Assembly (NCBI GenBank): GCA_017854655.1
Contig: JAFMHF010000007.1
Coordinates: 1-47,922 of the forward strand
Source of the DNA: Puniceicoccaceae bacterium
GTDB taxonomy: Bacteria; Verrucomicrobiota; Verrucomicrobiia; Opitutales; Coraliomargaritaceae
Reading direction: 5' to 3'
Length of the DNA: 47,922 nt
The position numbers and the translations under genes were made by a program. Below, piece after piece: positions 1 to 47,922 of the stretch. Under the pieces are notes generated by a model. That model worked only from the letters and a program-made list of their open reading frames with translations. It did not search any database and was not told the origin of the DNA. How positions within the stretch are numbered: position 1 is the stretch's first letter; each line of letters begins with the position of its first letter.

Positions 1-470
1 AGCCACTCCGCCGCATTTTCAACACTGAACGTGCCGCCCGGTTGCTTGCGGGTATCGACCAAGTCAAAGGCGTTCAAGTTAACATCCTGCTCGCTGCGGT
101 TATGAAATATGCCCTGCACGGTAAAGGCACGCAGGCTCTTCAATCGCTTCAAAGTCAATGTGTATTGAAACGTATCATTGCCCAATGTCACTGTGCTGAT
201 CACCGCATCACCAAACGGCGTAGTGCCGACAGTCTCGCTCACAGGGGAAAGCAACGCAGTGCCCTTGGTGCCGACCCGCTGATTTTTCCCGTCTTTGGAA
301 TACACCGCCGACGAAACGGCCTGGAATTCGGCAATGCCCTCGGCATCCACCACGATTCGTTGCCCATCCTCGGATAAGCGAACCCAAGCCGCATCCGCAG
401 CCACAGCAATCGATTGAGAACAGAGCGCTAACGCGCCGACTAAAAATAATTTGGAATGTTTCGTATACAT
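1..470 (-). CDS. Secreted protein, N-terminal part only (possible glycoside hydrolase N-domain)
   Basis: Reading leftwards from an ATG at 470, the frame is open for 156 codons and runs off the window. The first ~25 residues form a signal peptide (MYTKHSKLFLVGALALCSQS, ending near AVAADA). The remainder is beta-rich, with the pattern 'AAWVRLSEDGQRIVVDAEG' near residues 26-45 and 'FTVQGIFHNRSEQDVNL' near 115-132. This resembles the N-terminal beta-sandwich found before the catalytic domain of some alpha-galactosidase-type hydrolases, but the diagnostic part lies outside the window, so function is not assigned. It has the same orientation as the downstream fucosidase-side genes but is separated from the fucosidase gene (which lies upstream of it) by about 276 bases. 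Confidence 0.7.
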   Translation of the reverse strand, partial: MYTKHSKLFLVGALALCSQSIAVAADAAWVRLSEDGQRIVVDAEGIAEFQAVSSAVYSKDGKNQRVGTKGTALLSPVSETVGTTPFGDAVISTVTLGNDTFQYTLTLKRLKSLRAFTVQGIFHNRSEQDVNLNAFDLVDTRKQPGGTFSVENAAEW

Positions 471-562
471 AATTTATCTATTAAAGGAGACTTTCGTTCA
501 GCCTAACAAGCCAAGCTGATCACAGCTAAACCAGCGGTATCATAACAGATAAAACTGCTTCG

Positions 563-586
563 CCTACCCTCTTTTTAGAGGGTAGG
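563..586. terminator. 9-bp perfect hairpin between fucosidase and the next minus-strand gene
   Basis: CCTACCCTC (563-571), a six-base loop, then GAGGGTAGG (578-586). It lies downstream of the minus-strand fucosidase gene, so it may end that transcript, but no T-run follows on either strand. It could equally be a REP-like palindrome. The rest of 471-746 shows no ORF or other motif that I can support. Confidence 0.4.
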
Positions 587-746
587 CCTGGTCCAAAGCT
601 GCCCCGCGCTGGCGGACTTTTCCCTTTCGCTCTAGCCTGTTTCCTAGACTACGGACCGAGCTCAGTTCTGGTAACCAAGCCTGGCCAAGACCTCATAATC
701 GCACTAGACTCGCCGATTGTATTTCCCAATTACTTGCTGAGAATTA

Positions 747-2636
747 CTAAAGTTCACCATACACCGTGACACGATTCAGCAGCAACGAACGACCTTTCTT
801 GTTGCGTGTTTCAAACTTTAAGTAGCGCGCCTCACGGCCTGGCACATCGATGCCGGCATGAAAGTGAGTCAACGCAACCGTCCATTCTGATTGCAGCTCT
901 TCCGCCTGCCAGACTTGTGTCCACATTTCCCCATCTCCAGACACCGACATAATCAGGCCATCGGAGCGATGCTCGTTCGGGCGATTCTCGATCACAATCG
1001 CCTTAACTGTTTTCACACTGCCCAGATCAACAGTGGCCCACGGATTTTTTTCCGCAGCGGTATGAAATGCATAATCACGAGCCGGGCGCTCTCCCGTCAG
1101 TAAGCTTTGATAATCCTCTGGAAAATCGTGTACGCAGGTCGAACTGGTGGTGACTGTCGCATTCGCACTGATCATCACCCCAGCCTGAGAAAGATCCACC
1201 TCTTCCTTGCGAGTGCCACCATACAGCGTGCCTGGCTCGATGGACTGCTCAATAGTCAGCTCAATGACTGTGACAGGATCTGCGCGGTGCGCCGTCGCCA
1301 CCTGGACATCTAGTCCGTTCGCATCCTGATGAATCTCAACTGGGTGACCGTCCAGAGTACGCGCGGCGAGCACTTTGATCGGCAACGGATCAAATTCGAG
1401 CGTCTCTGCAGGCCAATCATACACATGCAAGTAAAGCTTGTTACCTTTGTGGCAACTGCCACCCCATCTAGCATTTCGGTATGGACCACCGCGCGTGCCG
1501 TAAATCGCCTCGCCATATTTGCCGAGCCATGCGCCCGCCGCACGAGCCACGGCGGATTCGCCTTCTGTAAAGGTGCCATCCGGACGCGGCCCGAAATTCA
1601 ACAACAAATTACCGCCTCCCGTGGTGCAACTGACCAGCATCTTGATGCACTCCTCGGGACCTTTAAAGCCCTCTTCGCCGCGATAGGACCAGCCCTGCCC
1701 GACATGTATGCAGGACTCCCAGTCCCGTTCAATGTCCATCGAACCAATACGACCTTCAGGAGTGTAGTAATCGCCCAAAGTCATCAGCTCGATTTCCGGC
1801 GTCGCAGGTCCGCGGTCCTCCGGTGTTGTGGGACCACAAAATTTAGCCGCACGGTTATTCACCAACAGGTCCGGCTGTAACTGGTACATTTTCGAAAATA
1901 ATTTATCAAAGCGCCACTTCCCCCAATCACGACCGCCGACGTGGTCAAACCACATAATGTCAATCTCGCCGTAGTTTGTCAGCAGCTCCTCAATTTGTCC
2001 GCGATACCAAGCATCGTACTTCAGGTTGTCGCCCAGCAAATAATCCGGATGATACCAGTCTCGGGTCGAATAGTAGAGTCCCGCCTTCAAACCATGACGA
2101 TGACAGGCTTCCACAAAAGGCTTCACCACATCGCGGCCATAGGCAGATGACATAATGCTGTAATCAGTCAGCTTTGTATCAAACATCGAAAAACCATCAT
2201 GGTGCTTGGTGATCAGCACCATGTACTTCATGCCAGACTCCTTGGCGAAGCGCGCCCAAGCATCCGCATCATATTTCACCGGGTTAAACTGCTGGTAATA
2301 ATTATCGTACACTGGATCCGCGGTGCGCGGCCCATGCCGGTTAATATCCCAAGGCCGGTTGGCCTCGCGGCCCCAGCCAATTTCCTTCTGCCCCACCGAA
2401 CAGGGTCCCCAGTGAACGAACATCCCGAACTTCGCATCACGAAACCACTGCATGCGCTCGTCGCGCTCAGCCTCGGTCTCGTGTATTTGTGGCACAGCAC
2501 TCAAATCCTCGAGGCGATCCGGCGCTGGTGCCTCACAAACCGGCTCATTCGGCGACATACAACCGGTGACGAACCCCAGCTGAAGCAATAAACCGATAAT
2601 AAAGAGATGGATAATAAAATTTGAATTCCTAAGCAT
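747..2636 (-). CDS. Alpha-L-fucosidase (GH29) lipoprotein with C-terminal F5/8-type domain
   Basis: 629 residues. An N-terminal hydrophobic stretch ends in a lipobox (FVTGC, Cys26), so the enzyme is probably membrane-anchored on the periplasmic or outer side. The GH29 barrel covers about residues 50-440: 'FGMFVHWGPCS' (70-80), 'TKHHDGFSMFDT' (143-154) and 'IDIMWFDHVGG' with the expected nucleophile Asp231. Residues ~490-629 form a discoidin/F5/8-type sugar-binding module ('WATVDLGSVKTVKAIVIENR'). The family releases alpha-L-fucose from glycans. Start at the ATG at 2636 is set by the signal peptide. It stands alone: about 255 bases upstream lies a tRNA gene and about 276 bases downstream the next gene starts. 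Together with the sulfatases further right it points to fucose-containing or sulfated algal glycans, which is inference. Confidence 0.93.
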   Translation of the reverse strand: MLRNSNFIIHLFIIGLLLQLGFVTGCMSPNEPVCEAPAPDRLEDLSAVPQIHETEAERDERMQWFRDAKFGMFVHWGPCSVGQKEIGWGREANRPWDINRHGPRTADPVYDNYYQQFNPVKYDADAWARFAKESGMKYMVLITKHHDGFSMFDTKLTDYSIMSSAYGRDVVKPFVEACHRHGLKAGLYYSTRDWYHPDYLLGDNLKYDAWYRGQIEELLTNYGEIDIMWFDHVGGRDWGKWRFDKLFSKMYQLQPDLLVNNRAAKFCGPTTPEDRGPATPEIELMTLGDYYTPEGRIGSMDIERDWESCIHVGQGWSYRGEEGFKGPEECIKMLVSCTTGGGNLLLNFGPRPDGTFTEGESAVARAAGAWLGKYGEAIYGTRGGPYRNARWGGSCHKGNKLYLHVYDWPAETLEFDPLPIKVLAARTLDGHPVEIHQDANGLDVQVATAHRADPVTVIELTIEQSIEPGTLYGGTRKEEVDLSQAGVMISANATVTTSSTCVHDFPEDYQSLLTGERPARDYAFHTAAEKNPWATVDLGSVKTVKAIVIENRPNEHRSDGLIMSVSGDGEMWTQVWQAEELQSEWTVALTHFHAGIDVPGREARYLKFETRNKKGRSLLLNRVTVYGEL

Positions 2637-2861
2637 AAGTCATCTTTTTACCGCAATTGACTTCGAGTTCGCGAGCAAAACTCTGTATTTATTTTAGTCT
2701 TAACATCGCTATCCGGCCAACAGAGAAAATACCACGATCGGCGAGCCACCTGCGAGACATCGAAATACGCAACGAGGGATTTTTTTGAGCCTAGCGACAA
2801 GGCCGGGCGCGAAGTGAAACGGAGCACTCGCAAGCTCAAATCCCAACCTACAAACACAATG

Positions 2862-2885
2862 AAACCCGCTATTTCTAGCGGGCTT
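2862..2885 (-). terminator. Probable terminator of the tRNA-Leu transcript
   Basis: Read on the minus strand, AAGCCCGCTA-GAAA-TAGCGGGTTT forms a ten-pair stem (one G-T pair) with a GNRA-type GAAA loop, starting seven bases after the tRNA 3' end. The 3' T-run is short (TTTC), so termination strength is uncertain. The stretch 2640-2861 beyond it holds no gene that I can support. Confidence 0.6.
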
Positions 2886-2891
2886 CAAAAA

Positions 2892-2974
2892 TACTCAGGG
2901 AGGGATTTGAACCCTCACGCCCTTGCGAGCACCACGACCTGAACGTGGCGTGTCTACCGTTTCACCACCTGAGC
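2892..2974 (-). tRNA. tRNA-Leu, anticodon CAG
   Basis: 83 nt. Acceptor GCTCAGG pairs with CCTGAGT (first pair G-T), discriminator A. D-arm GGTGAAACGGTAGACACG, anticodon stem CCACG/CGTGG with loop TTCAGGT giving anticodon CAG (codon CUG). Long variable arm TGCTCGCAAGGGCG and T-arm AGGGTTCAAATCCCT identify a class II leucine tRNA. No CCA is encoded; ATTTTT follows, so CCA must be added by the tRNA nucleotidyltransferase. Confidence 0.95.
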
Positions 2975-2991
2975 GGAAAGTCGAAATTGGG

Positions 2992-3020
2992 AGAGAATCC
3001 GCGCTGCGTGCGACTGTCAA
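2992..3020 (-). promoter_or_regulatory. Candidate promoter for tRNA-Leu
   Basis: On the minus strand a perfect -35 TTGACA (3020-3015) is followed after 17 bases by TTCTCT (2997-2992), a weak -10, leaving about 17 bases to the mature tRNA 5' end. A second TATAAT lies further upstream (about 3042-3037) directly after a small CCTAAG/CTTAGG hairpin. Spacing fits a stable-RNA promoter, but the -10 is poor. Confidence 0.35.
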
Positions 3021-3109
3021 TCATCCGATGATTAAAAATTATACCTAAGCTCTTAGGGGGCCACGAAGGTGCGCTCATGAACGGCAAAACCGTTGCCCTC
3101 CACTGATGC

Positions 3110-3129
3110 GGACGACCCTGAGGTCGTCC
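3110..3129. repeat. Palindrome downstream of the cytochrome c gene
   Basis: GGACGACC (3110-3117), loop CTGA, GGTCGTCC (3122-3129): an eight-pair hairpin 11 bases after the stop codon of the minus-strand cytochrome gene. There is no T-run, so it is either a processing/stability hairpin or a REP-like element. It is similar in style to the GGGCGACTCGCCC palindromes at the right edge of the window. Confidence 0.45.
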
Positions 3130-3140
3130 CTCCCGAGAAC

Positions 3141-3950
3141 CTACTCCGCGCCTGCCTTGGAATTAATAAAGGCGGCGATATCTTTCATCGCTTGCTCATC
3201 AGCCAGCACCATCGCCATTGGGCGCATTTGCATGCCTTCGATGTCTTTAGGGTGCGTACCGCGCACGCCAGACTTATAATTTTGTAGCTGTCTGACGATG
3301 TACCAGTCCGGTAAGTTTTGCAGAGCGGGTGCATTCAGAAGTACATTGCCCTCGGCATCTGGTCCATGGCAAGCCGCACAGAGTGCGTAACTCGCAGCTC
3401 CCTTAGCAACGTCACCGCCAAGCGTCGGCAGCGGCGCGGTAACTGGCAGTTGTGCAATGTAGGCAACCACTTCGTCGATCTTGGCTTCGTCGGTCAACAT
3501 CATCGCCATTGGGCGCATCTGCATACCATAAATGTCATCCGGGTGCGTACCACGCACGCCGTCCTTATATTTAATTAACTGGCGCTTAAGATACCAGTCT
3601 TGTTGTCCCGCCAGTGCGGGTGCATTGAGCGCCGTATTGCCTTCGCCTTCAGCTCCGTGACAAGTCGAGCAAACCATATATGCAGCTTTACCTGCTGCAT
3701 GTGTGATCGTTTCAACCGCGCCTGCTGCGGCGTGCACTTCAGCAGCAGCTCCGTGGCTGGCATCTGCAACACCTTCGTCGTGGCTGGCATCTGTGCCATG
3801 CGGCGCATCCGAACCAGAAAGAACCGCCTGCAACGGCAGGAACAACATAAACGCCAACAGGCATGTGAAGAAAATGAAGTTAAAGCCGACAAGGAGCGAG
3901 CAGAACGACTCGTCTGAGGCGCGGGTTTTAAGGTCTTTCGATTGGTTCAT
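3141..3950 (-). CDS. Membrane-anchored dihaem cytochrome c (two class I domains)
   Basis: 269 residues. One transmembrane helix at about 21-46, then a His/Ala-rich linker (50-90), then two cytochrome c domains with haem motifs CSTCH (94-98) and CAACH (191-195). Each is followed about 50 residues later by an identical M-Q-M-R-P-M-A-M stretch (143-150 and 240-247) that would supply the axial Met. The two halves are very alike (APAL...DWY...RQL..YK.GVRGTHP.DI.GMQMRPMAM), so this is an internal duplication of cytochrome c4 style. It should shuttle electrons at the outer face of the cytoplasmic membrane. No oxidase or reductase genes adjoin it. It is transcribed divergently from the gamma-carbonic-anhydrase-like gene across about 170 bases. 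Confidence 0.9.
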   Translation of the reverse strand: MNQSKDLKTRASDESFCSLLVGFNFIFFTCLLAFMLFLPLQAVLSGSDAPHGTDASHDEGVADASHGAAAEVHAAAGAVETITHAAGKAAYMVCSTCHGAEGEGNTALNAPALAGQQDWYLKRQLIKYKDGVRGTHPDDIYGMQMRPMAMMLTDEAKIDEVVAYIAQLPVTAPLPTLGGDVAKGAASYALCAACHGPDAEGNVLLNAPALQNLPDWYIVRQLQNYKSGVRGTHPKDIEGMQMRPMAMVLADEQAMKDIAAFINSKAGAE

Positions 3951-4122
3951 AATAGTCCACCAGAAAGAAAATTTAGTGGTATTCTGTCAAACACTATCCA
4001 GCTTGATCTCATGCCCGTAAATACAACAGAAGCTGCCCTACTAAGCAGTATTAACTGCCCCTAAGCGCGTGTTGATGTGATTCTAATCTTGGCGATAAAC
4101 AAGCGCCGACTATATTGAATCA

Positions 4123-4659
4123 ATGACACTTGAAGAACGGTTATCCTATTATTTAGATCAAACTCCACAGATTGATGGATCTGCTTACGTCGCTTCCGAT
4201 GCGATTATCCTTGGAGCAACTACCGTGGGTCGAAACGCCAGTATCTGGCATGGTTGTGTGCTACGCGCCGATATTAATAGTATTGAGATCGGTGAAGGCT
4301 CGAATGTGCAAGACGGCAGCGTCATCCACCTCGCGGACGACTATGGCGTAAAGGTTGGATCGTTTGTGACGATCGGCCACAAGTCGATGGTGCACGCCTG
4401 CACGATCGGCGATGAGTGCCTGATTGGGATGCATTCGACCATTCTCGATGGCGCAGTGATCGGCGCGCAATCGATCGTCGGTGCGGGCGCACTCGTCACC
4501 AAAGGCACACAGGTGCCAGCCGGATCGCTGGTGCTCGGTTGTCCAGCCAAAGTCGTACGGGCACTCAGCGACGAAGAGCGCGCCGGCCTAAAAGGTATGG
4601 CGGACAAGTATGTAATCGTGGCGCGTGAACACAAAGTGCGTCAGCCAGCTGTGATGTAG
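4123..4659 (+). CDS. Gamma-carbonic-anhydrase-family (left-handed beta-helix) protein
   Basis: 178 residues of hexapeptide repeats (about residues 18-145) with a C-terminal helix. Family signatures are present: 'RADINSIEIGEGSNVQDGS' (48-66), His69, 'IGHKSMVHACTIGDECLIGM' (84-103) with His86 and His91, the three His that bind zinc or iron in the family. Proteins of this type (YrdA/PaaY-like) may be carbonic anhydrases or act as thioesterase or metal-binding proteins; catalysis cannot be told from sequence. It starts at the ATG at 4123 with no clear ribosome site. Monocistronic by position; the feo operon begins about 300 bases downstream. Confidence 0.88.
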   Translation: MTLEERLSYYLDQTPQIDGSAYVASDAIILGATTVGRNASIWHGCVLRADINSIEIGEGSNVQDGSVIHLADDYGVKVGSFVTIGHKSMVHACTIGDECLIGMHSTILDGAVIGAQSIVGAGALVTKGTQVPAGSLVLGCPAKVVRALSDEERAGLKGMADKYVIVAREHKVRQPAVM

Positions 4660-4702
4660 TAGTGAGGCCTAATCTTTGTTCGAGTCGTCAATTTAAATTG
4701 AT

Positions 4703-4775
4703 CAACGATCCGCATCGTGGACGCAGCAATCAGCCCCAGACGCGCAAGTACTTCATGATACAAAGCGGATCGTTG
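4703..4775. repeat. 11-bp inverted repeat within the 303-base gap before feoA
   Basis: CAACGATCCGC (4703-4713) and its exact reverse complement GCGGATCGTTG (4765-4775) enclose 51 bases that also contain AAGTACTT. This could fold as a long stem-loop, perhaps ending the upstream transcript. Further on, CACTG/CAGTG (4804-4819) is a weak hairpin. No gene is visible between 4660 and 4962. Confidence 0.4.
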
Positions 4776-4932
4776 TGTAGTATCGCGGGATCAAGCCGCT
4801 GGCCACTGTTTTGGCAGTGACTAGCTTGTTACCTAGAAGAGAGCCACTGAGATAAATATCTGAGCAAATTCGATCCAGACTCGCCTCTGGGCTTGCAATC
4901 GAGACGCAAGTCTTTCTCTTAGCAATTCGCTA

Positions 4933-4949
4933 TTGAGACTTATTCTCAA
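4933..4949 (+). promoter_or_regulatory. Candidate Fur box in front of feoA
   Basis: TTGAGACTTATTCTCAA is an imperfect palindrome whose inner 15 bases, TGAGACT-T-ATTCTCA, fit the 7-1-7 layout known for Fur operators (TGAnAATnATTnTCA) with one mismatch. It ends 13 bases before the feoA ATG, where a bound repressor would block transcription start. Iron-dependent repression is the known logic for feo operons. Confidence 0.7.
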
Positions 4950-4962
4950 ACAAAACCAGCCC

Positions 4963-5187
4963 ATGCGTTTAGATCAAATTAAGAAAGACGGAACTTTTCG
5001 AGTCACGAAAGTGAACTGCGAGAACGAGAGCGTCGCCCGATTGATGGCGATGGGCTTGTTGCCGGGGCAAGAGGTTCGCCTCACGCACGAAGCACCGTTG
5101 GGCGACCCGATCGCAGTGGTCTTTCAGGGCTGCCATATGAGTCTACGCTTAAAAGACGCAGCCGAGGTCGAAGTGGAGAAGATTTAG
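4963..5187 (+). CDS. feoA: FeoA, SH3-like ferrous iron transport accessory protein
   Basis: 74 residues from the ATG at 4963 (MRLDQIKKDGTF). A longer frame from a TTG at 4933 would put the Fur-box palindrome inside the gene and add residues not seen in the family, so the ATG is preferred. The FeoA core is clear: 'ARLMAMGLLPGQEVRL' (26-41), 'APLGDPIAVVFQG' (44-56), then 'MSLRLKDAAEVEVE'. FeoA is a small cytoplasmic SH3-like protein that works with FeoB in ferrous iron import. The feoB ATG follows after a single base, so the pair is surely co-transcribed. Confidence 0.93.
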   Translation: MRLDQIKKDGTFRVTKVNCENESVARLMAMGLLPGQEVRLTHEAPLGDPIAVVFQGCHMSLRLKDAAEVEVEKI

Positions 5188-5188
5188 T

Positions 5189-7375
<2,187 letters not shown>

Positions 7376-7451
7376 AGAGGCATTCGTTGCTAGGTTTTTT
7401 AGTATACCTATCAGGTTCCGTTAATACTCAGCTTGAATTTACGATTCAAAA

Positions 7452-7545
7452 TCGCGGGGTAAACCCGCTCGCTACGACATCACCAAGATTCGCGGGGTCA
7501 ATCCGCTCGCCACGACATCACCAGGATTCGCGGGGTCAATCCGCC
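7452..7545 (+). repeat. 38-bp tandem REP-like repeat (about 2.5 copies)
   Basis: Units start at 7452, 7490 and 7528 with 'TCGCGGGGT.AA.CCGC'. Units 1 and 2 also share the tail CTCGC.ACGACATCACCA.GAT. Unit 1 contains the hairpin GCGGG-GTAAA-CCCGC; units 2 and 3 carry a decayed hairpin (GGTCAATCCGC). A near-identical 20-mer (GCGGGATAAACCCGCTCGCT) recurs at 33774-33793, so this is a dispersed element. It sits between feoB and the small downstream gene. Confidence 0.7.
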
Positions 7546-7614
7546 CATTACATTACTGCAGCAACTCGCTTTATATTAGGATAGAAAGATTAGAGATACG
7601 GATACTCACCTCCC

Positions 7615-7785
7615 ATGAAATACCTCGAAATTATTCTGGTCGGCTTGATTTTACTCGGCGCGGTCTTTTATTTGCACAAGACCTTCTTTCCAAAAAAGAA
7701 AGGCGGCTCCAGCTGCGGCTGCGGCACCTCGGAGTGCAAGGTGCCGAAGGCAACGATCGAGACGAACAAGCAAACTCCCAATTAG
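7615..7785 (+). CDS. FeoB-associated Cys-rich membrane protein
   Basis: 56 residues from the ATG at 7615. One transmembrane helix (about 4-21, 'LEIILVGLILLGAVFYL'), a basic stretch (KKKGG), then a Cys cluster 'SSCGCGTSECK' (Cys34, Cys36, Cys41). This is the layout of the small FeoB-associated Cys-rich proteins coded next to feoB in many bacteria, thought to support Fe2+ transport, possibly by binding iron or an Fe-S cluster on the cytoplasmic side. It follows feoB after 239 bases of repeat-containing DNA and is 21 bases upstream of the GAF gene. Confidence 0.85.
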   Translation: MKYLEIILVGLILLGAVFYLHKTFFPKKKGGSSCGCGTSECKVPKATIETNKQTPN

Positions 7786-7806
7786 CCAAAAACAAAGCCA
7801 AACCAG

Positions 7807-8271
7807 ATGTTGCCCACATTATTAATTGATTCTTGCCACGACCTCATCAACCGAGGCGTCAAGCAACTCGACATGCCAGTCGGAATCGTCAGCCATATCT
7901 ATAACGATCTATACGAGATCGTCACGATTAACAGTGAGATGGATGAGTTTATCCAAGGAGCCGTCTTCCCGCTCAGTAAAACTTATTGTCGAGATGTCTA
8001 TCGCACGGACAAAACGATCGCGATCACCGAAATTGATCATGTTCTAGGCATGCAACTCCACCCGCTATATGTGAGCCTGCCAGTTGAAGCCTATATCAGC
8101 GCGCCGATTCATCATGACGGCAGCGTCTGGGGCACCGTTAACTTCACTTCTGCCAAGATCCACCCGGCTTTCACCAAAGCTCAGATTGAGCTCGTCGAAC
8201 AGTATGCAGAGACGATCGGCAAATGCTTGGCAGAGGTCGATCTAGTCTCGCGTGCCCCTTGGGATGTTTAA
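7807..8271 (+). CDS. GAF-domain protein
   Basis: 154 residues, essentially one GAF domain: 'VGIVSHIYNDLYEIVTI' (25-41), 'FPLSKTYCRDVYRTDKTIAI' (54-73), 'AYISAPIHHDGSVWGTVNFTS' region (93-114), and a C-terminal helix. GAF domains bind small molecules; stand-alone ones include free Met-sulfoxide reductases and sensors. The single conserved-looking Cys61 in TYC is typical of a broad GAF group and is not proof of reductase activity. No output domain is present. Its place 21 bases behind the FeoB-associated gene suggests co-expression with iron uptake. Confidence 0.8.
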   Translation: MLPTLLIDSCHDLINRGVKQLDMPVGIVSHIYNDLYEIVTINSEMDEFIQGAVFPLSKTYCRDVYRTDKTIAITEIDHVLGMQLHPLYVSLPVEAYISAPIHHDGSVWGTVNFTSAKIHPAFTKAQIELVEQYAETIGKCLAEVDLVSRAPWDV

Positions 8272-8380
8272 TTAGCTAGGCAAGTCTGAACCTATCGTCT
8301 GCTTCGAGGCAAACACCACCGACTCTACGCAGACCATTCACCTCAACACCGAGACACGCCCCTAGGCCTCCACTATTCTG

Positions 8381-8396
8381 TAGCGAAGTATCGCTA
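8381..8396. terminator. Hairpin between convergent genes
   Basis: TAGCGA-AGTA-TCGCTA (six-pair stem) overlaps the stop codon of the minus-strand DUF1080 gene and follows the plus-strand GAF gene by about 110 bases. On the plus strand TTTCTGCTT follows. It may end transcription from both sides, but the T-run is weak. The rest of 8272-8380 shows nothing recognisable. Confidence 0.4.
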
Positions 8397-9548
8397 TTTC
8401 TGCTTCAACCAGCCCAGCCCATCAGCAATCTCACGAAGCTCCTTTGCGGGCTTGTAATCTGCGGCAATGATGTCGAAACGCTGTAAGTAAGACAGTGCGT
8501 GGTGCAAGTCCATGACTTGCTGGCGCTGTATCTCCAGTTCCTTAGTGGAAAGATCCTTAAATTGCTCTACTGATTCTGAGACTTGTCGATTGCATACATC
8601 CCATGCTGCGGAATTGCTAGCATACATCTGAGACTCGAGTAAGCGCATCATTTGATCCCAGCCTTGCATATTGGCCGCGCTGGCACGCACCTCTGCTCCG
8701 ATCTCCGCGCGCTTGGCAGTCGTTGCCGCTGCGGAAAGTCGACCATCGGTGCCACCGTCTGCAGGACGCGGGCGTAGTGGTCGAAGCCAAATATTACGAT
8801 AGCGCACAGGGTTGCCGTGGTCTTGCAGCGCAACTGGCCCCACATCTGGATACGGTTGATTCAGCGGCTTGCGCTTTTTATGGCCACCACCACCATCCAG
8901 CGGCGTGCTGTCCTGTACCACAACGCCATTAACGAGGACAGTCATCGAGCCTTCATCAAGCGACACGCCATCGCGCACGATCGGACGACGGTAAATAATA
9001 TCATAGCTCTGCCATTGGCCCGGTGCCCGCAGCGCATTGACCGCCGGCGGCATGACTCCATAAACGGCACCTGCCGAGCCATCCGGATAAGTGGGGTTAT
9101 TAAAATTATCGAGCACTTGCACTTCGATGCCGCCCGGTAAGAACACACCGCTATTGCCACGCTTCTGCCCCTCTCCAGGCAGCTGCTGCGCATGCGACCA
9201 TTCGATGTGCAACTGGCAATCGCTAAACTGCTCTTTAGTCTGAATATATCCGGCGCCGCGGACAGCTAACAGATAGCCATCTTGCACGACCCAATCGGCT
9301 TTGCGCTTCTCTTCGGGCCTGGCATGCACCCAATTTCCAAACGATTCCTCAGTGCCATCAAACAGCACTACCGCATCCGAGGGCGCTCCACCCACGACCG
9401 CAGCTGGCTCGACCCGAGGTGGCTGCGGCCGGTTCTCGTCGTGCACTGCCCATGGATGATTGGCGTCTGGTGCAGCGCCATAAAAAGCTGCATCTAATGA
9501 ACTGGCCAGACAAGCAGCTGCGAAAAGAGTGAGTGAGCAAGGTTTCAT
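8394..9548 (-). CDS. DUF1080 (3-keto-disaccharide hydrolase family) secreted protein
   Basis: 384 residues with a signal peptide (1-20, cleavage near LDAAF). The DUF1080 beta-sandwich runs about 58-258: 'VVLFDGTEESFGNW' (60-73), 'GNSGVFLPGGIEVQVLD', 'GPVALQDHGNPVRYRNIWLR'. Members are concanavalin-like folds named in Pfam for 3-keto-disaccharide hydrolysis. Residues ~265-384 are a predicted helical extension without a family I recognise. It is the last gene of the long minus-strand operon, 30 bases after the ThuA-DUF1080 gene, so it likely acts on the same oxidised sugar in the periplasm. Exact substrate and bond cleaved are unknown. Confidence 0.87.
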   Translation of the reverse strand: MKPCSLTLFAAACLASSLDAAFYGAAPDANHPWAVHDENRPQPPRVEPAAVVGGAPSDAVVLFDGTEESFGNWVHARPEEKRKADWVVQDGYLLAVRGAGYIQTKEQFSDCQLHIEWSHAQQLPGEGQKRGNSGVFLPGGIEVQVLDNFNNPTYPDGSAGAVYGVMPPAVNALRAPGQWQSYDIIYRRPIVRDGVSLDEGSMTVLVNGVVVQDSTPLDGGGGHKKRKPLNQPYPDVGPVALQDHGNPVRYRNIWLRPLRPRPADGGTDGRLSAAATTAKRAEIGAEVRASAANMQGWDQMMRLLESQMYASNSAAWDVCNRQVSESVEQFKDLSTKELEIQRQQVMDLHHALSYLQRFDIIAADYKPAKELREIADGLGWLKQK

Positions 9549-9578
9549 GTTTTAGATAACTTTTAGGGATAAAGAAAA

Positions 9579-11147
9579 TTACTTAATTTCGCGGATGCGG
9601 ATATTGCGCCATTCGATTTCGACACCAGCCACCTTATGCGAATGTACTTGCAGGCCGATCAAACCGCTAGGGAATTGTTGGTAGCTTTCAGGGTCATTCA
9701 AATCCGCGATTTGTTTACCGTTGATCCATGTTTGAATAATCGCTCCTTTTGCTAATACACGATAGTGGTTCCACTTGTCATTTTTAAACACGCTGTGCGC
9801 GTTGACTTTGGAATCTTTCGACTGTGGCTCTGGTGAACGCCAGCCACTGTAAGCCTCGCCATAAATATAACCGGACTGCCCGGGGCTGTGCTCGATCTCA
9901 ACTTGCGGCCCTTGCACGTGGCCTTTCGCGACGTCATCGTTCTGCAAGGAACGGATCTGCACGCCGGAGTTGATTACGCCGCACTTCACCTCAAATTCGA
10001 GCTCGAAATCGCCGTAGGTTTTGTTGGTGCAAAGAAAAGAATTGGGGCTCTTTAATACCGAACGTCCCACGATCACACCGTCGCGCACTTCATAGGTGGC
10101 GGTGCCATTATTCTGCGTCCAACCATTCAAGGTCTCACCGTCAAACAGCGACTGCCAGTGCTCACTACCACAGCAAGCATCAACATTCGGCATCTTAAGC
10201 TTGGCGCTCGGAGTGACATCAGCCTTAAGGTCGCCACAGGCAAATTGAATGCCTGCGAGGTAGTGCTTCAACATCAGTGGGTTGGAATAAATCTCATGGT
10301 TGTGCCCGAGACTCGAGTAAAACACGCGGCCCTTGCCAATCCCCTGTACCCAAGACACCGCATAATCGCCGTCCGTTCTGCGGAGTGGCATTCTCTCATG
10401 CGGCGGATCGCTACGCTCGACATCTATGCTCAACAAGATGCGGAGCTTCTCACGTGAATATGGCTCATCCTTGAACTGGTAGATCTCATCTTTGATGCGG
10501 AAGTCGGACTGCCCGCCAAACACTGGCTGTAGCAGTGCGTGCTCGGGCTCTTCGACATTGATGGTCACCGTGTGGCCCGCCATCCATGGGTGGCCGTTGA
10601 AATAAGCGCCCATCACATCGCCGTAGGCCTTATGCTTGTAACAAGAATCGGTGGCAGAGTGGATACCAACCAGTCCCCCGCCCTGCTCCACGTATGCGAG
10701 CAAATTATCCACCAAGCGATTGTGCCGGGCCTGTAACCACGCCCAATCTTCCTTTGAAAATTCCTTACGTTGCTTGCCGGGCGGCATGAAGAAATCCTGC
10801 GTTGGACTGAGCAGCACCACCGCATCGAAGTCGTTCAGCGCTTCTGCTTCGAAGTTGGCGGGATCGTCGCTGACGATTGCTTGGTAGGCACCAGTGGCTG
10901 CACCGAGTCGCTCTAAAGCTAGTTTACCTGTAGGAATCGAGGCATGACGATAACCTGCGGTGGCGCTGTAAACCAGGACACGACGCGCTGCTTCTGGAGC
11001 AATAATTGCAGTTTGCGGAAGCGCAGCTTCGATCGCCCGCAGATGATGCGGCGCAACAGGCTTGTCGTTAAAGGTCGGCACCCAAGTGGACGCCGCACTG
11101 AGTGAGCACGCCAACAAAAGCGAAGAAAGGTAAGCAGAAGTATTCAT
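9579..11147 (-). CDS. ThuA-DUF1080 fusion protein, secreted
   Basis: 522 residues from the ATG at 11147, which gives a signal peptide (MNTSAYLSSLLLACSLSAAS). The same frame stays open upstream to 11420, but that part overlaps tatA and is not coding-like. Residues ~45-270 are ThuA (trehalose-utilisation family, glutamine-amidotransferase-like fold): 'RRVLVYSATAGYRHASIP', 'FDAVVLLSPTQDF', 'GGGLVGIHSATDSCY', 'GRVFYSSLGHNHEIY'. Residues ~300-522 are DUF1080: 'WQSLFDGETLNGWTQNNG', 'NSGVQIRS', ending 'VEIEWRNIRIREIK'. ThuA proteins take part in 3-keto-disaccharide catabolism, so joining both domains suggests consecutive steps on one oxidised glycoside (inference). It sits 76 bases after tatA and 30 before the second DUF1080 gene. 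Confidence 0.9.
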   Translation of the reverse strand: MNTSAYLSSLLLACSLSAASTWVPTFNDKPVAPHHLRAIEAALPQTAIIAPEAARRVLVYSATAGYRHASIPTGKLALERLGAATGAYQAIVSDDPANFEAEALNDFDAVVLLSPTQDFFMPPGKQRKEFSKEDWAWLQARHNRLVDNLLAYVEQGGGLVGIHSATDSCYKHKAYGDVMGAYFNGHPWMAGHTVTINVEEPEHALLQPVFGGQSDFRIKDEIYQFKDEPYSREKLRILLSIDVERSDPPHERMPLRRTDGDYAVSWVQGIGKGRVFYSSLGHNHEIYSNPLMLKHYLAGIQFACGDLKADVTPSAKLKMPNVDACCGSEHWQSLFDGETLNGWTQNNGTATYEVRDGVIVGRSVLKSPNSFLCTNKTYGDFELEFEVKCGVINSGVQIRSLQNDDVAKGHVQGPQVEIEHSPGQSGYIYGEAYSGWRSPEPQSKDSKVNAHSVFKNDKWNHYRVLAKGAIIQTWINGKQIADLNDPESYQQFPSGLIGLQVHSHKVAGVEIEWRNIRIREIK

Positions 11148-11223
11148 TTTTGGGAGAAGTCGAACAGCGGTTGAAAAACAAGCCTGCCCCAGATGTTCAG
11201 CAGAGGCAGACTCAATTAACAAA

Positions 11224-11472
11224 CTAGGCTTCGGATGTCGGTTCGAGCGGCTTGCTCTTAACTGGCTTCGACTCAGCATCGATATCGACATCCATCGCCG
11301 AGCGAATGTCTTGTTCGATACCGGACGTGGCTTTCTTAAATTCGCGGATCGATTTGCCAGCTGAGCGAAAAAGATCAGGCATGCGCTTTGCCCCGAAAAA
11401 GAGCAAGACGACCGCCCCAATCATTAGGATCTCGGGCGTATTCAGATTTTGGATAAATGCGAGTGGTGTCAT
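11224..11472 (-). CDS. tatA: TatA/TatE-type twin-arginine translocase subunit
   Basis: 82 residues. Short periplasmic N-terminus, one membrane helix (about 12-27, 'TPEILMIGAVVLLFFGAKRM'), then the amphipathic helix with the family pattern F-G-A-K-R-M-P-D-L-F-R-S-A-G-K-S-I-R-E-F-K-K-A (26-48) and an acidic/Lys tail. TatA forms the pore for export of folded proteins bearing SRRxFLK signals. No tatB or tatC is nearby. It lies between the HEAT-repeat gene (49 bases upstream) and the ThuA-DUF1080 gene (76 bases downstream), inside an operon that codes a Tat-signal oxidoreductase, so it may raise export capacity for this pathway. Confidence 0.92.
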   Translation of the reverse strand: MTPLAFIQNLNTPEILMIGAVVLLFFGAKRMPDLFRSAGKSIREFKKATSGIEQDIRSAMDVDIDAESKPVKSKPLEPTSEA

Positions 11473-11521
11473 ATTGATAAATTTTACTTACTGTTTTCTA
11501 GTGATCGGCTGCATTGCATAC

Positions 11522-13453
11522 TTATAGCTTGCGGGTAATCTGCTTCACCAGATCGCCGACCTGCGGATCATTTTCGACGACCTTCAAACGCTGTGTCACC
11601 AATCGACGCTTATGTGCGACCGAGAAATGCTTCGCGGGATTTTCATACACGCTCAATAAATCACGCTTATACTCTAGCGGTAGATCTGCCTGGACAATTG
11701 TTACGAGCAAATCAGCTTGCGCTGCGTAAAATGGGTGCGAACGGTGAGTGAGTCGCTTTTTTAAGCTACGTGCGGCATCACTGCGCTCTTTGTCCGTGGC
11801 GGACTCAGCACTCGCAATCGCGACCCACAAGTCACCATCATCGAGTGTTTCTTGCAGAGGCCAGCGCTGCAACGCGCTGATTGCCGCAGGGCGCAGAGCT
11901 GAATCGTTATCCGCAAAGATTCCCTGTAAATAAGCCACCACTAACTTCGATGCTACGCTATCTAGGATTTCAATGACTGCTTGGCGGGCCGCGTCATTGT
12001 CGGCCGATTCAAGCGTCGGATAATAGAGTTCGCTCCATTGATACTCTGGAGCGCCGAAGTTTGCCGACAGTCGCTTCAAGCTACGCTGAGCCTCACGAGA
12101 TTGAGCATTACCTGCAGTGGCAATATTTAGTAAACTTTGGATACTTGCAGCATTACCAATCGATTCGAGTGACTTAAACGCCGCCTGCTTTAATTTGACA
12201 TCTGCCGGGCCAGAGATGATCCCGTTGAGCAATGCAGTCGCTCCAGATATATTACGAAGCTCTAATACTTTGATCGAAGCGATACGCGACGCGTTATCGG
12301 CACCGCTCTCCACAGTCGCCAAGGCTTTTTGATCAGCCGCCGGCGCCTGCAGACGCGCCAAGGCATTTGCTGCATTCATATCTTTGCTGTTGGCGGAAAA
12401 AGCCTGATAGAGCGGCTCAAAGCTCGCATCGCCGCCGACATTCCCCAACGCATGGATGATACAAGCATTTAGGACCCCCTCCGCGTTCGGTAGCAAGGTC
12501 AGCAATTCCGTTTCGTAAGCGGCCAGGCTTTGTTCACCGATCGCGGTGACGATCACCACCTGATCATTCACGCTGGCACCTGGGAGATGGGCAACAACAA
12601 CTGCACACAAAGGAGCTGAACCACTGGCCAAAGCTGCCTGAATAAACAACACACGTCCGGGAAAGTCTGGCTTAACCAAGACCACTTCCAGCACTTGCTT
12701 GGCACGCTTCGAATCACTCGCTGCCAACTGCTTAAACGCGCCTGCACGAATGACGCCGCTCACGCCAGTACCTGCGAGAGTATAGGCCGTGTTGGCATCG
12801 ACCCCGACCTGAAGAAGCGCCATTTCGATCAACGCCTTGGTTTCGTCACTGGTACTGTTGCGTGCGTTCAAAAGCGCAGGCACCACGGCGTCATTGCCGA
12901 GTTTGCCCAAAGCTAAAGCTGAGGCAGCCTGCAGCGCGGGATTTGAAGACTGCAATAGTTCAGCGATCGCAGGTGCGGCATCGACCGCGCCACGAGTGGC
13001 GAGCGCATCCATGTAAGCGGCACGGTCTACCTCGAAGCCCTGAGTCAGAGCCGCAAGCAAATAAGCTTCCGCCTTCGCGCCAGGTATCGCAACAAGTGCG
13101 CGACGAGCGCTATCACGCACATTCGGTTCGCTATCGCCAAGCAGCGCATAGGCTGCATCAGCTCCCGCATCAGTGCCGAACAGTTCCAACATACGAATCA
13201 AATACAGACGTCCAGCAAGCGGTAAGCCTTCGGCACCGAGTTGCGCAATCACGTCTGCCTCAAGAGCCAGGCGCTCAGCAGCAACCGCACTGGGAGCCGT
13301 GGCCTCAGCAAAGGCTTGCTTGAGATCCAAACGTGCCTGCATACGTGCCGCATAGTCATCGCCTCCAAGCGTATTGACGACACTCGGCACATCCACGGCA
13401 AAGACTAAGGACGCTGCGCAAGCGGCGAAGAGAGATAAAACTGTTTTTTTCAT
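11522..13453 (-). CDS. Secreted HEAT-repeat protein
   Basis: 643 residues from the ATG at 13453, which gives a clean signal peptide (MKKTVLSLFAACAASLVFA). An alternative ATG at 13477 overlaps the stop of the preceding gene as ATGA and would add eight residues; the open frame continuing to 13684 overlaps that gene fully and is rejected. Nearly the whole mature protein consists of alternating helices of HEAT/Armadillo type, e.g. 'AAPAIAELLQSSNPALQAAS', 'ALALGKLGNDAVVPALLNA'. It has no catalytic motif. Such repeats make protein-protein scaffolds, and co-transcription with exported sugar enzymes suggests it holds a periplasmic complex; that is inference. Confidence 0.85.
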   Translation of the reverse strand: MKKTVLSLFAACAASLVFAVDVPSVVNTLGGDDYAARMQARLDLKQAFAEATAPSAVAAERLALEADVIAQLGAEGLPLAGRLYLIRMLELFGTDAGADAAYALLGDSEPNVRDSARRALVAIPGAKAEAYLLAALTQGFEVDRAAYMDALATRGAVDAAPAIAELLQSSNPALQAASALALGKLGNDAVVPALLNARNSTSDETKALIEMALLQVGVDANTAYTLAGTGVSGVIRAGAFKQLAASDSKRAKQVLEVVLVKPDFPGRVLFIQAALASGSAPLCAVVVAHLPGASVNDQVVIVTAIGEQSLAAYETELLTLLPNAEGVLNACIIHALGNVGGDASFEPLYQAFSANSKDMNAANALARLQAPAADQKALATVESGADNASRIASIKVLELRNISGATALLNGIISGPADVKLKQAAFKSLESIGNAASIQSLLNIATAGNAQSREAQRSLKRLSANFGAPEYQWSELYYPTLESADNDAARQAVIEILDSVASKLVVAYLQGIFADNDSALRPAAISALQRWPLQETLDDGDLWVAIASAESATDKERSDAARSLKKRLTHRSHPFYAAQADLLVTIVQADLPLEYKRDLLSVYENPAKHFSVAHKRRLVTQRLKVVENDPQVGDLVKQITRKL

Positions 13454-13473
13454 TTCTGGTAAATTCAAAGGGT

Positions 13474-14760
13474 TCATGCGGGGAGTTCGTAGCCTGCCCG
13501 GCGTGGACGGTCCTGCCAGCGTTGGGCGTCCGCATCGCCGACTATTTGCTCTGCCACGGGGTCCCATTGGATCGGACGGTTCAAGCGCTCGGCGATTCCA
13601 GCCAATTGGCAAATAGTGGCGGTACGATGGCCGATCGTCGCCGGGCAAATGGTTTTTTTGCGAGAATGGATTCCATCCAGCCAATTGCGCTTGTGATCGA
13701 CCGACCGGTAGAGTTGCACATCCGATGGACTCAGCGGGCGACTGACCAAATCAGCAGGTGTGCTTTCGATCTTTTCCGCTCGGCTCACGCAGACTTCGCC
13801 CTCGGTGCCGATAAAACGAATCATGTGTCCCTTGCGGTTCGGATGGTCGCGAATGACTCTGACGCCGTCATCGTATTCATACGATGCATACTTCTCCCCA
13901 TTGTATCCCTTAGGAGTAAATTTAACCGGGCCCGAATCATCGCGCCCGAGTGCCCATTGAGTGATATCGAAATGGTGCGCACCCCAGTCGCCGTTTTTAC
14001 GGGAACCGTATTCCCAGAAGCGGCGCCAACCGCCACTGTAACTACCTTGCACACGCGCTGCGGTGTAAGGCTCGTAAGGTGTCGGCCCCAGCCACTTGTC
14101 GTAATTAAAACCTACGGGAATCGGCTCTTCCGCACCCAGCACTGCCGGCGGGAAGCCCCCCAAACTAGCATACACTTCTTTGATCTGGCCAATCCAGCCA
14201 TTGCGCACGATTTCGGCCGCCTTGCGAAATGCATTGCTGGAACGCTGCTGCGAGCCAACCTGAAGAATCGTGCCATAGCGCGCTTCCGCAGCCACCATCG
14301 CTTTGCCCTCTTCAATCGTCAGCGTCATCGGCTTTTCGACATAGACATCCTTACCCGCACGCATCGCGGCAATCGCGATCGCCGCATGCCAGTGGTCAGG
14401 GGTCACAATAAATACCGCATCCACTGCGGGATCATTAATGACGTCCTCATAATCCGGTGTCGCCACAACATCTTTGAAGTTCCAAGCCGACATCTTTTGC
14501 TTAGCAGCTGCCAACTTGTCTGGCTTTACATCGCAGACGTAAAGCGGCTGCACATCCGGATGATGGACAATACCCATGTGCGCACCCATCATGCCGCCCA
14601 TACCGATGAAGCCCATATTGATGCGACCGTTCGGCCCGACGCGACCATTCAGACCGAGCGTCTCAGCGCGAAGAATCATTGGAGCGGCATACAACGATGC
14701 GCCTAAAACCGCGCCCTGTTTCAGGAAATGGCGACGTGAGGACTGAGTATTTTTTTTCAT
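13474..14760 (-). CDS. Gfo/Idh/MocA-family oxidoreductase with Tat signal
   Basis: 428 residues. Twin-arginine signal: SRRHFLK (8-14) followed by a hydrophobic stretch ending near 'MILRAET' (about 34). Nucleotide-binding fold with '[13 protein letters not shown]' (49-61), '[15 protein letters not shown]' (119-133) and the conserved E-K-P (142-144). Known relatives oxidise sugars or inositols with NAD(P); exported ones need tightly held cofactor, as in glucose-fructose oxidoreductase. It is followed by the HEAT gene (stop and possible start overlap) and preceded by the isomerase gene by 28 bases. Likely role: oxidising a glycoside, possibly to a 3-keto form, in the periplasm (inference from operon partners). 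Confidence 0.92.
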
Positions 14761-14788
14761 TAAATAATATAAAGTATGTTACTACGGC

Positions 14789-15823
14789 TTACTGCTTTTC
14801 TTGATCAAACGCCGCATCGAAGGCGACGTTGCTCGGTGCGAAGTCTAAGCTACGCGTAAAGCGGCAGGCCTCGGCTCCACCGTGAAAACGATCCATACGA
14901 GAATCTTCCCACTCGATCGACAGCGGTCCGTTGTAGGCTACGTCATTGAGTGCGACGATGACTTCCTCGAAATTAATATCGCCACGCCCTGGCGAACGAA
15001 AATCCCAATAGCGACGTGCGTCTCCAAAGTCAGTATGACCACCAAAGACACCGACGTCACCATTGCCGTGCCCCCACCATGCGTCCTTAACGTGCGCATG
15101 AAAGATATAAGCCCCGAAGTCGCGAATGAATTTCACGTAGTCCACACCTTGATAACCGAGGTGACTCGGGTCGTAGTTAAATCCGAAACGTGGGTGATGG
15201 TTGATCGCCTCAAGTGCTGTGGCGGCGCTGGCAATATCAAAGGCAATTTCAGTCGGGTGTACTTCGAGCGCAAAATACACATCCTCCTGCTCAAACACGT
15301 CGAGAATCGGCGTCCAACGATCGGCAAAGTCTTGAAAACCGGCCTCGATTTGACCGGGCACGATTGGCGGAAAAGAATACAACAGATGCCAAATCGACGA
15401 ACCAGTAAAACCATTGACCACCACACGCTCGGGCGCACCACCTGGTTTGGCATCGAAGAACTTGCGCGCCGCACGAGCGGTATCCTGCATTTCTTTGGCT
15501 GCGCGCTGACGCACACCTTCGGGCTCGCCGTCGCCGTAGATTTCAGGAGATAGGATCGCCGCGTGACGCGCGTCGATGCGATCGCAGACTGCTTGGCCGA
15601 CCAGGTGACTGGAAATCGCGTAGCAGGTCAGGCCATTGGCCTCCAACAGCTCCCATTTCTTGGCGATATAGTCCGGCTCTTTGAGCGCGGCCTGCACGTC
15701 GAAATGGTCGCCCCAACAGGCGAGTTCGACACCGTCGAAGCCCATCTCTTTAACTTTGGGTGCCAGTTCGGCGAGTGAAAGATCGGCCCATTGACCGGTG
15801 AAAAGTGTAACAGGACGTGACAT
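14789..15823 (-). CDS. Sugar phosphate isomerase/epimerase-family TIM barrel
   Basis: 344 residues from the ATG at 15823 ([12 protein letters not shown]); an open frame further upstream to 15985 overlaps the ankyrin gene and is not coding. The xylose-isomerase-like barrel has the expected metal ligands: Glu187 (ALEVHPTE), Asp218 (NYDPSHL), His242/244 (FHAHVKD) and Glu304 or 306 (SIEWED). No signal peptide, so it acts in the cytoplasm. Members of this superfamily isomerise or epimerise keto sugars, and some cleave 3-keto-glycosides by elimination. Placement between two Gfo/Idh/MocA genes fits further conversion of an oxidised sugar. Substrate not assignable. Confidence 0.88.
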
Positions 15824-15830
15824 AGTTAAT

Positions 15831-15858
15831 ATTGTTGGTTGGAAGTTGTTAGTTGGAA
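15831..15858 (-). repeat. 14-bp tandem repeat forming the leader of the isomerase gene
   Basis: On the minus strand TTCCAACTAACAAC is followed by TTCCAACCAACAAT, eight bases before the ATG at 15823. The first unit covers the ankyrin stop codon. The core CTTCCAACCAACAA is found again, also just before an ATG, at 22836-22849 on the plus strand. Confidence 0.55.
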
Positions 15859-16493
15859 GGTTGCAGCAAATGGATCGCGGCCGCGTTGTTGTTGGCTTGA
15901 GCAATGGATAGAGCGGTCTCGCCATTGACTGCGTTGACAGAAGGATCGACACCGGAATCGAGCAAAAGTTGCACCATCTCGGCACTGCCGCTGGCAGCTG
16001 CTTCGTGCAGAGGCGTGCCGCCGCGCTCGCTCAGTGCTTTAGGATTGGCGCCGCCGTCGATTAGGACTTTGGCAATCGCCAGTCGGTCTTTTGCTGCGGC
16101 ATTGTGCAGCGGCGTCCAACCGGCTTTGTCCCATTCGTCGGGCTTTGCATTGGCTTTGAGCAGTGCAATCGCGACTTTCGGCAGATCGCGATCGACGCAA
16201 AGATGTAGCGGTGTGCGCTTGCTGGAATCGGGTTGATTCACGTCCGCGCCAGATTTGACCAGCACAAGTGCGATCTCATCCTTCTTACGCAAAATAGACT
16301 GATTAAGCGGTGAGAGCTTCGGATGCTCACCTTTCATCGCACGCTCAGGATGCGCTGCGAGTTGCAGTTGCACTTCCGCTAGATCACCCCGCGCAATTGC
16401 TTGGTCGATACTACTATATTGCGATACTCCAGCGCAGAGCAACGGAGCAGCCAGTGACAGAGACAGAGACAAATACAGAATAAATCGATGCAT
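15849..16493 (-). CDS. Secreted ankyrin-repeat protein
   Basis: 214 residues from the ATG at 16493 (a GTG one codon upstream is possible). Signal peptide '[21 protein letters not shown]'. Then about five ankyrin repeats: '[19 protein letters not shown]', '[20 protein letters not shown]', '[20 protein letters not shown]', '[20 protein letters not shown]', '[20 protein letters not shown]'. A binding scaffold with no catalytic residues. It is five bases after the preceding Gfo/Idh/MocA gene and 25 before the isomerase gene, so it is firmly inside the operon; together with the HEAT protein it makes two exported solenoid proteins in one catabolic operon. Confidence 0.9.
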
Positions 16494-16501
16494 CACTTAT
16501 T

Positions 16502-17683
16502 TTAATCAAGTACTGTCCACTTGCCATCCTGAGCACTCGAGGCAACAGCCGCTTCAATGAAAGCTAGACCGATACGGCCATCTTCGACAGTGGCATATTT
16601 GGAGCCATCGGCGTTGACAGTTTCCTCGGCATTGTAAGCGCGCACATCACATTCAAAGTCACGGTGTAAGCGTGCCAGTGCATCGTGGAAGCCTTCACCA
16701 TGACCTGATGGCAGCGTCGGCTGGCTCATCAAATCATCCGGCAGTTCACCCAGAAAACCATCATTGGCAGTGACCTCGCCGCGCCAGTAAATGCGATCTG
16801 GTTGCCCCGGTAGCATCACCTTCACGGCTTCTGAGTCTTCTTGGCGCCAGACTAGCGTGCCGAGGCTGCCATTCACTTCGATGCTCAGGTCGTTCTTATG
16901 ACCGATACAAATTTGCGAAGCGCGCACCAGTGCTTTGGCGCCATTGGACAGTTCACAATAAGTGGTGAAGTGATCATCTAGCGAGCGACCTTCGACCATC
17001 GATTCTAAACGCGCTGAAACCTTCGATACGTTCAAGCCCGTCACATAGCGCAACTGCATCAACGCATGCGTGCCAATGTCACCGCCACAATTTGAAGCAC
17101 CGGTCTTGTTCGGATCCGCACGCCACTCGGCTTGCTGAACACCCTGCTCTTCAGCCTTTCCCGCGAGCCAGCCTTGAATGTAGGACGAGTCCACCCAGCG
17201 CACGTCTCCGATCAAACCGCTTTGCACGATATGTCGCGCCAAGCGAGTACTCCAATGGCCGAGGTAGGTATGCGCCACTGCAAATGGAACCTTCGACTCT
17301 TCAACGACAGCAGCAAGTTGCCGCGCCTCGGCATGATTCAATGTTAGCGGTTTTTCACAGAAGACTGGAATCCCCGCCTTGATTGCTTTCAGCGAAGGCG
17401 CGAAATGCGCATGATTAGGCGTTACCACCACCACGTAGTCTAGTCGCTCAGCTACGGGTAATGCTTCTTGCGCTTCAATCATGTCGTCGTAGCTCGCGTA
17501 TCCCTTGATTGGATACGGCCAGTTCGCAGCATCTTCGAGAGCCGATTGTGGATTACTTCGAAGTGCAGCTGCCACCACGCGACGCGTGCCATCAAAGTGA
17601 ATGGCTTTCTGATGCGGATGTGCAAAGAAGGCACCACCGCCGCCGCCGATGAGACCGACATTGAGTGTTCTTGGAGATGACAT
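16502..17683 (-). CDS. Gfo/Idh/MocA-family oxidoreductase, cytoplasmic
   Basis: 393 residues. No signal sequence: the Rossmann fold starts almost at once with 'NVGLIGGGGGAFFAHPH' (8-24). 'VVVVTPNHAHFAPSLKAI' (84-101), E-K-P (110-112) and a C-terminal beta-sheet domain containing 'GGDIGTHALMQLRYVTG' complete the family. It is the only one of five such proteins here without a Tat signal, so it should work with free NAD(P) in the cytoplasm, perhaps reducing or oxidising the imported keto sugar. It is 12 bases after the MFS transporter gene and five before the ankyrin gene. Confidence 0.92.
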   Translation of the reverse strand: MSSPRTLNVGLIGGGGGAFFAHPHQKAIHFDGTRRVVAAALRSNPQSALEDAANWPYPIKGYASYDDMIEAQEALPVAERLDYVVVVTPNHAHFAPSLKAIKAGIPVFCEKPLTLNHAEARQLAAVVEESKVPFAVAHTYLGHWSTRLARHIVQSGLIGDVRWVDSSYIQGWLAGKAEEQGVQQAEWRADPNKTGASNCGGDIGTHALMQLRYVTGLNVSKVSARLESMVEGRSLDDHFTTYCELSNGAKALVRASQICIGHKNDLSIEVNGSLGTLVWRQEDSEAVKVMLPGQPDRIYWRGEVTANDGFLGELPDDLMSQPTLPSGHGEGFHDALARLHRDFECDVRAYNAEETVNADGSKYATVEDGRIGLAFIEAAVASSAQDGKWTVLD

Positions 17684-17695
17684 AGTGAGGCGTAT

Positions 17696-19270
17696 TTAAA
17701 ATGCGGTTTCTTCGTCAGAATGGGTGCCACCAAGAACCTTCGGCTTGTAGCCGCCCTGGCCCTTGAAGTAGAGAATCAGACCGATATAGCAGACCAGCAT
17801 AAAGGCCGGGAACATGCACATCTTAGCCAGTGCACCCTGCGTCTCACGCTCTTGAATATTAGTGACCTGTACCTGCTCTTCTACTGTCAAATCAGCAAGC
17901 GCATCACTATTTAGCGCGGTGTATTGTCCAAGCAGATAATCGCTCTCTTGCGTGACTTGTTCGTAGGCAACTGGCAGTTCTACTTGAATCGCGGAAGTTA
18001 CCGAGCTTTCCTGCAAGTAACCGATAAAGGGACCACCCAAGATACCGACACTGAGCATGCCGATGCCAGCAATCGCATTCAGCGTCAGCGCCCCACCCTT
18101 TGGTGTTTGCTCGGCGACCACACCGAGCATGGTTGGCCAAAAGTAGGTTTTAGAGACACCGTAGATAGTTGCAGCAAAGAAGATAAAACCAACCGCAGTC
18201 GCAAACGACAGCAGGTACAAACCAACAATGGCCAGCGCAGAGCACATCGCCAATAGGCCAAGCGGACCAAACTTATTGATAACTGGGCCGGCATTAAAAC
18301 GCAGCACCATCATAATCACCGAAGTGTAAACCAGCACCCAGGTCGGATCCCAACCAGCGGCGTGCATTGGTTTTTCCATCAGAGCGGAAATCCAGCCGTC
18401 GGTGCCAAGCTCTGTCGTCGCCAATGGCATCATGATCACCACCAACACCAACAGCAGTGGGTTACCCAAAGAACGGCCATAGAATGCAAAACCAAGAACC
18501 GACACAGCGATCAAGCCCCATGTCATACCAGCGGACCAGGCGAACACGCTGCCCAACTGCGAGAAGATCAGATAGAATGCGATGAACGCACCAGCAGTAC
18601 CCAACTCAGCCAACATTTCGCGGTAACTCGAACCTGCAGCCACACGCTCATTCACAGGAAATTCGACCTTGGCAAGCATTACCAAGTAGACGAACGCAGG
18701 CAGAAACATAAGACCAATCAAGATACGCCAATCATTTGCAACCACGCCACTGAGGCCGATTGCTAACACACCACCGAGCACCAGACCACCGGGCCAGCCA
18801 GCATGCAGGATGTTCAACCACTTTGATTTCTCATCCTTGAAAAGTGTCGCGACCACCGGATTGATAAAGGCTTCAACCGTACCATTACCAAGCCCAAGAA
18901 TTACCGAGCCCCAGTAAAGATAGTTCCAAGCCTTGGCCTGCGCGATGGCGAGATCAGCAACTTCACCGTTGACGATGCCGTAGGCCATTACCGCGAGCGC
19001 ACCAAAAATCGCATAACAGACAAAACTGAAATACATCGCAAATTTGTAGCCGACTCGGTCAATAATTAAACTGAACAAAATGATACTGATTGCAAAGGGC
19101 CAGATGCCCGCGCCAAACAGCACACCGGACTGCACCTTATCGAGACCGAACTGCTCCGGCCAGATGCCACTGTTAATCAAGATTGCCCGAATAATAAAGG
19201 CCATCGAGGTGGTAATCAGGGCAATAAAAGAGCCCCAGAATACGGTGCTGTCATTTTTACTATGTTTCAT
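17696..19270 (-). CDS. Major facilitator superfamily transporter
   Basis: 524 residues with about 12 membrane helices, the first at about 11-35 and the last near 490-512. Features include 'DRVGYKFAMYFSF' (the loop 2-3 region), 'GLGNGTVEAFINPVVATLF' and 'WLNILHAGWPGGLVLGG', similar to sugar-permease-like MFS proteins. A loop of about 75 residues near 410-485 separates the last two helices, longer than usual. As the second gene of the operon, 33 bases after the PAS-AraC gene, it probably imports the sugar or keto sugar produced outside. Specificity unknown. Confidence 0.9.
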   Translation of the reverse strand: MKHSKNDSTVFWGSFIALITTSMAFIIRAILINSGIWPEQFGLDKVQSGVLFGAGIWPFAISIILFSLIIDRVGYKFAMYFSFVCYAIFGALAVMAYGIVNGEVADLAIAQAKAWNYLYWGSVILGLGNGTVEAFINPVVATLFKDEKSKWLNILHAGWPGGLVLGGVLAIGLSGVVANDWRILIGLMFLPAFVYLVMLAKVEFPVNERVAAGSSYREMLAELGTAGAFIAFYLIFSQLGSVFAWSAGMTWGLIAVSVLGFAFYGRSLGNPLLLVLVVIMMPLATTELGTDGWISALMEKPMHAAGWDPTWVLVYTSVIMMVLRFNAGPVINKFGPLGLLAMCSALAIVGLYLLSFATAVGFIFFAATIYGVSKTYFWPTMLGVVAEQTPKGGALTLNAIAGIGMLSVGILGGPFIGYLQESSVTSAIQVELPVAYEQVTQESDYLLGQYTALNSDALADLTVEEQVQVTNIQERETQGALAKMCMFPAFMLVCYIGLILYFKGQGGYKPKVLGGTHSDEETAF

Positions 19271-19303
19271 ATGTTTTTTTGGGTTGATCGGGATAAATAA
19301 ATA

Positions 19304-20125
19304 TTAGATATGAGCACGTAAAACCATCGAAGTCTTACGCTGATTACGAGGAGCAGCCGCTTCACTAAAGCTGCGGCGATACTTGAGCGGCGTGATCTTC
19401 AGCTCCTGTCGGAAGGCACGCGTCATATTTGTTTGATCATTGAAGCCGCATTGAACTGCGATTTCCGCAAGACCAACAGCGGTTTCGCGCAACATCTTGC
19501 ACGCAGCATTCAGGCGCGTACGCCTTAGATACATCAAGGGAGTGAGGCCGAAGGTTTTTTTAAATAAACGCTCTTGAGAGCTAACCGAAATCCCGCCCAC
19601 TTCGGCAATCCCTGCAACTGATAATTTTTCTCGATAGTGTGCGCGCACATGGTTGACGATTCGGCGCATTTCCGGATGTTCCGCATACACCGTATCAGAG
19701 TCACGAATCATGCGAGCGACACCAGCCAAACCAATCACCGCATCGTCGTTATCAAACAGCGGAACCTTAGTCGTGCACAACCAGTCGAGCGAACCATCGG
19801 CAGAAGGCACCAACTCGATCTGATTATGAATCGCCTGCCCCGTACGAATGACGCGTTGGTCATCCGCATAGAATCCATCTGCCAAGAAATCGGGGCTATA
19901 ATCATAATCCGTTTTACCGATCATCTTCTCGATCGATTGCTCACCGAGCGTCTGCGCAAAACTTCGCCCGCCGCCCATAAAACGACTCTCGCGATCCTTC
20001 ACAAAGAAAAACGCTCCGGGCACGCAATCAAACAAAGACTCCATCATCTGCCCGGGACGCAAAGTCTGAAAAAAAGACTCTTGCAGAGAATGGGGTATAT
20101 ATTCGTCTTGGAAATACTGTACCAT
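19304..20125 (-). CDS. PAS-AraC transcriptional regulator
   Basis: 273 residues. A PAS sensor (about 28-140: 'FFFVKDRESRFMGGGRSFAQ', 'IGKTDYDYSPDF', 'DNDDAVIGLAGVARMIRDS') is followed by an AraC-type DNA-binding domain (about 150-253) with two helix-turn-helix units; 'GFNDQTNMTRAFRQELKITP' is the second HTH signature. It is first in the long minus-strand operon and divergent from the DoxX-like gene across 658 AT-rich bases, so it probably controls one or both units. It is a clear paralogue of the regulator at 41133 with the same domain order. Confidence 0.92.
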   Translation of the reverse strand: MVQYFQDEYIPHSLQESFFQTLRPGQMMESLFDCVPGAFFFVKDRESRFMGGGRSFAQTLGEQSIEKMIGKTDYDYSPDFLADGFYADDQRVIRTGQAIHNQIELVPSADGSLDWLCTTKVPLFDNDDAVIGLAGVARMIRDSDTVYAEHPEMRRIVNHVRAHYREKLSVAGIAEVGGISVSSQERLFKKTFGLTPLMYLRRTRLNAACKMLRETAVGLAEIAVQCGFNDQTNMTRAFRQELKITPLKYRRSFSEAAAPRNQRKTSMVLRAHI

Positions 20126-20783
20126 TGATCAGATAAAACAAAACAACCTGACGCAATACGACAAGAAATTAATCTTATATATTTTTAAATACTTTCACCG
20201 CACGCAATAAAATTTCTACAAAATGTAATCGTAATATATTGCAAAACAACAACTTATATTATTTAATGTGTATGATTATTTATGCTTAATGGCGCCATCT
20301 AATAAATAATTAATCCGCGACATCAGCTTGGTAATTTGTATAAAATACCAGTCGTGCACAACGACCACACTTTTTGAATACGCATCATCGAAACAGATAA
20401 TAAGCGGCTGGTTCTGAATCTGATAAAATGCTCGATCAAGTCACACGCATTGCGCTGGAAAATAATACACTTTTAAATTCAGGCCAACCATGCACTCACA
20501 AGCAGCCCGAAATGATCCAATTTCATGACGATATTTGTCAATAATTGAATAAATTATAAAATCTAATAGCCTACATAAGGTAAAACGAAAAACAGAAATA
20601 TAACCTATAAAACTATAATAGGCATATATTTACAATAAATACTAACGTATTTAATCGATCTATTATAGTATTTAAGGAGATCGGATTCACAAAAAAACAC
20701 ATTGATTCGATTGCAGTTTTTCGCATAAATTGCAACAACTTCATCGATCCGGTGTCTAGATCCCTTTAACACATATACTATTT
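20126..20783. promoter_or_regulatory. 658-base AT-rich divergent intergenic region
   Basis: No ORF of worth in this stretch between the PAS-AraC gene and the DoxX-like gene. It is far richer in A/T than the flanking genes. The motif ATTGCA followed by ACAACTT occurs twice, near 20239-20256 (ATTGCAAAACAACAACTT) and near 20729-20741 (ATTGCAACAACTT), and TTGCA/TGCAA form a spaced inverted pair at 20711-20735, about 50-70 bases before the DoxX-like ATG. These are candidate regulator sites only. The length suggests two promoters with several operators, or an unseen small RNA. Confidence 0.45.
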
Positions 20784-21302
20784 ATGGCCTCCAAAGATAA
20801 ATACTCCAACGACCTCGGGCTCACACTCGGCATGCTCACGCTCCGCATTTGGCTTGGTTGCCGCGCGATCTTAACTGGGATTGAGAAATATGCCGGCACC
20901 AACAGCAGCGACAAAGATGTCCTCATTGATGGCGTGCCCAATAGCTACGGACTCACTGATACAGTCACAGGCAAGGTTTACTCGCTCAGTAACTACCACG
21001 GGGTGCCAGTTCCGCTTTACGAAAAGTTCAGCAACGAGCCACTGATCCCGACTTGGGGGCTCAACCTTTACGACACGATCCTCGGCCCCGCTCTAATCCT
21101 CCTCGGTCTTGGCGTATTACTGGGCATTGCGCAACGCATCTCATTATTTGCGATGGGCTTAGTCTACACTAGCCTCACCTTCGGTCTGATCCTAATTAAT
21201 CAGAGCTCCGGCGTCGCCTGGCTTGGTGTGCATATTATTATGGTCGTGATGGCACTGGCACTCGCAAAGCACAATCGCTTCGCAGTCCTCAAAAAATGGT
21301 AA
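20784..21302 (+). CDS. DoxX-like integral membrane protein
   Basis: 172 residues with four predicted membrane helices (about 14-33, 97-116, 118-138, 143-163). 'LRIWLGCRAILTGIEKYAG' (19-37) is the N-terminal pattern of DoxX-like proteins, and a loop of about 55 residues after helix 1 carries 'NYHGVPVPLYEKF'. The family is linked to membrane redox processes but its biochemistry is poorly known. It lies 19 bases before a Tat-exported oxidoreductase and heads the plus-strand cluster, so it may pass electrons or anchor that enzyme (inference). Confidence 0.72.
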   Translation: MASKDKYSNDLGLTLGMLTLRIWLGCRAILTGIEKYAGTNSSDKDVLIDGVPNSYGLTDTVTGKVYSLSNYHGVPVPLYEKFSNEPLIPTWGLNLYDTILGPALILLGLGVLLGIAQRISLFAMGLVYTSLTFGLILINQSSGVAWLGVHIIMVVMALALAKHNRFAVLKKW

Positions 21303-21321
21303 CCCCAGCCAAGACTTTAGC

Positions 21322-22701
21322 ATGAATTTAAAACTCCCAGCTCTTTCTCGACGTGACTTCCTCGCCAAGTCCACCCTCGGCGCAGGCTTGGTGCTTGGTG
21401 CGCCCTCGATTTTACGTGCCAAACAAGCAGGCGCTCCCGCCGACGACATCCGCGTGGGCTTCATCGGTTGCGGCAAGCAACACGAAGTGCTGTTTAACGC
21501 GATGGTCAACATCCCAGGCATTCGCTACGTCGCCGCCTGCGATATCATGAAAGCCCGCGTCGGTCGGACCTTTTCTACCATCAAGTCGCGCTTCGACACC
21601 AACATCAACCGCTACCTCGATGCCGAGGAGATGCTCGAAAAAGAAGAGCTCGATGCGGTATTTGTTGCTACACCCGACTTCTGGCACGCTCCACACACCA
21701 TCATGGCGCTCGAAGCCGGCTGCGATGTGTATTGCGAAAAGATGATGTCTAACACCCTCGAAGGCGCGCGCAGTATCGTCGCCGCAATGGATCGCACTGG
21801 TAAACTTTGTCAAATCGGCCACCAGCGCCGCAGTAATCCACGCTACCGCTACACGCTGGATCAGCTCATTCAAAAAGAAAAAATTTGCGGTCAAATCGTT
21901 AACATTAACGGCCAGTGGAATCGCGCACTTAGCTCATCGCAGGACATCGTATCCAAGCCATCGATTCTGCCAGACGCTGAAACACTCCGAAAGGCCGGCT
22001 TCAATCTGGGCGCGGATCACGAACTGTCACTCGACGAACTGCGCCATCGTTTTTTGAATTGGCGCTTTTACACCGCGCTCTCAGGTGGACCAATCTCCGA
22101 CCTAGGCGCCCACCAAATCGACATTTTCAATTGGTACCTTGGCTGCCAGCCAACTTCGCTAATGGCATCCGGAGGTCGCAGCTACTTCAAAGATCGTGAG
22201 CATTTCGACAATGTCATGTGCATCTTCGACTATGATACCCCACAAGGTAATGTACGCGCATTTTACCAAGTATTGACCACCACTAGTTCTGGCGGTGGTT
22301 ATTACGAGTCCTTCATGGGCGCCGAAGGTACCATCAACATTTCTGAGCGCGAAGCCTACACCAAGATTTACAAAGAGTCGGGAGCCGATAGCGCTAAATG
22401 GGATAATCTGGTGAGCCGCGGTCTCCTCAAGAAAGAAGCCGCTGGCAAAGCCGCGGGTGGCGCTGATGCCATCGCCTCTTACGAGTCGGCTCCACCTGAC
22501 GAATATGCACTGCCTGGCGGCCTAAGCAAAGCACCGCACCAGCCGCATATCGAGAATTTCTTGGACACCATTCGTGGCAATGCTAAGCTGACTTGTGATG
22601 CACGCCATGCCCTCGAATCCGAGGCGCCCATCTATTGGGTCAATCACGCAGCCAACACCCGAGAAACCATTCATTTCACCGACGAACACCTACACACTTA
22701 G
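21322..22701 (+). CDS. Gfo/Idh/MocA-family oxidoreductase with Tat signal and EKM variant motif
   Basis: 459 residues. Tat signal SRRDFLAK (9-16) with a hydrophobic stretch to 'APSILRAKQ' (about 35). Nucleotide-binding 'VGFIGCGKQHEV' (45-56), 'VFVATPDFWHAPHTIMAL' (113-130). Where the family normally has E-K-P it reads C-E-K-M-M (138-142): the Lys is kept but the Pro is replaced. The C-terminal domain contains 'GGPISDLGAHQIDIFNWYLG' with the usual catalytic-side His. It should act outside the cytoplasm with bound NAD(P). It follows the DoxX-like gene by 19 bases and is followed by a 14-bp tandem repeat array. Confidence 0.92.
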   Translation: MNLKLPALSRRDFLAKSTLGAGLVLGAPSILRAKQAGAPADDIRVGFIGCGKQHEVLFNAMVNIPGIRYVAACDIMKARVGRTFSTIKSRFDTNINRYLDAEEMLEKEELDAVFVATPDFWHAPHTIMALEAGCDVYCEKMMSNTLEGARSIVAAMDRTGKLCQIGHQRRSNPRYRYTLDQLIQKEKICGQIVNINGQWNRALSSSQDIVSKPSILPDAETLRKAGFNLGADHELSLDELRHRFLNWRFYTALSGGPISDLGAHQIDIFNWYLGCQPTSLMASGGRSYFKDREHFDNVMCIFDYDTPQGNVRAFYQVLTTTSSGGGYYESFMGAEGTINISEREAYTKIYKESGADSAKWDNLVSRGLLKKEAAGKAAGGADAIASYESAPPDEYALPGGLSKAPHQPHIENFLDTIRGNAKLTCDARHALESEAPIYWVNHAANTRETIHFTDEHLHT

Positions 22702-22702
22702 A

Positions 22703-22800
22703 GAAACTTGAGAGCTGAAACTTGAGAGCTGAAACTTGAGAGCTGAAACTTGAGAGCTGAAACTTAAGAGCTGAAACTTGAGAGCTGAAACTTGAGAATA
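22703..22800 (+). repeat. 14-bp tandem repeat array, seven units
   Basis: GAAACTTGAGAGCT is repeated at 22703, 22717, 22731, 22745, 22759 (one change, CTTAAG), 22773 and 22787 (end changed to AATA). It begins two bases after the oxidoreductase stop codon. A small hairpin GCAGTG-ATTT-CACTGC follows at 22805-22820, then TTTCAACCAACCAC/TTCCAACCAACAAC (22823-22850) as another two-unit 14-bp repeat just before the next ATG. Slippage could vary the spacing between the two genes. Confidence 0.9.
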
Positions 22801-22856
22801 GAGAGCAGTGATTTCACTGCACTTTCAACCAACCACTTCCAACCAACAACAATACC

Positions 22857-23555
<699 letters not shown>

Positions 23556-23664
23556 GCACCGCATTTAGATTGTAGCATCAAATGCGCATGCAACATATGG
23601 TTTTCTTACTTCATTTGTCCCCTCAACATGGGACAGACTATACGAGCGAAATCAGATAGAATTG

Positions 23665-26600
23665 ATGACCATGACGACTCAAAGCGAATCAATGATATCA
23701 GTTTGGATAAATAAATCATGGCATGTGACCGCGGCATGCGCCTGTCTTTTGACAGCAGCTTGTTCGTCTGAAAAAGCTTCGCAAGCTGGCGAGCAAAGTG
23801 AAGCAAATGATCCGCACCAACGCTCTCTGCTAGCATTGCCCGAAGAGGTTAGTTTTAATACTCATGTCCGCCCGATCCTCTCCGACCGCTGTTTCGCCTG
23901 CCATGGCCCAGATGTCGACAATCAAGCGAGTCCATTTAGGTTGGACAGCCAAGAAGCCTCTCGCCTGAACTTGGCAAACGACGGTGAAGTTGCGCGCTAC
24001 GGCATAGTGCCTGGCAAACCCGATGAGAGTTTGTTGCTTAGCCGAATATTGCATGCAGATCCCAACGAAAAAATGCCCCCACCTGCGGCCAAGAAAAAAG
24101 GCGTCAGCGACGATGAAGTGGCGATCCTGCGCCAATGGATCCTGAATGGTGCGGAATATGAAAAACATTGGGCCTTTGTTCCCGCCACCAAGCCCAACTT
24201 GCCCGCAGTCAAGCAAACCGCTTGGATCAAAAATGAGCTCGATCATTTCGTACTGGCTAAACTGGAAAACCGCCAAATCAGCCCTGCACCGGAAGCCGAT
24301 AAAGAAACGTTGATTCGACGGGTCTATATGGATCTGACCGGACTACCTCCTAGTCCTGAAGCGATCAGTGCTTTTGTCGGCAATGAATCGCCTGCTGCCT
24401 TTGAAGCAATGGTCGACGAGGTTCTCGCCTCGCCCCACTATGGCGAACGCTTAGCGACCGACTGGCTAGACGCCGCCCGTTACGGAGATACCAACGCCAG
24501 CCACGTCGACATGATGCGCACCAGTTGGCCATGGCGAGATTGGGTGATCAACGCCTTCAATCAGAATATGCCCTACAGCCAGTTCATTATCGAACAGCTA
24601 GCTGGGGATTTACTGCCCGATCCAACCGATGCGCAAAAGGTAGCCACTTCATTCAATCGCAACCATCCAATCACCAACGAGGGGGGCGTCATTCCCGAAG
24701 AGTACTTGATTGAATATGCGGTGGACCGAGTCAGTACGATGGGCTCTGCAATGATGGGACTGACCTTGGCCTGCGCACGTTGCCATGATCATAAATTCGA
24801 CCCCATTTCTCAAGACGACTTCTATAGCTTCATGTCGTTTTTCAACAACATTCCGGAAAGAGGGCTGGAGGCCCAGCAGGAATTCCGCGCCTATGCCTAC
24901 CCTCCGTTTATTACAGTCTATTCGGATGAACAGAAAATGACCCGTGCGTCTGCGGATGCAGTGCTGCAAGAAGTAGCCACTTTAAAGAAATTAAAAGGAA
25001 AGAATGCAGTCAAAATTCCTGCCAATGAGTACGCAGTACAATGGCAGGCACTTACGCTGGACAGTGCACACAGCGATCAGAAAAAGCTAGCGCCGCTCGT
25101 TTCGATCAAAAGCCAGAAACAACTACGAAATAACGCGAACAATAAGATCACTCAGATCAGCGATTCGAAAAAAATTGTGCTTCGGGCCGACATCGGTTTG
25201 GATGCCGCTCTCACCCTTGGCTTCAAGGTTCCAGGGACTCCCTTCAACACCATTCGGGTGGAGGCAAGTCCCAAGGAAATGGGCAAATTGTTCCACCCCG
25301 ACCAGTCGGAAAACATCATTTCTGAAATCGAAGTCAAACTGCGCAACGGCGACAGCACGCAAACACTTGAACTGATTTCCGGCTATAGTTCGTTGCCTTC
25401 GGGGCCTGAAACAGGCATCACCCAGGCGCTCGATAACAATCCATCCAGCGCTTGGAATCAGGGGCTACATAGCGACGAACACCACTTCTTTCTGCAACTC
25501 AAAGAACCCGTCACCGCCGCGCAAGGAGAATTGCTTGTTCGTTTTCGTTACGTAGGCAATCAAACCCAAGGAAAGTTCAACAATGATCTGGTCGTCTATG
25601 CGGGGAACACTCCGCACGACCTCGATAACGCAGTGGCGCTGATTCCAGTCAAAGATCGTCTCGCCTGGCACCAGGATGCGCTGCTGATCGACAGTTTGAA
25701 CCAAGCTGGTCAAACCAAGCTGACTGCGATCGATTATTTCCGCGCAAAGGTTCAAATGGCACACCTCAAAATGACGGCGGCTCGCTGCATGGTGATGGAA
25801 GAAAAAAAGGACATTCAACCGACCTATGTGCTCGACCGCGGCCTTTACGATCAGCCACTCAAAGATCGACCACGCGAACGCGTCACCCCGCCGGTCTTTG
25901 ACCCAATGCCGGAAGACGCCCCCAAAAACCGACTAGGCTTAGCGCAGTGGCTGGTTGCAGATTCACATCCCCTCACCGCCCGTTTTGCAGTCAACCGTTT
26001 TTGGCAGCAACTCTTTCAGCACGGAATTGTTAAAACATCGGAAGATTTTGGCCTGCAGAGTGATCCACCCTCTCACCCCGATCTTCTCGATTATCTTGCC
26101 GTTGATTTCCAAGAGAATCAATGGGATGTGAAACGGTTGATGAAAATGATGGTGATGAGCGCGACCTATCGTCAGGCGTCGACCGTTCGCGAGGAGCTCA
26201 AAGAAATCGATCCCGACAACAGCTTACTCGCCCGCGCGCCACGCTATCGCTTCCCAGCTGAAGTGATCCGCGACAATGGTTTATCGGCGTCTGGCTTGTT
26301 GGTCACCACCATTGGCGGCCCCAGTGTGAAGCCCTACCAGCCCGATGGCTTATGGCGTGAAAAAAGCATGCGTCGCGATATTAATACCGGCATCTTTCAA
26401 AGGGATTCGGGCGACAAGCTATACCGCCGCGGCATGTATACCTTCTGGAAGCAAGCTTCGCCACCGCCGCAGATGGAACTGTTTGATGCGCCCTCACGAG
26501 AAGCGTGCGTAATGAAGCGGCGCATTACCAGCACCCCGTTACAGGCACTGATGCTAATGAACGATGAAACCTATTTGGAAATGTCTCGCGAACTCGCCAC

Positions 26601-26892
26601 CCGGCTCTTCAACGACGTTGCCGGTTCATGGCAGGAGACTCTGTCGGCCCGACTCACACGTGGCTTTTTGCTAACCACAGGTCGCAGCCCGATCGAATCG
26701 GAACTGGAGCATTGGGAAAGCTTCAGTAACGAAAGCCTCGAACGCTTCAACCTCACACCCGAGGATGCTGCTGCGTTTCTCAGCTACGGCGAAAAAACCA
26801 AAGACCCAAAAATTCCGGAAGTCGAACTCGCCGCCCTTAGCTTCAGCATGTCGGCCCTACTCAACTTGGATGAAACCCTAACCCGAGACTAG
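23665..26892 (+). CDS. Cytochrome-type DUF1549/DUF1553 lipoprotein
   Basis: 1075 residues from the ATG at 23665; the ATG at 23692 would also give the full lipoprotein signal (lipobox LTAAC). Planctomycete-type cytochrome domain with haem motif CFACH (76-80) and a later 'EKMPPPAAKK' supplying the axial Met; then DUF1549 (about 175-380, 'LVRMDLTG'-type pattern 'YMDLTGLPPSPEAI', 'ERLATDWLDAARYGDT', 'LACARCHDHKFDPISQ' with a second CxxCH); an inserted beta-rich region (about 490-640); then DUF1553 (about 740-1040, 'NRLGLAQWLVADSHPLTARF'). The family is abundant in Planctomycetes and Verrucomicrobia near sulfatases and sugar enzymes, with unproven function. DUF1501 follows nine bases later, the usual pairing. 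Confidence 0.92.
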   Translation: MTMTTQSESMISVWINKSWHVTAACACLLTAACSSEKASQAGEQSEANDPHQRSLLALPEEVSFNTHVRPILSDRCFACHGPDVDNQASPFRLDSQEASRLNLANDGEVARYGIVPGKPDESLLLSRILHADPNEKMPPPAAKKKGVSDDEVAILRQWILNGAEYEKHWAFVPATKPNLPAVKQTAWIKNELDHFVLAKLENRQISPAPEADKETLIRRVYMDLTGLPPSPEAISAFVGNESPAAFEAMVDEVLASPHYGERLATDWLDAARYGDTNASHVDMMRTSWPWRDWVINAFNQNMPYSQFIIEQLAGDLLPDPTDAQKVATSFNRNHPITNEGGVIPEEYLIEYAVDRVSTMGSAMMGLTLACARCHDHKFDPISQDDFYSFMSFFNNIPERGLEAQQEFRAYAYPPFITVYSDEQKMTRASADAVLQEVATLKKLKGKNAVKIPANEYAVQWQALTLDSAHSDQKKLAPLVSIKSQKQLRNNANNKITQISDSKKIVLRADIGLDAALTLGFKVPGTPFNTIRVEASPKEMGKLFHPDQSENIISEIEVKLRNGDSTQTLELISGYSSLPSGPETGITQALDNNPSSAWNQGLHSDEHHFFLQLKEPVTAAQGELLVRFRYVGNQTQGKFNNDLVVYAGNTPHDLDNAVALIPVKDRLAWHQDALLIDSLNQAGQTKLTAIDYFRAKVQMAHLKMTAARCMVMEEKKDIQPTYVLDRGLYDQPLKDRPRERVTPPVFDPMPEDAPKNRLGLAQWLVADSHPLTARFAVNRFWQQLFQHGIVKTSEDFGLQSDPPSHPDLLDYLAVDFQENQWDVKRLMKMMVMSATYRQASTVREELKEIDPDNSLLARAPRYRFPAEVIRDNGLSASGLLVTTIGGPSVKPYQPDGLWREKSMRRDINTGIFQRDSGDKLYRRGMYTFWKQASPPPQMELFDAPSREACVMKRRITSTPLQALMLMNDETYLEMSRELATRLFNDVAGSWQETLSARLTRGFLLTTGRSPIESELEHWESFSNESLERFNLTPEDAAAFLSYGEKTKDPKIPEVELAALSFSMSALLNLDETLTRD

Positions 26893-26901
26893 CCCTGCCC
26901 G

Positions 26902-28353
26902 ATGAATCCATTTGAAGATCACTACTTAAACATGACTCGCCGGCAGTTCTTCAGCAAAAGTGCTGCAGGAATTGGCGGCCTCGCGCTAGGCTCGTTAATG
27001 GGCAACAACCTGTTTGGCAACTCGCCGATGGAAGCTGGATCTTTAGGGGCCCCCCACTTCGCCCCCAAAGCAAAACGGGTGATTTACCTGTTTCAAAATG
27101 GCGGCCCAGCGCAACAGGATCTGTTCGATTACAAACCCGGACTCACGGATAAATTCGATCTCGACCTGCCTGATTCCGTACGCGGGGAACAACGCATCAC
27201 TGGTATGACTTCCGGTCAGGCACGCTTCCCGATTGCCCCCTCGACGTTCAAGTTTAACCGACATGAAAACAATGAGGACGGGCTATGGGTGTCAGAGCTC
27301 TATCCACATACCGGAGCGATGGCCAAAGAGCTGTGTGTGGTGAAAAGTATGCACACCTCTGCGATTAACCACGAGCCAGGCATTACCTTTTTACAGACCG
27401 GCAGTGAATTGCCTGGACGGCCTTCATTTGGTTCTTGGGCCAGTTATGGGCTAGGCAGCGCCAATGAAAACCTGCCCGGCTTTGTGGTAATGATCAGCCA
27501 AGGTTTCGGCAATATGCAGGCCATCTCCTCGCGATTGTGGAGCTCTGGATTCTTACCCAGTGAACACCAGGGCGTGAACTTTCGAGGCTCGGAAAACCCC
27601 GTGCTTTTCCTTAAAGACCCCAAAGGGATTAAACGCACCGACCGTAGGCGTATGCTCGACCTGCTCGCGTTGCAAAATCACGAGGAATCCCAGCGCTCCA
27701 ACGACCCGGAAGTGGCCGCACGGATTTCGCAGTATGAGATGGCATACCGGATGCAAATGTCGGTGCCCGATCTGGCAAACACTCAAGACGAATCTAAAGA
27801 GACGCTGGACATGTATGGCCCGAACGTACTGACGCCCGGCTCCTATGCCTCTAACTGCCTGATGGCTCGCCGACTGGCCGAACGCGGCGTGCGCTTTATT
27901 CAGCTATATAACCGCGGCTGGGATCAGCACAACAATCTCCCCGATCAAATCAGAAAGCAGGCAGATGCAACTGACCAACCTCAGGCAGCCCTACTGAAAG
28001 ACCTGAAGCGACGCGGAATGCTAGATGACACTCTGGTCATTTGGGGCGGCGAATTCGGGCGCACTACTTATTGCCAAGGTCAGTTGAGCAAGGATAATTA
28101 TGGCCGTGACCATCATCCTCGCTGTTTCACTATGTGGTTTGCTGGAGGCGGGATCAAACCCGGCATCAGCTACGGGAAGACGGATGACTTCGGCTATAAC
28201 ATCGTGGAAAATCCTGTGCATGTCCATGATCTGCATGCCACGCTGATGCATTTGATGGGCATTGATCATGAACGCCTTAGCTTTCGTCACCAAGGACGCG
28301 ACTTCCGATTAACCGATGTACATGGCCACGTGATGCACGATATTCTAGCTTAA
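26902..28353 (+). CDS. DUF1501 protein with Tat signal
   Basis: 483 residues. Twin-arginine signal TRRQFFSKS (12-20) then a Gly/Ala-rich hydrophobic stretch to about 38. The remainder is the DUF1501 fold, related to the alkaline phosphatase/sulfatase superfamily: 'RVIYLFQNGGPAQQDLFDYK' region (60-79), 'SMHTSAINHEPG', 'IWGGEFGRTTYCQG' and 'YGRDHHPRCFTMWFAGGG' with the metal-ligand-like Asp/His. Function is unproven. It is nine bases after the DUF1549/DUF1553 gene, and its stop codon overlaps the next start (TAATG), so the three are translationally linked. Confidence 0.92.
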   Translation: MNPFEDHYLNMTRRQFFSKSAAGIGGLALGSLMGNNLFGNSPMEAGSLGAPHFAPKAKRVIYLFQNGGPAQQDLFDYKPGLTDKFDLDLPDSVRGEQRITGMTSGQARFPIAPSTFKFNRHENNEDGLWVSELYPHTGAMAKELCVVKSMHTSAINHEPGITFLQTGSELPGRPSFGSWASYGLGSANENLPGFVVMISQGFGNMQAISSRLWSSGFLPSEHQGVNFRGSENPVLFLKDPKGIKRTDRRRMLDLLALQNHEESQRSNDPEVAARISQYEMAYRMQMSVPDLANTQDESKETLDMYGPNVLTPGSYASNCLMARRLAERGVRFIQLYNRGWDQHNNLPDQIRKQADATDQPQAALLKDLKRRGMLDDTLVIWGGEFGRTTYCQGQLSKDNYGRDHHPRCFTMWFAGGGIKPGISYGKTDDFGYNIVENPVHVHDLHATLMHLMGIDHERLSFRHQGRDFRLTDVHGHVMHDILA

Positions 28354-31300
28354 TGGAACACCCTTTGACTGATTCAAAAATAAAGCGCGCAAGCCCCTGC
28401 TCCCGCTTCACCCTCTTCTCAATCATCGCCACAGCGATCATCCTCATCGCGGGGTTGTATCCGTATCCAGAAGTATCCGAAGAAATCGTGATTTTCATTG
28501 GCCGCTTCCATCCGCTGGTGGTGCACATGCCGATTGGCTTTATTGCCGCGGTAGTTATTTTACAACTGGTGGCCCTATTCAGTCAGTCCAACCTCCGAAT
28601 TGGCATCGGCACCCTGCTGTGGTTCAGCATGATCACCGCCATTCTCTCGACCATCATTGGAACCTTGCTGGCCATTCCAGGCGGCTATGATGCTGAGTTA
28701 CTACTGAAACATCGCCAGTTGGGACTCGGCACCAGCATCGCCACTATCTGGATGCTATGCGCCCATCGATCCAAACGCCGCGGCAGTGGCCTATTTTACA
28801 GCCTATCCCTACTGTTCGGTATGGGCTTGTTAGGAGCAACCGGCCATTTCGGAGGCTCTTTAACCCACGGCGACGATTATCTCACCGCCTATCTGCCGGA
28901 AGCATTGGGAGGCAAAACCCAAGCCGAACCGATCGATCCTGGCACACCAGAAGATGCCGCCCTATACAGCCGGGTGATACAGCCTATACTCGATGCAAAA
29001 TGTGTTGCCTGTCACAACGAAGGGAAGAGTCAAGGTAACCTCCGAATGGACAGTTTCGACGCTTTATTAATCGGCGGCAAAAAAGGCCCAACTTTTATAG
29101 AAAACAATGCTGCTGAAAGCTTGATGATTGAGCGCGCGCAGTTGCCACTCGAACATAAAGAGCACATGCCTCCCGAAGGTAAAGTGCAACTGAGCGAAGC
29201 GGAACTAGAAGCAATTAGTTGGTGGATTGATCAAGGCGCGCCCGAACGCATGTCACTGGATACAGATTTACCGTCTGATGAATCCATTGCATTGATGGAA
29301 AGCGCACTAGGCTTTGTGATTGCAGAGCCAATGATTCCTATGCTCCCCTGGGAAGCAACTGTCGAAGCCAGTGCGCCGCTGCATCACCTCCCCCAGATGC
29401 GGATTCAGCGAGTGGCTTTGGACTCCCCAGCGCTAGACGTGTTTTTCGAACCGACCACTGACTCGATCGACGCTCTGGTGGCTCAACTGGCCCCGATCAA
29501 AGCCAACATCACCCTGCTGGATCTCGGTAACACCACTTTTAGCGATGCGACCCTTAAAGAGATTGCCACCTTCAGCAATCTCGAGCAATTGCGCCTCAAC
29601 AATACCTCGGTCACGGATGATGGCATTCAGCAGCTCGCAAACCTGCGGCAGCTCGAAAAGCTCAGCCTCTACGGCACACTCATCAGCGACGCCGCGCTCG
29701 ATGCTCTCAAAAAATTACCCAATCTTCGTCAAGTCATCACTTGGAACACTGACGTGAGCTACGAAGCCGCGGAGGACTTCAAGACCGAGATGGTCAACGC
29801 CAACAAACAGCGTAAGTTACAGGATGAAATCGACGCACTGCAATCGCGCCTCAAGTCGATGGAAGTGAATGTCGTGGGCCCAGTGAAAAAAATCATCGAT
29901 CCGTTCGAGCGTTCGGTCGAAATCTTCAACGAGGATGCTAAGAAATATGGAGATCCGCTCGCTGCGCAAGCCACCGTGACTGTCAGTTCCAGCAGCCAAT
30001 TCGATCCCCCCGAAGGCTTGAAGCTCTTAGTGCAAGAACAGGGCAACGAGTTGCCGTTCTCGTTTCACACCCAACAAGAGAAACAGCCTTGGGTTCGTTT
30101 CAGCTATGATCAACAAATCACCCTGAACGCCATCAGCATTAAAAACCGTCGGGACATCCCAGAACGAGCGGCGGGACTGACCTTGCAAAGTTCCAATCAA
30201 GATCTAGCGGATTGCAGTGTGCACATCACCAACACCGACAACACACAGCTCACCGAATACCCGCTGGGGAAAAGCTTACGCGGACGCTATGTAACCATGC
30301 GCCTTGCCGGCGGCTCCTTGAATCCCGGTGGTACAGAACTGTTGCTCGGTAAGGGTTCCGAGAAAGCAGGCAAAACAGCCGTGTCTCTACTGGGCAAACC
30401 GGCACGCGCAACGGCATCGGTTGAATTCAGTGAAGGCTACGTCGTCGACCACCTTTATGACGGTACGGTGACAATCGAGACTGTAGGCACCTCCACCGGA
30501 CTGGGCAAAGATTACGCTGGCCGAGGCCCCGGACCCCACGTGGTGGTCTACGACATGGGAGCAACCGTCACCTTCGACCGCGTCTTCTATGCTCAGCGCA
30601 CTATCAAGGGGCAAGATCATGTGGACAGCATCGAGTTCTGGGTCAGCGACACTGATCCCGGCGCGGCCTCCGCGTTAGCTACAGTTCTCGACGGCAACGA
30701 TTGGCAGGATGTCTGGACATCAACCCAAGTAAAAGCCGACTGGAACATTGACCTCACCCGAGTCGACATGGCAAAGCGGCAGGCCAAGCATTTTCGACTG
30801 ATGATACCTGGAGACAGCGCCACTTTGCACCTGCAACAGGTCCTGTTGTGGGGCAAGATCCTGCCGCCGACCTCCTCCATTGCAGCGTTTGATAAAGACA
30901 AAGCCAAATTCGGCGAACGGATCACCCCCCACGCCGAGGTGACCGTCAGTTCCACCAGTCAGCATGATCCGCTGGATGGACTCAAGGCACTCATCCAGAA
31001 CGAGGACAATGGACTCGTATTTGCCTTTCATACCCAAAACGAAGATCACCCTTGGGTTCGGTTTAATTACGAGCATGCGATCACGCTAACAGGCTTGAAC
31101 CTCGTCAATCGATCCGATGCACCCGAACGAGCTCAAGGGATCAGCCTAGAAAGTTCGAAGGACGGCACAGAGTGGCAGCCACTCTGGACGCCCACGACGA
31201 CTGAACCATTCTGGAATATTGATCTGACCCAGATCCCTGCAGTCAAACGGCATGCAAAATATTTCCGCCTAACTATTGGAAGATCCGCCACGCTGAATTT

Positions 31301-32273
31301 GGGACAGGTTAGAATGTGGGGCAAAAAAACACCTCCTCTTACCACGACTCCCGCCACTAATCCGATCACTGCCAGCACAGGCCAAGGAGAATGGATCTAC
31401 GAAGTCGTGCCGAACTGGGGCCATGTGCCTGGGCATAATCACATCGGCTCCACGCATGGCGGCATCGTGATTGATCAAAGTGGTAAGGTCTATGTGTCGA
31501 CTGATGGGCCGAACGGCTTGATCGTCTATAACTCCGACGGCAGTTTCATCAAAACCTTCGGCGAAAAAAGCCGGCGCTACCATGGCTTGAACATCTACCA
31601 AGAAAACGGCCAAGAATACATTTACGCAGCTGGCATGAACCATGTCACCAAGCTCGACCTCGACGGGAATATTATTCTGAAAATCGAAGGAGCGCAACAG
31701 GATCCCGCCAACAGCTGGGCGAAAGCCACCGCAGTCGCAGTCGCTCCAAATGGCGACATTTTCATTGCCGACGGCTACGGCTCCAGCGTGATTTTCAAAT
31801 ACGACAAGACTGGCACTTTCATCAAGCAGTTTGGACTAAGAGGACGCGAAGAGGGGCAGTTCATCACCAGCCATGGGCTAACCATCGACGCACGCGACCC
31901 GAGCAATCCCCTGCTGATGGTCTGTGACCGGGAAAATCTTCGCCTGCAACATTTCGATCTGGATGGAAACTTTGTCAACGTGGCGATCAACGGATTACGC
32001 CGGCCGTGTGCAGCCGCTATTTGGAAAGACTATGTGCTAGTCGCGGAATTGGCCGGTCGCGCAGTGATCCTGGATAAGAACAACCAGATCATCAGTGTCC
32101 TAGGTGACAATCCAGACACCACTCAACGTGCTAAATTCGGGGTGCCACCGGAGCAATGGCAAGACGGTGTGTTTACCGCCCCCCACGGTTGCAGCTTCGA
32201 CCACGAAGGAAACGTCTACATCCAGGACTGGAATAAATGGGGCCGCATCACGAAGTTGGTGCGTAAACATTAG
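28353..32273 (+). CDS. Mosaic membrane cytochrome c protein with LRR, discoidin-like and NHL-propeller regions
   Basis: 1306 residues. Membrane part with about five helices (20-175) including 'FHPLVVHMPIGFIAAVVIL' (50-68), as in DUF2231-like proteins; cytochrome domain with CVACH (217-221) and 'HKEHMPPEGK' as axial Met; leucine-rich repeats (about 380-465: 'LTLLDLGNTTFSDATLKEIA', 'LEQLRLNNTSVTDDGIQQLA', 'LEKLSLYGTLISDAALDALK'); two or three discoidin-like modules (about 530-1000) with the twice-used pattern 'VTVSS.SQ.DP..GLK.L'; and a C-terminal NHL-type propeller (about 1020-1306, 'HGGIVIDQSGKVYVSTDGPN'). It should stand in the cytoplasmic membrane with a large extracytoplasmic, sugar-binding, redox-active arm. 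Coupled by TAATG to DUF1501. Confidence 0.88.
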   Translation: MEHPLTDSKIKRASPCSRFTLFSIIATAIILIAGLYPYPEVSEEIVIFIGRFHPLVVHMPIGFIAAVVILQLVALFSQSNLRIGIGTLLWFSMITAILSTIIGTLLAIPGGYDAELLLKHRQLGLGTSIATIWMLCAHRSKRRGSGLFYSLSLLFGMGLLGATGHFGGSLTHGDDYLTAYLPEALGGKTQAEPIDPGTPEDAALYSRVIQPILDAKCVACHNEGKSQGNLRMDSFDALLIGGKKGPTFIENNAAESLMIERAQLPLEHKEHMPPEGKVQLSEAELEAISWWIDQGAPERMSLDTDLPSDESIALMESALGFVIAEPMIPMLPWEATVEASAPLHHLPQMRIQRVALDSPALDVFFEPTTDSIDALVAQLAPIKANITLLDLGNTTFSDATLKEIATFSNLEQLRLNNTSVTDDGIQQLANLRQLEKLSLYGTLISDAALDALKKLPNLRQVITWNTDVSYEAAEDFKTEMVNANKQRKLQDEIDALQSRLKSMEVNVVGPVKKIIDPFERSVEIFNEDAKKYGDPLAAQATVTVSSSSQFDPPEGLKLLVQEQGNELPFSFHTQQEKQPWVRFSYDQQITLNAISIKNRRDIPERAAGLTLQSSNQDLADCSVHITNTDNTQLTEYPLGKSLRGRYVTMRLAGGSLNPGGTELLLGKGSEKAGKTAVSLLGKPARATASVEFSEGYVVDHLYDGTVTIETVGTSTGLGKDYAGRGPGPHVVVYDMGATVTFDRVFYAQRTIKGQDHVDSIEFWVSDTDPGAASALATVLDGNDWQDVWTSTQVKADWNIDLTRVDMAKRQAKHFRLMIPGDSATLHLQQVLLWGKILPPTSSIAAFDKDKAKFGERITPHAEVTVSSTSQHDPLDGLKALIQNEDNGLVFAFHTQNEDHPWVRFNYEHAITLTGLNLVNRSDAPERAQGISLESSKDGTEWQPLWTPTTTEPFWNIDLTQIPAVKRHAKYFRLTIGRSATLNLGQVRMWGKKTPPLTTTPATNPITASTGQGEWIYEVVPNWGHVPGHNHIGSTHGGIVIDQSGKVYVSTDGPNGLIVYNSDGSFIKTFGEKSRRYHGLNIYQENGQEYIYAAGMNHVTKLDLDGNIILKIEGAQQDPANSWAKATAVAVAPNGDIFIADGYGSSVIFKYDKTGTFIKQFGLRGREEGQFITSHGLTIDARDPSNPLLMVCDRENLRLQHFDLDGNFVNVAINGLRRPCAAAIWKDYVLVAELAGRAVILDKNNQIISVLGDNPDTTQRAKFGVPPEQWQDGVFTAPHGCSFDHEGNVYIQDWNKWGRITKLVRKH

Positions 32274-32314
32274 CCAGTGCTGCGCAGAATAAAGATCCCT
32301 TCACGCATTAAGGA

Positions 32315-33730
32315 TTATTTGAGCGGCGTATGCGCTTCGTCCATGTAGCGTTCCATCTGGTCGACGATCTCTGGATACTGCTTGGCGAGGTCTTCGGTTT
32401 CACCCAGATCTTTCTTCAGATTGTAAAGTTCGATCGAATGAAAGCCCCCGCCCTGCTTTTTCGTTTTGGCAACCTGCACCGCCTTCCAGTCTCCTTGGCG
32501 AAGCGAGCGTGAACTGTAAGGCTTGGTATTGCCGCGGATGAATTCGTGGTAAATGTATTTGTGCGGTGCCTGCTCCCCCTGCCCCAGCAGTGTCGGAACG
32601 ATGGAAATACCATCGCTTTGCGCGGGGATTGCTTGGCCAATTAATTCAGCCATGGTCGGCACGATGTCCCAAAAAGCACTCAGGTGCGCGCTGGTGCTCC
32701 CAGCCGCAATCGTCCCTGGCCAGCGCACCATAAACGGCGTGCGGATGCCACCTTCGTAGAGATCGCGCTTGATGCCTCTCAGCGGGCCATTGGAGTCCCA
32801 ATACTCTGGATCATGCCCGCCTTCATGGTGCGCACCATTGTCGCTGGCAAACAGGACGATCGTATTCTCATCAACTCCGAGTTCGATTAGCAGATTGAGT
32901 AATTCGCCAACCTGGTTGTCGAGATTCTCCATCATCGCCGCAAAGCCTGCGATCGGGTTTTGCACATTGGGAGTGTTCTCACCAGGACCCGCGCCGTACT
33001 TACCGACTCTGTCATCAAATTGTGGATACACCTTACGCCATTTCTCATGCAGTGCTTCGGGTGCGTGCATCGCGGCATGCGGCACAGCAGTCGGGATGTA
33101 ACAAAAGAACGGCGTTTCGGCTTCGACGCTGTCTTGAACGAATTTGAATGCATCCGCCATGATCAGATCGTGCACAAAAGTGCCCTGCTCCAGCGGCACC
33201 TCAACACCATCGCGCACGAAGGACGTGGGATAATAGGTGTGCGCGATCATTTGACTCTTCCAGCCGGTGTAGTGATCGAAGCCGTGCGTCAATGGATTGG
33301 GTGCGCCGGTGTCGCTGGTAATACCGAGGCCCCACTTGCCGAAGGCGCCGGTCGCGTAGCCAGCGTCCTTAAATAGACGCGGCAAGGTCGTCATTTCCGA
33401 GTCCAGCGCGAAGCCGTTTTCGCTGCCGTTGCCACGGCAGTGCACATGGCCGGGATGTTGCCCCGTCATCAGCACGGCACGTGAGGGCGAACAAACCGTG
33501 TTGCCTGAGTAGTGATCCGTAAAACGCATGCCTTCGTCGGCCAGGCGATCGATGTTCGGCGTCTTAAGCTTTTGCTGCCCATAGCAACCCAGATCGCCCA
33601 TGCCGAGGTCATCGGCTAGGATGTAGATGACATTGGGCGTCTTTGCTGGCTTGGCTGCCGTCGCGGTAACGCTGCTGAAAATACAGGCACCTGTGATGAA
33701 AAGCAGGGCTGAAAGAATGTGACGTTTCAT
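32315..33730 (-). CDS. Sulfatase (arylsulfatase A type), secreted
   Basis: 471 residues with a signal peptide (1-26). Formylglycine sulfatase: metal ligands Asp40-Asp41 in 'NVIYILADDLGMGDLGCYG', active-site motif C80-S-P-S-R that needs Cys-to-formylglycine conversion, 'GKWGLG' and 'FASDNGAHHEGG' with further metal ligands. Members cleave sulfate esters from carbohydrates. No formylglycine-generating enzyme or anSME is in the window, so maturation must come from elsewhere. It is convergent with the mosaic cytochrome gene (41 bases apart) and separated from the upstream Gfo/Idh/MocA gene by a terminator, so it is its own transcription unit. Confidence 0.94.
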   Translation of the reverse strand: MKRHILSALLFITGACIFSSVTATAAKPAKTPNVIYILADDLGMGDLGCYGQQKLKTPNIDRLADEGMRFTDHYSGNTVCSPSRAVLMTGQHPGHVHCRGNGSENGFALDSEMTTLPRLFKDAGYATGAFGKWGLGITSDTGAPNPLTHGFDHYTGWKSQMIAHTYYPTSFVRDGVEVPLEQGTFVHDLIMADAFKFVQDSVEAETPFFCYIPTAVPHAAMHAPEALHEKWRKVYPQFDDRVGKYGAGPGENTPNVQNPIAGFAAMMENLDNQVGELLNLLIELGVDENTIVLFASDNGAHHEGGHDPEYWDSNGPLRGIKRDLYEGGIRTPFMVRWPGTIAAGSTSAHLSAFWDIVPTMAELIGQAIPAQSDGISIVPTLLGQGEQAPHKYIYHEFIRGNTKPYSSRSLRQGDWKAVQVAKTKKQGGGFHSIELYNLKKDLGETEDLAKQYPEIVDQMERYMDEAHTPLK

Positions 33731-33773
33731 AGAATATCTATTAATATGTGACCTTAATGACGCTGAGAAAATT

Positions 33774-33793
33774 GCGGGATAAACCCGCTCGCT
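33774..33793. repeat. REP-like hairpin copy
   Basis: GCGGG-ATAAA-CCCGC followed by TCGCT; differs by one base from the first unit of the array at 7452. It lies 44 bases upstream of the sulfatase start. Confidence 0.6.
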
Positions 33794-33884
33794 TCTAGAA
33801 ATTGTAGTGACTGGCTTTATGCCAGGAACATATCAAACTGCATTGAAAGTTGATATCATACCGCAATGAAATGTGCGCAATGAA

Positions 33885-33924
33885 AATAAAAAAAAGCCGC
33901 ATACCCAACAAAGTGCATACGGCT
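33885..33924 (-). terminator. Rho-independent terminator after the sulfatase-oxidoreductase pair
   Basis: On the minus strand AGCCGTATGC and GTATGCGGCT pair (ten pairs with two G-T) around a ten-base loop, followed by TTTTTTTTATTTT. It begins 19 bases after the stop codon of the Gfo/Idh/MocA gene ending at 33943, a textbook position. Confidence 0.85.
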
Positions 33925-33942
33925 GAAAATCAATGCGCTCGC

Positions 33943-35310
33943 TTAGCCATTCATCGTCCAACCTGCACGATACGGCTTGGTCAGGTATTGGTTGGCCGCG
34001 GCGTTATTGGTCACCACACCCTTGGCACCGTCATATTCCAAGTCGGTTCCCGCACGGAAGCCAGCGAGCCCGAGGCACATGGTCTCGATCATGTCCGCGC
34101 TGTATTCAAAGTTACAAGCCGTCTCGGCCGGATTGTTGCTCTTACAGGCTTTGGTCCACTGCGCTTGGAAGTTCCCTAGCGGCGGCGTGATCTCAGCTTT
34201 GCTGCGTGGCTTGTAATAGGTCAGATCCGTCTCTTTACCGGATGGATACAGCAAGCGGTTTTGGAAGTCAGCAATCACGAAGCCCTTGTCGCCCTTAAAC
34301 AGCGCGCCATGCCCGATTTTGTTAATATCGACCCAACTAGACGGCGACTTCGGCATCGCGCCGCCTTGATACCAAGTGACTCGTGTTTCGCCACGCCAAT
34401 CATTCGCGGCGAATTTATACGAGCATGTCAGGTTCACTGGCGTAACGCCCGGGTTAAATGGCTCCGGTGAACTCGACTTAATTGAAGTCGGCAGCTTGGC
34501 GTCGAGCACATTCCAAGCAATGTCCATGGTATGACTGCCCATATCGCCCATCTGGCCGATACCGAAATCCCAATACATATTCCAGTTCAAGCAATTGGAG
34601 CCGTTATTGCGCGACACATACTCTGGATTAAATGGATGCTCTGGCGAGGGGCCGAGCCAGAGGTCCCAGTTCAATGTCGAAGGCACGGCACTGCCACCGG
34701 GCAGATAGCCCGGGCGTGGGATTTGGCGATTTCCCCATACGTGGACATCCTTCACATTGCCAATCGCACCGTCGTGAATCATCTCACGCAGACGAGCAAA
34801 ATTATCCTCGGCGTGACGCTGCATACCCACCTGGGTCGCGAGCTTGCCCTGCTTGGTCAGATAGGTCTCACGCACAGTCCGCGCTTCGTGGACCGTAATG
34901 GCCAGCGGCTTCTCCATATAAATGTGCAGATCACGATTTAGCGCCCAGTTGGCGATGAACGCATGATGATGATCTGGCGTACAACACAGCACCGCATCAA
35001 TACCGGGATGATCGAGGCATTTACGCCAGTCCTGATAGACCTTGGCTTTCGGAAAATGCTGCATCGCGTCTGGCAGATTGTTTTCGTTCACATCACAGAC
35101 TGCGACGACGTTCTCCCCCTTGAGCGTGCCATAGTGTGCGCGCGCACGACCAGAGGCACCGATCAGCGCGATGTTGAGACGGTTACTGGCAGCGCCTGCG
35201 CCAAATAATGAGCCCGAAGGCATGAGTAAAAGCCCGGCGCCTGCGAGGGCACTTTTCTGCATGAAGTCGCGACGCGTCGCGGTGGTCTGTGACAATGATT
35301 TCTTTTTCAT
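33943..35310 (-). CDS. Gfo/Idh/MocA-family oxidoreductase with Tat signal
   Basis: 455 residues. Tat signal TRRDFMQKS (12-20) with the hydrophobic stretch ending near 'SGSLFGAGA' (40). Rossmann motif reads '[15 protein letters not shown]' (47-61), GASGRA replacing the more common GxGxxG ending; '[16 protein letters not shown]' (109-124) and E-K-P (133-135) follow. The C-terminal domain has '[20 protein letters not shown]'. It should oxidise a sugar outside the cytoplasm with bound cofactor. It follows the sulfatase gene by 24 bases, which suggests that desulfation and oxidation act in sequence on one glycan. Confidence 0.92.
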
Positions 35311-35334
35311 AATAGTTTGAGGTGATGGATTGAG

Positions 35335-36864
35335 TTAAATAGATGGGAGAATCGGGTGCAGTTCGTTGCCGTCGGCATCAACCGGATACAAGGCCTCTTC
35401 TGCTTCTAGTTGAGCGATCATGGCCTGCACCATTACGTAGAGTTTTTCTGGATTCGAATCCGCCAAGTTTTGCGACTCGGCAAAATCGTCCTTCAAATTA
35501 AACAGCTCATAGTGCGAGCTCTGCTTGTTCATCTTCGGATAGTAATGATAGACGAGCTTCCAATCGCCATTGCGATAGCTGGTAAAATACTTACTGCGAT
35601 GGTCGTGCGGGAAGTGCATTAAAAAAACCTCGGGGTGTGCCTCATCGCGTTGACCGCAAAGCAGTTTTCCCAAGCCGTAACCATCGTAGATATGACCAGC
35701 TGGATTGGTCGCACCGGCGACTTCCAGGATCGTCGGATACAGATCCATGATCGTGCCGAGCTGAGCCTGAATCGTGCCTTGCGCAATCGGTAGGCGTTGC
35801 TGCTCGAGATTGGATGCATCTGGCTTTGCCCACGCGGCGATGAACGGCACACGCATGCCGCCTTCGTAGTGCGTGGCCTTCTTACCGAGTAGCGGCGCTG
35901 AGCTAGCGACCTTATGCGTGCCTCCGAGCGGACCGTCACTGCCATTGTCACCAAGAAAGAAAATCAATGTATCCTCAGCAACGCCGAGTATCTCAAGGTG
36001 ATCCATAATGTCGCCAAGTGACTTGTCCATGCCCTCGACCAAAGTCGCAAAGGCCTTCGCCTGCTTTGACTTGTCAGAATCCTGGTAGTTCTGAGCGAAG
36101 CGTGGATCCGAATGGAACGGTGAATGCAAGGCATAGTGCGACATCAACAGAAAGAACGGCTCTTCAGCTTCAACCGATTTGGATATCTCCTTGTTGGCTT
36201 CCAAGGTAAGTGCCTCTGTCAAAAACGTATCGGTATCAAAGTACGCCTCCAGATGCGGCACCTGATGCGTCACCTTCTCCCCATACTTGGGATGATTGCC
36301 ATAATGATCCTGCCCATAGTAACTCTTGGGCTGCCCCCAAGCGGCGCCACCAATGTTCACATCGAAGCCGAGGTTCAAAGGATCCTCCCCTTCCGAACCC
36401 ACTGGTCCGAAGTGTGCTTTGCCTAGAAACAAGGTGCGGTAGCCTGCGCCTTGTAATACACGCGGCAAGGTGACATCGGCTTTTTTCAAGCCGGACCAAT
36501 TCCAAGCCTCAGGCCCAAACTGGCCACGGTTGTTGCGACTAGGCGCAATCCACTGCGTGGTGGCATGACGCGTGGCGTTTTGCCCGTTCATTACTGTCGC
36601 ACGGGTCGGCGAGCAGACACTTTGCGCATAAAAGGTGCTAAAGCGTGTGCCCTGCGCGGCAAGGCGCGCCATGCTCGGCGTGCGATACCATTCGTTCAAC
36701 GGATAGACCATCGGCTCTCCGTCGGCGTCTGTGATAAACGGCACCGACGTATCCATCACTCCCATGTCATCGACCAGGAAGATGATGATGTTGGGCTTGT
36801 CAGTTGCCCACACACTGCAAGCAGCGAGCAGGAAAAGACTCAAGAATTGGAAGGTTCGTGGCAT
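35335..36864 (-). CDS. Sulfatase, secreted
   Basis: 509 residues with signal peptide (1-20, cleavage near VWATD). Sulfatase features: Asp32-Asp33 in 'NIIIFLVDDMGVMDTS', active-site Cys84 in C-S-P-T-R, 'FLGKAHFGPVG' and 'FFLGDNGSDG' metal/active-site regions. Needs formylglycine maturation. A glycan O-sulfatase by family; exact linkage unknown. It differs from the 32315 sulfatase in length and motif (CSPTR against CSPSR), so they should attack different sulfate positions. First gene of a two-gene unit with the Tat-exported oxidoreductase; about 230 bases from the next upstream gene stop. Confidence 0.93.
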   Translation of the reverse strand: MPRTFQFLSLFLLAACSVWATDKPNIIIFLVDDMGVMDTSVPFITDADGEPMVYPLNEWYRTPSMARLAAQGTRFSTFYAQSVCSPTRATVMNGQNATRHATTQWIAPSRNNRGQFGPEAWNWSGLKKADVTLPRVLQGAGYRTLFLGKAHFGPVGSEGEDPLNLGFDVNIGGAAWGQPKSYYGQDHYGNHPKYGEKVTHQVPHLEAYFDTDTFLTEALTLEANKEISKSVEAEEPFFLLMSHYALHSPFHSDPRFAQNYQDSDKSKQAKAFATLVEGMDKSLGDIMDHLEILGVAEDTLIFFLGDNGSDGPLGGTHKVASSAPLLGKKATHYEGGMRVPFIAAWAKPDASNLEQQRLPIAQGTIQAQLGTIMDLYPTILEVAGATNPAGHIYDGYGLGKLLCGQRDEAHPEVFLMHFPHDHRSKYFTSYRNGDWKLVYHYYPKMNKQSSHYELFNLKDDFAESQNLADSNPEKLYVMVQAMIAQLEAEEALYPVDADGNELHPILPSI

Positions 36865-37094
36865 ACTATACAGGTTTAATTAATTGATGGTGAAGCGACA
36901 GAGCACGGTGTTCAATCGCAGATCGAAGCTAGCCTAAGGCTAGGGTATAATTTCAAAATTTGTGACAATAATAGTTGAAGCCGTTGAACTCGTGGCGTCT
37001 GCGCTTGCACAAGCCAATTTGAGTGCTGCCTTGACTACTGGGCCGCTGCAAGCGATGACGCCACGTAACAACTTTCGCAATTACACCTATGAGA

Positions 37095-38390
37095 TTACCC
37101 ACGCTCACGCCATTGTTTTTCTTTGCCTGGCAAAGCGGGTGATTCGTCTGGCATTGCCACATCACCGACTTCGAAGTCGAGCGCTGCGGGTGCGAGGGTT
37201 AAATTATAAAACGGAGACTTGGTATTGGTAGTCAGATCAACCCAACGCACCATCTGTCCGGTATAAGAAGAGATACGGCCACCGATCGCGCACATCGTCG
37301 CATCAGCCACCTCGCGTGAGCGGTTGAGCGGCTCTCCTTTGCCACGAATACTGCTGAGCAAGTCAACATGCTCTTGAATCATACCAGAGCTATGCTGAAC
37401 CACTGCTGGATCGATCGAGACATCCTTACCACTGACCTTGGTGCCAGTCGTGTAACCTGTCGTGCCGCGATAGCTCTCGCCTACTCGGTTATAGCAACCG
37501 TCAATCTGACGGCATTGGCTATGGATGTGAATCCCATCACCGTAATCCATATCGACACTGAAAAAATCGAATTGATTGCCGCCTGCAATCTCGCGACGCG
37601 CGCAACCTCCATAACCTAAAAATGTTTTCGGAGGACGTCCCATGACCCAATTCGTTACATCCATCTGATGCACATGTTGCTCGCAAATATGATCGCCCGA
37701 CATCTCAGTAAAGTTGAGCCAGTTACGTGCAAGAAATTCTGCGTTACTCATGCCTGGCTTGCGTGATACTTTCCAAAGCACGCCCATATCCCAAGAGATC
37801 ACACCTCCGACGATTTGGCCGATCGCGTCGGCCTTCACCTTCGAGACCATATCGAGGTAGTTCTTCTGGTGGCGACGCTGCGTGCCGGCAACGACTGTGA
37901 GGCCCTTCGATTTAGCAAGTTCACCAACCTCGATGACCTTTCGGGCACCCACGGGATCGACTGCGACAGGCTTCTCAATAAAGCAGTGCTTACCTGCTTC
38001 GACACAGGCCTCGAAGTGCACTGGGCGGAAGTTTGGTGGCGTCGCCATGATCACAACTTCGGCATCCGAATTCGCGACAATTTGATACGCAGTAAATCCG
38101 AAATGTCCCTGCTCGACAGACAGCCCAAACTTCTTAACCGCGCCATTGACCTTGTCTTCAAAAGCGTCCGCAACTGCGACGACTTCGACCTCAATGCCGA
38201 GCAACTGAGCGGCTTCCTTGAAATTATTGAGCGCTCCAGTGCCGCGCCCGCCACAGCCGATCAAGCCGACCTTAATTTTGCTGGTATTGATACCGCCCGC
38301 TGTCTGAGCACCCAATATATTAAATGTGGAAACTGCTGCGGTAGAAAGTGCTGCTGCTTTAACGAAATCGCGACGTGTAAAATTGTTCAT
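37095..38390 (-). CDS. Gfo/Idh/MocA-family oxidoreductase with Tat signal
   Basis: 431 residues. Short Tat signal TRRDFVKA (5-12) and a hydrophobic stretch to 'NILGAQTAG' (about 32). 'KVGLIGCGGRGTGALNNF' (40-57), 'VVIMATPPNFRPVHFEACVE' (112-131) and E-K-P (139-141). The C-terminal domain includes 'GDHICEQHVHQMDVTNWVMG' with a His-rich active-site stretch. It follows the shorter ThuA gene by 15 bases and ends that four-gene unit. Exported sugar or glycoside dehydrogenase by family; substrate unknown. Confidence 0.92.
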   Translation of the reverse strand: MNNFTRRDFVKAAALSTAAVSTFNILGAQTAGGINTSKIKVGLIGCGGRGTGALNNFKEAAQLLGIEVEVVAVADAFEDKVNGAVKKFGLSVEQGHFGFTAYQIVANSDAEVVIMATPPNFRPVHFEACVEAGKHCFIEKPVAVDPVGARKVIEVGELAKSKGLTVVAGTQRRHQKNYLDMVSKVKADAIGQIVGGVISWDMGVLWKVSRKPGMSNAEFLARNWLNFTEMSGDHICEQHVHQMDVTNWVMGRPPKTFLGYGGCARREIAGGNQFDFFSVDMDYGDGIHIHSQCRQIDGCYNRVGESYRGTTGYTTGTKVSGKDVSIDPAVVQHSSGMIQEHVDLLSSIRGKGEPLNRSREVADATMCAIGGRISSYTGQMVRWVDLTTNTKSPFYNLTLAPAALDFEVGDVAMPDESPALPGKEKQWRERG

Positions 38391-38405
38391 ATTGACGGGA
38401 TAATG

Positions 38406-39203
38406 TTATTTTTTAACGGAGTTAATATTTTCAGCGACGGGTTTGCCTGCTGCCCATAACAACCCGCGAGTGATCATTTGCATATATTGATCCTGCAGCA
38501 TCGTTTCGTTGTGATGACCGATAGTGGTGGCAAATACGCGAGTTTTGTTGGGGCCGAATTCATTGACCCAGATGTTGGCATGCATCTCACCGGTCTGGTT
38601 TGACTTCGACTCAGCCAGCGGCGTCATCATCGGAAAGACCTTGTTAATGAAATACAATTCGCCCTTCGGCGTCGTCCAGTTGCTCATGCCCTGCATGATC
38701 TCGTGCTCGGGCGCGATGATTTGCACTTCAAATGCGTGATGCGGGCCATGCCGCGCGGAATGCACCCCACAGAATTCGAACCATTTCTCAGCCGCCGGGC
38801 CGCCGCGGTAACTATGCATCGAGCAGTGCACCAACACCGCCGGCACGCCGTCAATGTGCGGCTGCAGAATACCTTCGATGTAGTTGGCATCGTTGATCGC
38901 GGCAAAGCATTCATTGTGCACCACCACATCGTACCCCTTGGCCCACCCTGGGTTCTTGTAAAACTCAAGTATCGCATCCACGGCCTTGGTGCGCTGGTGC
39001 ACGATCGTCCATTCAACTTTTTGCTTGGAGTAAAGATCCACTGCCATGGGAACAATTTCTCGCTGATTATCGTAATCATGGCAGCAACCGCCGGTAATTA
39101 ACAGCGCCTTGATGGCAGGTGCTGGAGTGGCTTTGGCAATTGCAGAGCTGGCGATTATGCAAGCGGCTCCGAACAGAAAAAATGTTTTAAGGTAACGTGT
39201 CAT
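38406..39203 (-). CDS. ThuA-family secreted protein (short form)
   Basis: 265 residues with signal peptide (1-23, '[10 protein letters not shown]'). ThuA fold (glutamine-amidotransferase-like): '[20 protein letters not shown]' (31-50), '[14 protein letters not shown]', '[15 protein letters not shown]', '[12 protein letters not shown]', '[16 protein letters not shown]'. The Cys-His positions in 'HCSMHSY' sit where amidotransferases keep their nucleophile. ThuA proteins are linked to 3-keto-disaccharide breakdown. It lies 27 bases after a second, different ThuA gene and 15 before a Tat-exported oxidoreductase. Confidence 0.88.
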
Positions 39204-39230
39204 TGGTATTATTTTGGTTTGAATTAAATT

Positions 39231-40145
39231 CTATTTCTTAGGTTTTCGCTCGGGATAGTCTTGGTTAAGCTCTAGCTCAGCATCGCTCGGCGTGCGCGAC
39301 GGCACCCCGTCTGCGGGGACATCGCCCTTGGCAGTCCATACGATTGCATTGAGCACGGTCTTACGAAAATCGTCCTGCTGCCAGTTTTGGTGAAAGTGAC
39401 CGCCAGTAAAGCCAAAGCCACGTCCACCGTCGGGACGTTCATAGGCCCAGGCAACATGCTGTTTTTTTCCAGCACTGACTGCAGCCATCACTGCTGGATT
39501 GCTGCCGCGATTCTTATCGTGGGCCCGCGAAGTCAAGGTCTCGATCGGTGGCAAGGAAGAGAGAATCGGCGTGACGCCCTCCATGTCGGGCTGAAAACGC
39601 ATGTGGTAGTACCACTCGTCGCGAATCGTAAACGGTTGCACGCCATTGGTGATTGGGTGCTCGGGAAACTCATCAAAGCTCGCATCCCAATGTGGATTCA
39701 CTGACCAGCCGATTGCAAAATAGCCACCGATCCAATCAAGGAAGGTTTGACCTAATACATTAGGCTCAACTTCTACGCCATAATGCAGGCAGGCGACCCC
39801 CACACCATCGTCCACCCATGCCTGGATCTTATCCTGGTGCGCCTTTGCAATGTGGCCTTTACCACCATCGCAATACATCACAATCGCATCGGGCGCCAAA
39901 TAAGACTCAGCTATTTCCGGCCAAGCGCCATTAGCCACGACACTAGCTTTCACATCGAGGCCGCTGTCATTGAGGCAGCGAGCCAGTAACATCGAGCCAG
40001 CGCGGTGCTCATGCGCCCCATAGCCGTGGCTCTTCTTGCCAGCGAGAAAGATAATTTCCTTGGTGGTGCCAGCAGACACGGCTTGCATACCGCACAAGCA
40101 AATGAGCAGGTAACCTAGAATTCTAAGGATATGACTGGCATTCAT
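39231..40145 (-). CDS. ThuA-family secreted protein (long form)
   Basis: 304 residues from the ATG at 40145, which gives a signal peptide ('HILRILGYLLICLCGMQAVSAG'). ThuA-like fold: 'EIIFLAGKKSHGYGAHEHRA' (30-49), 'APDAIVMYCDGGKGHIAKAH', 'GVGVACLHYGVEVEP', 'KQHVAWAYERPDGGRGFGFT'. The Cys-x-His in 'ACLHYG' matches the amidotransferase-like nucleophile position. It shows little similarity to the adjacent shorter ThuA apart from the fold, so the two may act on different intermediates. It starts five bases after the epimerase stop. Confidence 0.87.
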   Translation of the reverse strand: MNASHILRILGYLLICLCGMQAVSAGTTKEIIFLAGKKSHGYGAHEHRAGSMLLARCLNDSGLDVKASVVANGAWPEIAESYLAPDAIVMYCDGGKGHIAKAHQDKIQAWVDDGVGVACLHYGVEVEPNVLGQTFLDWIGGYFAIGWSVNPHWDASFDEFPEHPITNGVQPFTIRDEWYYHMRFQPDMEGVTPILSSLPPIETLTSRAHDKNRGSNPAVMAAVSAGKKQHVAWAYERPDGGRGFGFTGGHFHQNWQQDDFRKTVLNAIVWTAKGDVPADGVPSRTPSDAELELNQDYPERKPKK

Positions 40146-40150
40146 AGTAA

Positions 40151-41026
40151 CTATGCAGGTTGACAGTGCTTGGAGCAGAGTTGTTTCCAACTATTTTTAA
40201 GAAATTCTAGGCCCTCGACCGACAGTTGCTGCGGACTGTCATATAAAGGACGCCAGATCGCGGCTGCACGGGCGATCACTTCATTATCTTCAGAGAAGCT
40301 TTCGATCACGATGTCGCCGTCGTAGCCGATCGTCTGTAAGGCAGAGAGCACACCGTCCCAGTCCACTTGATCCTGCCCGAGCAGGCCGCGGTGACTCGCG
40401 CTGGCATGCACATGGCCGATATGCTGGCCGTATTTAAGGATGGCTGCAGCCGAGTCGTCTTCCTCGATATTCATATGGAAGGTATCGATGTGTATTTTCA
40501 AGGCGGGACTACCGACACGGTCGATTAACTCCACTGCTTGCCCTAAAGTATTGATGCAATCTGTCTCGAAACGGTTTAATGGCTCTATGGCCAAGATCAC
40601 CCCGGCCGCTTCGGCCTGCTGACAGAGTGGTTTCAAATGCGACGCGATTTGCGCTAATTGTGCCTCGCGCTCTTCCGGCGAATGACGCCCTGCACGGCCC
40701 GTTTCTGAATACATTGGGCCACAGACCACAGTGGCACCAAGCTGCGGCGCGAGTTTGATGAGCTCGGATATGTATTGCACGCAGGCGAGTTGTTCCGCTT
40801 CAGTTCCGCGCAAATCACGCCCAGGGCAAAACGCACCACAGACAACCGGCTGCTTCAGCCCAGAAACAGCCAGCGCCTCAATCAACAAAGGCACCGACAC
40901 CGCAGCAGGCTCGACGATCGCGAGCTCAATGACATCCGCACCGTAGGACTTGAATGTTTGCAGTAGAGGTAAGTCGGCATCTGTAAAACCAGAGCTGACA
41001 AGAAAGGTATTGAGGCCAAATCGCAT
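40151..41026 (-). CDS. D-tagatose/psicose 3-epimerase-like sugar epimerase
   Basis: 291 residues, no signal peptide. TIM barrel with metal and catalytic residues Glu148 ([11 protein letters not shown]), Asp181 (IHIDTFHMN), His207 ([11 protein letters not shown]) and Glu242 (VIESFS). These match the spacing of Glu152, Asp185, His211 and Glu246 in the Pseudomonas D-tagatose 3-epimerase with a constant shift of four, so C3 epimerase chemistry on a ketose or keto sugar is likely. First gene of a four-gene unit (epimerase, ThuA, ThuA, Gfo/Idh/MocA), divergent from the second PAS-AraC regulator across 106 bases. Confidence 0.9.
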
Positions 41027-41097
41027 AGAGTAGACTTAAGAAGATACCATACCGAGCACGTTTAAGCCTTGGAAATATTCCGCATATTTGTGTATAT

Positions 41098-41116
41098 TTT
41101 CAGCATCACACTGAAA
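41098..41116. promoter_or_regulatory. Candidate operator between epimerase and PAS-AraC genes
   Basis: TTTCAG-N7-CTGAAA inverted repeat, 17 bases before the regulator ATG, with GGAAATATTCC at 41071-41081 nearby. Placement in a 106-base divergent promoter region supports a regulatory role; which protein binds is unknown. Confidence 0.4.
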
Positions 41117-41132
41117 GTGCATCCATCAAGCC

Positions 41133-41912
41133 ATGAAATCAGATTCCTTACCGCTGCATCAAAACCTTAACCCGAGTAGTATTCTCGCACTTTTTTCGGC
41201 GCTCGGTGACGTCTATTTTTTCATGAAAGACCGCGAGGGGCGCTTTATCGGAGCCAATGACTTGCAGCTCGAAAAGCTCGGTCTCAAATCGGAGGACGAG
41301 TTGATCGGCAAGACCGACTTTGATTTCTTCCCCAGCTACATGATTGCGCACTACGCCAAAGATGACGCACAAGTCATCGACAGCGGCGAACCGATCCCCC
41401 GCCGTGTTGAGCTGGTGGCGAATCCCGACGGCTCGGTCTCATGGCATGTTACCAGTAAGTTCCCACTGTACGACAATAGCGGCAACTGCGTCGGCATCAT
41501 CGGCTGCATGCGCGACTTTGAGCGCAGCGACAATGCATGGCAGCCCTATCGACGTATGAATGCGGTGGTCGATCATATCAATCGGCACTACGCCGAACCG
41601 ATCGGAATGGCGGATCTAGCCAAAGTCGCCAGCCTATCCATCAGTCAATTTGAGCGGCGTTTTCGTATCGTATTCGAGCAAACCCCGTCCCGATTTCTAA
41701 TTCGCTACCGACTAACCCGCGCCAGCCAGATTTTAATGCACAGTGACAATACCGTGAGCCAGATCGCGCAAGATGTCGGCTTTTACGACCACAGCCACTT
41801 CACTCGCGAGTTTCAAAAACTGTTCGGCATGGCTCCTGGGCGCTACCGCAAGATACATCGGTCAACTGGTAAGTCATCAAACTTATCATTCGCAGCCAAC
41901 ACAACTGATTGA
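41133..41912 (+). CDS. PAS-AraC transcriptional regulator
   Basis: 259 residues. PAS domain (about 18-135: 'YFFMKDREGRFIGANDLQLE', 'IGKTDFDFFPSYM', 'DNSGNCVGIIGCMRDFERS') plus AraC-type double HTH (about 145-247: 'ADLAKVASLSISQFERRFR', 'VGFYDHSHFTREFQKLFGMA'). Paralogous to the regulator at 19304 along its whole length. Divergent from the epimerase-ThuA-oxidoreductase unit and 33 bases upstream of a glyoxalase-like gene. Likely senses a small molecule through PAS and controls the neighbouring unit. Confidence 0.92.
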   Translation: MKSDSLPLHQNLNPSSILALFSALGDVYFFMKDREGRFIGANDLQLEKLGLKSEDELIGKTDFDFFPSYMIAHYAKDDAQVIDSGEPIPRRVELVANPDGSVSWHVTSKFPLYDNSGNCVGIIGCMRDFERSDNAWQPYRRMNAVVDHINRHYAEPIGMADLAKVASLSISQFERRFRIVFEQTPSRFLIRYRLTRASQILMHSDNTVSQIAQDVGFYDHSHFTREFQKLFGMAPGRYRKIHRSTGKSSNLSFAANTTD

Positions 41913-41945
41913 CGACCCCACTAAAGTTCCCACTGTATCCTTCCT

Positions 41946-42332
41946 ATGCCAATTACTTTTGACCATACTCGTATACGTGTCTCGAACCTAGAACAGTCGA
42001 TCGACTGGTATTGCCAGACCTGTGGCTTTACCGTCCTGCGCCGCACCGATAAGTCCCCGTCGGGGAATCAGCTCGCTCACTTACAAATCCCTGGTAGCGC
42101 GCACAATCTGGAGCTCACACACTCGCCCGACTACGTCGTCAAGGTGCCCGAAGATCTGATCCACACCTGTATCCGCGTCGATAATATCGTCGCCTACTGC
42201 GAAATGCTCGAAGGCCTCGACCTCACGCTCGACCTGTGGCCAAGCAACTGGCGCGAGAAATTCACGAATGGTAAAAAAATGGCCTTCATCACCGATCCCG
42301 ACGGTTACGAAGTCGAGATTCTAGAACACTAA
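41946..42332 (+). CDS. Glyoxalase/VOC-superfamily protein
   Basis: 128 residues, two beta-alpha-beta-beta-beta units: 'FDHTRIRVSNLEQSIDWYCQ' (5-24) and 'DLIHTCIRVDNIVAYCEMLE' (70-89), ending 'MAFITDPDGYEVEILEH' (112-128). Metal ligands of glyoxalase I type can be picked out: His7, Glu56, His73 and Glu125. It could be a lactoylglutathione lyase-type enzyme or another VOC isomerase. It is 33 bases behind the PAS-AraC gene and likely co-transcribed; a dicarbonyl-detoxifying role would fit keto-sugar metabolism, but that is inference. Confidence 0.85.
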   Translation: MPITFDHTRIRVSNLEQSIDWYCQTCGFTVLRRTDKSPSGNQLAHLQIPGSAHNLELTHSPDYVVKVPEDLIHTCIRVDNIVAYCEMLEGLDLTLDLWPSNWREKFTNGKKMAFITDPDGYEVEILEH

Positions 42333-42388
42333 GGCTAGCAACTAACTTTTGATGGTATAATTCGCATGTCCTCACCATTCGTTTGCTG

Positions 42389-42511
42389 TAACCGCAGATG
42401 CACGCGTTCGAGCGAAGCGACACTCAACCAAAGGGCGAAGCAAATAAACGCAGGTTTAAACTCGAATTGGGTGTAAATTCATCTGCGTTAATCCGCGTGT
42501 ATCTGCGGTTA
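42389..42511. repeat. Inverted repeat element with 18-bp ends
   Basis: TAACCGCAGATGCACGCG (42389-42406) and, reversed at 42494-42511, TAACCGCAGATACACGCG, one mismatch, enclosing 87 bases that include a further copy of the 'ATCTGCGTTAATCCGCG' theme (42480-42496). No ORF inside. It looks like a small non-coding dispersed element; sequences of the CCGCAGAT...ACGCAGAT type are common intergenic repeats in several phyla. The rest of 42333-42631 holds no gene. Confidence 0.65.
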
Positions 42512-42554
42512 ATATTTTACCAGTTTGAGGCACAGGATGGTATAAGGCCTTCGT

Positions 42555-42582
42555 ATTAAAAACACGGCAGCAGAGTGCCGTG
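42555..42582 (-). terminator. Rho-independent terminator of the cupin-AraC gene
   Basis: On the minus strand CACGGCA-CTCTGC-TGCCGTG followed by TTTTTAATA, about 50 bases after the stop codon at 42632. A seven-pair GC-rich stem with a T-run is a standard intrinsic terminator. Confidence 0.85.
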
Positions 42583-42631
42583 GCTACAGTCTCACTGTCA
42601 CTACCACTATCACTCGCCGAAGGCGCACCGA

Positions 42632-43543
42632 TCAGCTCGGCTCGTAGCGCCCTTGCCTGACTTGCCGACAGAGTTCGCGCGGAGTCAGCTCCGCCATGCG
42701 CCGTATGAAGCGTGTGAACACTGACTGAGAATTAAAGCCACTCAACTCCGCTATATCCGAAAGGCTGTGTGACATATCACGCATCAGAGAGATCGCCGTG
42801 TGCAACTGGTAGTTGCTGCGGTAGTCTCGCAATGACAGGCCCATCTGCTGCTCGAATCGGTTACGTAAGTGTCGTTCAGAAAAACCCGCTCTCTGCGCGA
42901 CCTCTTCAAAGGTCCAGCCCTCTTTAACCGAGCGAATGATCAAGGCCTCGATCCCGACAATCCACTCATTCTTCGAGTCCATTCGCACGTCATCCCCGCC
43001 GGGCACACGCGCAGCCATGGTCGATTGTAGCCGAGTGAGCATGCGATCCAGTAGCGGCATGATTTCGGATCGCTGAGCTGAGTCTTTCCGTGTCCAGATC
43101 TGTGCAATCTCGCCCCACCATCGATGCGCCGCTCGATCGGGCTGTAGGCTGCGATAGCTTAAATCTGCCAGCATTGATTCACCCTGCGCCAGATCAAACG
43201 TGATAAATAGCCAACGCAGTTGATCTGACTGTAGATCAATAAAGTGGTGAAATTGGTACGGCGCCACCAACAGCGCATCGCCCTCATTGAGTTGAAAGCT
43301 TTTTCCATCCACACTGACGACCCCCGTAGTTTTCAGCACGCGGATTAACACATAGCGATGGTGCATTCGATTCGCCAAGTGTTGCTGCTGGAGCGCCCTC
43401 CGCGTGAGACGGTCGAATACAATGACGTTACGACAAATCACACGATCCGGCAGATCCACACCGTCGTAATAACTCTTCGGGTCTTTGATATATGAAGGAA
43501 ATCCATCTAAACTATCCTGAGAGGCTGCCATTTCCGAAAACAT
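42632..43543 (-). CDS. AraC-family regulator with cupin N-domain
   Basis: 303 residues from the ATG at 43543 (MFSEMAASQDSL). A TTG at 43567 would add eight residues but would run into the promoter repeats. Cupin-like sensor (about 55-125: 'VSVDGKSFQLNEGDALLVAP', 'QFHHFIDL') and C-terminal AraC double HTH (about 195-295: 'FEEVAQRAGFSERHLRNRFE', 'SGFNSQSVFTRFIRRMAELT'). Divergent from the amino-sugar operon over only 59 bases, so it is the natural regulator of that operon, probably activating in response to an amino sugar bound by the cupin (inference). Confidence 0.9.
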   Translation of the reverse strand: MFSEMAASQDSLDGFPSYIKDPKSYYDGVDLPDRVICRNVIVFDRLTRRALQQQHLANRMHHRYVLIRVLKTTGVVSVDGKSFQLNEGDALLVAPYQFHHFIDLQSDQLRWLFITFDLAQGESMLADLSYRSLQPDRAAHRWWGEIAQIWTRKDSAQRSEIMPLLDRMLTRLQSTMAARVPGGDDVRMDSKNEWIVGIEALIIRSVKEGWTFEEVAQRAGFSERHLRNRFEQQMGLSLRDYRSNYQLHTAISLMRDMSHSLSDIAELSGFNSQSVFTRFIRRMAELTPRELCRQVRQGRYEPS

Positions 43544-43548
43544 CAATA

Positions 43549-43595
43549 AATACTCCGATTTAAGCAAGTATTTTACACCCTAGACCGAGTATTAT
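43549..43595. promoter_or_regulatory. Shared promoter region with three AGTATT-type repeats
   Basis: The motif (A/G)AGTATT occurs as AATACTC (43549-43555, reversed), AAGTATT (43566-43572) and GAGTATT (43588-43594). The last runs into TATTAT (43590-43595), a possible -10 only seven bases before the nagB-like ATG at 43603. Spacing of 15-22 bases between the sites suits AraC-type binding. Confidence 0.45.
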
Positions 43596-43602
43596 AGAAT
43601 AT

Positions 43603-45513
43603 ATGACACCTATTGAATCTGAACTCACGCAGCTTGAACGTATCCCCACGCAGATTTACAGCAGTGCCGATGCTGCCTGTAAAACAGTCGCCGATGCCGT
43701 TACCGATTTAATCAACGAGCGCAATGCCGCGCACAAGCCGACTGTGCTTGGCCTCGCCACAGGCTCGACCCCCGTGCGTCTTTATCGTGAGCTGATTCGC
43801 CGCCACAAAGAAGAAGGCCTGTCTTTTGCCAACGTTATCACTTTCAATCTAGATGAATACTACGGCCTGGATGGCGATCACCCAGAGAGCTACCGCAAAT
43901 TTATGCAGGATCAGCTGTTTGATCATGTCGACCTGCAGCCGGAAAACACCCACGTGCCAGATGGTTTGGTCGACAGTGAAGCCGTCTTCAAATCCTGCAA
44001 AGCTTACGAAGATGCGATCGTCGCAGCTGGTGGCATCGACATTCAAATCCTCGGCATTGGTCGCACCGGGCACATCGGTTTCAACGAACCTGGCTCTGGC
44101 CCTGAGACGCTGACACGTCTCGTCACGCTCGACAGCCTGACTCGCCGCGACGCCGCCCGCGACTTCCTCGGCGAAGCAAATGTGCCGCGCCACGCGATCA
44201 CCATGGGTGTTGGCACGATCCTCGCAGCTCATAAACTCTTCCTACTCGCATGGGGCGAAGGCAAGGCCTCGATCATGGCCAAAACTGTGGAAGGTGAGCA
44301 AACGGACACGATCCCGGCGACTTTCCTCCAGCAGCATGACGATTGCACCTTCTGCATCGATCAGGCAGCTGCGAGTCACTTGACACGCCAGCGCCACCCT
44401 TGGTTGGTTGGGCGCATCGAATGGACTGAAGAGACGACACGCAAGGCAGTGCTGTGGCTCGCTCAGAAAACAGGCAAAGCGCTGCTCAAGCTGGTCGATG
44501 AAGACTACACCGAAAATGGCATGTCCGACCTACTGATCGAGCAAGGTTCCGCATATCAGATAAACATCAATCTGTTCAATGTCACTCAGCACACCATCAC
44601 AGGGTGGCCAGGCGGCAAACCCGACGCCGACGACTCCAACCGTCCGGAGCGTGCCACGCCTTTCCCGAAGCGCTCACTCATCCTGAGCCCGGAACCACTC
44701 GACGATGTGTATTGTCTCGGCGGCACGATCAACCGCCTCAAACAGCACGGCAACGATGTGACCATCGCCTACCAAACATCCGGCAACCTCGCAGTGCCCG
44801 ATTCAGAAGTGCAGGCTTCCATCGAGCTAATGATCGAACTCGGCCAAGACCGCTCCGGTGAGGCCGACCTTGCATATGCGAAGACAGTCGAACAACAGCT
44901 GAAAGACAAGGGTGCGTTCGGTGCAGACACTGCTGAGATCCGCCACTTGAAAGGCTTAATCCGCCGCAGTGAGGCGCGTTCCTCAGGCCGCACACTTGGC
45001 ATCGACACTGCGAATCTACAATTTATGGACCTGCCCTTTTACGAAGAAGGTCGTTACCGCCGATTTATCGTCACCGAGGCTGACGTAACGAAAATGTGCG
45101 AATTGCTCGAAAGCGTGCAACCGCATCAAATCTTTGCGACTGGATATGGGCACGATCCACTCTCCGTGCCAGCTCTAAGCTTCGAAGTATTGCGCGCCGC
45201 GCTCGAACAATGCGCTAGTTCTGAGTGGATGAAAGACTGCAACATCTGGCTCTACAAAGGCCCAGCGGATGAGTGGGAAGCCCACGAAATCGACATGGCC
45301 GTGCCGCTCTCGCCAGATGAATTTGAAAATAAGATTCAAGGCATCTACCAACACCAGACGCAACGCAGCCAGAGCCCCAGCCGAGCCAGCAACAAAAGCA
45401 GTAACAGCTGGGACCTCGCCCGCGAGATCAACCGCGGCACGGCTGAGATCTACGACAACCTAGGCCTCGCTGAATACGAGGCGATCGAATGCTTTAAACG
45501 CTTCGAAAAATAA
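43603..45513 (+). CDS. nagB: Glucosamine-6-phosphate deaminase-like protein fused to a degenerate PIG-L domain
   Basis: 636 residues. Residues 1-275 are NagB: 'LATGSTPVRLYREL' (51-64), 'FNLDEYYGL' (81-89) with Asp84 as general base, and 'GIGRTGHIGFNEPG' (151-164) with His157 and Glu162; Thr155 replaces the Asp of E. coli NagB, as in the long NagB-like subfamily. It should turn glucosamine-6-P into fructose-6-P and ammonia. Residues ~355-600 follow the PIG-L/LmbE fold, but the metal motif reads S362-P-E-P-L-D-D368 instead of HPDD, and the later H-x-x-H position reads D518-P-L-S-V-P, so zinc binding seems lost. First of three genes spaced by 5 and 21 bases. Confidence 0.87.
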   Translation: MTPIESELTQLERIPTQIYSSADAACKTVADAVTDLINERNAAHKPTVLGLATGSTPVRLYRELIRRHKEEGLSFANVITFNLDEYYGLDGDHPESYRKFMQDQLFDHVDLQPENTHVPDGLVDSEAVFKSCKAYEDAIVAAGGIDIQILGIGRTGHIGFNEPGSGPETLTRLVTLDSLTRRDAARDFLGEANVPRHAITMGVGTILAAHKLFLLAWGEGKASIMAKTVEGEQTDTIPATFLQQHDDCTFCIDQAAASHLTRQRHPWLVGRIEWTEETTRKAVLWLAQKTGKALLKLVDEDYTENGMSDLLIEQGSAYQININLFNVTQHTITGWPGGKPDADDSNRPERATPFPKRSLILSPEPLDDVYCLGGTINRLKQHGNDVTIAYQTSGNLAVPDSEVQASIELMIELGQDRSGEADLAYAKTVEQQLKDKGAFGADTAEIRHLKGLIRRSEARSSGRTLGIDTANLQFMDLPFYEEGRYRRFIVTEADVTKMCELLESVQPHQIFATGYGHDPLSVPALSFEVLRAALEQCASSEWMKDCNIWLYKGPADEWEAHEIDMAVPLSPDEFENKIQGIYQHQTQRSQSPSRASNKSSNSWDLAREINRGTAEIYDNLGLAEYEAIECFKRFEK

Positions 45514-45518
45514 TAAAC

Positions 45519-46910
45519 ATGATTCACGTAGCCCCGCTCTGCCAGCCACAGCTCGATCCGGAATTCATTCCGGCTACCCTGTGGAATCGCGAATATCTTA
45601 AGCTTGCCGCTGAGGCTCCAAACAGCCGCAAGATTCGTATCGGCGTCGATCGCCCTGAAGGCACCACATGGATCTACGAAACGACTCTACTCCCTGAGTC
45701 GGCAGACGCTTGCGCTGAGACCTTCAAATACTGCGAGCGCACGGTAAAGTTCCTGCTTTGGGCATGGGGCGGCTCCAGTGTGCGCATCAGCAATGCCCCC
45801 GACGTCGTGGCGCAGTTGCAAGCTGTCTATGCTGCCGATGGTAAGCGCGCCTTCGACTACGAGTTCATGGGCACGAAGTGCTTTGATCAAGTCTTCGCAG
45901 TTGAGAATGCAAACGATGCCGATCTAAAGGAAGTGCTACCACCGTCCACAGGTGGTGTCGGTTCGCTCAAGCGCAATCGCCTCGGCTTTGACCTTGGTGG
46001 CAGTGATCGTAAGTGCGCCGCAATGATTGATGGTGAAGTGATCTTCTCCGAAGAGATCAAATGGAGCCCCTATTTTGAGAGTGATCCGGCCTACCACCGT
46101 GCTGGGATTGAAGACAGCCTCAAGCGCGCAGCCGCTCACCTGCCGACTGTCGATGCAATCGGTGGCAGCTCAGCCGGGATTTTCATTAATAATGAACCGC
46201 GCGTTAGCTCACTCTTCCGAGGCATCAACCAGGAAGACTTCCAGAAGTCGATCCGCAATCTCTTCCACGAGTTAAAAACCGAGTGGAATGACATCCCTTT
46301 TGAAATGGCGAATGATGGCGACGTGACCGCGATGGCTGGTGCGATGGCAATCAATGACAGCGCCGTGCTAGGCATCTCGATGGGGACTAGCCTCGCAGGC
46401 GGTTACATCCACCCCAACGGTTCAGTCACCGGGTGGATTAACGAACTCGCCTTCGTGCCAGTGGATTACCGCGAGGGTGTTGCCATCGATGAATGGAGTG
46501 GCGACGATGGTTGTGGCGTTCAATATTTCTCACAACAAGGCGTTGGCCGTCTGCTACCACTATCCGGCATTGAGGTCAGCGAAGGCCTGGGTCTCCCTGA
46601 AAAGCTCGAAGTCGTGCAAGAGAAAATGGCGCAAGGCGACGAGCGTGCCGCAGCGATCTATCGCACCATCGGCACCTACTTCGGCTACACCATCGCGCAC
46701 TTTGCTGAGTTCTACGAGTTCCGTCATCTCCTCATCCTCGGTCGCGTTAGCTCCGGTAAAGGTGGCGAAATCATCATGGAAGAAGCCCGCCGCGTATTGG
46801 ATCTAGAGTTTCCAGAACTCTCAAAGACCATCGCCTTCCAAACCCCCGACGAGAAGACCAAGCGCCACGGTCAAGCCATCGCTGCGGCTACGTTGCCGAA
46901 ACTCGATTGA
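45519..46910 (+). CDS. ROK-like sugar kinase with extra N-terminal domain
   Basis: 463 residues. The actin-like ATPase fold starts at about 155 with the phosphate-1 motif 'FDLGGSDRKCAAM' (157-169); 'VDAIGGSSAGIFINNEPR', 'MANDGDVTAMAG' with a catalytic-type Asp, and 'GISMGTSLAGGYIHPNGS' follow. The zinc-binding Cys cluster of ordinary ROK kinases is not visible. Residues 1-150 are an additional domain I do not recognise, which makes it longer than the usual ~300 residues. Between the NagB-like gene (five bases) and the PIG-L gene (21 bases) it most likely phosphorylates glucosamine or a related amino sugar (inference). Confidence 0.8.
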   Translation: MIHVAPLCQPQLDPEFIPATLWNREYLKLAAEAPNSRKIRIGVDRPEGTTWIYETTLLPESADACAETFKYCERTVKFLLWAWGGSSVRISNAPDVVAQLQAVYAADGKRAFDYEFMGTKCFDQVFAVENANDADLKEVLPPSTGGVGSLKRNRLGFDLGGSDRKCAAMIDGEVIFSEEIKWSPYFESDPAYHRAGIEDSLKRAAAHLPTVDAIGGSSAGIFINNEPRVSSLFRGINQEDFQKSIRNLFHELKTEWNDIPFEMANDGDVTAMAGAMAINDSAVLGISMGTSLAGGYIHPNGSVTGWINELAFVPVDYREGVAIDEWSGDDGCGVQYFSQQGVGRLLPLSGIEVSEGLGLPEKLEVVQEKMAQGDERAAAIYRTIGTYFGYTIAHFAEFYEFRHLLILGRVSSGKGGEIIMEEARRVLDLEFPELSKTIAFQTPDEKTKRHGQAIAAATLPKLD

Positions 46911-46931
46911 TCCCTCTCAGCCCTAAAATAG

Positions 46932-47789
46932 ATGACAGATATGAACGAACAGTTTTCTCAAAACGGCTCAGACCTATACATGCCGGACGGGCAAAGTGAA
47001 GCACTCCCACGGACCACTCACCTCGGCGTCGGTGCACACCAGGATGACCTCGAGTTTATGGCGATGCACGGCATTCTCGAATGCTACGAACAGGGCGACC
47101 AGTGGTTTGGTGGCGTAACCTGCACCAATGGCGCAGGCAGTGCACGCACTGGTGAGTTCGCCAACGTAACCGACGAAGCGATGCAAGCGATCCGCGCCGA
47201 AGAACAGCGTGAGGCCGCACGCGTCGGCCAGTTCAACTTCATGGCACAGCTGCACCTACCGAGCTCCAGTATTAAAGATCCGTCGAATGACGATTTGGAA
47301 AACGATCTGGTTAAGATCCTTACTGAAGCTCAGCCAGAAGTTGTTTACACGCACAACTTGGCTGACAAGCACAGCACGCACATCGCAGTGGCTTCGTCAT
47401 TGATCAAAGCGATCCGCCGCTTGCCAAAAGGTCAGCGTCCGAAGCAATTGATTGGCTGTGAAGTATGGCGCGATCTGGACTGGATGCCGGACAGTAAGAA
47501 AATCGTGATGGACTTAAGCTCACGCCCTGAGCTTGCGACCAAGTTGAACGGGCTGTTCGTCTCACAAATCAGCGGCGGCAAGCGCTACGACTTGGCCGTC
47601 GAAGGTCGCCGTCGTGCCAACGCTACCTTCTTCGATAGTCACTCTGTGGACGATTCGCAGAGCGTGGCATTCGGCATCGATCTCACACCATTGATCGAAG
47701 ACGACGACCTCTCGCCGGAAGCTTACATTTTGAGCTTCATCGCTGAGTTCCAGCAAGACGTGCAGAATCAAGTCAGCACCTTCTTTTAA
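46932..47789 (+). CDS. PIG-L (LmbE)-family deacetylase
   Basis: 285 residues (ATG 46932; ATG at 46941 also possible). Metal site intact: 'GVGAHQDDLEFMA' with His36 and Asp39 (the HPDD motif with Gln for Pro) and H147-S-T-H150 in 'HNLADKHSTHIAV'. PIG-L enzymes remove N-acetyl groups from amino sugars such as GlcNAc with zinc. No signal peptide, so it is cytoplasmic. As third gene after NagB-like and kinase genes it could supply glucosamine from N-acetylglucosamine. The downstream 130 bases contain no further gene in the window. Confidence 0.87.
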   Translation: MTDMNEQFSQNGSDLYMPDGQSEALPRTTHLGVGAHQDDLEFMAMHGILECYEQGDQWFGGVTCTNGAGSARTGEFANVTDEAMQAIRAEEQREAARVGQFNFMAQLHLPSSSIKDPSNDDLENDLVKILTEAQPEVVYTHNLADKHSTHIAVASSLIKAIRRLPKGQRPKQLIGCEVWRDLDWMPDSKKIVMDLSSRPELATKLNGLFVSQISGGKRYDLAVEGRRRANATFFDSHSVDDSQSVAFGIDLTPLIEDDDLSPEAYILSFIAEFQQDVQNQVSTFF

Positions 47790-47866
47790 TCTGAGAGGCA
47801 ACGGATCCCTGATGGGGGCTTGTTTGAGCCATTGCACTCTGCGAGTATAATAAACCGTGATAGGAG

Positions 47867-47922
47867 TGTGGGCGACTCGCCCACATTGATCCTGTGTTGC
47901 GGTAAAGGAGGGCGAGTCGCCC
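47867..47922. repeat. Palindromic repeat pair at the right edge
   Basis: TGTGGGCGA-C-TCGCCCACA (47867-47885, nine-pair arms with a single centre base) and GGGCGAGTCGCCC (47910-47922, cut by the window end). The core GGGCGA.TCGCCC appears twice in opposite orientation, 25 bases apart, as REP pairs do. It follows the PIG-L gene and may also end that transcript. Confidence 0.6.

Follow-up and report, generated by a model that had tools for sequence, protein, structure and literature searches.

A putative two-compartment keto-glycoside operon with predicted exported solenoid proteins in a Puniceicoccaceae bacterium

A ten-gene run on contig JAFMHF010000007.1 of an uncultured Puniceicoccaceae bacterium (Verrucomicrobiota) probably forms a catabolic operon, at roughly two chances in three. 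A glycoside would be broken down by oxidation, elimination, hydration and reduction in two compartments, with solenoid proteins as enzyme partners and an extra TatA aiding the export of the dehydrogenase GFOt. By homology, the operon would be a catabolic route of a known type, non-classical and described only recently, with new features, namely a HEAT-repeat protein encoded after GFOt, fusions of both kinds of solenoid to ThuA in relatives, and a second TatA. The window, the whole stretch of DNA analysed, comprises 47,922 nucleotides of this contig.

Operon layout and gene content

All ten genes are on the minus strand and run from 20125 down to 8394 (Table 1). The nine intergenic gaps, in the 5' to 3' order of the operon, were 33, 12, 8, 25, 28, 20, 49, 76, and 30 bases, computed with the most likely ATG starts among the candidate starts. 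The frames of the HEAT and ThuA-DUF1080 proteins in the ORF list begin too early, and their likely starts are 13453 and 11147. The ten genes in one direction and the domain content described in the sequence-only reading were borne out by ORF coordinates and Pfam. Its gap range of 5 to 76 bases was correct at the maximum, but the minimum is 8, as the value of 5 came from a GTG start of the ankyrin gene.

Table 1. Genes of the operon in reading order
Gene product	Coordinates	Strand	Basis
PAS_4 and AraC-type regulator, first gene	19304..20125	-	Pfam PAS_4, HTH_18
MFS transporter, proposed to import the sugar product	17696..19270	-	Pfam MFS_1
GFOc, cytoplasmic Gfo/Idh/MocA protein, proposed 3-keto-sugar reductase	16502..17683	-	Pfam; no evident leader
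Ankyrin solenoid, predicted exported	15849..16493	-	Pfam Ank; Sec-type N-terminus
Iso, AP_endonuc_2 TIM barrel, proposed 2-hydroxy-3-keto-glucal hydratase	14789..15823	-	Pfam; 8ro4 and 2zds matches
GFOt, predicted Tat-exported Gfo/Idh/MocA protein with C2 domain, proposed glycoside 3-dehydrogenase	13474..14760	-	Pfam; twin-arginine signal
HEAT-repeat solenoid, predicted exported, proposed GFOt partner	11522..13453	-	Pfam HEAT_2
TatA, second of the genome	11224..11472	-	Pfam TatA_B_E 61.6 bits; TIGR01411
ThuA-DUF1080 fusion, predicted exported	9579..11147	-	Pfam ThuA and 3keto-disac_hyd
DUF1080 protein, predicted exported, proposed 3-keto-glycoside lyase or hydrolase	8394..9548	-	Pfam 3keto-disac_hyd

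Because promoter-like and terminator-like sites (14 and 14) did not exceed those in shuffled sequences (10.8 and 12.9), it is the gene spacing that points to a single transcript. An NCBIfam search with the HEAT, ThuA-DUF1080, DUF1080, and MFS proteins gave no match at 0.001. The Rfam scan of the whole window detected one tRNA.

Conservation of the gene set

The gene set is kept, with losses, in 15 of the 43 genomes of the family (14 besides the source genome) and was found loosely in other families. This conserved gene order indicates that the operon is more than chance, and the related operons in the 14 other family genomes rule out a chance run of ten genes. Of 13 resolvable family operons, 12 carry the regulator at the same position, including one that a contig end cuts, and the 13th retains a fragment. 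The MFS gene was found in 13/13 operons, with one copy just 37% identical, and the ankyrin gene in 13/14. GFOt and HEAT are absent from 7 of the 14 resolvable operons, and TatA is present in 11/15 and missing from four. The data do not support an operon that strictly depends on HEAT or TatA, as both are lost in some family operons. Thus, the co-occurrence of enzymes, solenoids and TatA that the sequence-only reading expected in relatives is conserved but not strict.

The dehydrogenase slot and the HEAT protein

In all 30 class loci examined, the window included, a HEAT gene lies directly downstream of a GFOt relative on the same strand. Of 80 control loci, which covered 893 kb of far flank and came from genomes other than those of the HEAT loci, 4 held a GFOt relative scoring 100 bits or more. 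On this comparison, the reading of HEAT as a generic solenoid beside arbitrary genes was rejected. Within the family, HEAT always follows GFOt where it occurs (7/14 operons). Sister operons carry a BT2158-like dehydrogenase (GFO3) in the slot instead of GFOt and HEAT, and HEAT is missing wherever GFO3 is the only slot dehydrogenase. Among 12 GFOt copies of lower identity that were examined, five had no HEAT neighbour. In one genome (G010), the last 60 residues of the BT2158-like enzyme (90% identical) persist directly before GFOt-HEAT, so the slot has switched from one dehydrogenase to the other.

The best PDB matches of GFOt were 8tdf and 8tdh, and its best NCBIfam match was BT_2158_fam at 120 bits, far under the cut-off of 750. 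The two GFO3 proteins tested reached 295 and 285 bits, aligned over nearly their whole length. Since both GFOt and GFO3 score below this cut-off, the matches do not establish C3 chemistry. A PDB search with the HEAT protein returned 12 matches, all weak and for the most part to designed alphaRep proteins. An ankyrin-GFOt fusion at one locus (L401) is not claimed, as its ankyrin part changes frame internally.

The operon has no electron acceptor gene, though GFOt would be an exported NAD(P) enzyme in the proposed route. The PSCyt cytochrome genes at 23662-32273 were considered as a constant electron partner and rejected, as they were not found upstream in another genome (G422).

Predicted localisation and the second TatA

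Export was called from N-terminal hydropathy and motifs only. GFOt carries the twin-arginine motif SRRHFL at its N-terminus, and hydrophobic N-termini of Sec type were found in the ankyrin and HEAT proteins and in ThuA-DUF1080 and the DUF1080 protein, the two latter both above the Pfam cut-off for DUF1080. Iso has no hydrophobic leader, and the N-terminus of GFOc runs straight into the Rossmann fold. Because the hydropathy values of GFOc (1.46) and GFOt (1.62) are close, these two proteins were told apart by motif, not by hydropathy.

The operon TatA scored 58.3 bits against TIGR01411, above the cut-off of 53.9. The other TatA of the genome is on a separate contig (C81), and in eight family contigs, C81 included, it stands beside genes that resemble rpoD and dnaG by eye. 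This second copy rules out that the operon TatA is the only one of the genome and lies here by accident. In one genome (G003), just the first 13 residues of TatA are left, joined to ThuA, which indicates that TatA can be lost. The description of the operon as a "self-contained" machine was too strong, since TatC and the other TatA are on other contigs and an electron acceptor is lacking from the operon.

We consider it improbable that HEAT serves GFOt in maturation or cofactor retention, with TatA as a passenger. The tracking of GFOt by HEAT and its absence from GFO3-only operons agree with a GFOt factor, as the four operons without TatA do with a passenger. However, with its Sec-type start HEAT would not encounter GFOt until after export, fusions of HEAT repeats to ThuA also occur, and within the genus all nine TatA copies from the operons group in a single clade (support 94/81).

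ThuA, DUF1080 and solenoid fusions

The DUF1080 half of ThuA-DUF1080 matched 4jqt in the PDB, and the separate DUF1080 protein matched 4qhz (E 3.2e-48). Cleavage by DUF1080 may be elimination rather than hydrolysis.

Four proteins among relatives combine HEAT repeats and ThuA, and two of them additionally bear F5/8 type C domains, a widespread fold for sugar binding. Ankyrin repeats are fused to ThuA in 10 proteins and in both domain orders (two in one; eight of nine long ORFs in the other). The ThuA of eight ThuA-ankyrin fusions is distant, at 50-72 bits to Pfam compared to 141 for that of the window. When the closer ankyrin-ThuA fusion was searched against the class, all 40 matches were to the ThuA half, and no further fusion emerged. 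For 6 of 26 ankyrin relatives, neither a pathway neighbour nor a fusion was detected.

Adjacency and fusion show a functional linkage between solenoids and enzymes, not a physical complex. A bolder version is possible but doubtful: the Sec-exported HEAT and ankyrin proteins would dock GFOt and ThuA/DUF1080 in an extracytoplasmic complex that channels unstable keto-glycosides, the second TatA would be kept for this one substrate, and the association of solenoids with ThuA would be a class-wide rule. It is unlikely that, within the same pathway, the solenoids attach to glycan or to the surface of the cell and deliver substrate to the enzymes instead of uniting the enzymes. The F5/8 type C domains of the two ThuA-HEAT fusions would fit such a role, but Pfam found no carbohydrate-binding domain in the HEAT and ankyrin proteins of the window, and the tracking of one dehydrogenase clade by HEAT fits a protein partner better.

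The TIM barrel Iso and its neighbour GFOc

Iso showed a distant likeness to the 2-hydroxy-3-keto-glucal hydratase 8ro4 (E 4.6e-29). Its likeness to 2zds, a protein to which no sugar function has been assigned, was far stronger (E 1.6e-109). Residues E187, D218, H244, and E304 are invariant in 14 sequences and are aligned and shared with 8ro4. By the TIM-barrel superfamily, we take these residues to be the metal site. Among 109 relatives, 70 have a single Iso match each, which in one case is split across two contigs. In 52 of 80 named loci, a GFOc relative scoring 100 bits or more lies within 2.5 kb of the Iso gene, always on the same strand (52/52), compared to 1/80 in the remaining flanks. 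In the window, only the ankyrin gene stands between them. The sequence-only reading had called Iso an isomerase. The TIM barrel is present, but the likeness to 8ro4 and the adjacency of GFOc fit better with a hydratase, or another keto-sugar enzyme, working with a cytoplasmic reductase.

It is unlikely that the operon serves a different oxidised carbon source (inositols, sugar acids, anhydrosugars), with ThuA/DUF1080 acting on keto-intermediates other than 3-keto-glycosides. Below cut-off, both Gfo proteins do match models of inositol, levoglucosan, and xylose dehydrogenases, and Iso that of inosose dehydratase. Against this, the best NCBIfam match of GFOt is the BT_2158 model, a closer BT2158-like enzyme occupies the same slot in sister operons, and two DUF1080 domains and one ThuA are present.

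Comparison with known systems

Nasseri in 2024 reportedly described BT2156-BT2160 of Bacteroides thetaiotaomicron as a keto-glycoside cluster. In the available parts of the sources cited here, BT2158 is a periplasmic glycoside 3-dehydrogenase (PMC11300592), DUF1080 proteins are linked to 3-keto-sugars, and one of them, BT2157, is named a 3-ketotrehalose hydrolase (PMC9007349). The operon shares with this cluster an exported Gfo/Idh/MocA glycoside 3-dehydrogenase, predicted in the case of GFOt, and a DUF1080 protein (PMC11501099, PMC11300592, PMC9007349). It differs in that GFOt is outside the BT_2158 equivalog and in adding the ThuA-DUF1080 fusion, the exported HEAT and ankyrin proteins, TatA, and the MFS permease.

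The four-enzyme glycoside operon of Agrobacterium tumefaciens includes a hydratase and a Gfo reductase, as far as the available text describes it (PMC10628242). By homology, the hydratase-like TIM barrel with a Gfo reductase and the order of oxidation, elimination, hydration, and reduction are alike. There, GlycDH and the TIM-barrel eliminase AtOGE carry out the first steps (PMC10628242, same text), whereas the window has Gfo/Idh/MocA and DUF1080 proteins. Iso is the only TIM barrel, and Pfam found no second, AtOGE-type one among the ten genes. In the lactose route of Caulobacter with LacABC and DUF1080, the available text likewise places oxidation before a periplasmic DUF1080 protein, and epimerases, a reductase, and a transporter lie close by (PMC9007349). 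Unlike that route, the ten proteins include no LacABC-like dehydrogenase by Pfam domains.

Proposed pathway

In the preferred catabolic reading, GFOt would oxidise a glycoside at C3 outside the cytoplasm, where DUF1080 and ThuA-DUF1080 would break the weakened glycosidic bond. The MFS permease would import the keto-sugar, Iso would hydrate or otherwise convert it, and GFOc would reduce it back to an ordinary hexose in the cytoplasm. HEAT would be a partner of both GFOt and ThuA, and the ankyrin protein of ThuA. Most likely, these solenoids would hold the enzymes together and allow labile keto-glycosides to be handed on. The extra TatA would help export GFOt via the ordinary TatC of the cell. 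The 3-keto-glycoside route with oxidation and cleavage outside the cytoplasm followed by import, as the sequence-only reading had it, is thus retained at the level of homology and predicted localisation.

Significance

To our knowledge, ThuA has no settled function, and the exported HEAT and ankyrin proteins of Verrucomicrobiota are mostly unassigned. In the open literature, we found no paper linking ThuA with DUF1080, or ThuA and Gfo with Verrucomicrobi, which is weak evidence of novelty as most subscription papers lie outside this scope. Open-literature searches pairing HEAT repeat, ankyrin, or TatA with ThuA, DUF1080, Gfo, or PVC/Planctomycet gave none on this pathway by title or abstract start.

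The fusions and the 30/30 adjacency tie ThuA, HEAT, and ankyrin to one pathway and one dehydrogenase clade, a link that is directly testable. The exchange of GFOt-HEAT and the BT2158-like enzyme within a single slot offers a natural test of the role of HEAT. If the proposed route is true, non-hydrolytic glycoside breakdown would reach the Verrucomicrobiota in a two-compartment layout, and the operon would be a case of the physical organisation of an extracytoplasmic pathway.

Operon organization and proposed pathway

The genes of the operon are closely spaced, with intergenic gaps of 8 to 76 bases, and the localization of their products was predicted from sequence motifs. The genome (2.3 Mb, 141 contigs, completeness 91.5%) contains ten DUF1080 domain matches. 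Among the best 80 of at least 592 Iso loci, the nearest named record by Iso was Opitutia bacterium UBA5964 (98%), in a listing from which the window genome's own records were possibly excluded.

Features of the window and of two related loci
Feature	Sequence	Positions	Strand	Content
Ten-gene run (ORFs, Pfam, N-terminal motifs)	window	20125 -> 8394	minus	genes 1-5: PAS_4-AraC regulator, MFS permease, cytoplasmic Gfo/Idh/MocA enzyme (GFOc), exported ankyrin protein, Iso (AP_endonuc_2 TIM barrel); genes 6-10: GFOt (Gfo with twin-arginine signal), exported HEAT protein, TatA, exported ThuA-DUF1080 fusion, exported DUF1080 protein
Divergent genes	window	20784-23555		DoxX-like membrane protein (by eye), second Tat-type Gfo, F5/8 C protein
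PVC-type genes after the divergent Gfo	window	23662-32273		PSCyt1, PSCyt2, PSD1, DUF1501, F5/8 C proteins
Second carbohydrate cluster	window	32315-42332		two sulfatases, two ThuA genes, a further PAS_4-AraC regulator, BT2158-like Gfo (279 bits), another Gfo, TIM barrel
GFO3 remnant	L045 (G010)	7452-7631		C-terminal 60 residues, 90% identical, between ThuA and GFOt
TatA-ThuA junction	L092 (G003)	about 5019-5060		first 13 residues of TatA open ThuA

In the proposed pathway, GFOt would convert a glycoside to the 3-keto-glycoside outside the cytoplasm, where the DUF1080 domains would split it. The MFS permease would import the product, on which Iso and then GFOc would act inside. In the literature, DUF1080 is linked to 3-ketotrehalose and 3'-ketolactose (PMC9007349), and elimination, hydration and reduction are described together with a Bacteroides lyase (PMC13273386). 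Spontaneous isomerization of a 3-keto-C-glycoside has been reported (PMC10628242), so channelling would be rewarded. For raffinose-type sugars, BT2157 and BT2158 are reported to be dispensable (PMC11501099); thus, substrate ranges are not to be assumed.

The DoxX-like protein of the divergent genes gave no Pfam match. Divergent genes of this type also adjoin the regulator in G002 (L104), in UBA5964 (L219) and in G422, a genome of another family (L368), and they were not found in L041, L091, L096 and L101 as far as sequence beyond the regulator was available on its upstream side. The PVC-type proteins possibly serve as electron acceptors; such proteins were not found upstream in G422. In the second carbohydrate cluster, the TIM barrel is nearest to D-psicose 3-epimerase, at 133 bits against a cut-off of 300.

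Conservation of the operon

The HEAT and ThuA-DUF1080 proteins were searched against 109 relatives, 43 of them of the same family including the window's genome, and the neighbourhoods were mapped on contigs that are fragmentary in the genomes compared. An operon of this type was counted by hand as ThuA surrounded by at least two of the regulator, MFS, GFOc, ankyrin, Iso and TatA genes. By this definition, 15 loci qualified, each in a different one of the 43 family genomes; within the genus, such an operon was present in 10 of 12 genomes.

Per gene, and omitting operons truncated by a contig end at that gene, the regulator was present in 12/13 family operons (with a fragment in the thirteenth), MFS in 13/13 (one copy only 37% identical), GFOc in 12/14, ankyrin in 13/14, Iso in 12/15 (split into two pieces in G021) and TatA in 11/15. 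ThuA occurred in all 15, fused to DUF1080 in ten, unfused in four and cut in one. Smaller ThuA loci also exist in the family, such as ThuA-GFO3-DUF1080 (L097, L098), where GFO3 is an alternative BT2158-like Tat-type Gfo.

Gene order varies in other families. L368 reads regulator, MFS, ankyrin, ThuA, DUF1080, GFOt, HEAT, and L375 reads DUF1080, ankyrin, GFOt, HEAT, Iso, GFOc, a weak ThuA match, MFS. L377 resembles L375 without MFS in the visible part, which reaches the contig end, and L376 contains DUF1080, GFOt, HEAT (profile match), a weak ThuA and MFS.

The Iso-GFOc pair

At E 1e-90, 70 of the 109 relatives each had a single Iso match, that of G011 spanning two contigs. Named genomes among the best 80 of at least 592 Iso loci included Verrucomicrobiota, Planctomycetota, Deinococcota, Fimbriimonadales and Proteobacteria. 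In 52 of these 80 loci, a lower bound because some loci are short, Iso had a GFOc relative scoring at least 100 bits within 2.5 kb, and on the same strand in 52/52. The remaining flanks (893 kb) held a GFOc relative in only 1/80.

Iso matched 8ro4, deposited as a 2-hydroxy-3-keto-glucal hydratase, at E 4.6e-29. Four Iso residues shared with 8ro4 were invariant in 14 sequences, and we take them to be the metal site. An Agrobacterium operon likewise pairs a hydratase with a Gfo reductase (PMC10628242). Because of the 8ro4 match and this pairing, Iso and GFOc may be read as a hydration and reduction pair. However, 2zds is much closer to Iso than 8ro4 and carries no assigned sugar role, so this reading is not proven. 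The 2zds entry, the nearest solved relative, is titled 'Putative DNA-binding protein' yet aligns along its length with Iso. At L199 (G041:C152), a non-operon Iso directly adjoins a DUF1080 gene and a window-like regulator.

The GFOt-HEAT and GFO3 forms

GFOt with HEAT occurred in 7 of the 14 resolvable family operons and GFO3 in 8, with both in G005. Five genomes of the GFO3 form (G003, G004, G007, G023 and G011, the last only 84% complete) gave no HEAT match genome-wide at E 1e-10. G027 and G041 carried a GFO3-form operon plus a separate ThuA-GFOt-HEAT locus (L043, L047), another of the smaller ThuA loci. The two GFO3 proteins tested matched BT_2158_fam, the NCBIfam model of the Bacteroides glycoside 3-dehydrogenase, over nearly full length at 295 and 285 bits, and GFOt scored 120 bits, all below the strict cut-off of 750. 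The GFO3 remnant in G010 is a gene-replacement scar: GFOt-HEAT displaced GFO3 there, which supports equivalent roles of both forms.

HEAT gave 27 matches among the relatives, of which 22 were mapped besides the window's. A Gfo gene adjoined HEAT in 20 of the 22, and the other two start at a sequence end. Gfo also lies beside HEAT in G103, G073 and G088, with G065 outside the count. A class-wide search gave 47 HEAT matches in 37 of 384 genomes. In all 30 loci examined, a set that contains the window and overlaps the first relative set in several genomes, a GFOt relative lay directly upstream on the same strand, three of them only 32 to 36% identical. The control for GFOt neighbours, in which a GFOt relative of at least 100 bits occurred at 4 of 80 loci, used genomes other than those of the HEAT loci.

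Conversely, loci of 30 of the 38 GFOt matches were examined, the remaining eight being lower-identity copies. HEAT adjoined all 18 GFOt copies of at least 59% identity. Of the 12 lower-identity copies examined, five had a HEAT match (one of them weak and at the opposite flank), five had none, and in two the adjacent gene encodes an exported protein of about 340 residues. Thus, HEAT accompanies GFOt within one GFOt clade.

The operon-borne TatA

Three contigs of the window's genome carry its two TatA matches and its single TatC. Among the 109 relatives, 72 had one TatA match, 17 had two or three, and 20 had none. The non-operon TatA has a constant setting in eight family contigs, beside RpoD- and DnaG-like ORFs (by eye), and eleven family genomes carry an operon-borne copy. 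Three extra family copies lie outside the operon (G013, G020 and one in G027), the two matches of G041 possibly represent a single gene split between two contig ends, and another family has four genomes with second copies.

A tree of 33 TatA rows grouped the genus's nine operon copies into one clade (94/81). The two operon copies of another genus fell apart on long branches, so the tree does not establish a single origin for all eleven. The TatA-ThuA junction in G003 is a deletion scar, which indicates that TatA is old in the operon but losable.

Fusions of ThuA

Ankyrin-ThuA fusions were found in two genomes of one genus (G042, G041). With one of these two as query, a class-wide search of 384 genomes gave 40 matches, spread over 39 of them, and none of the other matches covered both the ankyrin and the ThuA half. 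Its four longest ThuA frames were ThuA-HEAT proteins, two with F5/8 type C domains, and three were directly adjoined by a Gfo gene with a Tat-like N-terminus (Pfam checks covered two of the three Gfo proteins).

The class-wide ankyrin search covered 365 genomes and gave 26 matches, distributed over 24 of them; a pathway gene was fused or within about 1.5 kb in 20, and none was seen in six. Eight of the nine long ORFs scanned among these matches had the reverse order, ThuA-ankyrin, six of them belonging to one family and the other two to a second. Their ThuA is distant, at 50 to 72 bits to Pfam versus 141 for the window's. In G411, two GFOt-adjacent ankyrin genes (L401, L404) each matched as two pieces in different frames, the two breaks falling in a corresponding part of the ankyrin domain.

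The existence of both orders implies that ankyrin and ThuA were fused on at least two occasions. Together with the ThuA-DUF1080 protein of the window, the fusions in relatives make ThuA the hub.
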